A stretch of 64,000 nucleotides of DNA from Chloroflexota bacterium (lineage in GTDB: Bacteria; Chloroflexota; Dehalococcoidia; JACQUO01): NCBI GenBank assembly GCA_016210205.1, contig JACQUO010000023.1, positions 67,788 to 131,787 of the forward strand, written 5' to 3'. The first letter of the stretch is position 1, and every line of letters begins with the position of its first letter. A program made the translations under genes and the position numbers. Positions 1 through 64,000 of this stretch are shown here, piece by piece. The notes under the pieces were generated by a model. The model did not search any database, had not been told where the DNA came from, and saw only the letters and a list, made by a program, of their open reading frames with translations.

Positions 1-75
1 ACCAGGGGGGCAAGCGACGCTGCGGTCTCATGGCCTCTATGATAGCATCCTCTCACTTTTGAAAAAAGGCCTCTC

Positions 76-104
76 TTGGACAGCGAAGCTGGATGTGTTA
101 GACT
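76..104 (+). promoter_or_regulatory. sigma70-like promoter of the atypical response regulator
   Basis: TTGGAC at 76-81 and TAGACT at 99-104 are separated by exactly 17 bases, and the first gene starts 45 bases further on. The match to the housekeeping consensus is seen directly; activity is inferred. No TAAC-repeat operator like those at 812 and 2529 lies here, so autoregulation by that box is not suggested. Confidence 0.5.
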
Positions 105-148
105 GGGGCTAAAGGCCGTCTGGAGGGAGGAAAGAGGAAGGCCCTACT

Positions 149-814
149 ATGGCTAAGGTGGTTGTTTTAGGGGTGGGCCTAGAGAAAATGCCCGGCCTGG
201 CCGAGTTGAGCGCTGGCGGCTACCAGCTTACCCTCGTCGCCACGCCGCAGGAAGCCCTGGAGCTCTTGGAGCAGGCCCAGCCGGAAGCGGCGCTCCTGTC
301 CTGGAACCCCAGCCACCGTGAGGAGCTGGGTCGGCTCTTGGAGCGCTGCCTGGGCCGCATCCAAACCGTGGCCGTGGTGGCGGAAAAGGACCTGGAAGAC
401 TACTTTCAGGGCCCCGCCGCCGACGACTTCCTGCTGGCTCCCCCGCGGCCCCGGGAGCTCCTGGCCCGGTTAGGCCGACTGCTGTCTCAGCGGACAGAGC
501 CTGAAGGCTCCCTGCTTCGCAGCGGCGACCTCACCCTGGACCTAGAGCAGTACCGGGTCTGGGTGAACGAGCGGTCCGTGGACCTGACCTACACCGAGTA
601 TGAGCTCCTGCGCTTTCTGGCCTCCAACCGAAGACGGGTCTTCTCCCGGGAGACCCTACTCAACAAGGTCTGGGGCTATGACTATTTCGGCGGCTCCCGC
701 ACCGTGGATGTCCACATCCGTCGCCTGCGCGCCAAACTGGAAGATAAAGACCACATCTTCATCGAGACCGTCCGAAACGTGGGCTACCGCTTCCAACCAT
801 CCCCCCCGCTGTAA
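149..814 (+). CDS. GlnR-like OmpR-family regulator with degenerate receiver domain
   Basis: 221 residues: a receiver-like fold (about 1-115) followed by a clear OmpR/PhoB winged helix (about 125-217; motifs YTEYELL, LLNKVWGYDY, VDVHIRRLR and GYRF). The receiver lacks its chemistry: there is no N-terminal acidic pair, the phospho-acceptor position reads LLSWN with Ser51, and the conserved Lys-Pro is replaced by APPRP. Such receivers occur in phosphorylation-independent regulators such as actinobacterial GlnR. The gene lies directly upstream of amt, glnB and glnA, and repeats of the OmpR/GlnR type precede amt and glnA. I infer a nitrogen regulator controlling the island. Family assignment is firm; the GlnR-type role is inference. 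Confidence 0.85.
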   Translation: MAKVVVLGVGLEKMPGLAELSAGGYQLTLVATPQEALELLEQAQPEAALLSWNPSHREELGRLLERCLGRIQTVAVVAEKDLEDYFQGPAADDFLLAPPRPRELLARLGRLLSQRTEPEGSLLRSGDLTLDLEQYRVWVNERSVDLTYTEYELLRFLASNRRRVFSRETLLNKVWGYDYFGGSRTVDVHIRRLRAKLEDKDHIFIETVRNVGYRFQPSPPL

Positions 815-864
815 CACAGCCTTAACATCCGGTTAACCAGGCGGAAATAAACCCCCCTTAAACT
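812..864 (+). promoter_or_regulatory. operator (three TAAC repeats plus GAAATA) and -10 box of amt
   Basis: TAAC occurs at 812, 823 and 834, exactly 11 bp apart, followed 10 bp later by GAAATA at 844. The first copy overlaps the stop codon of the upstream regulator. A -10-like TAAACT lies at 859-864. The same array with the same spacing precedes glnA at 2529-2581. One repeat per helical turn upstream of a -10 without a good -35 is the usual layout for an activator of the OmpR/PhoB/GlnR type. The probable binder is the product of the adjacent gene. Confidence 0.65.
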
Positions 865-897
865 AATAAGCAAGGATTTTAGTTTAAGGAGGGACTC

Positions 898-2121
898 ATG
901 AACTCGGGAGACACCGCCTGGGTGCTCATCTCCTCGGCCCTGGTGCTCCTCATGACCCCCGCTCTGGGGTTCTTCTATGGGGGCATGGTGCGGCGCAAGA
1001 ACGCCCTGTCCACCATCATGCAGAGCTTCATCATCGTCGCCCTCATCAGCGTGCAGTGGGTGCTATGGGGCTACAGCCTGGCCTTCGGCCCTGACATCGG
1101 CGGACTTATCGGCAGCCTGGGGTGGTTCGGCCTCAAGGGGGTGGGCGCGGAGCCAGGGCCCTACGCCGCCACCATTCCCCACCAGGCCTTCATGATTTTC
1201 CAGGCCATGTTCGCCATCATCACCCCGGCCCTCATCACCGGGGCCTTCGCCGAGCGCATCAAGTTCAAGTCCATGCTCATCTTCATCGTGCTCTGGGCCA
1301 CCCTGGTCTATGACCCCCTGGCCCATTGGGTCTGGGGCAACGGCGGCTGGCTGAGGAACCTGGGGGCCATGGACTTCGCCGGGGGCACCGTGGTGCACAT
1401 CTCCTCCGGGTTTGCGGCCCTGGCGGCGGCCCTGGTCCTGGGCCCGCGGGTGGGCCGAGGCAAGGAGCCCATGGAGCCCCATGACATCACCATCGTAGTC
1501 CTGGGAGCAGCCTTGCTCTGGTTCGGCTGGTTCGGGTTCAACGCCGGCAGCGCCCTGGCCGCCGATGGCCTGGCCACCGCCGCCTTCGTCACCACCAACA
1601 CCGCCGCGGCCATGGCCGCCCTCACCTGGATGAGCCTCTCCTGGCTCCTGGACGGCAAGCCCAGCGTCCTGGGGGCCGCCACCGGCGCAGTGGTGGGCCT
1701 GGTGGCCATCACCCCCGCGGCCGGCTTCGTCACCCCCATGGCGGCGGTCATCATCGGCTTTATAGCCCCCATCGCCAGCTTCCTGGTCATCCGGCTCTTC
1801 AAGAAGTGGCAGCGGGCGGACGACGCCCTGGATGTCTGGGGCTGCCACGGCATCGGCGGCACGGTGGGGGCGTTGGCCACAGGTATCTTCGCCACCACCT
1901 TGGTCAACCCCGCGGGTGCCAATGGTCTCTTTTATGGGAACCCCGCCCAACTGGGCATCCAGGCCCTGGCGGTGGTCGTCTCCTGGGTCTTCGCCTTCGT
2001 GGTCACCTTCATCATACTCAAGGTGCTTGATGTCACTATCGGCCTCAAGGTGGACAAGGAGCAAGAAGTCCAGGGGCTGGACCTGTCCCAGCACGGCGAG
2101 CCCGCCTACAGCGCTGACTAG
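898..2121 (+). CDS. amt: ammonium transporter (Amt family)
   Basis: 407-residue Amt/MEP/Rh channel with about 11 predicted membrane segments that imports ammonium across the cytoplasmic membrane. The twin pore histidines are visible as His167 (VVHISSG) and His317 (GCHGIGG), and the family signature FGWFGFNAGS is present near residue 206. No cleavable signal peptide beyond the first segment. A strong ribosome-binding site (AAGGAGGGACTC) directly precedes ATG 898. The PII gene follows 23 bases downstream, as in most bacteria, so the pore is probably gated by PII. Transcription is likely controlled by the TAAC-repeat operator at 812-850. Confidence 0.95.
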   Translation: MNSGDTAWVLISSALVLLMTPALGFFYGGMVRRKNALSTIMQSFIIVALISVQWVLWGYSLAFGPDIGGLIGSLGWFGLKGVGAEPGPYAATIPHQAFMIFQAMFAIITPALITGAFAERIKFKSMLIFIVLWATLVYDPLAHWVWGNGGWLRNLGAMDFAGGTVVHISSGFAALAAALVLGPRVGRGKEPMEPHDITIVVLGAALLWFGWFGFNAGSALAADGLATAAFVTTNTAAAMAALTWMSLSWLLDGKPSVLGAATGAVVGLVAITPAAGFVTPMAAVIIGFIAPIASFLVIRLFKKWQRADDALDVWGCHGIGGTVGALATGIFATTLVNPAGANGLFYGNPAQLGIQALAVVVSWVFAFVVTFIILKVLDVTIGLKVDKEQEVQGLDLSQHGEPAYSAD

Positions 2122-2144
2122 TTTATCCACAAGGAGAATGAGGC

Positions 2145-2486
2145 ATGAAGAAAATCGAGGCTATCATCCGCCCCGAGAAGCTGGAGGCCACCAAGAACGC
2201 CCTGGTTGCCAAAGGCATCGTAGGTCTCAATGTAGTCCATGTCACCGGCCGGGGGGTCCAGAAAGGCATCGTCCACACGGGGCGCACCGGCGAGCGCATC
2301 GAGGTGGATATGCTCCCCAAAGTGAAGATGGAGCTGGTGGTGGCCGATGCCAAGGTAGCCGTGGCCGTGGATACCATCTGCCAGGTCTCCCGCACGGGCA
2401 ACATCGGCGACGGCAAGATATTCATCTACCCCGTTGAGGATGCCATCCGCGTCCGCACCGGCGAACGGGGGGAAGCTGCGCTCTAA
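2145..2486 (+). CDS. glnB: nitrogen regulatory protein PII (GlnB/GlnK family) lacking the T-loop tyrosine
   Basis: 113-residue PII trimer subunit that senses ATP/ADP and 2-oxoglutarate and controls Amt and glutamine synthetase. Family motifs are clear: KKIEAIIRPEKL at the start, LPKVKMELVV, and the C-terminal signature GDGKIFIYPVEDAIRVRTGE. The T-loop (about residues 37-55) contains no tyrosine, so uridylylation at the enterobacterial Tyr51 position is not possible; regulation by ligands alone or by another modification is inferred. ATG 2145 has an AAGGAG site upstream. Linkage to amt suggests a GlnK-type function. Confidence 0.94.
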   Translation: MKKIEAIIRPEKLEATKNALVAKGIVGLNVVHVTGRGVQKGIVHTGRTGERIEVDMLPKVKMELVVADAKVAVAVDTICQVSRTGNIGDGKIFIYPVEDAIRVRTGERGEAAL

Positions 2487-2528
2487 GCCCAGGGGCAGCA
2501 GGCTGGACCTGGGTGAGAGCCCCGTCTG

Positions 2529-2581
2529 TAATATATTCGTAACATCTGCGTAACACCTCGGAAATAGGGTGTGGCTATCAT
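2529..2581 (+). promoter_or_regulatory. operator (TAAT-TAAC-TAAC-GAAATA) and -10 box of glnA
   Basis: TAAT at 2529, TAAC at 2540 and TAAC at 2551 are 11 bp apart, and GAAATA follows at 2561, 10 bp after the last repeat. A -10-like TATCAT is at 2576-2581, 15 bp after the GAAATA start, the same distance as in the amt operator. Transcription would start near 2588. This removes the upstream GTG at 2571 as a translation start and supports TTG 2622. Regulation by the GlnR-like protein is inferred. Confidence 0.65.
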
Positions 2582-2621
2582 AAAGGCAAAAGCGAATCCA
2601 TTCGGGTTCGAGGAGGAACGC

Positions 2622-4058
2622 TTGGTAACCAAAGCGGGCATCAAGACGCCAAAGGACGCCATCGCCTTCAGCCGGGAAAAGGGCTGCCTCATGGTGGACC
2701 TCAAGTTCGTTGACCTGCCCGGCCTATGGCAGCACTTCTCCATCCCGGCAGGCGAACTCAATGAGGAACTCTTTGCGGAGGGGATTGGATTTGACGGCTC
2801 CTCCATCCGCGGCTTCCAGAAGATTCACGAGAGCGATATGCTCCTGTTCCCTGACCCCACCACCGCCATCGTGGACCCGGCCCTGGAGGTGCCCACCCTC
2901 AGCCTCATCTGCAATGTGCGCGACCCGGTCACGGGCCAGCCCTACTCTCGGGACCCCCGCTACATCGCCCAGAAGGCCGAGGCTCATCTCAAGGCCAGCG
3001 GCATCGCCGACGCCTCCTACTGGGGCCCGGAGCTGGAGCACTTCATCTTCAGCAGTATCCGTTTTGACCAGACCAGCCATTCCGGCTACTACTATGTCGA
3101 CTCCATCGCCGGCATCTGGAACTCGGGCAACGGCGAAGGGCAAAACCTGGGCTACCGCCCCCGCTCTAAGGAGGGCTACTTCCCGGTGCCGCCCACCGAT
3201 AAGTTCCAGGACCTGCGCTCCCGCATAGCCCTGAAGATGATAGAGTCGGGCATCGATATTGAGGTCCACCACCACGAGGTGGCCACCGCCGGCCAGGCCG
3301 AGTTCGACATGCGGTACGACACCCTAACCCGCATGGCCGACAAGGTGATGCTGTTCAAATACATCGTGAAGAATATGGCGGTCAAACACGGCTTCACCGC
3401 CACCTTCATGCCCAAGCCCCTCTTCCAAGACAATGGCTCCGGCATGCATGTACATCAAAGCCTCTGGAAGAACGGTAAGAACCTCTTCTTCGACAAGAAG
3501 GGGTACGCCCTCTTGAGCCAGACCGCCAAGCTCTACATCGGCGGGCTTTTGACCCACTCGCCCGCCCTGCTCGCCTTATGCGCCCCCACCACCAACTCCT
3601 ACCGGCGCCTGGTTCCGGGCTACGAGGCGCCCATCAACCTGGTCTATTCCCAGCGCAACCGCAGCGCCGCGGTGCGCATCCCCATGTATTCCAGCAACCC
3701 CACCGCCAAACGCCTGGAATACCGCCCGCCGGACGGCTCCTGCAACCCGTACCTGGCCTTTTCTGCCCTGCTCATGGCCGGCCTGGACGGCATCCGCAAG
3801 GAGATGGACCCCGGCGAGCCCATGGACAAAGATGTCTACGAGCTGGAGCCTCATGAGGCGGCCTTGGTGAAATCGACCCCGGGCTCCCTGGGCGAGGTGC
3901 TGGAAGCCCTGGAGAAGAACCACAAATTCCTTCTGGAGGGCGGGGTTTTCACCCCGGACGTCCTGGAGACCTGGGTGAGCTACAAACAAAAGAATGAGGT
4001 GGACGCCATTGCCCTGCGCCCCCATCCCTATGAGTTCCACCTTTACTTCGACGTGTAG
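2622..4058 (+). CDS. glnA: glutamine synthetase, type I
   Basis: 478 residues. Makes glutamine from glutamate, ammonia and ATP in the cytoplasm, as a dodecamer in this family. Motifs: beta-grasp domain with FDGSSIRGF, ammonium/metal-site YWGPELEHFIF, the HHEVATAGQAEFDMRY metal and glutamate site, ATP-site KPLFQDNGSGMHVHQSLWK, and RLVPGYEAP. The start chosen is TTG 2622, with AGGAGG five bases upstream; it gives the usual N terminus (VTKAGIKTPKDAIAF) and lies downstream of the predicted transcription start. An upstream GTG at 2571 would add 17 residues untypical of the family. No PII/adenylyltransferase gene is nearby. This copy carries the TAAC-repeat operator, so it is the likely nitrogen-regulated enzyme. 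Confidence 0.95.
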   Translation: MVTKAGIKTPKDAIAFSREKGCLMVDLKFVDLPGLWQHFSIPAGELNEELFAEGIGFDGSSIRGFQKIHESDMLLFPDPTTAIVDPALEVPTLSLICNVRDPVTGQPYSRDPRYIAQKAEAHLKASGIADASYWGPELEHFIFSSIRFDQTSHSGYYYVDSIAGIWNSGNGEGQNLGYRPRSKEGYFPVPPTDKFQDLRSRIALKMIESGIDIEVHHHEVATAGQAEFDMRYDTLTRMADKVMLFKYIVKNMAVKHGFTATFMPKPLFQDNGSGMHVHQSLWKNGKNLFFDKKGYALLSQTAKLYIGGLLTHSPALLALCAPTTNSYRRLVPGYEAPINLVYSQRNRSAAVRIPMYSSNPTAKRLEYRPPDGSCNPYLAFSALLMAGLDGIRKEMDPGEPMDKDVYELEPHEAALVKSTPGSLGEVLEALEKNHKFLLEGGVFTPDVLETWVSYKQKNEVDAIALRPHPYEFHLYFDV

Positions 4059-4131
4059 CCACAAGAGCGGAAAGGGTCTGAGGGCCCCCACCACATACCG
4101 ACCGGAAAGGCATTGCGAAAGGAGCAATCTC

Positions 4132-4215
4132 ATGGACATGACAATTATCTCCGCCATCAGCTTCCTGGCCCTGTGCTCCATTTGGGTATTCATGCCCAGC
4201 GCGGTCAAGCGCTAA
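4132..4215 (+). CDS. 27-residue single-membrane-segment small protein
   Basis: ATG 4132 has a good AAAGGAG ribosome-binding site seven bases upstream and opens 27 codons beginning MDMTIISAISFLAL and ending PSAVKR. The middle is a continuous hydrophobic helix with a short polar, positively charged C terminus, consistent with a small inner-membrane peptide. It sits between two glutamine synthetase genes, 73 bases after the first, on the same strand. I do not recognise the family. The strong ribosome-binding site and the hydrophobic sequence argue for translation, but without conservation data it remains a candidate. Confidence 0.5.
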   Translation: MDMTIISAISFLALCSIWVFMPSAVKR

Positions 4216-4291
4216 GCCCTCCAGCGCATCTGAGGCGCCAGGGCCGTCCAACTCAATACGCTAAAACATAGAGCACGTCTATCATCGCGAG

Positions 4292-4311
4292 GCGCCTTCA
4301 ACTGAAGGCGC
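4292..4311 (+). repeat. short inverted repeat in the leader of the second glutamine synthetase
   Basis: GCGCCTTC at 4292-4299 and GAAGGCGC at 4304-4311 form a perfect 8-bp stem with a 4-base loop. No T-run follows, so it is not a standard intrinsic terminator. It lies in the 168-base gap between the small ORF and the second glutamine synthetase and could be an operator or a leader hairpin. Confidence 0.4.
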
Positions 4312-4383
4312 TGGGAGACCCTAGACAGGCCTCCGCGCTTGCGTGTATGATAGGCGTGCTTTTTTAAATTGAGAGGAGGGCCC

Positions 4384-5724
4384 ATGGTCGCAAATGCGAA
4401 TAAGAATAAGGACTATGTCCTGAAGAAAGCCAAAGAGTTGGATGTGAAGTTCATCCGCATGTGGTTCACCGATATCCTGGGCCAGCTCAAGAGCTTCGCC
4501 ATCACCGTAGATGAGCTGGAAGGCGCTCTCGAGAGCGGTATGGGCTTCGATGGCTCCTCCATCGAAGGCTTCGCTCGCATCGACGAGAGCGACATGATTG
4601 CCCTGCCCGACCCCAGCACCTTCACCCTGCTCCCCTGGCGCCCCCAGGAACGCAACACCGTGGCCCGCATGTTCTGCGACATCCACCTCCCCGGGGGCAA
4701 GCCATTCGAGGGAGACCCGCGCTATGTCCTGAAACGCAACCTGCAGCGGGCTGCCGAGCTGGGCTACACCTTCTATGTGGGCCCGGAGCTGGAGTATTTC
4801 TACCTGGAGAGCAGTACCAACCCCAAACCCCTGGACCAGGGCGGCTATTTCGACCTCACCCCCCTGGATACGGCCTCGGACCTCCGCCGGGACACCGTCC
4901 TCACCCTAGAGGAGATGGGCATCCCCATCGAGTACTCGCACCATGAGGTGGCTCCCTCCCAGCACGAGATTGACATGCGCTACACCGACGCCCTGACCAT
5001 GGCCGACAACGCCATGACCTTCCGACTGGTGGTAAAGGAGATTGCCTTGAAGCACGGCGTCTATGCCACCTTCATGCCCAAGCCCATCTTCGGCGTCAAC
5101 GGCAGCGGCATGCATGTCCACCAGTCCCTCTTCAAGGGCAGCAAGAACGCCTTCTTCGACCCCAAGGATAAGAATTATCTCTCGCCCGTCGCCAAATCCT
5201 TTATAGCTGGCCTCCTGGCGCATGCTCCGGAGATAACGGCGGTGACCAGCCAGTGGGTGAACTCCTATAAGCGCCTGGTTCCCGGCTATGAGGCCCCCGT
5301 TTACATCTGCTGGGCCCGCAAAAACCGCTCTACCCTGGTCAGGGTGCCAGAATACAAGCCAGGCAAGGAGCAGTCCACTCGTATCGAGTACCGGGCCCCA
5401 GACCCCGCTTGCAATCCCTATCTCACCTTCAGCGTCATGCTCGCCGCGGGGCTGGAGGGCATCGACAAGGGCTACGAGCTGCCGGCGGCGGTGGAAGAGG
5501 ACGTCTATCACCTGCCCGAGACGGCCCGAAGGCGGCGGGGCATCAAGTCCCTCCCCGGCAGCCTGTGGGAGGCGGTGCAGCTCACCGCCAAGAGCAATGT
5601 GGTGCGGCGGGCCCTGGGGGAGCATGTGTTCAACAACTTCCTTGAGAACAAGCGAGTGGAGTGGGACCACTGGCGGGTCCATGTCACCGACTACGAGGTA
5701 AACCGGTACCTGCCTATTCTGTAG
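4384..5724 (+). CDS. glnA: second glutamine synthetase (type I, GSI-alpha-like)
   Basis: 446 residues, again a full glutamine synthetase: FDGSSIEGFARI, FYVGPELEYFYL, SHHEVAPSQHEIDMRY, KPIFGVNGSGMHVHQSLFK and RLVPGYEAPVYI are all present. It is shorter than the first copy and lacks the enterobacterial adenylylation loop tyrosine motif (the region reads VYHLPETARRRRG), resembling the feedback-inhibited GSI-alpha type. ATG 4384 follows GAGAGGAGGG; an in-frame TTG at 4369 lies inside that site and is rejected. No TAAC-repeat operator precedes it, so its expression may be constitutive or differ from that of the first copy. NAD+ synthetase, a glutamine consumer, follows 25 bases downstream. Confidence 0.93.
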   Translation: MVANANKNKDYVLKKAKELDVKFIRMWFTDILGQLKSFAITVDELEGALESGMGFDGSSIEGFARIDESDMIALPDPSTFTLLPWRPQERNTVARMFCDIHLPGGKPFEGDPRYVLKRNLQRAAELGYTFYVGPELEYFYLESSTNPKPLDQGGYFDLTPLDTASDLRRDTVLTLEEMGIPIEYSHHEVAPSQHEIDMRYTDALTMADNAMTFRLVVKEIALKHGVYATFMPKPIFGVNGSGMHVHQSLFKGSKNAFFDPKDKNYLSPVAKSFIAGLLAHAPEITAVTSQWVNSYKRLVPGYEAPVYICWARKNRSTLVRVPEYKPGKEQSTRIEYRAPDPACNPYLTFSVMLAAGLEGIDKGYELPAAVEEDVYHLPETARRRRGIKSLPGSLWEAVQLTAKSNVVRRALGEHVFNNFLENKRVEWDHWRVHVTDYEVNRYLPIL

Positions 5725-5749
5725 GCCCTATCCCCATGAAGGCAAATTT

Positions 5750-7495
5750 ATGAGGAGCCTGCGCGTCGCCCTGGCCCAGATAAACACCACCGTGGGCGAT
5801 TTTGCGGGCAACACCGCCAAGATAAGGGAATACATCGACCGCGCCCGGTCCCTGGGGGCCGACCTGGTGGCCTTTCCCGAGATGGCCATCACGGGCTATC
5901 CCCCCGAGGACCTTTTGCTTAAGACCCACTTCATCCAGGAGAACCTCCGGCGTCGGGATGAGCTCCTCCGCCACACCCAGGGCATCGTGGCTGTGGTGGG
6001 CTTCGTGGACGCCCCCAACGACCTCTACAACGCCGCCGCCATCATAGCCGACGGCAACCTCTGCGGCGTCTATCATAAGGCCTACCTCCCCAACTACGGC
6101 GTCTTCGACGAGGATCGCTACTTTCGGCCCGGCTCTATCTGCCCTATATTCACCGTTAAAGGCATCGGCGTGGGCGTCAACATCTGTGAGGACATCTGGC
6201 ACGCCACGGGCCCCATCGCCCGCCAGGCCAGCGCCGAAGCCCAAATCATCATCAACATCAACGCCTCGCCCTACCACGCCGGCAAGGGCAGTTTCCGAGA
6301 GACCATGCTGGCTACCCGAGCCTCCGACAACACGGTGATAGTGTGTTATGTCAACCTGGTGGGCGGACAGGACGAGCTGGTCTTCGACGGCGGCAGCCTC
6401 ATCTTCAACGAGAAAGGCCAGCTCCTGGCCCGGGGGAAGCAGTTCGAAGAAGACCTGATGGTGGTTGACCTGGATGTGGAATCGGTCTTCCGCACCCGCC
6501 TCCGAGACCCCCGAGGGCGGCAGCAGCGCATGGCCCAGCAGGCGTCGGGCCAGTCCTGCCCCACCATCCCCATACCTCAAGTCGGCACAGAGGCTGACAA
6601 AACCCCCCTGGCCAGGCGGGACCTCCAGCCCTATGACATGCCGGAGGAAGTGTACCACGCCCTGGTGCTGGGGACCCGGGACTATGTGAACAAGAACGGC
6701 TTCAAGAAGGTGGTCATAGGCCTCTCCGGGGGCATCGATTCCTCCATCGTGGCGGTCATCGCCGTGGACGCCCTAGGCCCGGAGAATGTGCTGGGGGTAT
6801 CCATGCCCTCCCGCTACTCATCCCCCGGCAGCAAGAGCGATGCCCAGCTCCTGGCCCACAACCTGGGCATGAAACTCCTGACCATCCCCATCGAGAAGAC
6901 CTTTACCGCCAGCCTGGACACCCTCTCCGAGGCCTTCGCCGGCACCCCGTCCGGGGTGGCGGAGGAAAACCTCCAGGCCCGGCTGCGGGGCAACCTCCTC
7001 ATGGCCCTCTCCAACAAGTTCGGGTGGCTGGTGCTGACCACCGGCAACAAGAGCGAGATGGCCACCGGCTACGCCACCCTCTACGGCGACATGGCGGGGG
7101 GGCTGGCCGTCATCAAGGACGTGCCCAAGACCCTGGTCTATAAGCTGTCCCACTACCGGAACGCCCAGGCGGGGCGGGACCTCATCCCCCAGAGCGTCAT
7201 CGCCAAGGAGCCGACCGCGGAGCTCCGGCCTAACCAGAGGGATGTGGACTCCCTCCCGCCGTACGAAGTCCTGGACCCCATCCTGGAGGCCTACATTGAG
7301 GAAGACAAAGGCCCCGGGGAAATTGTGGCCCTGGGCTTCGACCCCGCCATGGTGCACAAGGTGGTCACCATGGTGGACCGCAACGAGTACAAGCGCCGCC
7401 AGTCGCCCCCGGGCATTAAGATTACCCCCAAGGCCTTTGGCCGGGACCGGCGCCTCCCCATCACCTCCCGCTACCAGCCCTTTCCCCAGGGCTAA
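5750..7495 (+). CDS. nadE: glutamine-dependent NAD+ synthetase
   Basis: 581 residues, two domains. The N-terminal nitrilase-type amidase (about 1-265) releases ammonia from glutamine and shows the Glu44 (AFPEMAITGYPPED), Lys110 (VYHKAYLPNYG) and Cys146 (VNICEDIW) triad. The C-terminal synthetase (about 290-575) has the ATP pyrophosphatase loop SGGIDSS at 326-332 and the TTGNKSEMATGYATLYGDMAGG motif. It amidates deamido-NAD+ to NAD+. Length matches the two-domain family. The gene is 25 bases downstream of the second glutamine synthetase, so an operon linking glutamine supply to NAD+ synthesis is likely. Confidence 0.95.
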   Translation: MRSLRVALAQINTTVGDFAGNTAKIREYIDRARSLGADLVAFPEMAITGYPPEDLLLKTHFIQENLRRRDELLRHTQGIVAVVGFVDAPNDLYNAAAIIADGNLCGVYHKAYLPNYGVFDEDRYFRPGSICPIFTVKGIGVGVNICEDIWHATGPIARQASAEAQIIININASPYHAGKGSFRETMLATRASDNTVIVCYVNLVGGQDELVFDGGSLIFNEKGQLLARGKQFEEDLMVVDLDVESVFRTRLRDPRGRQQRMAQQASGQSCPTIPIPQVGTEADKTPLARRDLQPYDMPEEVYHALVLGTRDYVNKNGFKKVVIGLSGGIDSSIVAVIAVDALGPENVLGVSMPSRYSSPGSKSDAQLLAHNLGMKLLTIPIEKTFTASLDTLSEAFAGTPSGVAEENLQARLRGNLLMALSNKFGWLVLTTGNKSEMATGYATLYGDMAGGLAVIKDVPKTLVYKLSHYRNAQAGRDLIPQSVIAKEPTAELRPNQRDVDSLPPYEVLDPILEAYIEEDKGPGEIVALGFDPAMVHKVVTMVDRNEYKRRQSPPGIKITPKAFGRDRRLPITSRYQPFPQG

Positions 7496-7522
7496 AAGGC
7501 CGCCAATCCTCCGCCTAGCCGT

Positions 7523-7551
7523 TTGACATGGCGTGCTTTCCCCGCTATCTT
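7523..7551 (+). promoter_or_regulatory. sigma70-like promoter of the first 2-hydroxyacyl-CoA-dehydratase-like gene
   Basis: Perfect -35 TTGACA at 7523-7528, a 17-base spacer, then TATCTT at 7546-7551. The gene begins 59 bases downstream after a GGGAGGAGG site. The match is seen directly; transcription is inferred. It indicates that this gene is transcribed separately from the nitrogen island. Confidence 0.6.
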
Positions 7552-7609
7552 TAATGCAATGTTAGGTTTGCTTTAGCGTCGGGGAGCGAATAGGGAGGAG
7601 GCCAGGACC

Positions 7610-8956
7610 ATGAATCAACCATCCGTCCAGAAGACCACCGCCATCAAGGCCACGGAGACCGCCCGGGAAGTGCGCAAGATGCTCAAGGCCCGCTACGAAC
7701 GGGCCAATGAGGCGAAACGGACCGGGGAGCAGAAAGTTGCCTGGTTCATGCTGGGCACCAACACCGCCATCCCCGTGGCCATGGATGTGATTCTCCTGGG
7801 GACCGAGAACTACGCCGGCCTCTGCGCCGCCAAGAAGGTGGAGCAGAACTTCATCGGCAAGGCCGAGGCCGCCGGCTTCTCCAACCTCTGCTGCGGCTAC
7901 TCCCGCACCGTTCTCGGCTACTGCCAGGAGCGCAGCGAGCTGGGGATGCCCCCCGACTATGCCCCCGACGGCGGCCTGGCCTGGCCCGACCTCCTCTTCA
8001 CCTGCGCCGCCATCTGCGACCCCCGCTTCAAATGGTATCAGGCCATGGCCAAGCTGACAGGGGCGCCCCTTTCCATCTACGACGCCCACACCCCAGCCCT
8101 CACCATGAAGCTCACCGAGGATGTCAAGGAGCGCTATATCCGATACGGCGTGGACCAGCTCCGCACCGCCGTGGCGTTCCTGGAGAAGCACTGCGGCCGC
8201 AAGATGGACTGGAACAAGCTCACCCAGGTCATCGAGCTGGAAGAGGAGACCAACCGGGTGTCCTGGCAGATGTATAAGCTGCGGCGGGCCGTACCGGGCC
8301 CGGTGCCCACCCAGGACATGATGTCGTCCTTCGTGCCTCGAAGCTTCCTGGCCGGAGAGCCCTCCACCCTGGACTTCTACATCCGCCTTCGGGATGAGGC
8401 CCAGGAGCGGGTGGATAAGAAAATCGGCGTAGTGCCCCAGGAGAAGTTCCGCCTCATGTGGGCCGGCGGCCTCCCCCCGTGGCATAACATGGGCATCTAC
8501 AACTACTTCGAGAGCCTGGGAGCCGTCTCCGTCTTCGAGACCACTTACAACCAGGGCGCCCCCAGCGAGCTGGACCACCCGGAGCACTATCACCCCCTGG
8601 AGCGCATGGTGCGCCGCCAGTATGCCGGCCTGGAGGAGGATAGGACCAGGGCCTTCGGACCCGGCGGCAGCGGCTACCCCCAGGTTGAGGACATCAAGGA
8701 ATACATCCGGGACTACAAGATTGACGGCTTGGTGATGCACCAGGTGAAGTCATGCCGCCCCACCTCCGTGGGCCAGGCCATGAACCGAGACCTCATCAGG
8801 AAATTCTCCCCGGTGCCGGTGCTCTCCTTGGAGAGCGACATCGTCGACGCCCGGGACTACTCCGAGGCGGACACCCGGGCCCGCATCGACTCCTTCGTGG
8901 AGACCCTGGATGCGGTGAAGAGCGGCCGCCGCTCCGCCGAGGCTGCCGCCTCGTAA
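7610..8956 (+). CDS. 2-hydroxyacyl-CoA dehydratase / benzoyl-CoA reductase-like subunit (copy 1)
   Basis: 448 residues of the HgdB/FldB/BcrB-type family (2-hydroxyglutaryl-CoA dehydratase D component). Members hold a [4Fe-4S] cluster and use one-electron chemistry to dehydrate 2-hydroxyacyl-CoA or reduce benzoyl-CoA, with a partner subunit and an ATPase activator. Visible hallmarks: paired cysteines in SNLCCGYSRTVLGYC, CDPRFKWYQ, the MWAGGLPPWHNMGIYNYFE block, KSCRPTS, and the C-terminal VLSLESDIVDARDYSEADTRARIDSF. A near-full-length paralogue is at 34390. Neither a clear partner subunit nor the activator ATPase is in the window. Transcribed alone between its own promoter and a strong terminator. 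The substrate cannot be told from sequence. Confidence 0.85.
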   Translation: MNQPSVQKTTAIKATETAREVRKMLKARYERANEAKRTGEQKVAWFMLGTNTAIPVAMDVILLGTENYAGLCAAKKVEQNFIGKAEAAGFSNLCCGYSRTVLGYCQERSELGMPPDYAPDGGLAWPDLLFTCAAICDPRFKWYQAMAKLTGAPLSIYDAHTPALTMKLTEDVKERYIRYGVDQLRTAVAFLEKHCGRKMDWNKLTQVIELEEETNRVSWQMYKLRRAVPGPVPTQDMMSSFVPRSFLAGEPSTLDFYIRLRDEAQERVDKKIGVVPQEKFRLMWAGGLPPWHNMGIYNYFESLGAVSVFETTYNQGAPSELDHPEHYHPLERMVRRQYAGLEEDRTRAFGPGGSGYPQVEDIKEYIRDYKIDGLVMHQVKSCRPTSVGQAMNRDLIRKFSPVPVLSLESDIVDARDYSEADTRARIDSFVETLDAVKSGRRSAEAAAS

Positions 8957-8971
8957 GAGTGCGCTACAGAG

Positions 8972-9003
8972 GGGGGGGCTGGGCAGCCCCCCCTTTCTTT
9001 TTG
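8972..9003 (+). terminator. intrinsic terminator after the 2-hydroxyacyl-CoA-dehydratase-like gene
   Basis: GGGGGGGC at 8972-8979 pairs with GCCCCCCC at 8986-8993 around a 6-base loop, followed by TTTCTTTTT. It lies 16 bases past the stop codon of the gene ending at 8956. Confidence 0.85.
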
Positions 9004-9087
9004 GGTAAAGCCCTGTTTTAGCCGCCTTGAAAGCGGCCCCCTGGCAATCTAGAATAGCGAGAGCGGGAGCGCCGCCATCCGGGGCTT

Positions 9088-10092
9088 ATGGTTGTTATGG
9101 TTGCTGAAAGGGACCTGAATATGTGGCTTCAAGCGCGCATGTACTTCCTCGTAGTCGTGATGTTCGGCATCTTATATGCCCTTATGGTCATGGTCTCGAG
9201 CCTTCTGGGCATCGGCAACTTCATCTACTATGCCGTGTTGGCCGTCGTTATGGTGCTCATCCAGTATCTGGTGGGCCCCCTGCTGGTGGGTCTGACCATG
9301 CGAGTCCGCTGGGCCACGGAACAGGAAGAGCCGGAGCTCCACCGCATGGTCGCAGAGCTGGCCGAGCAAGCGGAAATCCCCAAACTCAAAGTGGGCCTAT
9401 CCCAGCTCCCCTTCTCCAACGCCTTCGCCTATGGGCGGAGCCAGCGGGACGCCCGGATGGTGGTCACCCAAGGGCTTCAGAAACTGCTGAGCCAGGACGA
9501 GCTGAAGGCGGTGCTCGGGCACGAAATCTCCCATGTCAAGCATCGGGACATGGCCATCATCACCCTCCTGAGCGTGGTGCCCCTCATCCTGTGGTATCTT
9601 GCCAGAGGGCTACTCTGGAGCGGTTCCGGGCAAAGCCGGAAGGGCGCTGGCTACATCGCACTCCTGGGGGTCTTCGCCTTTGCTCTATACTTCGCGGCCA
9701 ACCTGCTGGTCCTTTACGCCTCCCGCATCCGGGAGTACTGCGCCGACTTGGGCAGCGTGCGCCTTGGGACCCGTCCCCGCTATCTCGCCACCGCCCTATA
9801 CAAGCTTGTCTATGGCAACGCCAACACCTCTAAGGAGGAGCTGCGCCGAATGTAGGGACATAAGGCCTTCTTCGTCACCGACCCCTCCCGCTCCCTTTAT
9901 GAGCTGCGTGAGCTCAAGGAGATAGACAAAGACCTGAGCGGCACTATCGATTCCTACGAACTCTCATTGGTGCGAGGAAAAGAGGTCAAGCTGGACCTGG
10001 GCGACCGGCTCATCGAACTGGTGAGCACACACCCCAATATGCTCAAGCGCATCCAGCGCCTCTCCAGCGTCATGTTCGACCCGCGCGAATAG
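9088..10092 (+). pseudogene. htpX: HtpX-like M48 metalloprotease interrupted by an in-frame TAG
   Basis: The reading frame encodes an M48B membrane zinc protease: two N-terminal membrane segments, the zinc site HEISH (His145, Glu146 and His149 counted from ATG 9088), two further membrane segments, and the third ligand in REYCAD (Glu216). It stops at TAG 9853-9855 after LRRM. The same frame continues without another stop to TAG 10090-10092, encoding GHKAFFVTDPSRSLYELREL... and STHPNMLKRIQ, which are normal C-terminal motifs of this family. One base change (GAG to TAG) or a sequencing error would explain it. ATG 9121, after GAAAGGGA, is the better start. If the stop is real, the truncated product keeps all zinc ligands but loses about 78 residues. 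Confidence 0.8.
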
Positions 10093-10221
10093 CCTGCGGC
10101 CCATGACAGCCAACTGGGCGCGAGCCGGGAATGAGATGGCCTAGACCCCGAAGCAGAAGACGGGTATCCCCTGGCTCAAATATGCCCTCCTTTACGGGCA
10201 GGTACCCTTTGAGAAAAGATA

Positions 10222-10254
10222 GGGAGGCGGCTGCCAGATGGCCAGCCGCCTCCC
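10222..10254 (-). terminator. intrinsic terminator of the collagen-repeat haem lipoprotein gene
   Basis: A perfect 12-bp stem (10222-10233 with 10243-10254, GGGAGGCGGCTG type) has a 9-base loop and, on the minus strand, is followed by TATCTTTTCTC. It lies 20 bases past the end of the minus-strand gene ending at 10275. The broken plus-strand htpX converges on it and could use the stem too, though it lacks a T-run on that side. Confidence 0.75.
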
Positions 10255-10274
10255 CGCTGAGCTAATTCAACCTG

Positions 10275-11567
10275 CTATCTGTGGCAGGTGCCACAGAACT
10301 TGTTGTTGTCTTCGAATAGGGCGTGATTGACCGTAGTCGGAAACTTGGGGGCTCCGGCAGCGCCCGCCTCATGGCACACCTTGCAGGTGGTGCGCCCGGC
10401 GTGGTTTGCCGGCAGGGCCTTGACCGTGGTGAGCCCGCTGCTCGCCGCCGGGGAGAAGGTCAGCTTGAGGGCGCCGCTGTTCCAAGCATGGCGTACCTGG
10501 GCGTTGTCGAAGACGGCCACTCCGAAGTAGTAGCTCTTCTTCAGGTCGGTGAACTGAATGTCTGTCTTAGAGCCAGTGTCCAGCTTGCGGGAGAGCTCCA
10601 CTGTCCAGATGCCATCCCGCCAGAGCTGCGCCGAGGAGATATCACCCCTATCGCCCGTCATGGGTGCGATGATGATGCTGGGCACCTCGTCGCCCGGCTG
10701 GTACTTGGAGTTGTCGAAGGCCACCTTCTCGCTATCGAGCAGCCAATAGGGCGGCGCTGGCTTGTTGTCCGGTAGGGCGAAAGCCGGCAATTTCTTGTCC
10801 GCGGTCTGGTTGTCGGAGTAGCCGCCGCTGGTCTTGGCATCGCTCTTCCGGCCTGCCTCGGGGGCCTTGTCCTTGTCGTAGCGGGTATTGTCCAGGTACT
10901 GGTCGTCCACGTTGCCGACGGGGCCAGTCCTCACCGACTTCCAGTGCCAGATGTCGCCGAGCTCGCCGTCAGCCGCGGTGTACTTATTGCCGAAGGGCTT
11001 GGTCTCGCCCGGGTGGCAGGTCACCAGACAGCCTACCTGGTTGAAGCTCTTGATAGAGTCATTGATGTTCCACAGGAGGGCCAACTTGTCCTCGTAAACG
11101 AGATTGCTGTCGCCACCCAAGTCATTGGGGTCGCTGAGCTTCTTCCATGTGCCATCGGCCTGCTTCTGCCACGGCGCCCGCCTGTATGACTGGGTCTTGT
11201 CGGCCCACTGCGCGAGCACATATACGCTCTTGTCATCGTACAGCGCCCTCAGTGAAACCGAGGTGGCGCCGCCAGGGAGGTTGGCGCCGTTCGCGACCGA
11301 GACCACCAAGGGCGTCGCCTGCAGCCAGCCGCCATCAACTCCTCCATCGAGGACGGGGGCAACCCCAACCTTGGCCGCTCTCAAGGTGTTGAGTTCAACC
11401 GCTGCGCCTGGGGCTCCCTGCGGTCCCGGGAGGCCTGCTGGCCCCTGCTGGCCTGGGGGTCCCGCAGGCCCTGGTTGTCCTGCTGGACCCGCACACGCCG
11501 CCGCCAAATACCCTACCGCCAGGCCAAGGCCGATAGACGCTTTGACCAGTACACTAGGCCACTTCAT
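10275..11567 (-). CDS. lipoprotein with collagen-like repeats, ethylbenzene-dehydrogenase-type haem domain and c-type haem motifs
   Basis: 430 residues. A signal peptide ends in the lipobox LAAAC (Cys25), so the protein is probably anchored outside the membrane. Residues 27-56 are ten Gly-X-Y triplets (GPAGQPGPAGPPG...). The middle (about 65-370) resembles the haem-b-binding gamma-subunit fold of ethylbenzene dehydrogenase, with ALYDDKSVYVLAQWAD typical of that family. It also carries one unusual CX3CH site (CLVTCH) and two C-terminal CXXCH sites (CKVCH, CGTCH). I infer a periplasmic or surface electron carrier. A related domain is the gamma subunit at 39462. A terminator follows at 10222-10254. 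Transcribed on its own. Confidence 0.8.
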   Translation of the reverse strand: MKWPSVLVKASIGLGLAVGYLAAACAGPAGQPGPAGPPGQQGPAGLPGPQGAPGAAVELNTLRAAKVGVAPVLDGGVDGGWLQATPLVVSVANGANLPGGATSVSLRALYDDKSVYVLAQWADKTQSYRRAPWQKQADGTWKKLSDPNDLGGDSNLVYEDKLALLWNINDSIKSFNQVGCLVTCHPGETKPFGNKYTAADGELGDIWHWKSVRTGPVGNVDDQYLDNTRYDKDKAPEAGRKSDAKTSGGYSDNQTADKKLPAFALPDNKPAPPYWLLDSEKVAFDNSKYQPGDEVPSIIIAPMTGDRGDISSAQLWRDGIWTVELSRKLDTGSKTDIQFTDLKKSYYFGVAVFDNAQVRHAWNSGALKLTFSPAASSGLTTVKALPANHAGRTTCKVCHEAGAAGAPKFPTTVNHALFEDNNKFCGTCHR

Positions 11568-12137
11568 AGGTCTCCCTTACCCTTTCTAACAAGTAGCGAT
11601 TGCTGTTTCCCCAACAGCATTAGCTTGTTTTAAGGCAATGACCCACGGGGATTTCCAGGTATAGTCAACCCCGACTCATTCAACCACGAGACGACGACCC
11701 TGTCCATATATCGCCCCTATACCGTAGGATACATTTTTGCGGCCCTGGCCTCGCCAGAGGGTATGCAATACCAGGAAATGGGCCTGTTTTGACTTCGGGC
11801 TTGAGCCACAGCAGAAGTCCAAGCCAAGCTTCCCCTCAATGCCAAGGCTACTTCAAGGATAGGCCGGCGGCTCGGGAAGTGCCTATGGGGAGCGCCAAAC
11901 TGCAACTCATCCTCACCTAATAGTGGGCCATCTGTCGCATCGGCTGGTGCACCCCGACGACCTATCCGCCAGCCAGCGCTGAACTCTGTCCAACTGGGGC
12001 AGTCAGCGCAGTATCGGCGCGCCGACGTCCAGTGAAAACTCACCCTACACCCATGTCTAGCCTTGCGAGGGCTTGGGGGCCGCGGGGCGCGGCGGGAGCA
12101 TGGGGGTCAGTGTGAGCCCTCTTCCTGCTGCACCAGC
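11568..12137. other. 570-bp intergenic region without a supported gene
   Basis: This is the space between two minus-strand genes. The longest open frame (11717-12043, minus) has an Arg/Ser/Pro-rich composition with no recognisable fold and no convincing ribosome-binding site. A 7-bp inverted repeat (TGCTGTT at 11601-11607, AACAGCA at 11613-11619) lies 34 bases upstream of the lipoprotein start and could be an operator. No convincing -35/-10 pair was found. Confidence 0.5.
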
Positions 12138-13322
12138 TCAGCTTCGGGGCGATTCCGCCTCCGGGACAGGAGCTGGGCGCTGCTCCTCCCAGGGGGGCAC
12201 TATCGCTGTCATCAGGAACACCAGCACCACGGGCAGCGCCAGTATCAGGAGCGCCGTCACTATCCCGTCTTGTCCTAGAACCGGGAAGATTAGGTCGCTA
12301 CGAACGCCATAAAGGCTGCGGGAGAAGAGTTGCCCGCCGATGACCACATTCCAGCGCATGGCGAACACCCCACCCAGCACCAAGAGGGCAGCTACGGCCC
12401 GAAACAGGGTGCCCCGCGGCGCATTCTCGGCCCTTACGGTGTTGGCCGTCCACAGCCACACCACCGAGAGGAAAAGCCCCAACAGGAGCTGGAACCCCCC
12501 GTATTGCAGTGCCAAACTCCGGTTTATCATCTGGGAGATAATCTCCCAGCTCTCCTCCTGTTCATAGGCGAAGCTCAGCATCTCCAGAAAAGTGAGGGCC
12601 GCATCCGCCAGGAGGAATGCTAACAGCCAATTCCCCAGGCTACGGAGACACAGGTGGTCCACAGGCATCCGTTGCAGCTTCATCTGGGCCAGGTAGATGA
12701 CCATGAGCAGGGCAATACCTGAAACGATGGCCGAGACCAAGAAGATGATGGGCATAAGGGGGGTTGACCACCAGGGGTTGGCCTTGATGGCACCGAAGAT
12801 AAACCCCACATAGCCGTGGAGCAGGAAGGCGGAGGGCACGCCAATGGCAGACAGGGTTGTTACCAGCCGCTTCTCTTTCTCCAAGGTGGCCGGGGAGACA
12901 TCGTGGCTCCCCAGGGTGAGGAGGCGGTAGATAGGATTGAGCCAACCTCTCCTGGTCTGAGCGTAGTGGACGATGTCAGGTCGGAAGACCAGCCAGGTCT
13001 CAATAGTCACCAACAAGAGATAGAGCAGCCAAATATAGCCGAACCCCGCCATGGCCGAAGAGAGGTTGGGAGTCCAGAAAATCTCAAACCCCCGCTCCGG
13101 CCGGCCCAGGTGAGCTAGCAAGGGTAGAGGGGCCACCAGCAAGAACCCCAAGGCGGTGAGCAGGGCGAGCCGGGAGACTGGCCTTAGGGCCTCTATCTTC
13201 AATAGATGATAGAGGGCACTGACAATAAAGGCTCCCGCCACCAGGCCCGTGATGTAGGGGTAGAGGACGATGAGCAACCCCCACTGAAGCTCTGCTTCGT
13301 TGGGATAGAAAAAGCCAGGCAT
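12138..13322 (-). CDS. NrfD/PsrC-family quinone-interacting membrane subunit
   Basis: 394 residues with about ten hydrophobic segments and no cofactor motif, of the NrfD/DmsC type that exchanges electrons between the quinone pool and a periplasmic Fe-S protein. Recognisable features are the early AHLGRPERGFEIFW motif and LLHGYVGFIFGAIKANPWWSTPLMPI in the middle. The start overlaps the stop of the Fe-S gene as TAATG, indicating translational coupling. With the two genes upstream it makes a cytochrome/Fe-S/NrfD module without a molybdenum subunit. A second, longer NrfD protein lies at 20311. Confidence 0.88.
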   Translation of the reverse strand: MPGFFYPNEAELQWGLLIVLYPYITGLVAGAFIVSALYHLLKIEALRPVSRLALLTALGFLLVAPLPLLAHLGRPERGFEIFWTPNLSSAMAGFGYIWLLYLLLVTIETWLVFRPDIVHYAQTRRGWLNPIYRLLTLGSHDVSPATLEKEKRLVTTLSAIGVPSAFLLHGYVGFIFGAIKANPWWSTPLMPIIFLVSAIVSGIALLMVIYLAQMKLQRMPVDHLCLRSLGNWLLAFLLADAALTFLEMLSFAYEQEESWEIISQMINRSLALQYGGFQLLLGLFLSVVWLWTANTVRAENAPRGTLFRAVAALLVLGGVFAMRWNVVIGGQLFSRSLYGVRSDLIFPVLGQDGIVTALLILALPVVLVFLMTAIVPPWEEQRPAPVPEAESPRS

Positions 13323-14113
13323 TAGCGCACCCCCGATTGGAGTCCAATGTAGTAGACCTTGGGCTTGGTGCCCAGGTCCGGCTTGAGCACCCCCACTGAG
13401 AACTTCCGCAGCACCTGACGGACTGGGCTCTCGGGGTCTTTAAAATCGCCGAAGATGCGGGCTCCCACTGGGCACACCTCCACGCAGGCGGGCTTCATAC
13501 CCTGAGCGATGCGGTGGTAGCACCAGGTGCACTTATCAGCCACCCGTTCCTCGGGGTCCAAATAGCGAGCACCATAAGGGCAAGCCTGTATGCAGTAGCG
13601 GCAACCGATGCACCTCTTCCGGTCCACCAGGACAACACCGTCCGCCGTCCTATGGGTGGCGGCCACCGGACACACCTGGACGCAAGGGGGGTCGTCACAT
13701 TGGTTGCAGAGCTTGGGGACGAAGAAGCTTCGGCGAATCTCTCGTCCGCGCAGCCGGGCGTTGGCCACTTCATCCTTAAAACCATGCATCCCGGCCTCGG
13801 GGGAGTCCACCAGCACCTCGCCATCCTCCAGGATGACATAGCGCTCCACCCAAGTGCGCGTAAACTCGGGCTCCGGGGGCAGCCGGTTTTCCACCTTGCA
13901 GGCGACCACACATCTGCCGCAGCCGATGCATTTGGTGGTGTCCACCGCGAAACCCCAGTAATGTTTCTCCCACTCCTTGGTCCAATCCCCTATTGGGGAC
14001 GGGGCTGTCTCCGGCGCTGTCCCTGCCAGGGACGTCTCGATTCCCTTGGGAATTAAAACCAAGATGAGAGCGCCCCCACCCAGGGTCAAAAACTTACGGC
14101 GACTGAGCTTCAT
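13322..14113 (-). CDS. Tat-exported four-cluster ferredoxin-type electron transfer subunit
   Basis: 263 residues. An N-terminal twin-arginine signal (SRRKFLTLGGG) points to export. Four cysteine groups follow: CIGCGRCVVAC, CNQCDDPPCVQVC, CIGCRYCIQAC and CTWC with CVEVC, as in DmsB/PsrB/DsrO proteins carrying four [4Fe-4S] clusters. It should relay electrons between the NrfD subunit and the haem subunit. Overlaps both neighbours by a few bases, so the three form one operon. DsrO and HybA are the closest architectures known to me. Confidence 0.9.
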   Translation of the reverse strand: MKLSRRKFLTLGGGALILVLIPKGIETSLAGTAPETAPSPIGDWTKEWEKHYWGFAVDTTKCIGCGRCVVACKVENRLPPEPEFTRTWVERYVILEDGEVLVDSPEAGMHGFKDEVANARLRGREIRRSFFVPKLCNQCDDPPCVQVCPVAATHRTADGVVLVDRKRCIGCRYCIQACPYGARYLDPEERVADKCTWCYHRIAQGMKPACVEVCPVGARIFGDFKDPESPVRQVLRKFSVGVLKPDLGTKPKVYYIGLQSGVR

Positions 14114-14637
14114 CGTCGCCCTCCCGGCTGAGGGTTGTGGGGGCTATGGCACAAGGTGCAGGCTGTCTTCCCCGCATGAGTCTCAGGGTTCACCTGAGGG
14201 AACCCGACCGGACGGCCCACCACTCTGGCGTCGTGGCAGGTAGAGCAAAGCTCAATCGGGGGCATAGCCACCAAAGGGGCCAACTCTGGGGAGGCAGGGC
14301 GTGGGTCTGGCTTCCCTAGCACATGGTTGGCCCGGGTGCCGTGGCAGGTCTGGCAGGAAATCACCTTATGGGCTCCTCCCGACCAGGAGCTGAACTGGCC
14401 CTGGTGGCAGGTGTTGCAGACCGCCACATCGCCGGCAAAGCGGGGAGCAATGCTGGTCCACTCGCCAACATTGCTCCCCCGATAGTATCCATTCTCCCCA
14501 AAGGTGCGGGGCACCAGGGACCAGGGATATGTCTCAGAGGCAGCCACGGGCAAGCCCCTGAGCGCCCACGGCAAGCCTATCACCACCAACACCGGCACCA
14601 CCACCAGGATCAGCGCCAGACGGAGGTGAGGAGTCAT
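14110..14637 (-). CDS. membrane-anchored tetrahaem cytochrome c
   Basis: 175 residues with an uncleaved or cleavable N-terminal hydrophobic segment (about 7-30) and four CXXCH motifs: CNTCH, CQTCH, CSTCH and CTLCH. Located on the outer face of the membrane. Overlaps the Fe-S gene by four bases (ATGA). The cytochrome plus Fe-S plus NrfD set resembles Dsr/Hmc/Qrc-type quinone-cytochrome modules. Its partner on the periplasmic side is unknown. Confidence 0.85.
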   Translation of the reverse strand: MTPHLRLALILVVVPVLVVIGLPWALRGLPVAASETYPWSLVPRTFGENGYYRGSNVGEWTSIAPRFAGDVAVCNTCHQGQFSSWSGGAHKVISCQTCHGTRANHVLGKPDPRPASPELAPLVAMPPIELCSTCHDARVVGRPVGFPQVNPETHAGKTACTLCHSPHNPQPGGRR

Positions 14638-14723
14638 ATCGCCTTCCAGTCTTCTTTGCTATATTCTGCTGACCAGCAGGGCTGTGAATACCAGGCTTTT
14701 AGATACTGGCCGCCAGCTCTTGG

Positions 14724-15038
14724 CTACTTCGCCATAGTGTGCCGTCGGACCAGGAGGGGTGGCACCAGGTAATATGCCAGGATCCCCACCAGGACCACGG
14801 GGATGACCAGCGCTGCCGCCAGAATGCCGCCCGCCAGGAAGAGGACGCTCAGGCTGAGCCCTACGGCGGCGGTGAGTAAGACAGCGATGACCAGCGCCGT
14901 GGTCTCTTTGATGCGGTGGCGAACCTCTTGCCTGGCCAGGTCTTGCTCCGTAGCCATCCTGGCGGCCTCAGGTCGGGCCATGCCCGGCTTCGCCACCAGC
15001 TCCCCTCCAGAAGAAGTGGCCCAAATCTTCTCTTCCAT
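14724..15038 (-). CDS. small two-helix membrane protein of unknown function
   Basis: 104 residues. The first 45 are charged and amphipathic (EQDLARQEVRHRIKET), then two hydrophobic segments (about 47-70 and 73-95) and a short basic tail. This layout recalls small phage-holin-superfamily or DUF1469-like proteins, but I do not recognise a family with certainty. A ribosome-binding site (AGGAGG in the minus-strand leader) precedes ATG 15038. It lies 19 bases downstream of the response regulator at 15058, so the two are probably co-transcribed. Confidence 0.6.
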   Translation of the reverse strand: MEEKIWATSSGGELVAKPGMARPEAARMATEQDLARQEVRHRIKETTALVIAVLLTAAVGLSLSVLFLAGGILAAALVIPVVLVGILAYYLVPPLLVRRHTMAK

Positions 15039-15057
15039 TGCAAACCTCCTTTTTTGC

Positions 15058-15720
15058 TTACACTTTCAGCAGCCCTTGATTCAGAGCGAATCGGATGAGC
15101 CCACCCACCTGGCGCACTCCCACCTTGCGCATCAGCCGGGCACGATGGCGACGCACCGTGTTCACGCTCACCCTCAGGAATTGCGCCATCTGCGGGTTGG
15201 TCAGCCCCTGGGAGACCATCTCCAGCACCTGCAGGTCCCTGGGGGAGAGCTCCTTTGTCTGACCGCTCCGGGGACGCGCGGACCGGGAAGCGAAATCCTG
15301 CATCAACCAACCACCTACCAAGGGATGGATGTAGCCTTGAAGGCGGGCCGCACTGCGGATGCCGCTCACCACCTCGGCGTGCTGGGCAGACTTGGGGATA
15401 TAGGCATGGCATCCACAGCGCAGGGCTTCAAAGAAGTAACCAGGGCCGTCCTGGCTGGTGAGGATAGCCACCCCCACCTGGGGATTGTGCTGGCGCAGGC
15501 TGCGACAAAGGGACAGCCCATCCAGAGCCCTTCCCTTGACCTCCATCACCACCACATGGGGCGAAAGCCCCTGCACCAGCTGGAGGGCTCTCTCAGCATC
15601 CTCAGCTTCCCCCACCACCTGGAGATCCTCCTCCGCTTCCAACAGCAAGCGTAGTCCCTGGCGCATGATGGTCATATCATCCACAATCACTATCCGGATA
15701 ACGCCCGTTGGTGCTGTCAT
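15058..15720 (-). CDS. NarL-family response regulator with Glu at the phospho-acceptor site
   Basis: 220 residues: receiver (about 8-125) and LuxR/NarL-type helix-turn-helix (about 155-215; LSPRDLQVLEMVSQGLTNPQMAQFL and VSVNTVRRHRARLMRKVGV). The acidic pair (Asp14, Asp15) and the YIPKSA lysine are present, but the acceptor position is Glu60 (VVVMEVKGR) where the sister regulator at 16246 has Asp. A Glu there often mimics the phosphorylated state, so this protein may be constitutively active or non-responsive. No kinase is adjacent. It probably regulates one of the neighbouring respiratory operons. Confidence 0.88.
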   Translation of the reverse strand: MTAPTGVIRIVIVDDMTIMRQGLRLLLEAEEDLQVVGEAEDAERALQLVQGLSPHVVVMEVKGRALDGLSLCRSLRQHNPQVGVAILTSQDGPGYFFEALRCGCHAYIPKSAQHAEVVSGIRSAARLQGYIHPLVGGWLMQDFASRSARPRSGQTKELSPRDLQVLEMVSQGLTNPQMAQFLRVSVNTVRRHRARLMRKVGVRQVGGLIRFALNQGLLKV

Positions 15721-15840
15721 CGCCCTCTCATCGCCTCTCGGGGGTGCCCTCCAAATAGTCCCCAGGTCATCCTCAAACTAGCCCGTTCTCTTTTTCACAA
15801 CTCTATTTTAGCTATCGCCCCGCCGAAGGGTAATCAAGGT

Positions 15841-15873
15841 AATAGGCCATTGAGCCGAAATGATAGGCCTATT
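15841..15873. repeat. inverted repeat upstream of a response regulator
   Basis: AATAGGCC at 15841-15848 and GGCCTATT at 15866-15873 are perfect inverted copies 17 bases apart. They lie about 120 bases upstream of the minus-strand regulator starting at 15720. Dimeric-protein binding is possible; nothing else supports it. Confidence 0.35.
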
Positions 15874-15924
15874 TTGGGGCACTAGATTGACTATTCTGGG
15901 CGTGCTGAGAGTATCAACCAGGAG

Positions 15925-16047
15925 CAGACTGCTGAAAAAGAGGCGCAGGATACTTCCTGCCGGAGGTCTGAGGGTGTCCCCCAAATTCCAATAGGCCCCC
16001 CCAAGACTGGGGGATATAGGGGTTGACATAGACTGTTTCAACAGTCT
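15925..16047. mobile_element. candidate MITE (about 123 bp) with terminal inverted repeats and a 6-bp target duplication
   Basis: The left end reads AGACTGCTGAAAAAG (15926-15940). The right end, on the other strand, reads AGACTGTTGAAACAG (16047-16033): 13 of 15 bases match. The hexamer CAGGAG flanks the element on both sides (15919-15924 and 16048-16053), as expected for a target-site duplication. No open frame large enough for a transposase fits, so this would be a non-autonomous element. The right end is itself palindromic (AGACTGTT-TC-AACAGTCT). It fills most of the otherwise gene-free 15721-16245 gap. Confidence 0.55.
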
Positions 16048-16245
16048 CAGGAGTTTAGGGACAGCAGCTAGGATATTGGATACGGAGGGGGCCGATAGGG
16101 AAGATGGCAGAGAAGGCTCCGCCCAAGAAGGAGGGAGGCTAGGGCTGGCGGCTCCTACGCTGGGCCGCCCCCACAAGCAAAGGGAGGAGACAAACTTGGC
16201 GTCCCAGCCAGGAGTGAAACCATCGAGCCTGAGAGAAGAAGAGGC

Positions 16246-16923
16246 TCAGTTCTCCTGGCTCACCAATCCTTTGCGGATGGCATAGCGCAAAAGCTCCATC
16301 CGGCTGTGCAACCCCAGTTTCTCCATGAAGCTGGCCTGATGGTTATGGACGGTGTTTATGCTCAGGTTCAGCCTTTCGGCAACCTGCCGGTTGGTAAAGC
16401 CAGCCACTATCAGGTGAAGAATCTCTTTCTCTCGGCTGGTCAGGGTATCGTAGGGGTCCTCGGTCTCCGTGCTCTTGAGCCTTTGCAGATGGTCGGTGAC
16501 CAGCATATGCGCGACGTCAGGATGGAGATAGGTCCGCTTGGCCTTGACCGCCCTCACCGCCGCTATGACCTCGGTGTCGGCTGCAGACTTGGGGATATAG
16601 CCAGAGCCGCCCACTTTTAGCGCCGAAAAAAGATACTCCTGACTCTGGTGCATGGTGAGGAAGAGGACGCCCACCAGAGGGTTCTGCTTCAGGATTTGGC
16701 GAGCCGCCTCCAGCCCGCTCAGGGTGGGCAAGGTGATATCCATGAGCACCACGTCTGGAGCGAGGGTGCGGGCCATCTCCACGGCTTCAAAGCCATCACT
16801 AGCCTCCCCCACCACCTCCATGTCCCCCTCCCCCTCCAAAATCAGCTTCAGGCCTGCCCTGACCACACCATGGTCATCCACCAACAACACTCTTGTTTTC
16901 TCCGGGGAGTTCTTTTCCTTCAT
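16246..16923 (-). CDS. NarL-family response regulator
   Basis: 225 residues: canonical receiver with LLVDDH, phospho-acceptor Asp62 (VVLMDITLP) and the YIPKSA lysine, then a LuxR/NarL helix-turn-helix (LTSREKEILHLIVAGFTNRQVAERLNLSINTVHNH). The start overlaps the end of the kinase gene by 50 bases, so the pair is translated from one message. The cognate kinase is the NarX-like protein at 16874. Its targets are probably the flanking respiratory operons, since NarL-type systems usually answer to nitrate, nitrite or redox state; the signal here is unknown. Confidence 0.92.
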   Translation of the reverse strand: MKEKNSPEKTRVLLVDDHGVVRAGLKLILEGEGDMEVVGEASDGFEAVEMARTLAPDVVLMDITLPTLSGLEAARQILKQNPLVGVLFLTMHQSQEYLFSALKVGGSGYIPKSAADTEVIAAVRAVKAKRTYLHPDVAHMLVTDHLQRLKSTETEDPYDTLTSREKEILHLIVAGFTNRQVAERLNLSINTVHNHQASFMEKLGLHSRMELLRYAIRKGLVSQEN

Positions 16924-18412
16924 CGGACCCTCCTGCGGAATCCAAAGGCACTGAGACGGAGAGCGTCGTGCCCTGGCCGGGTTGGGACTGCACTTGCAAG
17001 CTGCCCCCCAGCAACTCTACCCGCTCTCGAATCCCAAACAGCCCCAGCCAGCGCCGTTCCGAGGAGCCCAAGACCTTTTCCACCTCAAAACCTACACCAT
17101 CGTCCCGCACCGTCACCACCAGCTGGTTGGGAGAGATGTCAATGGAGACCCAAGCGTGGTGCGCCTGGCTATGTTTTAGGATATTGGTCAGCCCCTCTTG
17201 AACCACCCGGAAGAGGGCGGTCTCCGCCTCCGCGGGCAGGCGGCGCTCCTCCCCGTTGACCTGAAACTCAATGGGCAACCCGATGCGCTGGGAGAACTCT
17301 CGGATATGGCCGCGCAGGGCTGGGATGAGTCCCAACTCATCCAGGGCGCTGGGGCGCAGGTCCAGAGCCAGCCGATGCACCTCGCCCATGGTGGCCACGG
17401 CCAGGGAGCGCAAGGCCGCCACCCGCTCCCGGAGCTGAGGGGAACCCGCCTCCCGCTCCAACCGGGCCAGCCCCATCTGGAGGGCGGTGAGGGATTGCCC
17501 CGCTTCGTCGTGGAGCTCCCGGGCCACCCGCTGGCGCTCCTCTTCCTGAGCTCGAACCACCCGGCGCAGGCTGTCCTTGAGGAGACGGATATGCTCCTCC
17601 CTCATCTGGAGGGATTCCTGGGTTAAGCGCAGGTTCTCCTCCTGGCTCATCTGTAGGGATGCCACCATGCTATTGAAGGACCGGGTTAGTTCGCCGAATT
17701 CGTCCCGGCTCACCACTGCAACGCGGTGGGACAGATCTCCCCCGCTTACCCGCCGCGTCCCCTCCAGGAGACGTCCCAACCCCCCAGAAAGGGAGTGAAA
17801 GATATAATACCCCAGCCCTACCTCCCCTAGTGCAGCTAGAGCCGTTACCACGATGAAGAAATAGCGGGCGCGACTGGCCTCCTCCACCGCCATCTGGCTC
17901 AAGGTCTGGGAGATGCTCGCTTCCTCGGAGCTAAGACGGTGGATGTGGTAGAGCATCTTGTTGAACGCTGGCTGAGAGGCGGCGAAAAAATCCTGGGCCT
18001 CAGCCCGCTCCCCCAGGTCCACCAGCGCCACCAATTGCTGGTCTACCTTGCGGTAGTCCTCGACATGTAGCAGGAAGGCTTCATAGTCCGCCAGCCGAGC
18101 GGGGTCGCCTATCGCCTGGTGGTAGCGCTCCACAGTGAAGGCTATGTTCTCACGCAGGCTGACAATCTCTGCCCCGTATCGGCTGCGCTCGGCGGGGAGA
18201 AGGCTCAGCACATACCCCAACTCGGATGCCCGGAGCTCCGCCAGGGCTGTATTGATGCGGGTGACCTGCTCCAGACGCTTCATGGCCATTCCCGTCGCCT
18301 CTTGACTGGTGACGGTGAGGCGGGTTATTTGATCCGTGGCGATGACCGTCTGCCCCACCATGAGGATGAGGAGCACGGCGAAACTCAATATGAGCCTTGC
18401 CCGTATGGACAT
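16874..18412 (-). CDS. NarX-type sensor histidine kinase (HisKA_3)
   Basis: 512 residues. N-terminal membrane segment (about 7-27), a helical periplasmic four-helix-bundle sensor (about 30-180), second membrane segment (about 184-206), HAMP linker (about 207-260), HisKA_3 dimerisation domain with phospho-acceptor His301 (ARELHDEAGQS), and an HATPase_c domain with VVQEGLTNILKHSQA, DDGVGF and GLFGIRERVELLGG. This is the NarX/DegS class that partners NarL-type regulators, and the partner gene overlaps its 3' end. No NarX P-box is evident, so nitrate sensing is not assured. Confidence 0.9.
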   Translation of the reverse strand: MSIRARLILSFAVLLILMVGQTVIATDQITRLTVTSQEATGMAMKRLEQVTRINTALAELRASELGYVLSLLPAERSRYGAEIVSLRENIAFTVERYHQAIGDPARLADYEAFLLHVEDYRKVDQQLVALVDLGERAEAQDFFAASQPAFNKMLYHIHRLSSEEASISQTLSQMAVEEASRARYFFIVVTALAALGEVGLGYYIFHSLSGGLGRLLEGTRRVSGGDLSHRVAVVSRDEFGELTRSFNSMVASLQMSQEENLRLTQESLQMREEHIRLLKDSLRRVVRAQEEERQRVARELHDEAGQSLTALQMGLARLEREAGSPQLRERVAALRSLAVATMGEVHRLALDLRPSALDELGLIPALRGHIREFSQRIGLPIEFQVNGEERRLPAEAETALFRVVQEGLTNILKHSQAHHAWVSIDISPNQLVVTVRDDGVGFEVEKVLGSSERRWLGLFGIRERVELLGGSLQVQSQPGQGTTLSVSVPLDSAGGSDEGKELPGENKSVVGG

Positions 18413-18556
18413 TCCTCACCCCCTGTTCCCGAGCCTGTTCCTCCCCCCTCCCTTCCCCTCAAGCCCGTGGCGGCAAGCCGAGCCATACTCGCCCATCACG
18501 TTAAATATGGCAGACAGCCATGAACCCCTGACCCTCTAGCCCGCAGGAAGCCTATC

Positions 18557-18979
18557 CTAATCATCTCGGGCCCCCAAGCGAACCCAAGTTTCGATATTGG
18601 CAATACGATTGGGGGTCAACTTCTCTCCGTGGAAAGGCATCTTAGTAATAGACTCATGCGCTATCACTTCCACCAGGAGGCTCTTCTCAGGGGAGCCGGG
18701 GACGACCACAGGCACTTTTCGGGGGCTCCTCATGATACTGTCATAGGTTTCCAGCACCAGCTCGCCATGGTCGTCGGCGTTGTTGTGGCATTTGACGCAG
18801 TACTCCGCCAGGATGGGCTGGATGTTCCTACGGAAGCTGGGGTCTTCCAGCAGTTGCGCGTCGGGGGGCAGGGGAAGCTGGCCTGACCCCTGGGTGCAGC
18901 CGGCCACAACCAGCAGGGACAGGAACAGGACTCCCGCCCCGCTGCCTATCCAGCGCCCTAAAGACACAACCATCTCCAT
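18557..18979 (-). CDS. single-haem cytochrome c lipoprotein (planctomycete-cytochrome-like domain)
   Basis: 140 residues from ATG 18979 (an in-frame GTG at 19024 would add 15). A hydrophobic signal ends in the lipobox VVAGC, followed by a short linker and the domain NIQPILAEYCVKCHNN, with one CXXCH site and the later TKMPFHGEKLTPNRIANIETWVRLGA, typical of PSCyt1-type cytochrome domains. The domain spacing (haem site, then a KMP methionine about 70 residues on) suggests His/Met ligation. It is the last gene of the minus-strand set that begins at 25967, though a terminator at 19171-19203 separates it from the gene before. Confidence 0.8.
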   Translation of the reverse strand: MEMVVSLGRWIGSGAGVLFLSLLVVAGCTQGSGQLPLPPDAQLLEDPSFRRNIQPILAEYCVKCHNNADDHGELVLETYDSIMRSPRKVPVVVPGSPEKSLLVEVIAHESITKMPFHGEKLTPNRIANIETWVRLGARDD

Positions 18980-19170
18980 ACCTAAGGCCGACCCCGCTGG
19001 GACCAGTCCGCGCTTCCTCTCCACGGTGGCCTGGCCAAATCAAGATGCTCCTGCTCAGCTGGTATACATTAACACAGACCCTGACCATTGTGAAGTTTTT
19101 CCCACCCTGTGGTTACGAAAGGGGGCGAACATACCAAAAAGCGGAGAGACACTGCTCCCGGCCGCGGCAA

Positions 19171-19203
19171 CAAAAGGGGCCTGCCCCGGCCAGGGCAGGC
19201 CCC
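19171..19203 (-). terminator. intrinsic terminator after the 69-residue membrane protein gene
   Basis: GGGGCCTGCCC (19176-19186) and GGGCAGGCCCC (19193-19203) form a perfect 11-bp stem with a 6-base loop. On the minus strand the stem is followed by TTTTG. It sits 20 bases past the stop of the gene ending at 19223 and marks the probable end of the molybdoenzyme operon. Confidence 0.8.
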
Positions 19204-19222
19204 CTTTCCCCCAAAAGCAGGG

Positions 19223-19432
19223 TCAGCGTCTAAGAGAAGGCGGGCGGCGCGGCGCCTCCATACCCCAGTCGGCGAAGACCCAGGTGAGGAGGAAGGCCGC
19301 CCCAGTAAAGACGAGGGTGAAGTAGCCGAAGAGCCAGAAAGCTTCTAGCCCAAAAAACCATACCATGGACCAGAGGATTGCTCCCGGCATCACCAAAGCT
19401 AGGATTAGGCGCGTCTTGCGGGAGAGCTTCAC
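19223..19432 (-). CDS. 69-residue two-helix membrane protein
   Basis: Begins at GTG 19432 after an AAGGAGG site. Two hydrophobic helices (about 9-27 and 32-52), each ending in aromatic residues, and a basic Arg/Pro tail. No family recognised. It lies 44 bases downstream of the SPFH gene on the same strand and just before a strong terminator, so it belongs to the operon of the molybdoenzyme and may be an accessory membrane subunit. Confidence 0.65.
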   Translation of the reverse strand: MKLSRKTRLILALVMPGAILWSMVWFFGLEAFWLFGYFTLVFTGAAFLLTWVFADWGMEAPRRPPSLRR

Positions 19433-19476
19433 AGGCCCCTCCTTAAGGTCTTGCTAGGGCTCAGCCTAGGGACAGC

Positions 19477-20274
19477 TCACTCAGCTCCTTGCGCCTTATC
19501 CCCATCGGCGGTGACCGCCCTACCGAAGCGGGACAAGAAGCCCATGATGTCTATGGGGATAGGGATGATAGTGCTGCTCCTCTCCCCCGCCATCTCCGTC
19601 AGAGTCTGAAGGTAACGGAGCTGAAGGGTGGCGGGCTGAGAGGAGATGATTTTGGCGGCATCAGCCAGAGTCTGGGAGGCCTCGAACTCGCCTTGGGCGT
19701 GGACAATCTTGGCCCGCTTCTCTCGTTCCGCCTCCGCCTGGCGGGCCATGGCCCGCTGCATGGCCTCGGGCAGGAGCACATCCTTCACCTCCGCCACCGT
19801 CACCCGCACCCCCCAGGGTGTCTCCGTCTGCTCCTCAATGATTGTCTGGAGACGCTCGTTGATCCGCTCCCGCTGGGACAGGAGCTCGTCCAGGTACGAT
19901 TGGCCCAGGACACTCCGAAGAGTGGCCAGGGCAATCTGGGTGGTGGCTGCCCGGTAGTCCTCCACCTGGATGACCACCTTCTCGGGGTCCACCACCCGGA
20001 AGTAGACCACGGCGTCCACCCGGATGGTGACATTGTCCCTGGTGATAACCTCCTGGGGCTCCAGGACCATGGTCACCACCCGCATGTCGGCCTTGACCAG
20101 CCGGTCTATGAAGGGAATGATGATGTTAAGCCCCGGTTGGCGCAGCCCAGTCAGTCGACCCAAGCGCAGATGCACCCCTCGCTCCCATTGCTGAACCACC
20201 TTCATCCCCAGGGCGCCCCAGAGGAGCACCAGGACCACCACCGCCCCTGCCACAATCAAGGTAGTGGGTTCCAT
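19477..20274 (-). CDS. SPFH/stomatin-like (slipin) membrane protein
   Basis: 265 residues. One N-terminal membrane segment (about 5-25), then the SPFH/band-7 domain with the slipin pattern QQWERGVHLRLGRLTGLRQPGLNIIIPFIDR and VITRDNVTIRVDAVVYFRV, and a coiled C-terminal region rich in Ala/Glu/Lys. Such proteins oligomerise in membranes and often scaffold or protect membrane complexes. The usual partner NfeD is not adjacent. Its place between the NrfD subunit and a small membrane protein suggests a role in assembly or stability of the respiratory complex; that is inference. Confidence 0.9.
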   Translation of the reverse strand: MEPTTLIVAGAVVVLVLLWGALGMKVVQQWERGVHLRLGRLTGLRQPGLNIIIPFIDRLVKADMRVVTMVLEPQEVITRDNVTIRVDAVVYFRVVDPEKVVIQVEDYRAATTQIALATLRSVLGQSYLDELLSQRERINERLQTIIEEQTETPWGVRVTVAEVKDVLLPEAMQRAMARQAEAEREKRAKIVHAQGEFEASQTLADAAKIISSQPATLQLRYLQTLTEMAGERSSTIIPIPIDIMGFLSRFGRAVTADGDKAQGAE

Positions 20275-20310
20275 CTTTCTTAACCCCCTTTACGAACTTT
20301 ACGCATTCCT

Positions 20311-21675
20311 CTAACCAGATACGATGCGGCGTAGGGCCGCCAGTTTCCCCTCAGGTTTGGGTTCGGCCAGAACTCGCTGAGCCTTCTCCCTTTCCTCCTC
20401 CTCCCCCTCTTTAATCTCCCAGAGGGAGACAATGGGGAACAGGCGCGTGAAGAGGACATAGAGGAGAGCCAGGCCGGCAAACTCCCCTAGGGTGATGGAC
20501 AATTCCACCCAGGTGGGTAAATAGACCCCTATATCGTAGGGGAGACGGGGCCGGGTCAGGGTGGGCACCACGATAGTGTACCGCTCTATCCACATGCCGA
20601 TGTTAATCAAGATGGAGGCGATGACCACACCCGTGATGGTCCTGGTCCTGGGGATGGCCAGGATGAAGAAGGGGATGATGAAGGTTACCACCACCATGGT
20701 CCAGAAGAGCCAAGCGAACTCCCCGTGCCACTTGGAGTAGAATACGCTCAACTCATCGGGCGCGTTGCCGTAGAAGGTAGTCAGGTACTCGGAGAAGGTG
20801 AAGTAGAGCCAGAGCAAGGTCATCACCAGGAGGAGGAGGCCTAGCTTGTTGAAATGGTCCGGCTTAAGATAATCCTCAAGATGAAGCATCTTGCGCAGGA
20901 CGGCCATGGCGATGAGGAGGGTGGCGATGCCCGAGAAGATGGCCCCCACCACGAAGTAGGGCCCGAAGATGGCACTGTGCCACATGGGCTGGACGGTCAT
21001 AGCCAGCACCCAAGAGACCACCGTGTGCACCGACACGGCAATGGGGATGATTATCACGGACATAATCCCGATGGCTCGGTGGAGCCGTTTCTTCTGTAAC
21101 TCGGTGCCTCTCCACCCCAGAGCCAGGAGGGTGAAAAGGAGGTGCTTCCAATGCCCCGGCCGCACCCGGTCCCGGGCCATGGCGATGTCGGGGATAAGGG
21201 GCAAGTAAAGATAGAGGATGCTGCCCGTGAAATAGGTGGTGATGGCCAGGACATCCCAGAGAAGGGGCGACTGATAGCGACCGAAGATGAAGACATTCAG
21301 CAGACGGTCGGGGCGGCCCAAGTCGAAGATGATGTTGATGGGTCCCACCATGAGGGCGAAGACGGTGATGGCCTCCGCCGAGCGTGTGATGGGCCGGCGC
21401 CATCCGGCATGGGCCACTCGCAAGATAGCGGAGATGAGGGTGCCGGCGTGGCTGATGCCGATGAAGAAGATGAAGTTGGTGATATAGATGCCCCAATAGA
21501 CCGGCCGGTTGAGGCCCGTGGCCCCCAGGCCTTGGGTGAGCTGATAGAGCCAGGCGAAGCCGGCCCAGGCTACCATGCTCCCCAGGATGAGGACCGCTAC
21601 ATAGAACCGCCAACTGGAGCGCATCAGGGGACGGAAGAGGACGGAGTCGGCTTCTTCCTGAGGTAGTCTTCTCAT
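20311..21675 (-). CDS. NrfD/PsrC-type membrane subunit of the molybdoenzyme complex
   Basis: 454 residues with about ten membrane segments, longer than the NrfD protein at 12138 and closer in layout to ActC/TtrC/Psr-type subunits. Motifs: NFIFFIGISHAGTLISAILR, GPINIIFDLGRPDRLLNVF, and MWIERYTIVVPTLTRP near the C-terminal end, as in ActC/ActF-type proteins. It should exchange electrons with menaquinone. The start overlaps the Fe-S gene stop by four bases, so A, B and C subunits are encoded as one operon. Confidence 0.9.
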   Translation of the reverse strand: MRRLPQEEADSVLFRPLMRSSWRFYVAVLILGSMVAWAGFAWLYQLTQGLGATGLNRPVYWGIYITNFIFFIGISHAGTLISAILRVAHAGWRRPITRSAEAITVFALMVGPINIIFDLGRPDRLLNVFIFGRYQSPLLWDVLAITTYFTGSILYLYLPLIPDIAMARDRVRPGHWKHLLFTLLALGWRGTELQKKRLHRAIGIMSVIIIPIAVSVHTVVSWVLAMTVQPMWHSAIFGPYFVVGAIFSGIATLLIAMAVLRKMLHLEDYLKPDHFNKLGLLLLVMTLLWLYFTFSEYLTTFYGNAPDELSVFYSKWHGEFAWLFWTMVVVTFIIPFFILAIPRTRTITGVVIASILINIGMWIERYTIVVPTLTRPRLPYDIGVYLPTWVELSITLGEFAGLALLYVLFTRLFPIVSLWEIKEGEEEEREKAQRVLAEPKPEGKLAALRRIVSG

Positions 21676-22427
21676 AGTTGCTTCCTTCGCTCGCTCAAGC
21701 GCCTCCGGGATATGGCCTCCTCATCGGGATGCTTGAAAACATCCCACTCCCCCGAGGCGAGGTAATAGACCTTGGGCTCGGTGCCTAGGTCCTCCATAAG
21801 GCGGAAGGCGCGCCCGCTGTGGGCCAGCCGGGAGACGGTGCTGTTGGGATCATCCAGGTCCCCGAAGTAAATGGCGTGGCCCGGACAGGTCTGGGCGCAG
21901 GCGGTTTGGACCTCCCCATCCCGAATTTCGCGGCCCTCGGCCTTGGCGGTCTCCTTGGCCCGACGGATGCGCTGGACGCAGAAGCTGCACTTTTCCACTA
22001 TCCCCCGGGGACGCACATAGACCTCGGGGTTAAGGGAGGAAGCCATCTCCGTGGGCCACTGAGGATCATACCAATTGAAGAAGCGCACTGTATAAGGGCA
22101 GGCCACGGTGCACAATCGGCAGCCGATGCAGCGAGTATAGATTTGACCGACCAGCCCCTCTTCATTCTTATAGGTGGCATTCACGGGACAGACCTTGACG
22201 CAGGGGGGATTGTCGCAGTGCATACAGGGGACGGGGATGAAGGATATCTTCATCCTAGGGTATTCTCCCTCGGCCACAGGCAGAAGCTGCATCCAGAAGA
22301 TGGCCCGACCCTTGGCCGCCTCCTCTTCCCCAGCGAAGGCGACATTGTTCTCCGCCCGGCAGGCCACCACGCAGGCCTGGCAGGCCGCGCACTTGTCCAA
22401 GTCTATCACCATGCCCCAGCGTGTCAT
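21672..22427 (-). CDS. four-cluster Fe-S subunit of the molybdoenzyme complex
   Basis: 251 residues from ATG 22427, chosen because GAAAGGACT precedes it; a longer frame from 22490 would overlap the upstream gene and adds 21 unconserved residues. Cysteine groups: CAACQACVVAC, CMHCDNPPCVKVC, CIGCRLCTVAC and CSFC with CAQTC, the pattern of PsrB/PhsB/TtrB-type proteins with four [4Fe-4S] clusters. No signal of its own, so it is probably exported bound to the Tat-signal-bearing catalytic subunit. Confidence 0.92.
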   Translation of the reverse strand: MTRWGMVIDLDKCAACQACVVACRAENNVAFAGEEEAAKGRAIFWMQLLPVAEGEYPRMKISFIPVPCMHCDNPPCVKVCPVNATYKNEEGLVGQIYTRCIGCRLCTVACPYTVRFFNWYDPQWPTEMASSLNPEVYVRPRGIVEKCSFCVQRIRRAKETAKAEGREIRDGEVQTACAQTCPGHAIYFGDLDDPNSTVSRLAHSGRAFRLMEDLGTEPKVYYLASGEWDVFKHPDEEAISRRRLSERRKQL

Positions 22428-22453
22428 GGCAGTCCTTTCTGTCCCAGGGCCCC

Positions 22454-24871
22454 TTAGGCCCGATAAACCTTGACCCGGGTGCCGCTCCAAGAGGAATTGC
22501 CTCCCAGAGGGCTGTAGATGTTGGGCAGGAGCTCGTTGGGGTTGGCACCCCGCCCTCGGGACCAGCGTCCCCCCTCCCGATGGCCGAAGCCATAGGGCAT
22601 GTTCACCACCTCGGGCATGGCTCCCTCGTATAGCTTGGCCACGGCTTTAATGCGACCCACCAGGCTCTCCACCCAGACCTGCTCCCCGTCCCGAACCCCC
22701 AGGCGCCGGGCCGTCTCGGGATTTATCTCCACCCAGGACTGCCATTTCTTCCGCACATGGGGCCCGTAGATTTCCAGCATGAAGGGCACATTGGCCATCC
22801 TGCTGCCGGAACCCGTCATGGTCTTGAAGGTGACCAGGGTGAGGGGATATTCCCTTTCCTCCCCGGCCCTCAGGCCAGGCTCGTAGTGGGGGAGGAAAGC
22901 CTCATCCCCCCGGGCCTGTACCCCCAGGCTCTCCAGATAGCGTTCCACGCCCTGGGAGCCAGCGGCACCGCTCCGCGCCAAGGCCTCCCGAAGTCCCATC
23001 TCCAGGGCCTGGGAGTAAAACTCGAACTTTCCCGAGGGGGTAGCAAACTTGGGGCCTCCGGCAGGAGGCAGCGGGGGCGCATCCCACCATATCCCCTGGG
23101 CCTTCAGTTCTCTCCAGAACTCCTCCCAGGTGGGGAATTGCAGGGTGCCCCGCTTGGCCAGGAAGACACCCGCACAGGATTCCTGGAGGGCCTCCAAGTA
23201 GCTCCCCCAGGGAAAGCTCTCCCCGATGGTTCCCCCCATCTCATGGGCCAGGCGCACCATCACCTCCCCGGTGGAGGCCACATCGTAGAGAGGAGCCACC
23301 ACCGGCTGGCGCAAACCCAGGATGGCACAGCCATCGGAACAGGGGGGGGTCTCCACATCCCAGCGCTCCAGGTAGAGGGCGTCGGGGAGCACCAGGTCCG
23401 ACTGAGCGGTGGTCTCATCCATGAAGGGGGAAAAGCTCACCGTCAGGGGGATTTTCTCCAGGGCCTCCCGGTGGAGCTGGGCCTGGGGCCGGCTGAAGAG
23501 GGGGTTGCTGTAATAAAAGAACATGGCCTGGGGAGAATAGGGCTCCCCCCTCAGGATGGCCTCGGGCAGGGCCTGGCTCGTGTCGGTGGCGAAGGGGAGC
23601 TGGAGGCTGCCCGCACCGTCCAGGCGGGGTTGCTCCCCGCCCGCACGAGCCGTGGCATCCAACACCGGGGGCTGCCAAGGGGTGAAAGGGGGCATGGATT
23701 CCGTGAGAATGCCCCCGGGCTGGTCGAAGCTCCCCACCAGGGCGTTGAGGCAGTGTATGGCCAGGCGGTTGTAAAGCCCGTTGGTCTGGCTCTCCCCACC
23801 CCGCCCGCTGATGGCCACCGCAGGGGGGTTGGTGGCAAATTCCCGGGCCAACTTTGTTATGGTTGCGGCGGGGATGCCAGTCAGCCTCTCCACCCGCGCA
23901 GGGGCGTAGTCACGAAGCACCAGGGTCTTAAAGCCCAGGTGCGCCAGTCCCCCCTTATCGCGCCAGTCTTCGAAGCCGAAGGTGTGAGCTCGGACAAAGT
24001 CCTGGTCGTAGAGCTCCTCGGCGATGATGACATGGGCCAGGGCCAGAGCCAGGGCTCCATCGCTTCCGGGGTGGATAGGAATCCATTCGTCCGCTTTGGA
24101 AGCGGATACGGAATAGCGCGGGTCAATCTGGACTATCTTAGCCCGCAGGCCGGGCCGACCCCGGCGCATCTCTCCCAGGAGCCGCTGCGTCTCCACCGTG
24201 TGGCGCCAGGCCTCCATGAAGCTGGCCCCGAAGGAGAGGACGTAGTTATCATGGGCTAAATCATAGCTCACGAAGTCTCGGACGCCCTGGCTGAAGTAAT
24301 TGGCCAGGGTGGTGGCCGCGGCCCCCAGATGGTGCTGGTGGACCAAGTTGGGGGAGCCATAGGCCGTCATGAAGCGCCCTATGAGGCCTTCCACGAAATG
24401 GGAGCCGTTGCCAACCTGGAAGACTACGGTGTGGGCCAAGCCCCGGGCTCGGAGCTCACCCAACTGCTCCGACACCTGAGTCAGGGCCTGGGGCCAGGAT
24501 ACCCGCTCCCATTTCCCCGAGCCCCGGGGGCCCACCCGGCGCATGGGCCAGCGAAGGCGGTCGGGGTCGTACAGAACCTGGAGGCCCGCCTGTCCCTTGG
24601 GGCAAAGCCGACCCAGGTTGTGGGGAGCGAGGATGTTGCCCTCCAGTTTGACGACGCGGCCGTCGACAACCCGGGCGACAATACTGCAGCGGGCGTCGCA
24701 GAGAGCGCAGGTGCTAGAAACCTGCCTCTCCCCTTTGACCAGAGGCAGGAACTCTTCAGCCGCTTGGGCGGGGGGCATGTCCCCCAAGAGCGCTTGGGGG
24801 AAGGTAGCCCCTACGGCAGCCCCGGCGGCAGCCCCGGCCAAGCCCAGAAAGCGCCGACGCGATACCCTCAT
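22454..24871 (-). CDS. Tat-exported molybdopterin oxidoreductase, catalytic subunit (polysulfide/thiosulfate/arsenate-reductase-like)
   Basis: 805 residues. Twin-arginine signal VSRRRFLGLAG, then the [4Fe-4S] ligands Cys55, Cys58, Cys62 and Cys90 (CALCDARC and GRLCPKGQAG), the body of the DMSO-reductase superfamily and the C-terminal molybdopterin-dinucleotide domain (RLGVRDGEQVWVES). With separate Fe-S and NrfD partners this matches PsrABC, PhsABC, TtrABC and ArrAB-type enzymes. At the position where PsrA- and ArrA-type enzymes show their molybdenum-ligand Cys after a SPN motif, this protein has SPNLVHQHHLG, a Gly at 183. The substrate is not decidable from sequence; sulfur oxyanions, polysulfide or arsenic species are candidates. 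Confidence 0.88.
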   Translation of the reverse strand: MRVSRRRFLGLAGAAAGAAVGATFPQALLGDMPPAQAAEEFLPLVKGERQVSSTCALCDARCSIVARVVDGRVVKLEGNILAPHNLGRLCPKGQAGLQVLYDPDRLRWPMRRVGPRGSGKWERVSWPQALTQVSEQLGELRARGLAHTVVFQVGNGSHFVEGLIGRFMTAYGSPNLVHQHHLGAAATTLANYFSQGVRDFVSYDLAHDNYVLSFGASFMEAWRHTVETQRLLGEMRRGRPGLRAKIVQIDPRYSVSASKADEWIPIHPGSDGALALALAHVIIAEELYDQDFVRAHTFGFEDWRDKGGLAHLGFKTLVLRDYAPARVERLTGIPAATITKLAREFATNPPAVAISGRGGESQTNGLYNRLAIHCLNALVGSFDQPGGILTESMPPFTPWQPPVLDATARAGGEQPRLDGAGSLQLPFATDTSQALPEAILRGEPYSPQAMFFYYSNPLFSRPQAQLHREALEKIPLTVSFSPFMDETTAQSDLVLPDALYLERWDVETPPCSDGCAILGLRQPVVAPLYDVASTGEVMVRLAHEMGGTIGESFPWGSYLEALQESCAGVFLAKRGTLQFPTWEEFWRELKAQGIWWDAPPLPPAGGPKFATPSGKFEFYSQALEMGLREALARSGAAGSQGVERYLESLGVQARGDEAFLPHYEPGLRAGEEREYPLTLVTFKTMTGSGSRMANVPFMLEIYGPHVRKKWQSWVEINPETARRLGVRDGEQVWVESLVGRIKAVAKLYEGAMPEVVNMPYGFGHREGGRWSRGRGANPNELLPNIYSPLGGNSSWSGTRVKVYRA

Positions 24872-24917
24872 GGCAGGGCCATCCTCCTTATGCTCTCCCT
24901 AAGAGCCTCATGACCTT

Positions 24918-25445
24918 TCATTTATGGCAAGTGACACAGTCGGTGCTGACGCCCCGGGCCTGATGGCACGAAAAACAGCGTGCCATGAGCTCTCGCCCCC
25001 TGAGCCCGTTCACCCCCTCGGTGCCAAACCCCTGGGTTATCCGGGCCATAGAGCCAATGTCCCCATGGCAGGTCTGACAGGCCAGCCCCTTCTGAATATG
25101 AGGCTTGTGAGCGAAGATTAAGTCGTCCCTCAGGTCAAAGAGGCGCACCCATGGTATCTGCCGCCCCTGCTCAGCGAAGACCTTGACCTTGGCCGCCTCG
25201 GGACTGGAGGACACCGGGGCCTGATGGCAGACCATGCATTTATCCGCCTGGGGAATGGTAGCTGCCACCCCTACCTCCACCCCAGAGTGACAACTGGTGC
25301 AAGCCAGGATAGGGCTGTGCTTAGCATGATTGAAAGCAATGGGCTGCTCTACCTGTGCCTGCCAAGGAGAGGTGGTCAACACCAAGCCCCCTCCCGCCAA
25401 GAGCACCACTACCCCCCCCATGAAGACGAGGGTCTCTTTCATCAA
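24918..25445 (-). CDS. pentahaem cytochrome c of the c3/c7 type
   Basis: 175 residues. N-terminal hydrophobic signal or anchor (about 6-26), then five CXXCH motifs: CTSCH, CMVCH, CQTCH, CFSCH and CVTCH. Histidine-rich IAFNHAKHSP before the first haem is typical for class III cytochromes and for the ActA/Hmc-related family, where it supplies distal ligands. Located 46 bases upstream of the molybdoenzyme gene and part of the same operon; it probably passes electrons to or from that enzyme in the periplasm. Confidence 0.88.
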   Translation of the reverse strand: MMKETLVFMGGVVVLLAGGGLVLTTSPWQAQVEQPIAFNHAKHSPILACTSCHSGVEVGVAATIPQADKCMVCHQAPVSSSPEAAKVKVFAEQGRQIPWVRLFDLRDDLIFAHKPHIQKGLACQTCHGDIGSMARITQGFGTEGVNGLRGRELMARCFSCHQARGVSTDCVTCHK

Positions 25446-25472
25446 ACTTCCGCCCCCGAACTCATAATCAAT

Positions 25473-25967
25473 TTATTTCAAGGTGCCCAAGTAGGCTAAC
25501 ACGTCTGCCAACTCCTTATCACCAATCTGCCCCGCGAAGGCGGGCATCACGCCTCGCCCCCCTTTGACAACTTTTTCAACCCCGTCCTCTCCCAGCCGGC
25601 CCGTCACGCCCACTAGCGCGGGCCCCAGACCCTTTTGGCCGCCGGGGTGGCACACATTGCACATCTGGTTAAAGAGGCCCCGCCCAGCCGCTGCGTCGCC
25701 TTGGGTCGGGGCTAAAGCCGGCCCCGGGGAGATGGGGGCAGCCTGGGTCTGAGGAGAGGGCAAGGCCAGGACCACCTGGACCGGCGTCTTAGGCGAAGGG
25801 AGCTCAGGGAAGGTCTTGCCCACCGAGGCAATGGGGGCGCTCTGGGGCACTTTTTGCCCCTCGGGCTGGCAGGACAGCAACGCCAGGGTTACCCCCCCCG
25901 CCACGAGGGCCAAAGCCATGCCCCGAAGCCAGGGCTGCCCCACCAACACCTTACAATGTTCCTTCAT
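25473..25967 (-). CDS. monohaem class I cytochrome c lipoprotein
   Basis: 164 residues. Signal peptide with lipobox ALLSC, a Pro/Ala-rich linker (about 45-90), then a class I cytochrome domain: GRGLFNQMCNVCHPGGQKGLGPAL with CXXCH, and VMPAFAGQIGDKELADVLAYLGTL supplying the methionine ligand. First gene of the minus-strand molybdoenzyme operon; preceded by AGGAGAATG. Likely a mobile, tethered electron shuttle for the complex. Confidence 0.88.
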   Translation of the reverse strand: MKEHCKVLVGQPWLRGMALALVAGGVTLALLSCQPEGQKVPQSAPIASVGKTFPELPSPKTPVQVVLALPSPQTQAAPISPGPALAPTQGDAAAGRGLFNQMCNVCHPGGQKGLGPALVGVTGRLGEDGVEKVVKGGRGVMPAFAGQIGDKELADVLAYLGTLK

Positions 25968-26081
25968 TCACATTCTCCTGCCTTTTTACCTTATCACCTT
26001 CACCTTACAATCTTCCTTAAAAGGGCCTGGGGTATATATCTTTCTTCCTACATCACCAGGCCATTTTTGAGGCCCGCCCGC

Positions 26082-26111
26082 TTGGAATTAGACAAAAGAG
26101 TGTAGTAAATA
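26082..26111 (+). promoter_or_regulatory. possible promoter of the hybrid histidine kinase
   Basis: TTGGAA at 26082-26087 and TAAATA at 26106-26111 are 18 bases apart, 37 bases before the start codon, in an AT-rich stretch between divergent operons. The match is moderate and no second line of evidence supports it. Confidence 0.3.
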
Positions 26112-26147
26112 ATATGATGTTGATATAGTGAGGAAGCAGGGACATCC

Positions 26148-28952
26148 TTGACGGGTCTTTTTACTGCCATCGGCTTACAAAGGCGCATCCTCTTCCTGGT
26201 GGGGCTGGCCCTTCTGGTAGTGCTGGCCGTTTTCGCTTTTCTCGGCTTGCAGGCGGTGGACCAGGCCTTCCAGCTTGTCTTCAGCCAGCACTCCGCTCAA
26301 GCCCAGGGCGTGGCCGCCAGCCTGGACCGGGAGGTGAGCCAATCCCTTCTGGATTTGAGCACCTTGGCAGCCTCGGGGCAAATAGACCCGGGGGACGGCG
26401 AGCTGGCGCGAGAGGCTGGAGCCCTGACAGATTTCTATGGGCTCTGGGCCCACGAGGATCGGGGCCAGCTCGCTCTGGTGGTCCTGGTGGACGAACGAGG
26501 GCTCCCCCTGGCATGGGAACCCCACCACCTCCCCCAACCCGCCTCTTTCCAGGGTCCCGAGCTTCAGAGGGCTTTGAGTTCAGGCCATCTGGTGGTAGAG
26601 GATTTACCGACCTCCCTAACAGGGCCACTGCTGATGGCGGCGGCCCCCGTCTTCGACCGAGCAGGGCACGTGGAGGCGGCCCTGGTGATGGAGTTTACCC
26701 CTAAGGTGGCCTTTGCAGAGAAGGCCCTGAGCCCTGACTACCGCATGGAGATAGTAAATAGCCAGGGGGAAATCATCCTGGCGGCGGACGCTCGTTATCC
26801 CCCGGGGGTCCTCACGGAGCACAGTGCGGTGGCCATGCCCTTCATAGACGCTCGGAGCCCGGGGGCTGCCATTCATCATATGGCCTCTGCTGACTCTAGC
26901 TATAAAGACCACGTCGTGGCCTACGCTACCCTTGACACGCTACCCTGGGGCGTGGTGCTGGAATTTCCCCATGGCGAGGCCCTGGCCATCCCTTATCAGC
27001 TTAGGGACCGTTTCATCGCTCTCGGCTTCCTGGCCCTCCTGAGTGCCCTGGGCCTGGCCTGGATCACCAGCCGCAACGTGGTCAAGCCCATCAAGGCCCT
27101 GACCCAGGCCGCAGAGCACATAGCCGCCGGGGACCTGGACCACCCTGTCGACGTGAAGGCCCAGGATGAGGTGGCCATCTTGGCCCGGGCCTTGGAGGAC
27201 ATGCGCTCCAGGCTCAAAGGCTCCCTGGCGGAAAACGAGGCCTGGGGACGGGCTCTAGAGGACAGGGTGCACCAGCGCACCAAGGAACTCCTGGCCCTCC
27301 ATCAGGCCTCCCAGGAGCTGGCTTCTACCCTGGACCGGGAGACCCTCCTCCGTATCATCACTGCCCGAGGGAGGGACCTCTTCCCCCTGGCCCAGGCAGG
27401 GGCCATCTACCTTTCCCCGGCCCAGGGGCAACCCCTGCGGGCTGAGGCTTCCTTCGGCTTTCTCTCAGAGCGCCTGGGAAAGGTCGCCCTGAGGCCCGAG
27501 GAGGACTGCGCTGGGCAGGCTTTCGACACTCACCAACCCCAGGTCTGGGACCGCCGGCCCCTACCGGCCCCCTTGCGGGCCTGTCTTACTCCGGAAAATC
27601 GGGCTCTGGCCCAGGATGGGGATGAGACTTCCCTGGCCGTGCCTCTCCTCCATAAAAGCCAGGCCCTGGGGAGTTTGGCCCTCTACGCCTTCCGACCCGT
27701 CCAGCATTTCACCCCAGCCGATGGCCAGCTGCTCCAATCTCTGGCCAACCAGGCAGCCATCTCCCTGGCTAATGCCCAACTCTTCCAAGAGGCCAGCCAG
27801 GTAGGCTCCCTCCAGGAGCTCAATCACCTCAAGAGCGAGCTAGTGGCCCGAGCCTCCCACGAGTTGCGGACGCCCCTCACATCCATCAAAAGCCTGGCGG
27901 AGACTCTGTTGCGCCAGGACCTGGCTCTGAGCTCCCAGGAGCAACGAGAATTCCTGGAGGCCATCGACATCGCCGCGGACCGCCTGGCCCGGATAATCAC
28001 CGACCTGCTCACGGTGTCCCGCATCGAGGCTGGCCGTCTGGAAATCCGCCGCCAGCCCCTGGACCTGGAGAGCCTGGGGCAAAAGGTGATCCGGCAGTTT
28101 CAGTCCCCCCAGCCGGAGCGTTCCTTTGCCCTGGCCATCCCCGCCCATTTGCCCCCGGCCCTGGGAGACCCCGACCGCCTGGAGGACGTGCTCACCAACC
28201 TTCTCTCCAACGCCGTAAAGTATTCCCCCAAGAAAAGCCTCATCATGCTTCGGGTGATTGAGGAGCAGGGAGAGCTGGTGGTATCCGTCATCGACCAAGG
28301 CCCCGGCATTCCTCTCCAGGAGCAGGATAAGCTCTTCCAACGGTTCAGCCGCATTGGGGGCCAAGGTGGGGTGGGTGGGGTGGGGTTGGGCCTCTATATC
28401 AGCAAATCCTATGTGGAGGCCATGGGGGGTAGGATTTGGGCCGAGAGCGCCCCGGGGCAGGGTTCCACCTTCAGCTTCACCCTGGCTGTGGCGCCGGCCG
28501 ACCAGGCCACGAGCGGTGCCCTGGTCGGCTCCAAGACCGCCCCCTCGCCCCCCCCCACCAGACCAGGCGGTTCAGTGCTGGTGGTGGACGACGAACCAGA
28601 CGTCCTCCGGGTCGCGGGGGTAAACCTGAAGGCCCAAGGCTTCCAACCCTTGCTGGCCAGCACCGCCCGAGAGGCTCTGGAGCTAGCCCGTCGCCGCCGT
28701 CCCGATGCCATTGTCCTGGATATCGTCCTCCCTGACCGGGACGGGTTTGAGGTGACGCGCATCCTCAAGCGCCGGGTCAGCACCCGCCACATCCCCATCA
28801 TCTTCCTCTCGGCCAAAGCCCAGGAGCAGGACGAGGAGCAGGCCCGACAGGCGGGAGGGGTAGCCTTCCTCAAGAAGCCTTTCTCCCCCCGGGAGCTCTG
28901 TGACGTCGTGGCCGCTGCCATCAGGGGCAGTGAGGTGAGAGCAACCCCCTGA
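26148..28952 (+). CDS. hybrid sensor histidine kinase (membrane sensor-HAMP-GAF-HisKA-HATPase-receiver)
   Basis: 934 residues from TTG 26148. Membrane segment (about 10-32), a large extracytoplasmic sensor of Cache type (about 40-285), second membrane segment (about 286-305), HAMP (about 306-360), GAF (about 395-550), HisKA with phospho-acceptor His571 (ASHELRTPLTSIKSL), HATPase_c (DRLEDVLTNLLSNAVKYSP, DQGPGIP), and a C-terminal receiver (about 813-925) with VVDDEPD, VLDIVLPDRDG and the KKPF lysine. A phosphorelay is implied. The OmpR-type regulator 105 bases downstream is the obvious partner. The initiation codon is uncertain; ATG is absent near the N terminus. Confidence 0.88.
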   Translation: MTGLFTAIGLQRRILFLVGLALLVVLAVFAFLGLQAVDQAFQLVFSQHSAQAQGVAASLDREVSQSLLDLSTLAASGQIDPGDGELAREAGALTDFYGLWAHEDRGQLALVVLVDERGLPLAWEPHHLPQPASFQGPELQRALSSGHLVVEDLPTSLTGPLLMAAAPVFDRAGHVEAALVMEFTPKVAFAEKALSPDYRMEIVNSQGEIILAADARYPPGVLTEHSAVAMPFIDARSPGAAIHHMASADSSYKDHVVAYATLDTLPWGVVLEFPHGEALAIPYQLRDRFIALGFLALLSALGLAWITSRNVVKPIKALTQAAEHIAAGDLDHPVDVKAQDEVAILARALEDMRSRLKGSLAENEAWGRALEDRVHQRTKELLALHQASQELASTLDRETLLRIITARGRDLFPLAQAGAIYLSPAQGQPLRAEASFGFLSERLGKVALRPEEDCAGQAFDTHQPQVWDRRPLPAPLRACLTPENRALAQDGDETSLAVPLLHKSQALGSLALYAFRPVQHFTPADGQLLQSLANQAAISLANAQLFQEASQVGSLQELNHLKSELVARASHELRTPLTSIKSLAETLLRQDLALSSQEQREFLEAIDIAADRLARIITDLLTVSRIEAGRLEIRRQPLDLESLGQKVIRQFQSPQPERSFALAIPAHLPPALGDPDRLEDVLTNLLSNAVKYSPKKSLIMLRVIEEQGELVVSVIDQGPGIPLQEQDKLFQRFSRIGGQGGVGGVGLGLYISKSYVEAMGGRIWAESAPGQGSTFSFTLAVAPADQATSGALVGSKTAPSPPPTRPGGSVLVVDDEPDVLRVAGVNLKAQGFQPLLASTAREALELARRRRPDAIVLDIVLPDRDGFEVTRILKRRVSTRHIPIIFLSAKAQEQDEEQARQAGGVAFLKKPFSPRELCDVVAAAIRGSEVRATP

Positions 28953-29057
28953 GTCGCGTCCCCTGTTAGGGGTTTCGTAAGGTAAAAACATTATATTTCT
29001 CACCAGTAGCATTGAGCAAGGACGGAGGAGAATTACCATAAGGGGTCAGGGGGAAAT

Positions 29058-29771
29058 ATGATACTGGTGCGGTTTCCGACTCTCCTGGTGGTGGACGATG
29101 ACCCCACTATCATCCGCTCCTTGCAGATGAATTTGGAGGCTGACGGCTTTCGCACCATGGCTGCGGCCACCGCTCAAGAGGCCTTGACCCAGGTGGAGCA
29201 CCAACTCCCGGACATGGCTATCGTGGACCTCATCCTCCCCGACATGCATGGGTTCGAGCTCAGCAAGAAGCTCAAGGAATACGTGGATATCCCCATCATC
29301 ATGCTCACCGCCGTGAGCAGCGAGGAGAGCATCGTCCGGGGCCTAGAGCTCTACGCCGAAGACTACATCGTCAAGCCTTTCAGCTACCGAGAGCTCCTAG
29401 CGCGAGTTCAGCGAGTCCTGCGGCGCACCAGAAACCAAGCCGTGCCCCCCGAGACAGTAACAGTGGTAGACCCCCGCCTGTCCCTGGACTTCGCCCGCCA
29501 TCGGGTGCTTCGGGACAGACAGGAAATCCACCTCACCCCCATCGAAAGCCGGCTCCTGGCAGCCCTAGCCCGCAACCTCAACCGTACAGTGACTAGCGGG
29601 CGTCTCATGGATGAGGCCTGGCCCGATGGCGAGGGGGACGTGGGCCGCCTCTGGGTCAACATCCGCCGGCTGCGCACCAAGCTCGAAGATGACCCCGACC
29701 ACCCCCAACGCCTCCTCACCCAGCGGGGCGGCGGCTATAAGCTCCGCTCCCAGGATGACCCTCCCGGCTAA
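29058..29771 (+). CDS. OmpR-family response regulator
   Basis: 237 residues: receiver with LLVVDDDP, acceptor Asp57 (MAIVDLILPDMHG) and the VKPFSYRELLARV lysine, and an OmpR-type winged helix (LTPIESRLLAALARN, LWVNIRRLRTKLEDD, GGGYKL). Both domains look functional. Placed just after the hybrid kinase on the same strand. Possible targets are the divergent molybdoenzyme operon or the CoA-transferase cluster downstream, whose leader is unusually long. Confidence 0.92.
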   Translation: MILVRFPTLLVVDDDPTIIRSLQMNLEADGFRTMAAATAQEALTQVEHQLPDMAIVDLILPDMHGFELSKKLKEYVDIPIIMLTAVSSEESIVRGLELYAEDYIVKPFSYRELLARVQRVLRRTRNQAVPPETVTVVDPRLSLDFARHRVLRDRQEIHLTPIESRLLAALARNLNRTVTSGRLMDEAWPDGEGDVGRLWVNIRRLRTKLEDDPDHPQRLLTQRGGGYKLRSQDDPPG

Positions 29772-29898
29772 ATCCCTACAGCCCGGCCAGCCCAAAAGGA
29801 CATCCCAGTGCCGCCATTCCCCCACCCGCAGGCCTGACCTGGCCCTGTTTCAAGGTTCACGCCCGCCGAATGTGGATTCATTCTTAAAGACACAAGGG

Positions 29899-30282
29899 TT
29901 GACTTATTTTATGTGAATATGCTAGACTCATGGTGGTTTTTTGCTTTTATCCAGCCTCAAGGGTTTGAGAGAGGGTCTTTTATTTAAAAACCGGACAATC
30001 AAAAGACCCTTAATTTCCTCAAAATGAATAGCTGGGAAGTGGTGGGGTATGGGTAGTAGTAACCTTCAGCGGCCAAAACCAATGAGCTGGCCTCTGGAGG
30101 TTTGTGTTTTTTAGGGACTTGCGGTTTCCCTAAAGAAAGGGGGTGGTGAAAGCAAACTTGCTCTGGCAAAAGAGAGGGTGCGGTGCGGGGATAACACCGC
30201 GGCGCGCCCTAAGCTGTAAGCCTCGCCCGACGGGAGGGGCGGATATTGTGGAGGGTGGATTCTTTAGCCAAAGGAGGCTTAC
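29899..30282 (+). promoter_or_regulatory. promoter and long structured leader of the MFS/CoA-transferase operon
   Basis: The 510-base gap between genes is more AT-rich than its surroundings and holds no supported ORF. TTGACT (29899-29904) and TAGACT (29923-29928) with an 18-base spacer form a plausible promoter, leaving about a 350-base leader before ATG 30283. Inside it AGGGTCTTTT (29972-29981) and AAAAGACCCT (30001-30010) are perfect inverted copies, and several further GC-rich complementary stretches follow up to the AAAGGAGG site. I do not recognise a known riboswitch. Confidence 0.45.
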
Positions 30283-31662
30283 ATGGCGACTCAAGCGGAA
30301 GTCAAGTGGGCGCTGAAGCGGCCCCGGTTCTTTCCCGGCTACTTGCAGGCGTTTCTCGGCGCCCTGAACGGATTCATCGGTTATGGGGCCTACATGTATT
30401 CCTGGAGCGCCCTCGTCTCGGGCATCCTGCGGGCGGAGGCGAAGACGGTCACCCGGGGGGATATCGCCTTTGGCGCCGCCCTGGGGCGGTTGGAGGGGGG
30501 CCTGGAGGCGGCCCCGGCGGGCTATATGATTGACTCCTGGGGCCCCAAATACATGTCCACCCTGGGGTTCATCGTCGCTGGCATCGGGTATATCCTGTTG
30601 GGCCTGTGGCTGGTGAAGGCGGGGTGGTGGATATGGCTCTGCTATGGATTCCTCATCCAGCTCTCCATGAACTGGGCCCTTTATACCTGCAGCAACAAAA
30701 TCATCGCCTGGTACTTCATCAAGCGGCGGGGCATGTGGATGGCCCTGCACACCATGGGGGCGGCCTTCGGGGGCATGATTATGACCCCCCTGGCTGCGGC
30801 CGTCATCACCGCCACCAGTTGGAACACGGCGGCCATCGCCACCGGGGTGTTCTGCTTCCTGGGCGCGGTCGTCGCCTTCATAGGCTACCGCAACCGGCCG
30901 CCCCAGGCCTACGGGCTCCTGCCCGACAACGACAAGCTCCCCCATGAGCGCACCAAGGAGGAGTTGGAGGCGGCCAAGGCCAAGGGCGCCACCAAGGTGA
31001 TGACCGCGGACGACTTCCTGCCCGACATGACCATCTGGGACGGCGTGAAGACCCGGGCCTTCTGGGCCCTGGCCTGGCAGGGGGCCTTCGCCGGGCTTTA
31101 TGCCTTCACCTTTCCCACCTTCTTGACCGACCACTTTCGTAGCCTGGGGTTCAGCCTCCAGGAGTCGGCCAACTACATGGCCCTCTACTTCCCCATGACC
31201 CTGCTGGGGCGGCTCGCCGTGGCGGGCCTCTCGGACCGGTTCAACCCCCAGATATTCTCCGCCCTGGCTTCCTTCGGGATAGGGGTAGGAATCCTCTTCA
31301 CCGCCTATGCCACCAAAGAGCGGGCCTGGATGCTCCTGGCCTATGCGCCGTTGTATGGCATCCCCATGGGGATGTCCCCGGCCGTGGGCCAGCACCTGTC
31401 CACCACCTGGTTCGGGCGCAAATGGATGATAACCATCCCCGGGCTGCGGAGCCTGGTGGACACCCCCCTTGTATTCCTCGGGACCCTAGCGGTAGGCCTC
31501 ATCGCCGATGCCTCCGGGGGCTCCTATGTGACGGCCTTTACCTGGCTGGGAATAAGCACCTCCATCGGGGGGATTGGGCTATGGGTTATCGGTAAGCAGC
31601 CCAAGGTCATAGCGGAGGCCCGGCGCAAGGCCCGGGAGTTCGGCATCCACATGCAAGGCTAA
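30283..31662 (+). CDS. MFS transporter (oxalate/formate-antiporter-like)
   Basis: 459 residues with twelve predicted membrane segments in two halves. The pattern fits the OFA/monocarboxylate group of the major facilitator superfamily (FIGYGAYMYSWSALVSGIL at the start, then KFxxRRGMW-like FIKRRGMWMALHTMGAAFGG between halves). Members carry oxalate, formate or other carboxylates. The good AAAGGAGG site fixes ATG 30283. Followed by three CoA-transferases and a 2-hydroxyacyl-CoA-dehydratase-like gene, so its cargo is probably the organic acid that the cluster activates to a CoA ester. Confidence 0.85.
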   Translation: MATQAEVKWALKRPRFFPGYLQAFLGALNGFIGYGAYMYSWSALVSGILRAEAKTVTRGDIAFGAALGRLEGGLEAAPAGYMIDSWGPKYMSTLGFIVAGIGYILLGLWLVKAGWWIWLCYGFLIQLSMNWALYTCSNKIIAWYFIKRRGMWMALHTMGAAFGGMIMTPLAAAVITATSWNTAAIATGVFCFLGAVVAFIGYRNRPPQAYGLLPDNDKLPHERTKEELEAAKAKGATKVMTADDFLPDMTIWDGVKTRAFWALAWQGAFAGLYAFTFPTFLTDHFRSLGFSLQESANYMALYFPMTLLGRLAVAGLSDRFNPQIFSALASFGIGVGILFTAYATKERAWMLLAYAPLYGIPMGMSPAVGQHLSTTWFGRKWMITIPGLRSLVDTPLVFLGTLAVGLIADASGGSYVTAFTWLGISTSIGGIGLWVIGKQPKVIAEARRKAREFGIHMQG

Positions 31663-31670
31663 AAAAGCCG

Positions 31671-31699
31671 CAGGGGGGCGGCGGCAAGCCGCCCCCCTG
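31671..31699 (+). terminator. GC-rich hairpin after the MFS gene (weak or partial terminator)
   Basis: A perfect 12-bp stem (31671-31682 with 31688-31699, CAGGGGGGCGGC type) has a 5-base loop. No T-run follows on the plus strand, though AAAAAA precedes it, so on the minus strand it would be a proper terminator. On the plus strand it may reduce read-through or stabilise the upstream transcript. Confidence 0.5.
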
Positions 31700-31742
31700 T
31701 CCTCGGCTAAAGAGTTCCGCCATCAATGGTGGGGAGGTGGGC

Positions 31743-32978
31743 ATGGTGGACCAGGGGATTCTCTCCGGCCTCAAGGTCATCGACCTCAGCCAAGTCATCG
31801 CGGGGCCTTATGCCACCAAGCTCCTAGCGGACTATGGCGCCGCTGTCATCAAGGTGGAAAACCCCGCCGCGGGCGACCCGGCCCGGCGGATGGGACCCTT
31901 TCAGGGCGACGACCCCCACCCCGAAAAAAGCGGCCTCTTCCTGCATCTGAACACCAACAAACGGGGGGTTACTCTCAATCTGAAGACCCAGCTGGGCCGA
32001 AAAATACTCCTGGAGCTGGTCAGGTCGACGGACCTTTTGCTAGAGTCCTATCGCCCTGGCGCCATGGAGTCCTTCGGCCTGGGCTATGAGACCTTGCAGG
32101 AGGTCAACCCCCAGTTGGTGGTAGTCTCCGTCTCCAACTTCGGCCAGACCGGCCCCTACCGGGACTACAAGGCCACGGAGATAGTCCTTTACGCCATGGG
32201 GGGCGAGATGCATGCCTGCGGCATCCCGGGACGGGAGCCTGTCAAGCTCTTCGGGGATGTGGGCCAGTTCCACGCCGGCCTGGTGACTGCGGGCTATGCC
32301 ATGGGGGGAATCTTCGCCAAAGACCTTCAGGGCATCGGCCAGCACATCGACATCTCCCTCTTCGAGGTGTGGGCCTCCAGCCAGGACCGGCGCAGCACCA
32401 GCATCTTGGGGGCTCAGTATGCCCCTGGGGAGCCACGCCACCCCACGGACCCTGGGGGCCGGGGGTATCCCCCCGCAGGCTGGTATCCCACCCAAGACGG
32501 GCTCCTGAAGAGCGGCGTATCGTGGAACCACATTCAGGCCGCAGTGAACTTCTTCGATAACCCGGGCTGGCCCCATCCCTGGATGCGGGACCCCAAGTGG
32601 GTGGACCAGGCCAGCACAGGCAACGAGGAGATGCGCCAGCAATTGGATGAGCTCCTCTACCCCTGGATGGCCGAGCGCACCATGATAGAGGCCTGGCGGG
32701 ACACCCAGAAGTATCGGCTGCCCACCTCGCCTTATTACACCATGGCGGATCTCCTCAAGGACCCCCATTTCGCCGAGGCACGGAAGTGCTTCATCGAGGT
32801 GGACCACCCCGTGGCGGGCAAGGTCACCCAGCCGGCGCCGCCTTATCGCTTCGAGGGCGTGGGTTATAAGATGCGTCGCCCTGCCCCCTTGTTAGGGCAA
32901 CATAACCAGGAGGTCTACGGAGAGTTGGGGTATAGCAAAGAGGACCTGGTGATACTGCGTGGATTGGGAGTAATATAG
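31743..32978 (+). CDS. CaiB/BaiF family III CoA-transferase (1)
   Basis: 411 residues from ATG 31743, preceded by GGGGAGG; a GTG six bases earlier is less well placed. Family III transferases move CoA between carboxylates through an aspartyl-CoA intermediate. Motifs: VIDLSQVIAGPYATKLLADYGAAVIKVENP, NTNKRGVTLNLKT, and the catalytic Asp172 in LFGDVGQ. The next gene starts at the base after its stop codon. Related genes lie at 32979 and 35871. Substrate unknown; likely the acid imported by the MFS protein. Confidence 0.9.
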   Translation: MVDQGILSGLKVIDLSQVIAGPYATKLLADYGAAVIKVENPAAGDPARRMGPFQGDDPHPEKSGLFLHLNTNKRGVTLNLKTQLGRKILLELVRSTDLLLESYRPGAMESFGLGYETLQEVNPQLVVVSVSNFGQTGPYRDYKATEIVLYAMGGEMHACGIPGREPVKLFGDVGQFHAGLVTAGYAMGGIFAKDLQGIGQHIDISLFEVWASSQDRRSTSILGAQYAPGEPRHPTDPGGRGYPPAGWYPTQDGLLKSGVSWNHIQAAVNFFDNPGWPHPWMRDPKWVDQASTGNEEMRQQLDELLYPWMAERTMIEAWRDTQKYRLPTSPYYTMADLLKDPHFAEARKCFIEVDHPVAGKVTQPAPPYRFEGVGYKMRRPAPLLGQHNQEVYGELGYSKEDLVILRGLGVI

Positions 32979-34343
32979 ATGGGGAATGAGCGGAAGATGG
33001 CCAAACTGCCCCTGGAGGGGATAAGGATAGCCGACCTCACGGGCGTCTGGGCGGGCACCGTGGCCATGCTTCATCTGGCGGATATGGGGGCCGAGGTCAT
33101 CCGGGTGGAGTCCACTCAGACCTGGCAGACCTTCACCCGTGGCAGCTTCGCTCGGCCCAGGAAAGAGGTGGTGGCCCGGGGGGACATCGGGAACATGTGT
33201 TATGTCAATCGGGACCCTGGACCCCGTCCCTGGAACCGCTGGGCCTTTCACAATAGCCATGCCCGCAACAAGCTGGGCATGACGGTGGACCTTCGTAAGC
33301 CCGAGGGTATGGAGGTCCTCAAACGCCTGGTAAAGGTCTCCGATGTGGTGGCGGAGAACTCCCAGGCCGAGGTGATGGAGAAGCTGGGAATCACCTATGA
33401 GATGCTTAAAGAGGTAAACCCAGAGATTATCTACATGCGCATGCCCGGCTACGGAACCTGGGGGCCTTACAAAGAATACCGGGCCTACGGGGCCAACTTG
33501 GAAGACGCCATTGGCCATTCTTCCCTGCGGGGCTACCCCGACCTGTCCCCTTCTGAGCGCACCCCTACCGTCCTCTTCTCCGATGGGGCCGGCGTGGCCG
33601 GAGCCTTCGTGGTGTTGGCTGCCCTCTATTACCGCAAGCATACCGGCAAAGGCATCTATGTGGAGGCTGCCCAGGCGGAGAATGTCATCCCCTGCCTGGG
33701 CCAGGCCATCATGGATTACACTATGAACGAACGGGTGCTCGATACTGTAGGAAACCGCCATACCACGGCTATCCAGGGGTGCTACCCAGCCCGGCGGGCC
33801 CTCAGCGAGGTGGCCCCCGGGGCCAAGCCGGACCGGGCGGACTTACACCAGAATTGGGTAGTCCTCACCATTTCCAACGATGCTGAATGGCTTGGCCTGG
33901 TACGGGCCATGGACAATCCAGGGTGGGCCGAAGGCCCCAAGTTCGTCGACCAGATGAGCCGTCGCCAACACCATGACGAGATAGACGAGGGCATCAGCGC
34001 GTGGAGCAGCCAGCATCACGATTATGAGATTTTCCACCGACTCCAAAGGGAAGGAGTCCCCGCCGGCCCCGTCTTAAGCGGCTGGGCCATCAGCAACGAC
34101 CAGCACATGCGGGCCCGCGGCTTCTTCAAGGAGATACATCAAGAGGAATGCGGCACCCATCGCTATCCGGGGTGGTCGGCCCAGTTCTCGGAGACCCCCA
34201 TCAGGGTGCGCTATCCCCCGGTGCGCTTAGGGGAACACAACGAGTATGTATATAAAGAGCTCCTGGGCTATTCCGACGAGGACTATAAAGAGATGGAGCG
34301 TCTGGGCCACATCGGAATGGACTTTGCCCCGCACATCCGCTAA
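32979..34343 (+). CDS. CaiB/BaiF family III CoA-transferase (2)
   Basis: 454 residues, longer than its neighbours, with IRIADLTGVWAGTVAMLHLADMGAEVIRVES, NKLGMTVDLRKPEGMEVLKRLV and the probable catalytic Asp202 (LFSDGAG). It abuts the first CoA-transferase with no gap, so the two may form a heteromeric enzyme, as some benzylsuccinate-type family III transferases do (BbsE/BbsF). That comparison is only by architecture. The dehydratase-like gene follows 46 bases on. Confidence 0.9.
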   Translation: MGNERKMAKLPLEGIRIADLTGVWAGTVAMLHLADMGAEVIRVESTQTWQTFTRGSFARPRKEVVARGDIGNMCYVNRDPGPRPWNRWAFHNSHARNKLGMTVDLRKPEGMEVLKRLVKVSDVVAENSQAEVMEKLGITYEMLKEVNPEIIYMRMPGYGTWGPYKEYRAYGANLEDAIGHSSLRGYPDLSPSERTPTVLFSDGAGVAGAFVVLAALYYRKHTGKGIYVEAAQAENVIPCLGQAIMDYTMNERVLDTVGNRHTTAIQGCYPARRALSEVAPGAKPDRADLHQNWVVLTISNDAEWLGLVRAMDNPGWAEGPKFVDQMSRRQHHDEIDEGISAWSSQHHDYEIFHRLQREGVPAGPVLSGWAISNDQHMRARGFFKEIHQEECGTHRYPGWSAQFSETPIRVRYPPVRLGEHNEYVYKELLGYSDEDYKEMERLGHIGMDFAPHIR

Positions 34344-34389
34344 CGTTGACGAGCAGGTAACGCAACTAGATTGGAGAGGGTAAGCAGCT

Positions 34390-35739
34390 ATGGAACAGCC
34401 ATCGGTACAGAAAACCACGGCGGTGAAGGCCACCGAGACGGCCCGCGAGGTTCGCAAGATGCTCAAGGCCTGGTATGAAAAGGCCCATGAGTACAAGAGG
34501 ACCGGGGAGCGCCAGGTCACCTGGTCAATGATGGGGACCAACTACAATCTCCTGGTGGCTATGGATGTGATGACCCTGTGGACGGAGAACTACGCCAGCC
34601 TGGCCGCCTCGAAAAAGGTGGAAGGCCCCTTCATCGCCAAAGCCGAGTCGGCCGGCTTCTCCAACCTCTGCTGCGGCTACTCCCGGACGGTCCTGGGCTA
34701 CTGCATCGCCCACGAGGAGCTGGGGATACCCCCGGATTTCTCCCCCGATGGCGGCCTGGCCCTTCCGGACTTCCTGGTCACCTCCACGGGCACCTGCGAC
34801 CCCCGCTTCAAGTGGTATCAGGCCATGGGGAAATACCTGAAAGTGCCCCTCTTTGCCTATGACCGCATCAATTCACCTCCTTTGAGCATGAAGCTCACCC
34901 CTGACCTGAAGGAGCGCTACATCCAGTACGGGACAGCCCAGTTCTGGGGCCTGGTGGAGTTCCTGGAGCAGCAATGCGGCCATAAGATGGACTGGGATAA
35001 GTTCAGGGAGGTTGACCGCCTGGACATGGAGACCTGGCGCATGGCCTGGCAGACCTACGAGCTGCGCAAGGCGGTGCCCGGGCCGGTGCCCACCCAAGAC
35101 ATGATGTCCTCCTTCGTCCCGCGGGTCTTCATGCCTTCTGAGCCCGCTACCCTGGACTTCTACACCCGTCTCCGAGACGAGACCAAAGAGCGCGTGAATA
35201 AGAAACAAGGGGTTATCCCCAACGAGAAGTTCCGCGTCATGTGGGCCGGCGGCCTGCCCCCCTGGCATAACATGGGCATCTACAACTACTTCGAGAGCCT
35301 GGGGGCCGTCGCTGTCTTCGAAACCACATACAACCCCGGGGAGCCCACCGAGCTGGAAAACGAGGAACGCTACCACCCCATCGAGCTCTTTCAGCGGCGG
35401 CTGTATGCGGGGATTGAACAGGACTGGGCCAAGGCCTTCGGCCCCGGCGGCAGCGGCTATCCCCAGATTGAGACCCTTAAAGACTATATCCGGGACTACA
35501 AAATCGACGGCCTGGTGATGCACGCCACCAAGTCCTGCCGCGCCACCTCCATCGGGCAGACCATGAACCGTGACCTAATACGGAAGTTCTCCCCGGTCCC
35601 CGTGCTCTTCTTGGAGAGCGATATCATCGACGCCCGGGACTACTCCGAGGCGGACACCCGCGCCCGCATCGACGCCTTCGTGGAGACCCTGGACGCTATA
35701 AAGTCCGGCCGCCGCCGCGCCGAGGCAGCCGCCTCGTAG
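34390..35739 (+). CDS. 2-hydroxyacyl-CoA dehydratase / benzoyl-CoA reductase-like subunit (copy 2)
   Basis: 449 residues, alignable end to end with the copy at 7610 and sharing its unusual N terminus (QPSVQKTTA and KATETAREVRKMLKA) and C terminus (AEAAAS). Cysteine motifs SNLCCGYSRTVLGYC, CDPRFKWYQ and KSCRAT are retained. The middle section (about 155-215) and residues near 330-350 differ most, suggesting different substrates or partners. Located inside the CoA-transferase operon, unlike copy 1. The two copies might pair with each other as a heterodimer, since no other partner subunit is in the window; this is speculation. Confidence 0.86.
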   Translation: MEQPSVQKTTAVKATETAREVRKMLKAWYEKAHEYKRTGERQVTWSMMGTNYNLLVAMDVMTLWTENYASLAASKKVEGPFIAKAESAGFSNLCCGYSRTVLGYCIAHEELGIPPDFSPDGGLALPDFLVTSTGTCDPRFKWYQAMGKYLKVPLFAYDRINSPPLSMKLTPDLKERYIQYGTAQFWGLVEFLEQQCGHKMDWDKFREVDRLDMETWRMAWQTYELRKAVPGPVPTQDMMSSFVPRVFMPSEPATLDFYTRLRDETKERVNKKQGVIPNEKFRVMWAGGLPPWHNMGIYNYFESLGAVAVFETTYNPGEPTELENEERYHPIELFQRRLYAGIEQDWAKAFGPGGSGYPQIETLKDYIRDYKIDGLVMHATKSCRATSIGQTMNRDLIRKFSPVPVLFLESDIIDARDYSEADTRARIDAFVETLDAIKSGRRRAEAAAS

Positions 35740-35870
35740 ACGTAAAGCCCCTAGCAGCTTCAGCCATCAGGGAAGATGGAATTATCTTCCCGGATGGAGC
35801 CTGGCCGGATGGAGCCTGGATTGAAGAAATAGCCCCTTGCCTGGGGCCAAGAGGGAAAAGGAGCACGCCC

Positions 35871-37076
35871 ATGGGGCCGCTGGAGGGGATTAGGGTTATC
35901 GATTGGACCTTTTTCCAGCAAGGGCCGGTGGCGTCCGCCATGCTGGGCGACCTGGGGGCCGATGTCATCAAGCTGGAAGACCCGGTAAACGGCGACCCCG
36001 GCCGAACTTTGGGTCGGGTCGGGGGGCAGGACACCGGGTTGCCCGGGGGTCGGAACTACTATTTTGAGGATAAGAACCGCAATAAAAGAGGCCTCACCCT
36101 GGACTTGAAGAAGCCCCACGGGAGGGAGGTGCTCTATAAGCTGGTAAAAACCAGCGATGTCCTGGTGCAAAACCTGAGGCTAGGGGTGGCGGAGAAGCTG
36201 GGGGCGGACTACCAGACTCTGTGTCGCCATAACCCCCGGCTCATCTATGCCCACGCCACCGGCTACGGCCGCGAAGGCCCCGATGCCAGGGAATCCTCCT
36301 CAGACTATGCGGGCATCGCCCGGACCGGCTTCATGACCATGGTGGGAGAGGATGGGGCCGACCCACCCCCCTTCTCGGCGGGGATTTGCGACCAAATTGG
36401 GGCCATCATGCTGGCTTACGGCGTCCTGGGTGCCCTTTTCGTCCGGGAACGAACCGGCCAGGGGCAGGAGGTGGACTGCTCCCTCCTGGGGGCCATGATG
36501 CAGCTCCAAGCCAACGCCCTGGCCTCGCATCTCTTCGGCCGAGCCCAGCCCCGGGCTCCCCGCACTAGGGCTCGGAACCAGCTCTGGAACCACTACAAAT
36601 GCGGCGATGGCCGCTGGCTGGCCGTATCCTGCCTCCAGCCCGACCGCTACTGGTCTCCCTTCTGCCGAGCGCTTGGCATCTCTTCCCTGGAGCATGACCC
36701 CAAATACGCCGACCGCCTGGCCCGGGACCAGAACGCCGCCGAGCTCATCGCCATTATCGACCCCATTTTCCTCCGCCGGCCCCGGGACGAGTGGCTGCGC
36801 CTCCTTAAGGGGCAGGATATTCCGTGCAGCCCCGTGAACCGCCTTTCCGACCTGGCGAGTGACCCTCAATATGTGGCCAACCACTATATCGTCGACTTCG
36901 ACCATCCAGCCCTGGGCAAAATTAAGGTGCCCGGCATACCCGTGGAGTTCAGCCAGACGCCTGGGGGAATAAGGAGGCCGGCACCTGAGTTCGGGGAGCA
37001 CACCGAAGAGATTCTCCTGGAGCTGGGCTATACCTGGGACGACCTCGCCCACTTCAGGACAGAAGGAATCATCTAA
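35871..37076 (+). CDS. CaiB/BaiF family III CoA-transferase (3)
   Basis: 401 residues: IRVIDWTFFQQGPVASAMLGDLGADVIKLEDP, NKRGLTLDLKKPHGREVLYKLV, and catalytic Asp174 in GICDQIGA. ATG 35871 follows AAAAGGAGC. A 131-base gap separates it from the dehydratase-like gene; the gap contains a tandem of CCGGATGGAGCCTGG-like words (35790-35820) but no gene. Last gene of the plus-strand cluster, converging on the radical SAM gene. Confidence 0.9.
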   Translation: MGPLEGIRVIDWTFFQQGPVASAMLGDLGADVIKLEDPVNGDPGRTLGRVGGQDTGLPGGRNYYFEDKNRNKRGLTLDLKKPHGREVLYKLVKTSDVLVQNLRLGVAEKLGADYQTLCRHNPRLIYAHATGYGREGPDARESSSDYAGIARTGFMTMVGEDGADPPPFSAGICDQIGAIMLAYGVLGALFVRERTGQGQEVDCSLLGAMMQLQANALASHLFGRAQPRAPRTRARNQLWNHYKCGDGRWLAVSCLQPDRYWSPFCRALGISSLEHDPKYADRLARDQNAAELIAIIDPIFLRRPRDEWLRLLKGQDIPCSPVNRLSDLASDPQYVANHYIVDFDHPALGKIKVPGIPVEFSQTPGGIRRPAPEFGEHTEEILLELGYTWDDLAHFRTEGII

Positions 37077-37144
37077 GTAAATCAGGGGTAGGAGGCTTTC
37101 CCAGACACTGCGCAAGCTGGCGCACCCGTCGCTGGTGGGCACCT

Positions 37145-38353
37145 TCAGCGGCGTCGCCGCCAGGGGAAGGGGCCGCTACCCATGGCCTGGCGCACTTGGG
37201 CCATGACCTCCGGGGTAATGCGGGAATGCCCCTGGGCCCGAGCGTGTCCCTCGACGGCCTGCCGGACCCGGCCTCGGATGAAGGCTGGGATGCCCTCCAG
37301 CCGCCGCAGGGCCGCCTCCTCCCACTCCACCCCAATCTCAGCCCGAGGAGCCTCGTTGCCCCCCGGCTCATGGAGGCACCAGGGGTCCTCCCCTAAGGGG
37401 TCGCCGGTGAGCCCGTAGGCCCGGCCCCGGCAGCCTCCGCAGGCCACCCGATACTCGCAGCGGCCACACCGGCCCCCCAACTCACCGGCCCGCAGCCGGC
37501 TCAGCAGGGGCGACTCCTCCCAAATGGCCTTAAGAGGCCGCTCCCGGATGTTGCCCAAAGCCAGAGGCAAGTAGGGACAGGGGGTCACCCCCCCCTCCGG
37601 GGTGATGCGGCAATAGCCCGTCCCCGCCGGGCAACCCGCGCTGCCCACCAGGGCCGAGTCCCGCTCCTGGGCCACCCGGTGGATATGGGGGGCGCAGCGG
37701 GCGCGCACCAGCAGGTCGGGGCAGCGCTGCTGGGCGTGGGTCAGCAGCGCCAGGGCCTCCTCATACTGCTGGGGGGTGATGTCCGTGAGGGCCTCGCCCC
37801 GCCCGGTGCAGACCAGGAAATACAGGGTGAAGCCAGCGGCCCCCTGGCGGTGGGCGAAGTCCACCAGGGAGGGTATCTCATGGTAGTTCTCGGGTGTGGC
37901 GGTGGCCTGAACGAGGCAGGGCAGTCCCTCCTCACGGCAGAGGGCCATGGCCCGCACCGCCCCCTCCCAGGCCCCTTCCACCCCGCGAAAGGCGTCGTGG
38001 ACGGCCGGGGCACAGGAATCCAGGCTGATGCCGACACCCTTGACGCCGCACTCCCCCAGGCGTCGCACCGCTGCTCCATCCAGCAGGGTACCGTTGGTCC
38101 CCAGAACCACAGCCAGCCCCCGCTCAGTGGCGCACTGGGCTACATCGAATAGGCCGGGGTAAAGCAAAGGCTCCCCCCCGGTGAGGATGAGCATCTCGGT
38201 CCCCAGGGCCGCCATCTGGTCCACCAGCCCCCGGGCCTCCTGGGGAGACAACTCGGAGGGGCCGCCTGCGCCGGCCTCCAGGTAGCAGTGGGCGCAGCGC
38301 AGGTTGCAGCGACGCGTCAAATTCCAGGAGATCAGGTGAGGCCGGTGCGCCAT
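37145..38353 (-). CDS. radical SAM/SPASM enzyme with C-terminal PCP_red-like domain
   Basis: 402 residues. Radical SAM cluster motif CNLRCAHC near residue 16, GGEPLLYP, then a SPASM-type cysteine region (CPAGTGYCRITPEGGVTPCPY and CGRCEYRVACGGCRGRAYG) binding auxiliary Fe-S clusters. The last 55 residues (WEEAALRRLEGIPAFIRGRV and ARAQGHSRITPEVMAQVRQAMG) match the small PCP_red domain first seen at the end of protochlorophyllide reductase BchB. The core resembles NirJ/AhbC/AhbD-type haem-modifying enzymes. It closes the oxidoreductase cluster, 35 bases after the universal stress gene; a role in maturing a haem or cofactor of that complex is inferred. Confidence 0.85.
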   Translation of the reverse strand: MAHRPHLISWNLTRRCNLRCAHCYLEAGAGGPSELSPQEARGLVDQMAALGTEMLILTGGEPLLYPGLFDVAQCATERGLAVVLGTNGTLLDGAAVRRLGECGVKGVGISLDSCAPAVHDAFRGVEGAWEGAVRAMALCREEGLPCLVQATATPENYHEIPSLVDFAHRQGAAGFTLYFLVCTGRGEALTDITPQQYEEALALLTHAQQRCPDLLVRARCAPHIHRVAQERDSALVGSAGCPAGTGYCRITPEGGVTPCPYLPLALGNIRERPLKAIWEESPLLSRLRAGELGGRCGRCEYRVACGGCRGRAYGLTGDPLGEDPWCLHEPGGNEAPRAEIGVEWEEAALRRLEGIPAFIRGRVRQAVEGHARAQGHSRITPEVMAQVRQAMGSGPFPWRRRR

Positions 38354-38388
38354 AGGGGCTTCCCCCTTGAGGCTAGGAGTGTGCCCTG

Positions 38389-39414
38389 TCAGGTGGCGAG
38401 GTGAGTTTTGACTGCGCCGTCTCTGGGGGCGCCCACGGCCAAGAGGTTGCAGGGGGCCAGGCGGGCCAGGTTCTCCACCACGCTCCCACCACCCCCGTAG
38501 CGGTCCCGGTGGGCTCCGGTGCGTCCCACCACCAGGGCGAAGGTGGGCCGCTCCGTCACATAGCGCAGCAGCTCAACAAAGGGCTTCCCTGTCAGCAGCG
38601 TCGTGGTCTCAAGCTCTACCCCCAAGCGAATGGCTTGGGCCCGGGCCCGCTCCAGGTGGCGGCCATAGACCTGGGCCAGCCCCCGGTCAATTATTTCGTT
38701 GTGAAGCTGCTCCTGCTCCTGGAAGCGAAACCTCTGGGCCGCCTCCGCCGAGAGCACCTGGGTGATGCCCCTGAAGGCAACGCGGTGATAGTCGGGGTCA
38801 TAGACCGCCACCGCCTCTACTGGAATATCCAGCGCCCGACCCAAGGCCAGGGCTTGCTCCAGGGCATGATAGGAGGCAACGCTGCCGTCTATCCCCACCA
38901 CGATGCGGCCCCCCTGGGGGCTGGCCCCCTCCCGGGCCACCAGCACATCCACCGGGGAGCGGCGCAGCACCCGCTCACAGACACTCCCTATCAGGCTCTC
39001 GGGCACCGCCCCCAGGCCCAGGGCCCCTAGGGCCACCAGGCCGTAGCCATTCCGTCCCAACTCGCGCAGAATCTCCACATAGTTGCGGCCCTCAGCCAGC
39101 TTGCGCTGGCAGGACACCTCCCGCTCCCAACACTCCTCCTCGAACCAGTCCAAATAGGAGTCAGCGATGAGCCGCAGCCCGTCCCGAATGAGGCCCCCAT
39201 GGATGCCCCGCTGGCGCTGGAGCGTCGAAGCGTCCTGGAACCGGGGGGGCAGAAAGGCCTCCAGCTGGCGGAAGCGGCCCCTGTGAAGGCGGGCGGCATA
39301 GACATTCATCCCCACCAAGGTGGAGCCCAGCCGCGACCCAATCGTGATGGCAGCCCGAGCCGCCGCCCGGCTGTGAAGCGAATTGTCTATGGGAACTAGA
39401 ATGTGCTCATACAT
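38389..39414 (-). CDS. tandem universal stress protein (UspA-like)
   Basis: 341 residues with two Usp domains: residues 1-155 (MYEHILVPIDNSLHSRAA, VALGALGLGAVPESLIGSV) and about 165-335 (GRIVVGIDGSVASYHAL, LVVGRTGAHRDR). The second domain keeps the G-2x-G-9x-G-like ATP loop better than the first (GSVCERVLRRSPVDVLV in the first also fits). Forms the same minus-strand run as the oxidoreductase genes, 47 bases after the gamma subunit. Usp proteins often accompany respiratory gene clusters; the exact role is unknown. Confidence 0.88.
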   Translation of the reverse strand: MYEHILVPIDNSLHSRAAARAAITIGSRLGSTLVGMNVYAARLHRGRFRQLEAFLPPRFQDASTLQRQRGIHGGLIRDGLRLIADSYLDWFEEECWEREVSCQRKLAEGRNYVEILRELGRNGYGLVALGALGLGAVPESLIGSVCERVLRRSPVDVLVAREGASPQGGRIVVGIDGSVASYHALEQALALGRALDIPVEAVAVYDPDYHRVAFRGITQVLSAEAAQRFRFQEQEQLHNEIIDRGLAQVYGRHLERARAQAIRLGVELETTTLLTGKPFVELLRYVTERPTFALVVGRTGAHRDRYGGGGSVVENLARLAPCNLLAVGAPRDGAVKTHLAT

Positions 39415-39461
39415 TTTACGGGCCCTACCTTTCCCGCCTCTCTAGGGGAGTCGCTTTGGTG

Positions 39462-40493
39462 CTAGGTGCTGACTTGGTCGGTTTGCCTGGCCCTTCTCCG
39501 CAGCAGACCCAGTCCAATGACCTGTATGGCGGCGGCGCCAATCACCGCCAGGACGGGGCTGATGTAGGCCAGAGGCCCGAGCGGCTGTTCCAAACTTAAG
39601 AAGTACCAAGTGGAGACGGCCTTCTCCCCACCCCGCTCTTGTCTGGCCCCATCCCAGGCGGCAAAGGCCACCGGGAAGGTCTTGCCTCTCTCGAACACAA
39701 AGCCCTCTTGGCTTTTGGGGAATGAAATCACGGTCCTCCAGGCGCCGTCTTTCCAAACTCCCTTGCCCGTTCCATTCTGCTGGTCAACCCCCGCCGAGGT
39801 GAGGGTCCCGAACCCTTCCGCCGTCAGCTTTTCCACAGGTGTCTTAGCTTGAAGGACAGGATTGCCCAAGGGGCTGCCAGCCCACCAGGAAGGGAGAAAG
39901 GCCCGGTCTCCGCCCTCTTTACCATAGTCCGTTGCCTCTGCCATCTCTCCAGCGGCACGGCCGGAGAAGGGATACAGGTCCCACGCCATGTTGGGAAACT
40001 CTTCATTGACATCGTAAAGGGGCGCGAACTGCCAGTCGGCCTTCCATTGGTAGATGGTGACCGGTTTATTCGATTCCCCCATGCCGAAGTAGGGGATGCC
40101 CTTGCTCGGGTCGCCGGGGAACTCCACGGCGATGGCATCACGGAAGGAACCCACCCTCCCGATGCTCACCTCGCGCTTGGCGTCGCCCCACTCCAACAAG
40201 AAGGCGAGCTTTGTCTCATCATAGAGGGCACGGGCGGTGAGGGCCTTGACCCCGGCCTCGTAGGTGCGCGGCTTCACCACCGCCTGGGGCGCCAGGGGCA
40301 CGTCCAAACTGTCCGAACTCGCCCAGAGGGAGTCCTCTGGGTCCTCCGGCACCCGGGTCACCGGCCGGGCGAGGAGGGTCGCTTTTTGAGCGGCGGCAGC
40401 CCTCTCCGCCGGCGAGAGCAGCCATCCGAAGAGGCCGGCTGTGGCGGCCACCAGAATGGAGCGCCGGTTCACAATGGTCTTAGGGACATTCAT
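39462..40493 (-). CDS. haem-b-binding gamma subunit of the nitrite oxidoreductase/nitrate-reductase-like complex
   Basis: 343 residues from ATG 40493, chosen for its GAGGTGG site; a longer frame to 40625 would overlap the chaperone gene. An N-terminal signal (NRRSILVAATAGLFGWLL) is followed by the ethylbenzene-dehydrogenase-type gamma domain (ALYDETKLAFLLEWGDAK is a hallmark) and a single C-terminal membrane helix (about 302-325). This domain in EBDH, chlorate and perchlorate reductases and periplasmic Nxr binds haem b and passes electrons to cytochrome c. The C-terminal helix would fix the complex to the outer face of the membrane. Confidence 0.85.
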   Translation of the reverse strand: MNVPKTIVNRRSILVAATAGLFGWLLSPAERAAAAQKATLLARPVTRVPEDPEDSLWASSDSLDVPLAPQAVVKPRTYEAGVKALTARALYDETKLAFLLEWGDAKREVSIGRVGSFRDAIAVEFPGDPSKGIPYFGMGESNKPVTIYQWKADWQFAPLYDVNEEFPNMAWDLYPFSGRAAGEMAEATDYGKEGGDRAFLPSWWAGSPLGNPVLQAKTPVEKLTAEGFGTLTSAGVDQQNGTGKGVWKDGAWRTVISFPKSQEGFVFERGKTFPVAFAAWDGARQERGGEKAVSTWYFLSLEQPLGPLAYISPVLAVIGAAAIQVIGLGLLRRRARQTDQVST

Positions 40494-40503
40494 GGCTACC
40501 ACC

Positions 40504-41244
40504 TCATTCCTGAGCCGAGGCTGCCGCCAGGCAATCCTCGCAGCCGGAGGCCTCTTCTTCGGGCGGCTCAACAGGGGCCAGCCCGACCACCTTTCGGGGC
40601 TCAAGCCCGAAAGCGACAAGCTCAAACGCCAAAAATGCGGTTAGAAGCTGACCTAGGAGCGCGTATATACTGTCTCCGGATTTCTTCTCCAGCCTTTGGG
40701 CAAACCCAAAAGCCCACTGGCCCAGGTGCTCCTCCAGAAACTTGGCCTGGGCCTGGCGGCACAGGGCCAGTTGCTCCTCTCCATGGCTTTGGGCCAAGGC
40801 GTAGGCCTCCTTGAGGGACAAGAACTGCATGAATTCCAGCTCCACACTCAAGTGGTCCAGGCGCTCATTAAGATTGGAGGCAAGCTCCAGCCCGAAAGCT
40901 CGGTAGAAGCCGGCGATATCGGCCAGGGCATTGGACTGCTGAAAAATGTGGGCCAGGTCATACTCCGCCTCATAGGGTGGGCAATCCTTGGAGATGGTAT
41001 GCCCGAAGCACTGTAGATGCGACCTTTCCATATCGGTGATGCTCTGGGCGTCCAGGGCCGGGGCCAAAACCCTGACGGCTGCCAGGCCCTCAGGGACTTG
41101 CAGCTCGGACAGGCTGGCCTCGACTTGGCCCAATTGCTGCTTTATCTGGGAGAGGACGGAGGATTCCGGCTGCCCGAATCCCAGAGCCAGAAGCTGATAA
41201 ACCTGGCTCCGCGCCAGGGGTTTGCAACCACAGGTGTCACACAT
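40504..41244 (-). CDS. TorD/NarJ-family molybdoenzyme chaperone
   Basis: 246 residues, all-helical. Family pattern: an N-terminal helical bundle, ERSHLQCFGHTISKDCPPYEAEYD near residue 93-116 (the E-x3-Y/P-PYE signature), and AGFYRAFGLELA. Unusual extras are an N-terminal CDTCGC and a C-terminal CEDC, which could bind metal. TorD/NarJ proteins insert the molybdenum cofactor and hold the catalytic subunit until Tat export; here the client is the 1183-residue subunit. Ten bases upstream of the gamma gene. Confidence 0.88.
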   Translation of the reverse strand: MCDTCGCKPLARSQVYQLLALGFGQPESSVLSQIKQQLGQVEASLSELQVPEGLAAVRVLAPALDAQSITDMERSHLQCFGHTISKDCPPYEAEYDLAHIFQQSNALADIAGFYRAFGLELASNLNERLDHLSVELEFMQFLSLKEAYALAQSHGEEQLALCRQAQAKFLEEHLGQWAFGFAQRLEKKSGDSIYALLGQLLTAFLAFELVAFGLEPRKVVGLAPVEPPEEEASGCEDCLAAASAQE

Positions 41245-41259
41245 AGCCAGAAAACCCCT

Positions 41260-42534
41260 TCAAATCGAGTTGGAGTGTATTGGGGGGCGGATGTAGGTTG
41301 GCTCCTCAACGGAAACGCGAACCACTTCCTTACCGCTCTTGTTGTATCCCACCACGGTATCGTTAAACATCTCCCACTTCTTGCCGTTGATGGTGGTCTC
41401 GAAGACCTTCTGGCCTTCTATGATCTCATATCGATAGATGATGTGCTGAGAGGTTCGGAAGAGTTGGAGCACCGCCAGGAGCTCTCGGGAGGGAGCACGG
41501 TATTTCTCAATGGCCTCATCCACCCCGGGGCCGAACATCTGGCGGAGGTAGGGCCGAGGCGCCCAGCGCGGGGGAATATAATAACCGTTGGGCTCGGTGC
41601 CGAACTGGGGATAGAGAGGAAGGGCCACCTTCTCCACCTTAACCAGGTAGTAGAGGGGGTGGCGGCGGTCCTCAGCCCAGCTTCCATCCCCATTGAGTTT
41701 GACCAGCCCCTGGAGTCGAATCTTGCCCACACAGGCAGTCATGCAGCGGGTCTCCATGGGCTCGCCCCCGGTGATGGGGTCCTTTCCCTCGATACGCGGG
41801 TAACAGGCAATGCATTTCTCTGACACCCGGGTGGTGGTGCGGAACATGGGCCTCTTGTAGGGGCACTGAGCCACACACTTACGGTAGCCCCGACACCGCT
41901 CCTGGTCAATGAGGACTATGCCGTCCTCCGGTCGCTTATAAATGGCCTGGCGCGGGCACGCGGCCAGGCAGGCCGGGTAGGTGCAGTGATTGCAGAGGCG
42001 CGCCAGGTAGAAGAACCAGGTGAGGTGTTCGGGGAGCTGGACCGGCTGGAAGGCCATCACTCCCGGAACTCCCTTCTGGCCCACGGCCGTATCCTCATAA
42101 ATATTGGGGGAACTCCACTCCTCATCGCTGGGCTCATAGCCCAGGGCGACCTCCTCCCGCTGCTCGGCCCCGTGGGCTGCCTCGAATATGGTCATCCCTT
42201 CGAACACGCCGTAGGGCTGCCGAGCTCCGTCGCGTCGTGTGGCGTCCCAGACAGCCTCACGGCCTGCCTTTTGATGCGCCTGGTCCAACAGCTCCAGCAG
42301 GCGGGCGTCCCACGCCTGGGGGTAGCCCCCGTAGGGCTTGCTCTCCACATTGTTCCACCACATATACTCCTGCCCCTTGGAGAAGGTCCAGGTGGACTTG
42401 CAGGACATGGTGCAGGTCTGACAAGCGATGCACCGGTTGATGTTGAACACGAAGGCGAACTGCTCCCGTGGGTGCTGCTCCTGATAGGGATAATACATGG
42501 GCCGGCCAAGCTGCCAGTTATACACTTCAGGCAT
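41260..42534 (-). CDS. nxrB: Fe-S beta subunit, NxrB/NarH-like
   Basis: 424 residues with the four cysteine groups of type II DMSO-reductase beta subunits: Cys35, 38, 41 and 45 (CIACQTCTMSC), CNHCTYPACLAAC, CRGYRKCVAQC and CIAC with CMTAC. The block after the first group (KSTWTFSKGQEYMWWNNVESKPYGGYPQ in part) is the same as I know from periplasmic NxrB and EBDH/Pcr beta subunits. No export signal, so it should travel with the Tat-bearing alpha subunit. Overlaps the preceding 90-residue gene by eight bases. Confidence 0.9.
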   Translation of the reverse strand: MPEVYNWQLGRPMYYPYQEQHPREQFAFVFNINRCIACQTCTMSCKSTWTFSKGQEYMWWNNVESKPYGGYPQAWDARLLELLDQAHQKAGREAVWDATRRDGARQPYGVFEGMTIFEAAHGAEQREEVALGYEPSDEEWSSPNIYEDTAVGQKGVPGVMAFQPVQLPEHLTWFFYLARLCNHCTYPACLAACPRQAIYKRPEDGIVLIDQERCRGYRKCVAQCPYKRPMFRTTTRVSEKCIACYPRIEGKDPITGGEPMETRCMTACVGKIRLQGLVKLNGDGSWAEDRRHPLYYLVKVEKVALPLYPQFGTEPNGYYIPPRWAPRPYLRQMFGPGVDEAIEKYRAPSRELLAVLQLFRTSQHIIYRYEIIEGQKVFETTINGKKWEMFNDTVVGYNKSGKEVVRVSVEEPTYIRPPIHSNSI

Positions 42535-42799
42535 GGGCTTTACCCCCTAGAATGCGGCCCTGGCTCCATTGGCTGCGGACCGCTTGAATCAACGACCGCA
42601 CAAATTCTTCCCCCTTGCTCTGGTAGATGCTATGGGTGGAGCGGAAGCAGGGGTTGAGGAAGAGAGACAAGAGCTCCCCATCGCTCCAACCCAGCAGCAG
42701 GTATTCCTCCACCAGGCATAGGGCCATGGCTTCCATGCAACCTTGGGGCAGAGCTACCCCCACCAACACCATCGGGTCCTCTGGTGAGCTGCCTGCCAT
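42527..42799 (-). CDS. 90-residue protein of unknown function encoded between the alpha and beta subunit genes
   Basis: Starts at ATG 42799, two bases after the alpha-subunit stop, with AAGGAG just upstream inside the alpha gene; ends by overlapping the beta gene by eight bases. Sequence highlights: LPQGCMEAMALCLVEEYLLLGWSDGELLSLFLNP and STHSIYQSKGEEFVRSLI. It has two or three cysteines, a helical pattern and no signal or membrane helix, so it is probably cytoplasmic. Tight coupling to both subunits suggests an assembly or regulatory factor. I cannot name the family. Confidence 0.75.
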   Translation of the reverse strand: MAGSSPEDPMVLVGVALPQGCMEAMALCLVEEYLLLGWSDGELLSLFLNPCFRSTHSIYQSKGEEFVRSLIQAVRSQWSQGRILGGKAHA

Positions 42800-42801
42800 A
42801 C

Positions 42802-45800
42802 TCAACTCCTTGTCCTGGTGACTTCGCCTTTGAGGTATTTGCTCATAAAGCTACTCTCGCTGGCCGGGGTATAGCCCGTGGTGGCAGGTGCCCAGATGCC
42901 CTTTCCCCCCATTCCCCCGTCCTCAGCCTTCTCAATCTTTATCAGGGTTTCTTTGGGCACGGTGTTGATGCCATGGTTGTCCCCTTCGAACCCTAAGATA
43001 AAGGACATAGAGGCCTTGGCTTTATGAAACAGCTGGTCGGTCTGATGCATGGGCATGAGCCAGCTTCGAGTTATGCTCTGCTGAGAGCCGTAGCGAAAGC
43101 TGGCCTGATAGCCGGTATCGGCGGACAAGGCTCGGCCGTCAGGGCGAGTCTCATGAGCCAGCACACTCCTCTCCGTAGCGTTAAAAGAACCGTGCTTCAT
43201 CATGGTGAAGTGATAGGGATAGGCCGGGTTATATTTAACCCGAAGCTTCAGCCGGGACACCTTGTAGAAATGGTCATCAGGCCGCCAGCCCACATAGGGC
43301 CTGTCTTTGGGGTTGCTATCCACATAGATATAGTCGCCGTCGTTGATATTCAGGTCTCGAGCCGCCTGAGGATTCATGTGGAACTGCCACTCGCCCACTC
43401 CGGGGCTCCGTTTGTCCATGCGGTAAGGGTCGCCGAAATTGTTGCTCCAGATGAAGTTCCAGTCGGTGACAGTCCATTGGGAGTGGACGGTATGTCGGGA
43501 CTTGGGGGTAGTGCAGAGAAAGCGGAAACCCTGACGCCAGAGGGGGTTCTCTGTTTTCTTCACCTCGGACCAGGCCAGCTTGTTGTTGGCAATGGTGCGA
43601 ACATCCGCCTCCAGCACCTCTTTCTGAAGCATCTCGGGGGTGATGCCGTAGTTCTCGGGACGAATATAGGGATTGGTGCTGACGATGACATTGGGGAGGT
43701 AGGGGGTTGCCTCCGGCCCCTCCCGATGGACGATGAAGTTTTCACCATGCGTAATGGCTTCGGGGATGTCGCAGTAGGCATGGAGTCTACCCGTATCGGT
43801 GGAGAAGGGGACATCCTCGTGGATTTGCTCCCAGAAGGGAATCCTGGGATAGCTTCGGAAGAGCATCAAAGCGCCGCCCTTCACCCCATATTTGCCCTCC
43901 CGGATGTCCTTGGTGGTGTAGCCATGGCTAGTGGTGGAGGTGTCCAGAAGGCGGTCAATATAGACGTCCTCCCGTCCCTCCAGGGCGAACTTCCAATAGT
44001 CCCGGAAGCGCTGGTCGCCTGTAAGCTCGGCCAGCTTCTCGGCCACGCCAGTCATTATGCGCAGGTCATCCCGGGTATCGTAGAGCGGCTTTATCCCCTC
44101 CTTTCCCCATATCTGAAGGAAGGGATTGGAGCAGGAGCTGGTAATCTCCAGGGCCTGGAATTCCATCCAACTATTGGCAGGCAGGATGAAGTCTGAGTAT
44201 TCGCACGAGGCCGTCATCTCGATTTCCTGGGTCACAATCATGTCAATCTTGGGGTTGATGTTCTTGACAAGCTCGTAGGACCACTTGGCGTTGTTAATCA
44301 GGTTCACATTGGTGGTCCAGATTACCTTGGTGGGGGTGGGCAGGTGGCTCTTGCCCGTGATTAGCCTGCGGCCGAATTTCGGGGTGTCCACAATTAGGGC
44401 CTTATCACCATGGGCCCAGTAGCCAACTTCCTCGTCGCGGGAATAGGCATGGGGGAACTCTTTACTCAAGGGTTTGTCCGCTTCCAAGAGGGGTTGGAAG
44501 GGGTCCTCCGCCACCCATCCCTTAAAGCCGGGGCCGGTCCACGCCGAGCCCTGGAAGTTGGCGGCCTTGTAGTTGCCCGCCCAAGTATGGGCGCCGCCTC
44601 CTTTGATGCCGATGCTGCCCACCAGCATCAGGGGCAGGTAGGTCGCCCGGTTGTGCAGGGTAGCATGAAAATAGTGGTTGATGCCCTCGCCGTAGTGGAT
44701 GGAGATGGGGTAGGCCTCCCGGGGCTTGCCCATAAAGTCGGGGTCCCAGAACCGCCGGGCGATGTCCCGGGCCAGCCGCTCCACCATCTCTTGGGAGGCG
44801 CCGCTGATTTCGTAGACGGTGTCCAGGTCATAGTCTTGGAGATGCAGCTTATACATCTCCCACAGGGTCATCACCTCCACCTCGGCCCCATTCACCAGGG
44901 TTATCTTGCCTTTCCATTCCAGGGCCGGGTCAATGCCCTTGGCGGAGAGCTTGCTGCCCACATCGTCCCTGGTAATGGCCTGGGGCTTCCCGGAGCTGAG
45001 ATTGCGGACCACAAAGTCACCAATGCTCTCCCTCTGCTCCGCCGTCAGTCCCTGTACAGTATAGCTAGGGCCATGGGAGATATCCTGGTTATGATAGCCT
45101 GGGAAGAGGTCCTTGGCCTTGAGCCGCTGAAGCGTATCGGCACGCACCAAGAGAGGGAAGTCCGTGAACTGCTTGACGAAGGCCTCATCGTACCAGCCTT
45201 TGTCCATAAGGAGCTTGGTGATGCCCAGAAAGATGCTGGTATCAGACAAGCCGGGGCGGACGGAAATCCAGTAGTCGGCTTTGGTGGCGGGGGGGTTGTA
45301 TTCAGGGGCGATGACCACGATTTTGCCGCCCCGCTCCATAATCTCGTTGAGCCAGTGGGATTCTGGCATCTTGTTCTCAATCAGATTCTTGCCCACCTGG
45401 ATAGTGAGCTTGGAAGAGCGAAGGTCGTTGAAGTCCATGTCCGAGGCCTGCAAACCGTGGACAAAGGGATGGCCGGGGGCCTGGTCACCGTGCCAGGTGT
45501 AGTTGGACCAGTTGCGGCTGCCCCGGGCCTCCTCGTGGCCCACCCCGCGCACCTGGGCGTCTAGAAGGGCCATCATATTGCTGAAACGGTAGAGCCCATA
45601 CTTCCCGATAACCCCCAGCAGGCCCATGCCGCCCCGGAACTTCATGGTTCGGGTGCCCGCCCCATCCCAGTACTCCAGCATCTCCGGCTGGTAGCCATCC
45701 CGGTCCAGGAGACGCCGCCTGCCGGCTTCCCCGCTATAGGTGGTGGCGATAGCCCTAAGCCCCCTGGCTAGATAGCCGTTGATTTCATCCCAGGAGAGGC

Positions 45801-46353
45801 GGACGAACTCATCGGTGCCCCTGGAGTCGAACTTATATTTAGCGCGCAGAGCCGGGGTGTCGGAGAGGGAGGGGAAGGCGGCGTCCGCCCACTCTTTCCA
45901 CCCTTTACGCACCATGGGATACTTCAGGCGGTAGGGCCCATAGACCCGACGGTGAAAGGTGTAGCCCTTGAGGCACATCCGGGGGTTCCAGGTCTGAGTA
46001 GCCCGGTTGCCGTACAAATCCTGGTAGTTTTGGTGCTCGTAGTATTGCTCGACCCTGGTCACGATGCCATTACGGACAAAGGCGTTAATGCGGCAGGCAT
46101 GAGTATCGTTGGGAGAGCAGACATAGGTAAAAGAGCGGTCATAGGAGTACTGGTTTCTGTAGACTTCTTCCCAAGCCCTGCCCGGGTAGTATTCCAGGGG
46201 ATTGCCAATCTGGGTCGCGGGTACGAGGCTTCGCCCGACAAAGCCCGGCCCCTCTTTCTCCAAGGGTCGCAGCACCGCAGGCGTGGCCAGCCCCCCCGCC
46301 AGGGCGCCTGCCCCCACGAGGAATTGCCTTCTGGAGATTTTATCTTCAGCCAT
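42802..46353 (-). CDS. nxrA: Tat-exported type II DMSO-reductase-family catalytic subunit, nitrite oxidoreductase/nitrate-reductase-like
   Basis: 1183 residues, the length of NxrA/NarG/PcrA-type subunits. Twin-arginine signal SRRQFLVGAG places it outside the membrane. The FS0 site reads Cys79-x3-Asp83-x3-Cys87 with Cys127 (YVCSPNDTHAC, RMCLKGY), an Asp replacing one cysteine. The molybdenum ligand typical for type II enzymes is Asp290 in SNYTWHGDQAPGHP. The C-terminal molybdopterin-binding region includes FHMNPQAARDLNINDGDYI. Gene order alpha, small protein, beta, TorD, gamma supports a three-subunit periplasmic complex. Nitrite oxidation or nitrate reduction is the first guess; chlorate/perchlorate, selenate or hydrocarbon substrates in the same clade cannot be excluded without a tree. 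Confidence 0.85.
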   Translation of the reverse strand: MAEDKISRRQFLVGAGALAGGLATPAVLRPLEKEGPGFVGRSLVPATQIGNPLEYYPGRAWEEVYRNQYSYDRSFTYVCSPNDTHACRINAFVRNGIVTRVEQYYEHQNYQDLYGNRATQTWNPRMCLKGYTFHRRVYGPYRLKYPMVRKGWKEWADAAFPSLSDTPALRAKYKFDSRGTDEFVRLSWDEINGYLARGLRAIATTYSGEAGRRRLLDRDGYQPEMLEYWDGAGTRTMKFRGGMGLLGVIGKYGLYRFSNMMALLDAQVRGVGHEEARGSRNWSNYTWHGDQAPGHPFVHGLQASDMDFNDLRSSKLTIQVGKNLIENKMPESHWLNEIMERGGKIVVIAPEYNPPATKADYWISVRPGLSDTSIFLGITKLLMDKGWYDEAFVKQFTDFPLLVRADTLQRLKAKDLFPGYHNQDISHGPSYTVQGLTAEQRESIGDFVVRNLSSGKPQAITRDDVGSKLSAKGIDPALEWKGKITLVNGAEVEVMTLWEMYKLHLQDYDLDTVYEISGASQEMVERLARDIARRFWDPDFMGKPREAYPISIHYGEGINHYFHATLHNRATYLPLMLVGSIGIKGGGAHTWAGNYKAANFQGSAWTGPGFKGWVAEDPFQPLLEADKPLSKEFPHAYSRDEEVGYWAHGDKALIVDTPKFGRRLITGKSHLPTPTKVIWTTNVNLINNAKWSYELVKNINPKIDMIVTQEIEMTASCEYSDFILPANSWMEFQALEITSSCSNPFLQIWGKEGIKPLYDTRDDLRIMTGVAEKLAELTGDQRFRDYWKFALEGREDVYIDRLLDTSTTSHGYTTKDIREGKYGVKGGALMLFRSYPRIPFWEQIHEDVPFSTDTGRLHAYCDIPEAITHGENFIVHREGPEATPYLPNVIVSTNPYIRPENYGITPEMLQKEVLEADVRTIANNKLAWSEVKKTENPLWRQGFRFLCTTPKSRHTVHSQWTVTDWNFIWSNNFGDPYRMDKRSPGVGEWQFHMNPQAARDLNINDGDYIYVDSNPKDRPYVGWRPDDHFYKVSRLKLRVKYNPAYPYHFTMMKHGSFNATERSVLAHETRPDGRALSADTGYQASFRYGSQQSITRSWLMPMHQTDQLFHKAKASMSFILGFEGDNHGINTVPKETLIKIEKAEDGGMGGKGIWAPATTGYTPASESSFMSKYLKGEVTRTRS

Positions 46354-46387
46354 CTAATGTTCCCTCGAACCGCTGCGATGTCACTGG

Positions 46388-47164
46388 CTATTCCTTCCTG
46401 GGCTCGAAGCCCGTAGTCTTGTAAAGATAAATGATGACCTTCCACGCCTCGTCTGGGGTAAGGTCATAGGTATGAAGAGTAGTGGCGTTGGCAGCGTCGG
46501 CGGGAGCCACCCACGCGGGCATGGCGCTGCTGAACTGGTTCTGAATGCCACCGACGGTGAGCCGCCAGTAAACATAGGGGAGGGTTAGCTGCGCGATGGT
46601 CCCCGAGTCCCGGAAGTTGGCGGGGCGGATGGGGTAGCGGAAGCCCTCCGCCGCTGGACCCTCGCCGTCAAGGTTATCGCCGTGGCAGACAGCGCAGTTA
46701 CCCCGGTAAAGAGCCTTGCCCTCGGCGATGGCTTGGGGGCTCCACTTGGCGGGCGTCGCCACCCACTCCGGCACCTTTATCCGGCCCAGGATTTCCTCCC
46801 CGGCCGTGGGGTGACGCTGAAAGATTTCCACGGGGGGAGCATAGCTGGGTCGTGTGGCCTCGTAAGCCCACCAGCCCAGGGCCAAGGGGACCACTAGAAG
46901 CAGGCCCCAGCGTTGAGCTCGCGTGGCAGCCCCCTCGCCCTCAGCCCCGATGAAGAAATCCCCGAAGCGCTTCAACCGGCCATCGTCCAGAGTGATGTGA
47001 ATGAGGATACCGGCTATCACAAAAGCCATATACAGAAGGATGACGCTGCCGGGTATGACAGGCTGTATGAGCTTCAGCAAGATAAACGCCCCGGCCAGGA
47101 TTAAGAAGGCGCCCACAGGCGAGGGCAGGTTGAAGCGAGGCCGGCGGGCGGGGTCAGCTCTCAT
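46388..47164 (-). CDS. membrane-anchored monohaem cytochrome c
   Basis: 258 residues. Three hydrophobic helices in the first 105 residues, then a periplasmic class I cytochrome domain with GKALYRGNCAVCHGDNLDGEGPAA (CXXCH) and a methionine in SSAMPAWV as likely second ligand. Overlaps the preceding cytochrome gene by four bases (ATGA) and ends 34 bases before the catalytic subunit. It should carry electrons between the oxidoreductase and the bd-like protein. Confidence 0.88.
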   Translation of the reverse strand: MRADPARRPRFNLPSPVGAFLILAGAFILLKLIQPVIPGSVILLYMAFVIAGILIHITLDDGRLKRFGDFFIGAEGEGAATRAQRWGLLLVVPLALGWWAYEATRPSYAPPVEIFQRHPTAGEEILGRIKVPEWVATPAKWSPQAIAEGKALYRGNCAVCHGDNLDGEGPAAEGFRYPIRPANFRDSGTIAQLTLPYVYWRLTVGGIQNQFSSAMPAWVAPADAANATTLHTYDLTPDEAWKVIIYLYKTTGFEPRKE

Positions 47165-48006
47165 TGTCCACCCCTTGGCGACAGAAGATAGGCGACCAGG
47201 GCCTGCAATTGCCCAGCGGTCAGCTTTGTGCCGAAGTCCTGGGGCATGACACCAGCCACCGCCCCCGGCTTCACGAAGGCGTTGGGGGCGACAATGGACT
47301 CCATAATATAGGCCTCAGTGCTAATTCCCCTTTGAGCCGCCCCCTGTTTCAGGCCAGCGGGGTCAAGGGAGGGCCCTACCAAGACCTCTCCGGGCTTCAG
47401 GCTATGGCAAGCGGAACACCCATTTCCGGCGAGAATAGCCACCGGGTCCGTAGATGTCTCCCCCTTAGGAAGGCCGGCTTGGGCAGGAGCGGCGCCCACG
47501 CCCGCTGCGCCAGGGGGCCGACGGATGTCCCCAATCCTGACGGAGGGCCGGCCCCCCAAGGACTGGAGGTAGTCCACCACTGCCACCATCTCCTCGTAGG
47601 TGAGCTTCGCGGGAGCAGCGGTGGCCGCGGGCATAATATTGGCATACCTCTCCACTAAATATGCCCCAGGCTCATATAGCGCTTCCACCAGATAGTCCAC
47701 CAGGTTCCCTTGCCCACCGGGGACGCCCTGAGCCCTCCGAAGGGCGATGTCCGCCCAGTTGGGCCCTCGCCCGCCCCCTTTGACCCCTACTCCAGGCTCG
47801 ATGGTGTGGCAGGCCAGGCAGCCGCGTTGGCGCGTCACAGTTTCCCCCAACGCCGCCAGTTGGACCGGAGTCATGCTGGCGGTTATCGCCTGCTTCTGCG
47901 GCGGCTCCCAGCGGGTCTGGGGAATCCAGTTGGCAAACCAGACAAAGAGCCCCAGGACAGCCAGCGCCGGAATGGTGGCGGCCAGGTATCGGGCGGCTGA
48001 CGTCAT
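47161..48006 (-). CDS. membrane-anchored dihaem cytochrome c
   Basis: 281 residues. N-terminal membrane anchor (about 8-27), then two class I cytochrome domains with CXXCH sites CLACH (TRQRGCLACHTIEPG) and CSACH (GNGCSACHSLKPG), each followed by its methionine region (YANIMPAA and GVMPQDFG). A Pro/Ala-rich linker joins them. Starts inside the bd-like gene's stop (four-base overlap), showing translational coupling of three genes in a row. Confidence 0.88.
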   Translation of the reverse strand: MTSAARYLAATIPALAVLGLFVWFANWIPQTRWEPPQKQAITASMTPVQLAALGETVTRQRGCLACHTIEPGVGVKGGGRGPNWADIALRRAQGVPGGQGNLVDYLVEALYEPGAYLVERYANIMPAATAAPAKLTYEEMVAVVDYLQSLGGRPSVRIGDIRRPPGAAGVGAAPAQAGLPKGETSTDPVAILAGNGCSACHSLKPGEVLVGPSLDPAGLKQGAAQRGISTEAYIMESIVAPNAFVKPGAVAGVMPQDFGTKLTAGQLQALVAYLLSPRGGQ

Positions 48007-49805
48007 TGATGCTCCTCCTCGGTCTGGCTTTCGACTTCAGAGACGAGGCTTCTCCCCATGAAGGCGGAGATGGCGAAAGATATCGCCAGCAGGAGAAAAA
48101 AGATTAGGGTGATTATGGTGACGATGACGGCCACTTCCCCCAATGATGGAAGCCCAGCCCCAGGGGAGGTATCCTCCAGTATGCCGAAGACATGCCAGTT
48201 GAGGCGGGCGGCGCTTCGGGCATAGCCCATGAGCCCCATGAGCCAGACGATGACATAGGATAGGACGATGAGGACATACTGACCTCGCCGGGGCATGGTG
48301 CCCCAACGTACCACACCCACCGCCTGAGACCCCCGCAGGAGGAACACGTCCAGGATAAAGGTGAAGAGGATGCCCGCAATTAAAACCACGATTTGCAAGA
48401 TAGAGGTGGTGATGCGCACCTCGGAGGGAGCGAAGTAGCCGTAAACCCCCAGAGCTATAATCGCCAGGGCCGTCAAAGCCAGCACTCCCCACTGGATAGC
48501 ATTCCCCACATCCTTCCAGGAAACAGTGATAACGCGGCCGGCCCGGCGGTAGAGGAGATAGCTAGCGTATAGCACCACCAGAATCAAGGTGACGGCAATC
48601 ATCTTGGGCGCCATCACCCCCAGGGCACCCAGAACGGGATGGAACCCGCCGGTGGACTCCTCAATGGAGGCCGCCATGGTGTGAGGGGTAGCCCAAATCA
48701 TGAAGCCGACGATGAGGATAGTATTGAAGGCAGGGGTCCACCGCCGTTGGGGCTCCGACCCCGGGATGCGTAGAAGCCCCAGCCAGGCGTAATAGGCGGC
48801 CCCGATGAAGAGCACCGCCACGACGATGGCTTGGATAATGAAGAGCCAGGAGAGGACACCTCCCATGAGGGTCACGCCGTAGGTGGCGGAGAAAGAGAAC
48901 AGCTCGAATCCGAAGTAGTAGCCAGCGAAGGGCAGAAAGAGCATGGTGAAGAGGGCGATGAGGTTCCCAGTGTATCCCATCCAGTCGTAGAAGGCCCGCT
49001 CTTCGGCGCGCTCCACGGTGAGGAAACGGTAGGCGGCATAGGCCCCGGCCAAGAGGGCACCGAGGGTGATGTTGGCAATCAGACGGTGGATATTGAGGGG
49101 CATCCACGCCAAGTTCCAGATGGCGTTGTTCAGGCTAATCAGATTGCCCGCCGCGTCCACGCCGTTGGGGGTCATCATAAAGGTGGCCCAGGTGTTGGCA
49201 ATGAACATGACGGCGGTGCCAAAGATGTTCAGGGCAAGGCCGAGGAGCAGGTGAGCCCACTTCAGGTTGCCTTGGAGCCGGTGCCATGAGTAGTAATAGA
49301 AGTAGAGGCAAAAGGTCTCGCCCAGGAAGAATAGGGGATAAATCACCATGGTGGGCCCGAAGATATCGGCGAGATACCCCATGAACCTGGGGTAGAGGGT
49401 GAACAGGAGAAAGGCTAATGTCGCCCCCAGGATGGCCGTAATGGAGTAGGCAGGGGGCAAGAGCCGGGCCATCTCGTGGGCCAAGAGGTCGAAACGCCGC
49501 TCCTTGCTCCGCCAGCCAATAAGCTCGATGACCAGAGCAAACATGGGTACCGCCAGCACGAAGGCGGCGAACATCAGGTGCAGCTGGGACACTATCCACA
49601 CCGCCAGCCGGCTATCCATGCCCAAGAATACACGGTATTCAGCCGAAGGAGCCGGACCTTGGGCTCCGGCGGTCCCCGCTCCCAGAAGCAGGAACAATGC
49701 CACCAGGGATAGCGCTAAACAGATTTTTTCTCGGGGTTTGTCACCCACCCTTTTATCCCATTCTGGCTTCTTGCCCTGCGCCAATAGAGCCCTGTCTCTT
49801 TTCAT
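48003..49805 (-). CDS. cytochrome bd-like oxidase protein (CydA-related, extended)
   Basis: 600 residues, longer than CydA (about 450-530). A signal-like hydrophobic segment (about 29-48) is followed by about 14 membrane helices. CydA-like features include the histidine-bearing helix SQLHLMFAAFVLAVPMFALVIEL and NIHRLIANITLGALLAGAYAAYRFL, and YPLFFLGETFCLYFYYYSW. The classical periplasmic Q-loop is not evident, and no cydB gene follows; instead two c-type cytochromes are translationally coupled to it. Similar bd-like proteins are known near Nxr genes of Nitrospira-type nitrite oxidisers. I infer a terminal oxidase or electron-transfer protein fed by cytochrome c; oxygen reduction is not proven. 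Confidence 0.8.
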   Translation of the reverse strand: MKRDRALLAQGKKPEWDKRVGDKPREKICLALSLVALFLLLGAGTAGAQGPAPSAEYRVFLGMDSRLAVWIVSQLHLMFAAFVLAVPMFALVIELIGWRSKERRFDLLAHEMARLLPPAYSITAILGATLAFLLFTLYPRFMGYLADIFGPTMVIYPLFFLGETFCLYFYYYSWHRLQGNLKWAHLLLGLALNIFGTAVMFIANTWATFMMTPNGVDAAGNLISLNNAIWNLAWMPLNIHRLIANITLGALLAGAYAAYRFLTVERAEERAFYDWMGYTGNLIALFTMLFLPFAGYYFGFELFSFSATYGVTLMGGVLSWLFIIQAIVVAVLFIGAAYYAWLGLLRIPGSEPQRRWTPAFNTILIVGFMIWATPHTMAASIEESTGGFHPVLGALGVMAPKMIAVTLILVVLYASYLLYRRAGRVITVSWKDVGNAIQWGVLALTALAIIALGVYGYFAPSEVRITTSILQIVVLIAGILFTFILDVFLLRGSQAVGVVRWGTMPRRGQYVLIVLSYVIVWLMGLMGYARSAARLNWHVFGILEDTSPGAGLPSLGEVAVIVTIITLIFFLLLAISFAISAFMGRSLVSEVESQTEEEHQ

Positions 49806-49862
49806 AATCTCTCGGCTAAAAGCTTTCCTATCATCTGAACAGGTTTGAAAGCCGAACTCGTC

Positions 49863-50120
49863 TTACTGAGGGGGCGGAAGTCCTGTCAGTCTGGTGATGA
49901 ATGCCAACACATCAGTAGCGCGTCTAAAGTAGGCTTGTTCTCCCGTTTGCACATGGCGCACTCGCCAGCGCCACTCAGGCTCCACCTCGCTATCCTGGGG
50001 CTCCAACCAGACCAGCATGATAAAGGACGCACTCGCTCCACCCAGATCTCTTTTCGCATACTGGTCTTTCATCGCCCTTACACACAACCCCTGATTTTTT
50101 CCCTGGTTGCTTTGGCGCAA
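49863..50120 (-). CDS. small conserved-looking cytoplasmic protein of unknown function
   Basis: Up to 85 residues; internal ATG codons (for example at 50072) could be the real start. The second half, SEVEPEWRWRVRHVQTGEQAYFRRATDVLAFITRLTGL, looks like a small alpha/beta domain of a type I have seen attached to Chloroflexota regulators. No membrane helix or signal. It is the first gene downstream of the tandem-repeat promoter at 50247-50284 and 57 bases before the bd-like gene. Confidence 0.55.
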   Translation of the reverse strand: MRQSNQGKNQGLCVRAMKDQYAKRDLGGASASFIMLVWLEPQDSEVEPEWRWRVRHVQTGEQAYFRRATDVLAFITRLTGLPPPQ

Positions 50121-50246
50121 GCGTCTAAAATCTGGTGAGTCCTATCTGGAGCCGCTCCTCATACACTGCCAGACGGAAAAGACTGGGCCGCTCACCAAAA
50201 AGCTTCAAGAATACAACCAATATCAACTTAGACCCATCCTCCCCTA

Positions 50247-50284
50247 TGTTTACCTCACCGGGCTTACAGGAGACTTACAGGAGA
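50247..50284 (-). promoter_or_regulatory. tandem 11-bp repeat and -10 box, candidate SARP-regulator site
   Basis: On the minus strand TCTCCTGTAAG occurs twice in direct succession (plus-strand 50274-50284 and 50263-50273), followed after ten bases by TAAACA (50252-50247). SARP-type activators bind direct repeats with 11-bp period just upstream of a -10. The SARP/BTAD gene itself lies immediately upstream, and the site heads the minus-strand cluster of cytochrome and oxidoreductase genes. The repeat is seen directly; the pairing of regulator and site is inferred. Confidence 0.5.
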
Positions 50285-50290
50285 GCCAAA

Positions 50291-50318
50291 AAAACAACAC
50301 CCGCTTCCAGCGGGTGTT
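50291..50318 (-). terminator. intrinsic terminator of the SARP/BTAD regulator gene
   Basis: AACACCCGCT (50296-50305) pairs with AGCGGGTGTT (50309-50318) around a 3-base loop. On the minus strand it is followed by G and then a long T-run, the complement of the A-run that ends at 50294. It lies 35 bases past the stop codon and separates the regulator from the next minus-strand genes. Confidence 0.88.
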
Positions 50319-50352
50319 GACACGGGAAAAAAGCAGGCTTACCAAAACATCA

Positions 50353-52686
50353 TTATTCGCCGTTGCCCCGAATTAGAGCATACAGCTGTTCCGTTTCTGG
50401 CAAAGGGGCCACATCCAGCTCGCGGCACAGGACTTCCTGGCATACTTGATATTGGCGGAGCGCCTCGCCTCGCCGTCCGGCATCCCGAAGGGCCCGCATG
50501 AGCCCTCGATGGTTTTCCTCACGCAGAGGCTCTAGGCGCAGGGCTTGCCGATAGCGTGCGATGCTCCGGTCCAGAGCACCTTGTTCTGCATGGAGCGCCC
50601 CGAGCCTCTGGAGAATATCGAGATTAGTCAATCGAAGGTGTTCGCGTTCCCCAAAGCACCACTCGGCGTAGGGCTCGTCCTCCAGGAGGTCGCCCCGATA
50701 GGACGCCGCAGCGGCTTCGTAGGCCTCTATAGCCCTCACAGAATCCCCACCGCGTTCCCAACGCTCGCCCAGGCTGACAAGCTCCCGAAATTCCTCCACA
50801 TCGAGATAATAGGGCGCGTCAGGGTTAAAGTAATAGCTATCACCATCACGGCAAATGTAGACCAAGGGCTGCGCTCGCTGCGAAGGCTCAATCACCTGTC
50901 TCAAAGTGTGCACCATTACATGCAAGCGATTCGCGCCCGCTTGGGGGTCTGCCTCGGGCCACAGGAGCTCCACCAGGGTATCCCGCGGCACACGACGCCC
51001 CAAGTGGATGAGCAGTATCTTGAGTAGGGTCAGGGCCCCCCGCCGCGCAAACACATCTGGGGTGACCAGTGTCCCCTGGCGGTACAGTTGGAACTGGCCG
51101 AGGCAGTGAACCTCCAGGAAGGGGCGAACGCGCCCGAGGTCGGCCTCCTCACGCCCCCGTGGGGGCTGAGCAGATTGAGCCTGGGCTAGGTTAACCCTTT
51201 GGCCTGGCCCAGATGGCTCTTCGCCCCGGAGATATACCGTTCGCTCTCGGTTTTGCAGGTTCGCCCACCCCTGACAAAGGACGGCAGCCGCCTGTCCGGT
51301 GGCGTTCTGCAAGGCCGCCAGGTATTTGGTGGGAGGAGAGGGAGCACGGCCACCGTACCCCAACTGGACAATGCCCAATCGCTCGCTTCCCACCAGGAGC
51401 GGTAAGCAGTAGGCTACCGCTCCTCTGGCGGGTGCATCACAGCAAGGCACAGGCCAGCCGCTACGAGGCCCGTAAAGTGCCTCCCCCCGACCATGGGCCA
51501 GGGCAGGGCACATTTGAGGCTCTTGGGCATTAGGGCGAGGGCACACCGCCGCCGCGACCTCACCCTGTTTCACCAGATGCACCAGGCCGCCCACCTGCCG
51601 GTCGTAGAGGGCCAGCACCCCACCGGTGGCATTGCCAATAAGTATCAGATTGGATAGCACCGCCTGCAAGAGCCCGTCCATACCCCGGCTGGTGTCCAAG
51701 AGGGCCCCCAGGGAAGCGCTGCTCATGCGCTCCCTATTCTGAAGCAGACCACCTTGCAAGGCGGTGCTGATGGGGCGACTCGCCCACGTCAGGAAGCGCA
51801 GCGCCCGTTCAACATCAAAATTGGGGCGCCGGGCAGCGACATTGAGTGTCCCCATGACCCCCGAGGGGCCGCTGAGCGGCACACAGACATAGGAAAGAAA
51901 TCCCTTGTCCTTGACACGCGTCCGCAGGTAGCGAGGGTCCAGACGAAGGTTTTGGGTCACCAACGGCGCTTCTCGACTTGACACCAGGCCGGGGAAACCA
52001 GCGCCGGGATGAAAACGGGTGATTTGGGAAAAGGCGCTTCTAAAGGGGCCGTGGCAGGCCGTGAGCAGCATGTCGCGGCTCTTTGGCTCCACCAGAAAAC
52101 ATTCCGCCGCTTCGGCGTCCACCGCCTGGCTCACCCATTTCAGAGCTTGCTCCAGGCTTTGCTCTAAGCGCTCCGATGAGAGTGATGTGGCTAAAGTGGC
52201 GAGAGCAGCCAAATCAGATACGATATGCCCAGCAAAGGCCGAGGAAAAGCTGGTGGTGGCAACCTGAGAAGCACGGTCTGACGATGCCCTAGAAGACCCC
52301 AGGGGTAGCTCGGAGAGAGTCGCAACAGCGCTGCCGGGAACGCTTGGTAGGGCGGCGAGTTCGCAAAATATTTTCCGCCTCGAGCCGCCCTCGGCAGCCG
52401 GCAAAAGCAGGGAACAGCGACCCGTCAGGTGGCCGTTTCGTAGCGACTCAACGGCGGTGCAGTTGGGCCTACATATTGGCCTGCCAAAATAATCGCAGCC
52501 CCCCACCAGGTCATGACAAAGCTGTCCGAGAGCTGCCTCTTGGCTGATGCCAGTCATGGTGGCAGCGGAATAGGTCCAGTGAAGTACCCTTTGCTGGTCC
52601 CCAATAACGAACAACCCATCATGAGGATTAGTCATGACACCTGACCTGCTTCCAGTTCCCTCCCCGCGTTTCAACTGCTTGGCCAC
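50353..52686 (-). CDS. PAS-GAF-GAF-SARP/BTAD transcriptional regulator
   Basis: 777 residues from GTG 52686; ATG 52635 is an alternative. Domains: PAS (about 18-110) with four cysteines at 57, 64, 72 and 76 (CHDLVGGCDYFGRPICRPNC), GAF (about 165-310), a second GAF-like region with more cysteines (about 325-480), a winged-helix DNA-binding domain (about 545-625; CLGQFQLYRQGT, LLIHLGRRVPRDTLVELLWPEADP), and a C-terminal BTAD helical domain (about 650-775). The cysteine-bearing PAS domain may hold an Fe-S cluster or metal and sense redox or nitrogen oxides; that is inference. The location suggests control of the adjacent oxidoreductase cluster. Confidence 0.87.
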   Translation of the reverse strand: MAKQLKRGEGTGSRSGVMTNPHDGLFVIGDQQRVLHWTYSAATMTGISQEAALGQLCHDLVGGCDYFGRPICRPNCTAVESLRNGHLTGRCSLLLPAAEGGSRRKIFCELAALPSVPGSAVATLSELPLGSSRASSDRASQVATTSFSSAFAGHIVSDLAALATLATSLSSERLEQSLEQALKWVSQAVDAEAAECFLVEPKSRDMLLTACHGPFRSAFSQITRFHPGAGFPGLVSSREAPLVTQNLRLDPRYLRTRVKDKGFLSYVCVPLSGPSGVMGTLNVAARRPNFDVERALRFLTWASRPISTALQGGLLQNRERMSSASLGALLDTSRGMDGLLQAVLSNLILIGNATGGVLALYDRQVGGLVHLVKQGEVAAAVCPRPNAQEPQMCPALAHGRGEALYGPRSGWPVPCCDAPARGAVAYCLPLLVGSERLGIVQLGYGGRAPSPPTKYLAALQNATGQAAAVLCQGWANLQNRERTVYLRGEEPSGPGQRVNLAQAQSAQPPRGREEADLGRVRPFLEVHCLGQFQLYRQGTLVTPDVFARRGALTLLKILLIHLGRRVPRDTLVELLWPEADPQAGANRLHVMVHTLRQVIEPSQRAQPLVYICRDGDSYYFNPDAPYYLDVEEFRELVSLGERWERGGDSVRAIEAYEAAAASYRGDLLEDEPYAEWCFGEREHLRLTNLDILQRLGALHAEQGALDRSIARYRQALRLEPLREENHRGLMRALRDAGRRGEALRQYQVCQEVLCRELDVAPLPETEQLYALIRGNGE

Positions 52687-52846
52687 TTGTCCAGTCCGCT
52701 TGCAACAGCTGCGCTGTAGGCTATTTTCATAATCCTATGTTTTTCTTTCATCGCTGTATGTGACTTTTGTCTCAAGGAGATTATGCCTACCTTCTGCTGG
52801 CCATCTTTAGTGGAACAGCCGCGAGCCCATCTTTCTGCCAAGAGCG

Positions 52847-53500
52847 CTAGCCCGCCCTTCCGACGACCCCCTGATGTCCCACCGAACTTACAGCGTTGCT
52901 CCATGGAAGGAATGCCTTACCTCCAGAAACTGGTATCCCGTAGCTGAGCAGATAGTTTGCCCCTGATAGGACTGTCAACACCACCGCCAAGCCCATAATC
53001 CACGGCGCCAACTCCAGTACCGAAGACAACGGGATATATGCGCTGGCTTTGGCCAGCAACCCACCCTGATGCAGGTCATGCCGCAAAAGCAGGCCGACTA
53101 TCGCCACCAGGGAGGTTGCCATTTTGGCCTTGCCCCAGGCATCCGGGGCCGGCGGATGGCTGCGGAACTTTGAAAGGCGCGCCAGCGAGACGGCCCCCTC
53201 GCGGAGAGCAATCGTCGCCGGCACCCAAAAGGGGATGACCCCTAACCAGGCGAGGTAAACCACCATCGCCGACACGAAAAGCTTGTCGACTATCAGGTCA
53301 AGCTGGCCGCCCATATGAGTGACACATCCCAATCTCCGCGCCACATAGCCGTCAGCTGCGTCGGTCACCCCTGCGAACGCGCAGAGGGATGCGCCTGCCA
53401 GCAGGCCGTGGCTCCCTCCGAGCGGAACCGCCAACAGCACCAGCAGCAACAACGCCAGCCGGGAGGCGGTGATCCAGCAGGCGACATTCCACTGCCTCAC
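52847..53500 (-). CDS. CDP-alcohol phosphatidyltransferase family protein
   Basis: 217 residues with several membrane helices. The family motif D-G-x2-A-R-x8-G-x3-D-x3-D is present as DAADGYVARRLGCVTHMGGQLDLIVDK (read in two overlapping parts: DGYVARR and GQLDLIVDK). Such enzymes make phospholipids by transferring a phosphatidyl group from CDP-diacylglycerol to an alcohol; PgsA-like use of glycerol-3-phosphate is the commonest. The C-terminal region is poorly conserved. Next to two small glycosyltransferase-like genes. Confidence 0.85.
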   Translation of the reverse strand: MRQWNVACWITASRLALLLLVLLAVPLGGSHGLLAGASLCAFAGVTDAADGYVARRLGCVTHMGGQLDLIVDKLFVSAMVVYLAWLGVIPFWVPATIALREGAVSLARLSKFRSHPPAPDAWGKAKMATSLVAIVGLLLRHDLHQGGLLAKASAYIPLSSVLELAPWIMGLAVVLTVLSGANYLLSYGIPVSGGKAFLPWSNAVSSVGHQGVVGRAG

Positions 53501-53548
53501 AAGGCCTTAAGCCTCCGTCCTTTTTGGTAATGTCGGCTCACGAGGACA

Positions 53549-54238
53549 TCACAAAGAAGTGCTGGGGTTGACCCTCTCCAGAAAAGCCCAGGTGCAACGG
53601 GGCACCTTGGCCCCCTGGCGCTTCACTAGCTGCTGCACCTCCAGACGCAAGCGGTGCAGATCACCAATGGTATCCACATCAGGGCAGATTTCCAGCAAGC
53701 CCAGTGACAACCCTGCCGCCTTGGCTCTTTCGACAGTAGCCTGGAGCACCTGCGGCGTGCTCCAGGGTATACCCTCAAAAAGACAGCGGTGAGCAGCTCG
53801 TGCTCCGATGAGATAGTATCCGCCGTCGTGACTCGGCCCCAAGCATACCTGGCAATGACGGAGCCGCTCTACCGCAGCCTCTAGGTGGTCCGGCTGCATG
53901 GTGGGATGGTCACTGCCGACGGCCAATATCGGGGAGTATCCCCTCTGGTCAAGCTCCCGGAAAACGCTGTAGAGTTTTTGACCCAAGTCGCCGTCGCCTT
54001 GGCGCAACAGGCTAACAGAAGGCGGCATAGACTGCCGGAAGAAGGTTTCTGCCTCCGGTGGTGTGAAGGCCAGGAACGGAGTATATGTGCTCAGGGAGGC
54101 GACCAGTTCCACCGTGTCATGCAGGAAGGCCGAATACAGCTCGGCGCTCTGTACCGGGGTCAAGTGGGGCCCGAGCCTGGTCTTGACCTGACCGGGGACT
54201 GGCTCCCGAGCCATAATAGCCAGGGCAGGTCCGCTCAT
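53549..54238 (-). CDS. TIGR04282/DUF2064-family glycosyltransferase-like protein
   Basis: 229 residues with the nucleotidyl/glycosyltransferase A fold: MAREPVPGQVKTRLGPHLTP at the start, ILAVGSDHPTM, and LGPSHDGGYYLIGA. Members of this family almost always sit next to a TIGR04283 glycosyltransferase, as here, where the two genes overlap by four bases (ATGA). Biochemical activity is unknown; a pathway linking sugar or small-molecule transfer has been suggested for the pair. Confidence 0.88.
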   Translation of the reverse strand: MSGPALAIMAREPVPGQVKTRLGPHLTPVQSAELYSAFLHDTVELVASLSTYTPFLAFTPPEAETFFRQSMPPSVSLLRQGDGDLGQKLYSVFRELDQRGYSPILAVGSDHPTMQPDHLEAAVERLRHCQVCLGPSHDGGYYLIGARAAHRCLFEGIPWSTPQVLQATVERAKAAGLSLGLLEICPDVDTIGDLHRLRLEVQQLVKRQGAKVPRCTWAFLERVNPSTSL

Positions 54239-54909
54239 CGGGCCTCACCATAAAATCGTTTCAGCTGAGCCGGAGGGCAGCCCAACATAAACAGAAGACG
54301 CAGCAGCCACATCAAGAGAACGGTCCTGAGGACCCCGTCTCTCCGCCAGCGGCGGGCCGAGGTGACGACCTTGAGGGGAACCCTGGCTGCCCGGCCCACC
54401 CGGGTCATTCGCTTCCCGAGATCCAAATCCTCCATGAGGGTGATTTCACAATAGCCGCCCAGCGCGCGGAACACGCTGGCCCGCACAAAGATGCCCTGGT
54501 CGCCAGTAAATCCACCGAAAAACCGGTCACGCAGGTTAATGCTAAAGGCGATAGCGCGATAAATCCAACCAGGGTGGTCTAGTCTGAGCTGGAACCGTCC
54601 TCCTACCACCCTGGGGTCCCTCAGCGCGCACTCCATCGCTGCGAGCGCTCCCTGCGGCAAGAGCGTATCCGCATGCAGAAAAAGGAGCACATCGCCCCGG
54701 GCCTCGCTAGCGCCCAGGTTCATCTGCCAGGCCCGCCCCCGCGAGCTTGAAAGCACCCTGGCGTAGCGGCTGGCCATTGCCACCGTAGGGTCGCTGCTGC
54801 CCCCATCCACCACTATGACCTCGTAGTTGCCCTCTAGGGCTAAAACACGCCCCAGCGTCCCGGCGATGGTCGACGCTTCATTTAGAACCGGGATGACGAT
54901 GGATATCAT
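54235..54909 (-). CDS. TIGR04283-family glycosyltransferase (GT2)
   Basis: 224 residues. GT2 fold with ISIVIPVLNEASTI, VVDGGSSDPT, the DXD-like LLFLHADTLLP and GGYCEITLMEDLDLGKRM. Near the C-terminal end a hydrophobic stretch (VLLMWLLRLLFMLG) suggests membrane association. Coupled by overlap to the TIGR04282 gene and seven bases downstream of the YbhN-like gene, so all three are one operon. Confidence 0.9.
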   Translation of the reverse strand: MISIVIPVLNEASTIAGTLGRVLALEGNYEVIVVDGGSSDPTVAMASRYARVLSSSRGRAWQMNLGASEARGDVLLFLHADTLLPQGALAAMECALRDPRVVGGRFQLRLDHPGWIYRAIAFSINLRDRFFGGFTGDQGIFVRASVFRALGGYCEITLMEDLDLGKRMTRVGRAARVPLKVVTSARRWRRDGVLRTVLLMWLLRLLFMLGCPPAQLKRFYGEAR

Positions 54910-54916
54910 GTTTCAG

Positions 54917-55894
54917 CTACTTGCGAAAGGCAAAGATAACCCCGCCGACCAAGCTCACCAAGCCCACCAGGGCCCAGAAGAAAAGAGAGCCCGCTATGGC
55001 CTGGGCGGCAGACACCCCCGCCCAGCCGAAGAAATAGACATAGGCTCCCTCGCGGACCCCCAGGCCATTGATGGAGATGGGCATAATCTGGATTGCCATG
55101 ATAATGGGGGTAAAGAGAAAGTAGTACGCAGGGGGGATGTTCACCCCCAAAGACATGAAGATGGCCCAATTCAAGCAGACCAGCACTAGCTGGAAGACCA
55201 GGCTCCAGAACACCACCCAGACCACTGTCCGGGGTTGGGAGAAGCTGGTTGCCAGGCTGTTCGCCACCTGCTCCAGCCTTCGCCCCGGGGAGAGCCAGCC
55301 GGGCAGCTTCAATCGCAGGGAGATAGCTCGGCGCAGGCGGGCGCTAGCGAAGGGCGCCACCAGGGCGGCGGAGATCAGAAGGACCCCCAGGACTATGCCG
55401 GAAAATCCCCCTGAGACCTGATAACCTAGGGCCAGCCCCAATACGGCCATCAGCCCCAGGCCCAGGGAGGCCAGAAGCCTTTCCCCGATGACCGAGGCCG
55501 CCGCTTCTGGCCCTTTGCCGGTATGTCGGGCTACATCGTGAATGCGCACCACATCCCCACCGATGTTGGAGGGGAGGAAATTATTGAAGAAAAGGCCTAC
55601 CAGATAATAGACGAAAAGCCTGGGAGTAGAGACCGGGGTGCCTTGAGCCGCTAGGAGCAGGCCCCATTTGTAAGCGCTCACCACCAGGGCCAGCACCACC
55701 AAGAGCACCCCCACCACCAGCCAACGAAGGTCAGCTTGCCGAGCCTCTTCCCAGAACGAGGTGAAGCCCACCCGACTCAGGAGAAGGTAGAGGAGCCCTC
55801 CACTCACAGCGATGCGGAGAGCCCAGAGGAGCCAGCGCCCGTTCTGCGCTGGTCTACCCTGGGTTTCCTCTACGGGCATCGCTTTCAACCGCAT
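54917..55894 (-). CDS. YbhN/LPG-synthase-type membrane protein (UPF0104)
   Basis: 325 residues with eight or so membrane helices of the lysylphosphatidylglycerol synthase TM family (SAYKWGLLLAAQGTPVS, YLVGLFFNNFLPSNIGGDVVRIHDVARHTG, and ISINGLGVREGAYVYFFGWAGVS). Proteins of this family lack the aminoacyl-transferase domain and probably flip lipids or lipid-linked sugars. Adjacent glycosyltransferases support a lipid-glycan role. ATG 55894 follows GAGGAAA. Confidence 0.88.
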   Translation of the reverse strand: MRLKAMPVEETQGRPAQNGRWLLWALRIAVSGGLLYLLLSRVGFTSFWEEARQADLRWLVVGVLLVVLALVVSAYKWGLLLAAQGTPVSTPRLFVYYLVGLFFNNFLPSNIGGDVVRIHDVARHTGKGPEAAASVIGERLLASLGLGLMAVLGLALGYQVSGGFSGIVLGVLLISAALVAPFASARLRRAISLRLKLPGWLSPGRRLEQVANSLATSFSQPRTVVWVVFWSLVFQLVLVCLNWAIFMSLGVNIPPAYYFLFTPIIMAIQIMPISINGLGVREGAYVYFFGWAGVSAAQAIAGSLFFWALVGLVSLVGGVIFAFRK

Positions 55895-55959
55895 ATTTCC
55901 TCGCGTATTACCGACAGCCCATAGTCCCCAGGCATGTCAAGACGAAGGGCTTGAGCCAG

Positions 55960-56673
55960 TCACTTTCCTTCTTGTGGTTGGTCTGCCTCCCCGAGAAGGC
56001 GGCGTTCGAAGATGACCTTGGCTCCCCAGGCCAGTGCCAGGAGCAGGGCCAAGGCCCCGACTACCCATAACCAGAGGTTAGCGGTATCGGACAGCCTCTC
56101 TCCCAGAATAGAGTATATCACCGTGGCTGGGAGCTGGCCGAGCCCAGTGGCGATGAAGAACTCCCAGGAGCCAATAGCCGTAGGCCCGGCGGCATAGGAC
56201 ACCAGGTCGAAGGACATGATGGGGATAAGCCGCGCCAAGAGCACCGCAAAGCGGCCATAGCGCCGAAAGAAGCGGTCCACCAGGCCCAGGGCCCGTGCCC
56301 CCAGGGCCCGCTCCAGCACCGGCCGCCCCAGGGCCCGGCCGATGTAGAAGGTCAGCGCCGCCCCCACCATGGAGCTGCTCCAAGAGAGGATGGTGCCCCA
56401 GAAGGCTCCAAAGAGAAGGCCATTGGTCACCGTGATGACGAAGGAGGGCAGAGGGGCCACCACCGACTGAAAGACCATGAGGGCAGCGGAGATAAGGGGC
56501 GCCCACAGCCCAAAGGCCAGGAGATACTCTTTAAACCGGAGCACATCGCCCCGAGCCAGAAGCCCTGCTGCCTCACCTATCCCGTCTCGGAAGCCAGGCG
56601 ACAGGGCATAGGTCAGGCCGAACAGGGCCCCCAAACCCAGCACCAGGACAATCTGGCCCCGGCGACCCATCAT
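55960..56673 (-). CDS. TVP38/TMEM64 (VTT/DedA-like) membrane protein
   Basis: 237 residues with about six membrane helices. The VTT core is clear: FVITVTNGLLFGAFWGTILSWSSSMVGAALTFYIGRALGR and LARLIPIMSFDLVSYAAGPT with the conserved Arg and Gly. Such proteins are thought to move or scramble lipids in the membrane. Its start overlaps the stop of the radical SAM gene (ATGA), so the two are translated together, an unusual pairing. Confidence 0.88.
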   Translation of the reverse strand: MMGRRGQIVLVLGLGALFGLTYALSPGFRDGIGEAAGLLARGDVLRFKEYLLAFGLWAPLISAALMVFQSVVAPLPSFVITVTNGLLFGAFWGTILSWSSSMVGAALTFYIGRALGRPVLERALGARALGLVDRFFRRYGRFAVLLARLIPIMSFDLVSYAAGPTAIGSWEFFIATGLGQLPATVIYSILGERLSDTANLWLWVVGALALLLALAWGAKVIFERRLLGEADQPQEGK

Positions 56674-58187
56674 ATCCCTTTAGCCTCCAGGGCCAGGACG
56701 CAGGAGCAGTGATAAGTCCCCACCTGGAAGGCCGCATCCAGGGTCTTGGTGGAGCTCAGGGCACAGCTGGGAAGCTCACTGGCCATGGCCTGATAGAGAT
56801 GGGGTCCCGGTGTCACCGGCGCCTCCTGGGGCAGGGCCTCGGCCCACATCATCTCCACCAGTTGCGATTTATAGACCCCGCAGTACGGGTCTGGGGCCAT
56901 GAGGCAACCTTCCCCGGTGGACATCTCGTAGTCATAGTAGGCCTGACAGAAGCAGCCGCCCCCACAGATATACTTCAGGAAACAAGCGGAGCACCCCACC
57001 CGCTTCTGCACGCTATTCTCCCGCACCCACTGGAAGGACGACGCCTCCCGCCATATCTCTCCCAGGGGACGAGCGCGCACATCGCCACCGTCGAACTGGG
57101 GCGCCCCGGTGAGGGAGGCGCAGGGATAGACATGGCCGTCGGGCCCGATGCTAAGGAGGGAATAGCAGGCATTGCAGAGGTCATGCTTATAGCCCCGCTT
57201 GCCTCGAGCCCGCACCTTGAGGGATGCGAAGTTGTCCACGGTAATGGGGAGATGGGCACACGCCTCCCGCAGTTCCGCCATGATTTCCTGCACTCGCTCT
57301 CCCGACACCGCAAGCCGCTCCCGGTTGCGGCGCAGCCGCCCCCGACCATGGAGCCAGAGGATGTGGTGGTTCTTTATCCCCAGCCCTGCCAGAAAGCGGG
57401 AAGTGTCCACCACCCTGCTCGCGTTGAGGGCGGTGAGAGTAGTGGTCACCGTAGGCTCCAAACCCGCCGACAGCAGCCGCTTCAGAGCCGCTACCGTCTT
57501 CTGGAAGCTGCCAGTCCCGCGCAAAGCATCGTGGGGCACTGCCTCCGGAGCCTCCAGGCTAATCTGAAGCAGCAAGGGCCGTCCGGCATAGGGAGCGAGG
57601 CGAGCCACCGCCTCCTCATCCAAGAGCGTGCCATTGCTCAGGATGACCAGCTCGCAACGCTTCATCGCATAGTCAATAAGGTCGAAGATGTCCTGGCGCA
57701 GAAAAGGCTCGCCGCCGGTGAAGTAAAGCCGCTGGGCCCCCAAGCGCAAGGCCTCCTCCACCCAGCCCCTGATTTCGGTGGCGGTGGGCTGGCCGGGCAG
57801 CCACTCACCACCGCTCACCAGACAGTGGGCGCAGGATAGGTTGCAGGAGTTGTTGGTGTAAATCCACAGCTCCTCCAACCTCTGGGGCCCGATGGCTGCT
57901 CCCCGACCCCGGTAGGCCGGGCTCAGGTTGGGGGCATTGGCCACGAAGCCCACCTCAGCCGCCCGACCCAAAAAGGCGGCCAGCCCCTGGGAATCGACCC
58001 CATACCCCAGGGACGAGAGCACCTCGGAAAAAGTGCGACGCCCATCACAGAGGCGCAGGGCCCGGGCCCCGGTCGCATCGACGCTCACCCAGTTAGGGGC
58101 CTCGGGATCGATGAGAAGATAGACCTCGCCGCGACGCAACTGCACCGCAGGTGGAGAGTAGAGAACGCCGTCGAACTCAAGGCCCAT
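56670..58187 (-). CDS. PqqD-like/radical SAM/SPASM fusion protein
   Basis: 505 residues. A PqqD-like precursor-binding domain (about 1-85; VQLRRGEVYLLIDPEAPNWVSVD and GRRTFSEVLSSLG), radical SAM core with CNLSCAHC near residue 113 and GGEPFLRQD, and a SPASM region (CNACYSLLSIGPDGHVYPCASLTGAP, CSACFLKYICGGGCFCQAYY). The C terminus adds another cysteine cluster (YHCSCVLALEAKG). Such fusions usually modify ribosomal peptides, but I see no precursor peptide gene nearby. Co-translated with the VTT gene; a rhodanese gene lies upstream. Confidence 0.87.
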   Translation of the reverse strand: MGLEFDGVLYSPPAVQLRRGEVYLLIDPEAPNWVSVDATGARALRLCDGRRTFSEVLSSLGYGVDSQGLAAFLGRAAEVGFVANAPNLSPAYRGRGAAIGPQRLEELWIYTNNSCNLSCAHCLVSGGEWLPGQPTATEIRGWVEEALRLGAQRLYFTGGEPFLRQDIFDLIDYAMKRCELVILSNGTLLDEEAVARLAPYAGRPLLLQISLEAPEAVPHDALRGTGSFQKTVAALKRLLSAGLEPTVTTTLTALNASRVVDTSRFLAGLGIKNHHILWLHGRGRLRRNRERLAVSGERVQEIMAELREACAHLPITVDNFASLKVRARGKRGYKHDLCNACYSLLSIGPDGHVYPCASLTGAPQFDGGDVRARPLGEIWREASSFQWVRENSVQKRVGCSACFLKYICGGGCFCQAYYDYEMSTGEGCLMAPDPYCGVYKSQLVEMMWAEALPQEAPVTPGPHLYQAMASELPSCALSSTKTLDAAFQVGTYHCSCVLALEAKGI

Positions 58188-58280
58188 GAGGTACCTCCGG
58201 CCTAGCTATAACAAACGCTTTCCACCATAGTGAGAAGGCCCCTAATAAGCCATAAACCATGACAGGGTCTCCTGGGCCAT

Positions 58281-58586
58281 TTACTTCAAGGCCCGCCTCA
58301 GGCCCAGCCCCACGAAGGCCCCAGAGACCAGGAGCAGGGGCACCCTGGTGGCCAGGGCATAGGCCCAATAGGGCCACCGGAGACCACCCAACAGGGCGAA
58401 GGCCCCATCGAAGTAGAGGCCCAAGGGGGCATTGAGAAGCGCCCCCAGTACATACCAAAGGTCGGGCATGGTGGACAGCCAGACGAAGGCGTTCACCAGG
58501 GCCATCAGATGCCAGGCCAGATAGAAAAGGGCCAGCAGGGCCACCAGCCACCACAGGGCCCTTGTCCGTGCTGTCCGTCTTCTCAC
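58281..58586 (-). CDS. small three-helix membrane protein of unknown function
   Basis: 101 residues, starting at ATG 58586. Three hydrophobic stretches (about 11-34, 40-62, 72-93), rich in Leu, Ala and Trp, with a basic N terminus (MRRRTARTRALWW) that places it inside. No family recognised. It lies 60 bases after the rhodanese gene on the same strand; the 93 bases between it and the radical SAM gene contain nothing evident. Confidence 0.6.
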   Translation of the reverse strand: MRRRTARTRALWWLVALLALFYLAWHLMALVNAFVWLSTMPDLWYVLGALLNAPLGLYFDGAFALLGGLRWPYWAYALATRVPLLLVSGAFVGLGLRRALK

Positions 58587-58646
58587 TGGTGCAGCCTTGG
58601 TGGGGGAGAGCCCGGCTCCAGGGCTAGGCCCTCCCCTGACCCATTC

Positions 58647-59630
58647 TTATTTCTCGATGGGGGTGCTGGGGTCATTGCCCCACTCCACCCAGGAGCCATC
58701 GTAGTTGCGGACCTTCTCATAGCCCAGCAGGCGCAGGGTGAAGTAGGAGACCGCGGAGCGCTGGCCGGTCTGGCAGTAGGCCCAGGTCTCCTTGCTCTTA
58801 TCAGTAGCCCCGGCCGCCTGATACATGGTCGTCAGCTCCGACACCGACTTGAGGACGGGCACATCCCCTTCTGTGAAGAGAGTCGTCCAATCGAGATTCT
58901 TGGCCCCGGGGATGCGGCCGCCCCGGGTCGCCCGGAGATCGGTGCCCGCATACTCCGCCGGGGAGCGGGCGTCCACCAGCTGCACCGTGCCCTTCCCCGC
59001 CACTCCCAGGACTTGCTCCTTGGTAGCTAGCAGAGAGGGATTCGCCGCGGCCACGAACTTGGCCGAGGTTATGGCGGGGGCCGCCGTCTCTGTGGGGAGC
59101 TTCTCTGCCACCCACTTGGTATAGCCGCCGTTGAGGACGGCCACATTCTTATGGCCATAGTACTCCAGGGTCCAGAATACACGCGACGCGTTGGTATCCT
59201 TGCCGACGCCGTAGGCAACAACCTTGACATCATTGCCGATGCCCTTAGCGCCGAAGAGTTGTTCTATTTGCTCCTTGGAGCCGGCCATCTGGGGAATGGG
59301 TGAATCCTTAAGGAAAGTATCGGCCACGGGGATGTTCACCGCGCCCTTGATATGGCCTTTGTCGTAGTCCGCCGCGGGGCGCGTGTCCACAATCACTAGG
59401 CCCTTTTCTCCCAGGCGCTGGGACAGCCCAGCCGTCTCCACCAGGAGCTGGGGGTTGGCGAAGCCCACGGGAGTGGGCCTGGGGGTGGGAGTGGGGACAG
59501 GGGTGGGGGTGGCGCAGGCGGCCGAGAGGGCCAAGATGGCAGCCCCCAGGGCCAGAGCCCCAACCCGGCGCTCCCAGTCGCAGGCTACCCAGCCAGCCAG
59601 TCCAAAAAAAAGTCCCGGCGCCCTTCTCAT
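58647..59630 (-). CDS. double-rhodanese sulfurtransferase lipoprotein
   Basis: 327 residues from ATG 59630, fixed by TAGGAGG upstream; a longer frame to 59690 is rejected. Signal with lipobox LSAAC, a Pro/Thr-rich spacer (PTPVPTPTPRPTP), then two rhodanese domains: residues about 75-185 (inactive, no Cys) and about 200-325 with the active loop YCQTGQRS. Anchored outside the cytoplasmic membrane, so it handles periplasmic sulfur. Together with the TusA-like gene and DUF169 protein downstream in position it suggests a sulfur-transfer function. Confidence 0.9.
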   Translation of the reverse strand: MRRAPGLFFGLAGWVACDWERRVGALALGAAILALSAACATPTPVPTPTPRPTPVGFANPQLLVETAGLSQRLGEKGLVIVDTRPAADYDKGHIKGAVNIPVADTFLKDSPIPQMAGSKEQIEQLFGAKGIGNDVKVVAYGVGKDTNASRVFWTLEYYGHKNVAVLNGGYTKWVAEKLPTETAAPAITSAKFVAAANPSLLATKEQVLGVAGKGTVQLVDARSPAEYAGTDLRATRGGRIPGAKNLDWTTLFTEGDVPVLKSVSELTTMYQAAGATDKSKETWAYCQTGQRSAVSYFTLRLLGYEKVRNYDGSWVEWGNDPSTPIEK

Positions 59631-59721
59631 TTGGTACCTCCTAATTTGATTAGCGTCAGGCCCGTGGGGAGGCCCGGCATGACAGGTCACGGTGTTCCTC
59701 CAACTCCCGGTGGATTTTTAG

Positions 59722-60360
59722 CTAGCGGAAGCGTAGAAGGATTTGCTCCAACCCCGCCTTGGCCTTGCGGCTGAGGGACTTATACTTGCCCATCTTGCCA
59801 GGCAGTTCCAAGAGTGTCTGGTAGGGCAAGGAGAGGATGATGTCGTTGGTGCCGTAGCCTCCTCCCCGGAGACGAGCCCCATTGCACAGGAAGGACACAT
59901 TGGGCTGCCCATCCAGGACCACCTGGGCCACCCCTTCGCCACATACCGCCATATCCCCTTTGAAGCGGGCGGTCATACCGTCCAAGAGGATAGCCATGGT
60001 CATCACCTGCTCCGAGTTCAGGATGAGGAGGACCACATCGGCCTCCTCCACCGGACCGATGCGTATAGCCTGGGTGCGGATTTTCAGGCGAGGCTCAATG
60101 TTGACGAATTTGGGCTCTCTGAAGCCCAACGAGATTTCGGCATTGAGGCAGTCCAGATCCCCCATGGTAATCAGGAAGTCCTTGCCCTTAGCTGCCTCAA
60201 GGACGAAGCCACAGAAAGTGCGGCGCTTATCGGTGAAGGACGGAGGTGGGCCATCCAGGGCAGCAAGCACCTTCACCCCCACCGGGCGAAGCGTCATCCC
60301 CAGAAATATTACCAACTCTTGAGCGATTTTCTCCGGAGTTAAGGCCAAGGCCATCCTCAA
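59722..60360 (-). CDS. DUF169 family protein
   Basis: 212 residues, cytoplasmic. Features of DUF169: an N-terminal LTPEKIAQELVIFLGMTLRPVGVKV, RTFCGFVLEAAKG, a central LDCLNAEISLGF and CGEGVAQVVLDGQPNVSFLCNGARL. Several conserved cysteines (in TFCGF, LDCLNA, AVCGEG and FLCNG) may bind a metal or cluster. Function unknown in general. It has its own consensus promoter at 60403-60431. Confidence 0.85.
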   Translation of the reverse strand: MRMALALTPEKIAQELVIFLGMTLRPVGVKVLAALDGPPPSFTDKRRTFCGFVLEAAKGKDFLITMGDLDCLNAEISLGFREPKFVNIEPRLKIRTQAIRIGPVEEADVVLLILNSEQVMTMAILLDGMTARFKGDMAVCGEGVAQVVLDGQPNVSFLCNGARLRGGGYGTNDIILSLPYQTLLELPGKMGKYKSLSRKAKAGLEQILLRFR

Positions 60361-60402
60361 TATGTGAATTGTAAATCCACTAAGTAGACTATCCGATTAG
60401 GC

Positions 60403-60431
60403 AGAATAGCAGCTTATCTGAGACCTGTCAA
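60403..60431 (-). promoter_or_regulatory. sigma70-like promoter of the DUF169 gene
   Basis: On the minus strand a perfect TTGACA (60431-60426), a 17-base spacer and TATTCT (60408-60403). The gene starts 42 bases downstream. It is the best consensus promoter on the minus strand in this window. The rest of the 260-base gap up to 60620 holds no supported gene. Confidence 0.65.
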
Positions 60432-60620
60432 TAGTGTCACCATGTTTCATAACACACAGCTCTTCGACTTTGCCGGGGGGGTTGCCCCAGCCCGTCATAC
60501 TATGGCCGGAGGTCCAGTGCTTTCCCGGCTCCACAGCAATGGCAGGAGATATGGCTGGCCCAGTACAACCCAAGGGAGCTGCTAATAGTCCGCTTCTTCA
60601 AGTCGCTTGCTCAGCCTGGC

Positions 60621-60857
60621 CTATACCACTTTCTCTATCACGATTTCCCAGTCGGTGCGGTTGACCTGGGCTACTCTCAGAATCTTCTGCCCCTCGTTCT
60701 CCATACTGCGGGGGACATTCTCCACGGCAGGGAGGTGATCCACCACTACCTGAAGGACCTGGCCCACCTCCAACTCCTCCAGGGCAAGCTTGGATTTGAT
60801 AAAGGTATAAGGGCAGACTTCTCCCTTAAGATTCAGCTCCTGAGAGACCTGCGACAA
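60621..60857 (-). CDS. TusA-like sulfurtransferase
   Basis: 78 residues from TTG 60857, with AAGGAGAG upstream. The SirA/TusA/YedF fold is shown by LNLKGEVCPYTFIKSKLALEELEVGQVLQVVVDH; the CPxP motif is changed to CPYT but keeps the catalytic cysteine (Cys15). Such proteins pass persulfide sulfur between partners. The double-rhodanese lipoprotein is 1 kb away on the same strand. Confidence 0.88.
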   Translation of the reverse strand: MSQVSQELNLKGEVCPYTFIKSKLALEELEVGQVLQVVVDHLPAVENVPRSMENEGQKILRVAQVNRTDWEIVIEKVV

Positions 60858-61194
60858 GGTTTCTCTCCTTTCTCATTATCAGATTTGACACGGGATGATG
60901 CCCTTAAGCGGCCGGGCCATCTCCTCAAAAGCAGCTCTGGGGTCTGCCGAAGCCAGCGCGTGCCGTCATGACACTCGACTCTTGGCGCAGGCAAAAGATG
61001 AAAACCTCTGGAAGCAAAGCTCAACGCTATTCTAGCTGAATTGTCCTTCTCCAACAACCTCGGCTAAAGGACAGCCCTTCGGGGAATGCAGTCCAATATG
61101 GCTCATAATTGCAAGGTTGTCCAGGAAAGAGCTCTGGCTCCTTGAAAGAAGATTTGACCTTCCCTCCGAACCCCCGTCAGAGTGGCCACCTTAC
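60858..61194. other. 337-bp intergenic region without a supported gene
   Basis: The only open frame (60833-61057, minus) is Arg/Leu-rich and overlaps the TusA-like start; I judge it not coding. A TTGACA occurs at about 60888 on the plus strand but no -10 follows at a proper distance and no plus-strand gene starts here. Confidence 0.45.
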
Positions 61195-61677
61195 TCAAAG
61201 GGACTTGGGGGCCAGGCTCAGGACCAGGGCGGTCTCGTCGCAATTGGGGAACTTAGAGCAGCGGTAGCACTCCCCCCACACCTTGCGGGGCAGGGACATG
61301 ACATCAACCTGGCGGAAGCCCAGCTTCTCGAAGAAGGCAGGCTTGTAAGTGAGGCAGAATAGCGTGGGGATTTCCAGGGCCCGGGCCTCTTCCAGGCAAG
61401 CTCGCACCAACTCGAAGCCCAGCCCCTGGCTCTGACGCGACTCCTCCACCGCCAGGGACTTGATTTCCGCCAGGTCACCCCAGGCCACATGGAGGGCCAC
61501 GCAGGCCACCACGACATCGCCCTCTCGGGCCACGAAGTAGTCGCGGATGTTCTCGTAAATCTCACTCAGAGGGCGCGGCAACATCTCACCCCGGTCGGCG
61601 AAGAAGTTGATGAGCTTGTGCATGACGGGGGCGTCCCCGATTCTGGCCTTGGCTATCTTCACGGCGCTGGTCTCCAT
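61195..61677 (-). CDS. GNAT N-acetyltransferase (ArgA-like)
   Basis: 160 residues. The acetyl-CoA loop is seen in SRQSQGLGFELVRACLEEA, with LFCLTYKPAFFEKLGFRQVD downstream. The C-terminal ECYRCSKFPNCDETALVL is characteristic of a group annotated as short N-acetylglutamate synthases, the first step of arginine synthesis; a metal may sit on its cysteines. Its start is four bases downstream of the NAD kinase stop codon. The arginine role is by similarity only. Confidence 0.85.
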   Translation of the reverse strand: METSAVKIAKARIGDAPVMHKLINFFADRGEMLPRPLSEIYENIRDYFVAREGDVVVACVALHVAWGDLAEIKSLAVEESRQSQGLGFELVRACLEEARALEIPTLFCLTYKPAFFEKLGFRQVDVMSLPRKVWGECYRCSKFPNCDETALVLSLAPKSL

Positions 61678-61680
61678 GTT

Positions 61681-62517
61681 TTAACCCCCAGACCCCCGAT
61701 TTTGGCGGGAGAGCCTCTCCACCAGGGTGCGATAGAAAATACCCGTAGTCTGACGACGCAGGAAGCGGGCCATCAAGGGGCTGCGCCGCACCCGAACCAG
61801 GTCGCCATCCTCCAGAGGCCGCTCGATTTGGCCGTCCAGGGTGAGGGAGGCCTGATGGTCACAGTGAACCCGGAGCTCCACCGCTGCCTCCGGCGGGAGA
61901 ACCAGGGCGAAGGCCAGGGACAGGTGAGGGGCGATAGCCTTGAGGAGCAGGTCCTGGGACCAGGGGGACAGGATGGGGCCGCCCGCGGCCAGGGCGTAGC
62001 CGGTGCTGCCCGTGGCGGTGGACACCAGGACACCGTCGGCCTTGAAGGTGGTGAGAGGCTCGCCGTCGATGACCGTCTCCACATAGACCACCCGTGGATC
62101 CTTGCCCCGCCCCACCACGGCGTCGTTGAGGGCCAGGCTGTGTAGAGCCTCGCCCTTGAGCTCCACCTGGAGCAAGGCGCGCTCATCGACGCAGCCCTCG
62201 CCCGCCAGGAAGTGCGGCAGGGCCTCGACCACCTCCTCCGGGCCCAACTCGGTGATAAAGCCCAGGCGGCCCAGGTTCACCCCCAGGACGGGCACGCCCC
62301 AGGGCACCGCCATGCGGGTGGCCCGCAGCATAGTGCCGTCACCGCCGATGCTTACCAGGAGCTCGCTGCCGGGGACATGGGCACGGGCGCCATCCTCATC
62401 CCAGGCGGAGCTGAGCCAGGGGGCCGCCTTTTTCCCCTCCAGGGCACGGGCCAGCTCCTGGGCCAGGGCAACGGCCCGCTCCAACTTGGGATGATAGATA
62501 AACCCGACTTTTTTCAC
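61681..62517 (-). CDS. nadK: NAD kinase
   Basis: 278 residues from GTG 62517, one base after the tlyA stop. A longer frame to 62736 overlaps tlyA and its extra 73 residues look like a shadow of that gene. Motifs: KKVGFIYHPKLERAV, the diacylglycerol-kinase-like loop SIGGDGTMLRA, VNLGRLGFITEL, and the NAD-site TATGSTGYALAAGGPI. Makes NADP+ from NAD+ and ATP (or polyphosphate). The tlyA-nadK order is a very common bacterial arrangement. Confidence 0.94.
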   Translation of the reverse strand: MKKVGFIYHPKLERAVALAQELARALEGKKAAPWLSSAWDEDGARAHVPGSELLVSIGGDGTMLRATRMAVPWGVPVLGVNLGRLGFITELGPEEVVEALPHFLAGEGCVDERALLQVELKGEALHSLALNDAVVGRGKDPRVVYVETVIDGEPLTTFKADGVLVSTATGSTGYALAAGGPILSPWSQDLLLKAIAPHLSLAFALVLPPEAAVELRVHCDHQASLTLDGQIERPLEDGDLVRVRRSPLMARFLRRQTTGIFYRTLVERLSRQNRGSGG

Positions 62518-62518
62518 T

Positions 62519-63253
62519 TCACTCCGCCCCCGGCTTCTCCAGAAGTGCCAGGAACTCCCGGTTGCCCGCGGCCCCCAGGAGGGGGGAGGGCACCACCCCC
62601 TGAAAGAGCCAGCCTTCGTCCCCAGCCCAGGCCAGGAAGCGGGCCAGCGCCTGGGCGTGAAGCCTAGGGTCTCTGACCACGCCCTTTTTCTCCGTGCTCC
62701 CCCTGGGCAGCTCAAACTGGGGCTTGAGGAGGACAAGGAGACACCCGCCCGCCTTGAGATGACCCGCCAGCGCGGGTATCACCTTCTCCACGGAGATGAA
62801 AGAGACATCCATGGTGGCCAGGTCTACCGCCTCGGGCAGATCGAAGGGATAGCGGGCGTTGACCCGCTCCATGACCACCACGCGCGGGTCGGTGCGGAGC
62901 CGGTAGTCCAGCTGGCCGTAGCCCACATCCAGGGCATAGACCCGCCTGGCCCCCCGCTGCAGAAGGCAGTCGGTGAAGCCCCCGGTGGAGGCGCCCACAT
63001 CCAGGGCCACCTTGCCCTCCACCTCCAAGTGAAAGGCGTCCAGGGCATGGGTCAGCTTCTGGCCGCCGCGGCTCACGAAGGTCGGCGGCGCCACCACTCG
63101 CAGGGAGGCTTCAGGCGAGGCCAGGCTGCCTGGCTTGAGGGGCATCTCCTCCCCCACCCGCACTGCCCCCGCCATGATGAGGGCTCGGGCCTTCTCCGTG
63201 CTGGGGGCCAGGCCCCGCTCCACCAGGAGAGCATCGACTCGCCTTTTGGCCAT
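62519..63253 (-). CDS. tlyA: TlyA-family rRNA 2'-O-methyltransferase
   Basis: 244 residues from ATG 63253; an in-frame GTG at 63274 would add seven residues. An S4 RNA-binding domain (about 1-60; KRRVDALLVERGLAPSTEKARALIMAGAV) and an FtsJ-type methyltransferase (VSRGGQKLTHALDAF, VALDVGASTGGFTDCLLQRGARRVYALDVGYGQL, DLATMDVSFIS). Family members methylate 16S and 23S rRNA with S-adenosylmethionine and some also act as hemolysin-like proteins. Heads a minus-strand operon with nadK. Confidence 0.93.
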   Translation of the reverse strand: MAKRRVDALLVERGLAPSTEKARALIMAGAVRVGEEMPLKPGSLASPEASLRVVAPPTFVSRGGQKLTHALDAFHLEVEGKVALDVGASTGGFTDCLLQRGARRVYALDVGYGQLDYRLRTDPRVVVMERVNARYPFDLPEAVDLATMDVSFISVEKVIPALAGHLKAGGCLLVLLKPQFELPRGSTEKKGVVRDPRLHAQALARFLAWAGDEGWLFQGVVPSPLLGAAGNREFLALLEKPGAE

Positions 63254-63352
63254 ATGTCCGTTGCCTTTTGCCACAGGCTTACATTATATTAGAGTCAAGG
63301 CCACAATATCAATGATACCTGTTTTTCACCCCTCAACTGGAGCGCTGTCCCA

Positions 63353-64000
63353 TTGACTACCCTCAGGCTTCTGGTGGCCTCCCTGCGGCCGCGGCAGTGG
63401 AGCAAGAACCTCATCATCTACCTGCCCCTGGTCTTCGCGGTGAAGGTGGAGCCCGGGCCCCTGGCCCTGGCGACCGTGGGCTTCGTCCTCTTCTGCCTGC
63501 TCTCCGGAGCCGACTATCTGGTGAACGACTTAGCTGATTTGGAGCGGGACAGGGGGCATCCCCTGAAAAAGCAGCGGCCCCTGGCCTCGGGGAGGCTGAG
63601 CCGGAGTGCGGCCCTGGGGACGGCGGCGGTTATCTTCGCGGCGGTCCTGCCCTTCAGCCTCTGGTGGAGTCTGGGGTTTGGCCTGGCGGCATGGGCCTAC
63701 TGGGCCCTGGCCCTCCTCTACACCTTCGCCCTGCGCCGGGCCATCATCGATGTCTTCGTCATCGCGGCGGGGTTCGTGCTCCGGGCCGCCGCGGGGGCCC
63801 TGGCCATCGGTGTCCCCATCTCCCCCTGGCTCTACCTCTGTACCTTCCTCCTGGCCCTCCTCCTGGCCCTGGCCAAGCGACGACAGGAGCTGGCTCTGCT
63901 GGGAGCCGACGCCGCTCAGCACCGGGAGGCCTTCCAGTCCTACTCCATACACCTCCTGGACGAGATGCTGGCGGTGGTGGCCGCCGCCACCATCATGGGA
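63353..64000 (+). CDS. UbiA-family prenyltransferase, decaprenyl-phosphate phosphoribosyltransferase-like (incomplete at window end)
   Basis: At least 216 residues from TTG 63353; the gene continues past 64000. Early motif LVASLRPRQWSKNLIIYLPLVFA and the Asp-rich first site LVNDLADLERDRGHPLKKQRPLASG match the DPPR-synthase branch of the UbiA superfamily, which joins phosphoribose to a polyprenyl phosphate; the second site is YTFALRRAIIDVFVIAAGFVLR. Five or more membrane helices are visible. The start lacks a strong ribosome-binding site. Divergent from tlyA, 99 bases away. In Chloroflexota the product may serve cell-envelope glycans. Confidence 0.85.
   Translation, partial: MTTLRLLVASLRPRQWSKNLIIYLPLVFAVKVEPGPLALATVGFVLFCLLSGADYLVNDLADLERDRGHPLKKQRPLASGRLSRSAALGTAAVIFAAVLPFSLWWSLGFGLAAWAYWALALLYTFALRRAIIDVFVIAAGFVLRAAAGALAIGVPISPWLYLCTFLLALLLALAKRRQELALLGADAAQHREAFQSYSIHLLDEMLAVVAAATIMG

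Follow-up and report, generated by a model that had tools for sequence, protein, structure and literature searches.

What does a single active-site subunit of an ATP-driven Fe-S enzyme do next to a carboxylate carrier and three CoA-transferases, and where are the proteins it works with? The five genes in question lie in the window, i.e. the whole 64,000-nucleotide stretch of DNA that we analysed, which is part of contig C19 of a MAG of 1.42 Mb (G000; 34 contigs, 87.5% complete). The class of the MAG is probably Dehalococcoidia, since G099, a genome of that same class, has an O protein identical to the one at L045, which is on record as Dehalococcoidia. An earlier note on this DNA had described the five genes as a cluster that may serve uptake, CoA activation and radical dehydration or reduction of an aromatic or hydroxy acid. 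The protein families, the logic of uptake and CoA activation and the idea of a radical dehydration or reduction hold. The Fe-S subunit, O1, is very probably functional, its partners being encoded at other places in the genome, and it belongs to an unstudied branch of its family that, judged by related operons, probably handles 2-hydroxy acids rather than benzoate.

The five genes form a compact operon on one strand. All open reading frames were found where they had been described, with strong Pfam matches (Table 1). The gaps between MFS, CT_A, CT_B, O1 and CT_C are 74, 0, 46 and 131 bp, respectively, the start of CT_B being the base right after the stop of CT_A. The gene following CT_C (37145-38353) lies on the opposite strand. 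Around the operon we counted 2 promoter-like sites compared to 2.0 in shuffled sequences, i.e. no excess; terminator-like sites were mostly on the other strand and gave no operon-specific signal, and a search for structured RNA found none. Repeats within the cluster are all diverged copies, and several pair one of the homologous transferase genes with another. On the same strand and 5' of the MFS gene, a hybrid histidine kinase (GAF/HAMP) and an OmpR-type regulator are encoded at 26148-29771, and it is possible that they regulate the operon.

Table 1. Genes of the operon and its counterparts in the same genome. Positions refer to the window except for N, which lies on contig C1.
Gene	Product	Position	Strand	Pfam match, E
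MFS	Carboxylate-type transporter, 459 aa	30283..31662	+	MFS_1, 1.3e-23
CT_A	BbsE-like CoA-transferase subunit	31737..32978	+	CoA_transf_3, 2e-92
CT_B	BbsF-like, presumed catalytic subunit	32979..34343	+	CoA_transf_3, 2.9e-83
O1	Active-site [4Fe-4S] subunit, BCR/HAD family	34390..35739	+	HGD-D, 1.1e-52
CT_C	Family III CoA-transferase, type flanking N/O genes in relatives	35871..37076	+	CoA_transf_3, 3.2e-114
O2	Second O-subunit paralogue	7610..8956	+	HGD-D, 1.2e-55
N	N subunit	C1:35019-36167		HGD-D

The HGD-D fold and three cluster cysteines place O1 in the BCR/HAD radical enzyme family (PF06050). Cys95, Cys136 and Cys383 as well as Glu66 are invariant in 23 aligned sequences. For the AlphaFold2 model (pLDDT 88.9) the best Foldseek matches were BzdO, HadB and MbdO, with TM-scores near 0.8. 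We then asked how O1 relates to these enzymes. In a maximum likelihood tree of O proteins, O1 and its paralogues O2 and O3 group together (100/100) inside a clade of 76 rows (support 100/99), which stands apart from BzdO with relatives of the same class (100/100), from MbdO with its relatives and from HadB; the tree was built without Hgd, Fld, Lcd and Bcr sequences, and long branches, e.g. that of HadB, are unsurely placed. Proteins of the same class that resemble BzdO or MbdO fall into separate clades. O1 also scores far below the curated NCBIfam cut-offs for BzdO, HadB and BcrB: the BzdO model gave 140.9 bits (143.1 for O2) where 448.6 are needed and the HadB model 121 bits where 750 are needed. 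On tree and cut-offs together we rejected true orthology of O1 with BzdO or MbdO.

The roles of the BzdO active-site residues are described in PMC11971306. O1 and BzdO share 24% identity in the structural alignment, and the catalytic Glu65 is kept as Glu66 of O1. The position of His131 is taken by Arg139, an arginine that 90% or more of the clade members in the alignment have as well, and the ring pocket also differs, the positions of Ser44, Trp46, Gln274 and Leu383 all being replaced in the clade. The fold is likewise close to HadB, but the position of HadB Ser37 is a Met in O1. The missing His alone does not exclude a reductase because MbdO, which is a reductase, is also without it.

For the five-gene cluster it is correct, as the earlier note had stated, that the partner subunit and the ATPase activator are missing; for the genome it is not, since N is encoded on contig C1 and two activator ATPases, P and Q, on contig C32. 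There are five HGD-D genes in the MAG: O1, O2, N, an O fragment on C32 and an unrelated gene on C14. After N, the last bases of C1 encode codons 1-62 of a third O (O3); C32 starts with the 249 C-terminal codons of an O, and P and Q come next. We infer that N, O3, P and Q make up one operon in which the assembly broke within O3, the likeness of this gene to O1 and O2 being the most likely cause; ∼140 codons from the middle of the gene are absent from the two pieces. The genome thus holds three O, one N of this type and one P/Q pair. O1 and O2 are 73% identical (all three O proteins mutually 73-80%), with dN 0.19 and dS 0.65, and purifying selection acts on the paralogues at dS of about 0.5-0.9. 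O2 stands alone, with no CoA-transferase beside it. A third activator ATPase is found on C24 (L113, 9501-12604), at a locus separate from the N-O-P-Q set, together with two proteins of ∼330-370 aa that resemble CoA-activase/HgdB relatives. The C14 gene (L007, 8741-9790) encodes a lone HGD-D protein of 349 aa with no NCBIfam match.

In the radical enzymes of this family the second subunit differs between the known types. BzdN carries a Cys-ligated [8Fe-9S] double cubane, as does DCCP, while the second subunits of HAD enzymes keep a smaller cluster remnant (PMC11971306). N has Cys at all six positions common to BzdN and DCCP (C40, 78, 105, 270, 299 and 335), the ligands having been assigned from the shared pattern rather than from a structure file and with partial reference chains. 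The six are also kept in 42 relatives of N (41 at one position), whereas HadC is without two of them and MbdN without three. Because all six are present, N is predicted to bind a double cubane. Judged by this pattern, the double-cubane Cys set of the BZD type is present, and the HadC pattern of a beta subunit without a double cubane is not what N shows. The other BZD-type trait, separate P and Q activators, is found on C32, with the link to C1 resting on the presumed operon. DCCP has the same six cysteines but is made of two identical chains that both hold a double cubane, whereas N would pair with an O that has only three Cys.

The published scheme sorts the family into BZD-type reductases with a double cubane and dehydratases without one; in HAD enzymes, which have no double cubane in the beta subunit, a single electron is used catalytically. 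With a double cubane predicted in N and with P and Q as separate genes, the N-P-Q hardware resembles a BZD-type reductase. Compared to BzdNOPQ, the class I BZD-type benzoyl-CoA reductase of Aromatoleum, we also see the same N-O-P-Q order, three Cys and a Glu in O, and the best PDB matches by sequence. Unlike that system, however, the operon contains CoA-transferases, and the genome lacks the ring hydrolase Oah: the best hit in a search of the MAG, which is 87.5% complete, reached 70 bits compared to a cut-off of 464. For this and for the changed active-site residues we rejected benzoate degradation, and since the His of BzdO is replaced by Arg and no ring-cleavage hydrolase was found in that search, benzoate is unlikely to be the substrate.

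Curated models do not class the three CoA-transferases as ordinary formyl-CoA or carnitine enzymes, a reading that we rejected: they reach at most 239 bits for formyl-CoA (cut-off 442) and at most 144 for carnitine (cut-off 413), all far below the thresholds. CT_A falls in the BbsE clade (SH-aLRT 99) and its best PDB match is BbsE (9fn0_A, 166.9 bits), though by a narrow lead; CT_B falls in the BbsF clade and matches BbsF best (9fn0_B, 173 bits; next 123.5). CT_A has Gln at the position of the catalytic Asp, just as the E-type subunit of BbsEF, the succinyl-CoA:(R)-benzylsuccinate CoA-transferase, is without this residue. In CT_B the Asp lies one place off the catalytic position in the automatic alignment owing to an alignment gap. 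By their sequences, the two abutting genes are a BbsEF-type heterodimer pair. The likeness ends with the setting: this genome has about twelve such pairs. CT_C groups with the CT_C genes that adjoin N or O in other genomes (support 100). Among NCBIfam models the MFS carrier resembles those for L-lactate, oxalate/formate and monocarboxylate carriers, but weakly and in no case up to the cut-off.

Family III CoA-transferases are abundant in this 1.42-Mb MAG, with 28 genes on C6, C9, C11, C12, C17, C18, C19, C21 and C23. Among those that we read there were 12 of type A, 11 of type B and 3 of type C, most of them arranged as neighbouring A/B pairs. Another MFS-CT_A-CT_B cassette is located at C18:26263-30202 (L171, 6263-10202), with a thiolase-like gene upstream and without an O gene. 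Compared to the cassette in the window the carrier is 71% and the transferases are 50% identical.

Further clues to the substrate come from a survey of the gene neighbourhoods at 52 named loci and in genomes of the same class. The usual order is N-O-P-Q, and in most of the Chloroflexota loci CT_C adjoins N or O. An O that has no N next to it is seen outside the window as well: some genomes carry N and O at two different loci, with a CT_C next to each (L044 with L107 and L045 with L108). The link between an A/B pair and N-O-P-Q is not unique either, since L053 has both in the order P-Q-CT_A-CT_B-N-O. VorABC and/or a D-2-hydroxyacid dehydrogenase accompany CT_C and N/O at L044, L045, L069, L203-L206 (four copies within one genome) and L210, and GlcD/GlcF follow Q at L073, L079, L081 and L084. 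In the Syntrophaceae relatives acyl-CoA ligases or an MFS carrier are nearby. A 2-oxoacid oxidoreductase, a D-2-hydroxyacid dehydrogenase, a CoA-transferase and a dehydratase together are the set of the Had/Fld kind of 2-oxoacid/2-hydroxyacid metabolism, and the related operons resemble HadABCI/FldABCI of Clostridia in having such an oxidoreductase and dehydrogenase, a family III CoA-transferase, dehydratase subunits and an acyl-CoA dehydrogenase. They differ in the double-cubane Cys pattern of N, which is incomplete in HadC, and in having two activator genes. Because the related operons couple VorABC, D-2-hydroxyacid dehydrogenase, CT_C, N and O, the substrate may be a 2-hydroxyacyl-CoA and the role of O1 dehydratase-like, a reading by analogy that we consider about as apt to be right as wrong. 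Against it, the function is carried over from relatives that are ∼36-48% identical, and beside O1 itself there are CoA-transferases but no 2-hydroxyacid enzymes. Of the two substrates named earlier, the hydroxy acid is thus favoured by VorABC, D-2-hydroxyacid dehydrogenase and GlcDF in relatives and a benzoate-like aromatic acid is disfavoured by the His to Arg change and the lack of an Oah. The hardware points to a BZD-type reductase and the neighbours to a HAD pathway: the two signals pull apart. In the genomes of L044, L045 and L046 (G060-G062, Chloroflexota MAGs) we encountered 22-23 N-type HGD-D paralogues each.

Our preferred reading, to which we give an even chance, is that the operon imports a carboxylic acid, activates it on CoA and feeds it to O1 as part of a two-component ATP-driven Fe-S enzyme. 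The MFS carrier would import the acid, and CT_A/CT_B, whose placement is firmer than their presumed substrates, would load CoA from succinyl-CoA or another donor. Like HadA/FldA of amino-acid fermentation, CT_C may swap CoA between the product and the incoming acid, a role suggested by its constant linkage to N/O. O1 would dock with N from C1, and P and Q from C32 would push ferredoxin electrons at the cost of ATP into the predicted double cubane of N and then to the [4Fe-4S] cluster of O1; here the cluster ligands come from the alignment and the electron path is modelled on BzdNO. The last step would most likely strip the hydroxyl from a 2-hydroxyacyl-CoA, by radical elimination or reductively, as the related operons suggest. 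Probably the single N-P-Q core serves all of O1, O2 and O3, and each of these would have an acyl pocket to itself; we hold such sharing to be somewhat likelier than not. It would be special to this lineage because other multi-O genomes give each O its own N: those checked closely (G139, G117 and G183) never have fewer N than O, with 4 O and 6 N in G139, so that one shared N gains no support as a rule for the clade as a whole. A further N could also be missing from the MAG. The most far-reaching version, in which one core serves interchangeable O subunits each tuned to another acyl-CoA, O1 has its own importer and CoA-transferases, and BZD-type hardware dehydrates or reductively dehydroxylates a 2-hydroxyacyl-CoA, is speculative and in this combined form rather doubtful.

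The main alternative is that O1 and N-P-Q form an ATP-dependent reductase of aryl-CoA or another acyl-CoA with class I Birch chemistry, acting on a non-benzoate aromatic acid that is loaded by the CoA-transferases. The architecture of N, P and Q fits this and so do the nearest sequence matches (BzdO for O1 and BzdN for N). Known BbsEF-type transferases include some that act on aromatic acids, and VorABC could merely supply reduced ferredoxin. The exchanged His131 and ring-pocket positions in the clade speak against it, as does the genome without an Oah above the cut-off. Furthermore, the D-2-hydroxyacid dehydrogenase and GlcDF of the relatives do not fit a benzoyl-CoA pathway, and the class has BzdO-like and MbdO-like proteins in clades of their own. 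We therefore regard a reductase of this kind as rather unlikely.

The earlier note had also reasoned that a normal partner pair elsewhere would make O1 a redundant paralogue. Partners do exist, and to that extent the reasoning applies, yet several points set O1 apart from a plain redundant copy, namely its place in an uncharacterised clade, purifying selection and the linkage to CT_C. A lineage-specific duplicate of O3 without a distinct role, stranded by a cassette for transport and CoA transfer, would account for the 73-80% identity of the three O proteins within one clade, the cassette found without an O and the solitary O2. It would not explain why selection has been purifying at such dS values, why the catalytic residues are kept and why O1 lies beside the very transferase that accompanies N/O across the class, and we consider it improbable. 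Least probable are five unrelated neighbours, i.e. ordinary CoA-transferases for fatty or organic acids next to an unrelated Fe-S protein. With 28 family III genes in the genome a chance adjacency is easier than usual, but the compact operon on one strand, the conservation of CT_C beside N/O in many genomes and the link of a CT_A/CT_B pair to N-O-P-Q at L053 all argue against it.

Class I Bzd-type reductases have been published for marine Chloroflexi within complete benzoate pathways (PMC5736913). In the open-licence papers searched we found no description of the O1 clade with Vor/hydroxyacid operons. Its members come from Dehalococcoidia and Desulfobacterota (Syntrophaceae) MAGs, e.g. from groundwater and oxygen-minimum waters, so the substrate bears on anaerobic carbon turnover there. 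The BCR/HAD family carries out some of the lowest-potential electron transfers in biology. A double-cubane N in 2-hydroxyacid operons would break the rule that separates reductases from dehydratases and could show one chemistry turning into the other, and with three active-site subunits to one core subunit, whether catalytic subunits are exchangeable can be tested directly.

Two further loci in the window encode molybdoenzymes, both on the minus strand. Adjoining the five-gene cluster (37145-46353) is an operon of the type II DMSO-reductase family with a Mo catalytic subunit of 1183 aa, an Fe-S subunit, a chaperone and a heme-b (EB_dh) subunit; the same segment also encodes a Usp protein and a PCP_red-containing radical SAM protein, and all of these score below the curated NCBIfam cut-offs. 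At 10275-24871 we observed a second EB_dh-like protein, NrfD membrane subunits, an Fe-S subunit and an ArrA/PhsA-like molybdoenzyme.
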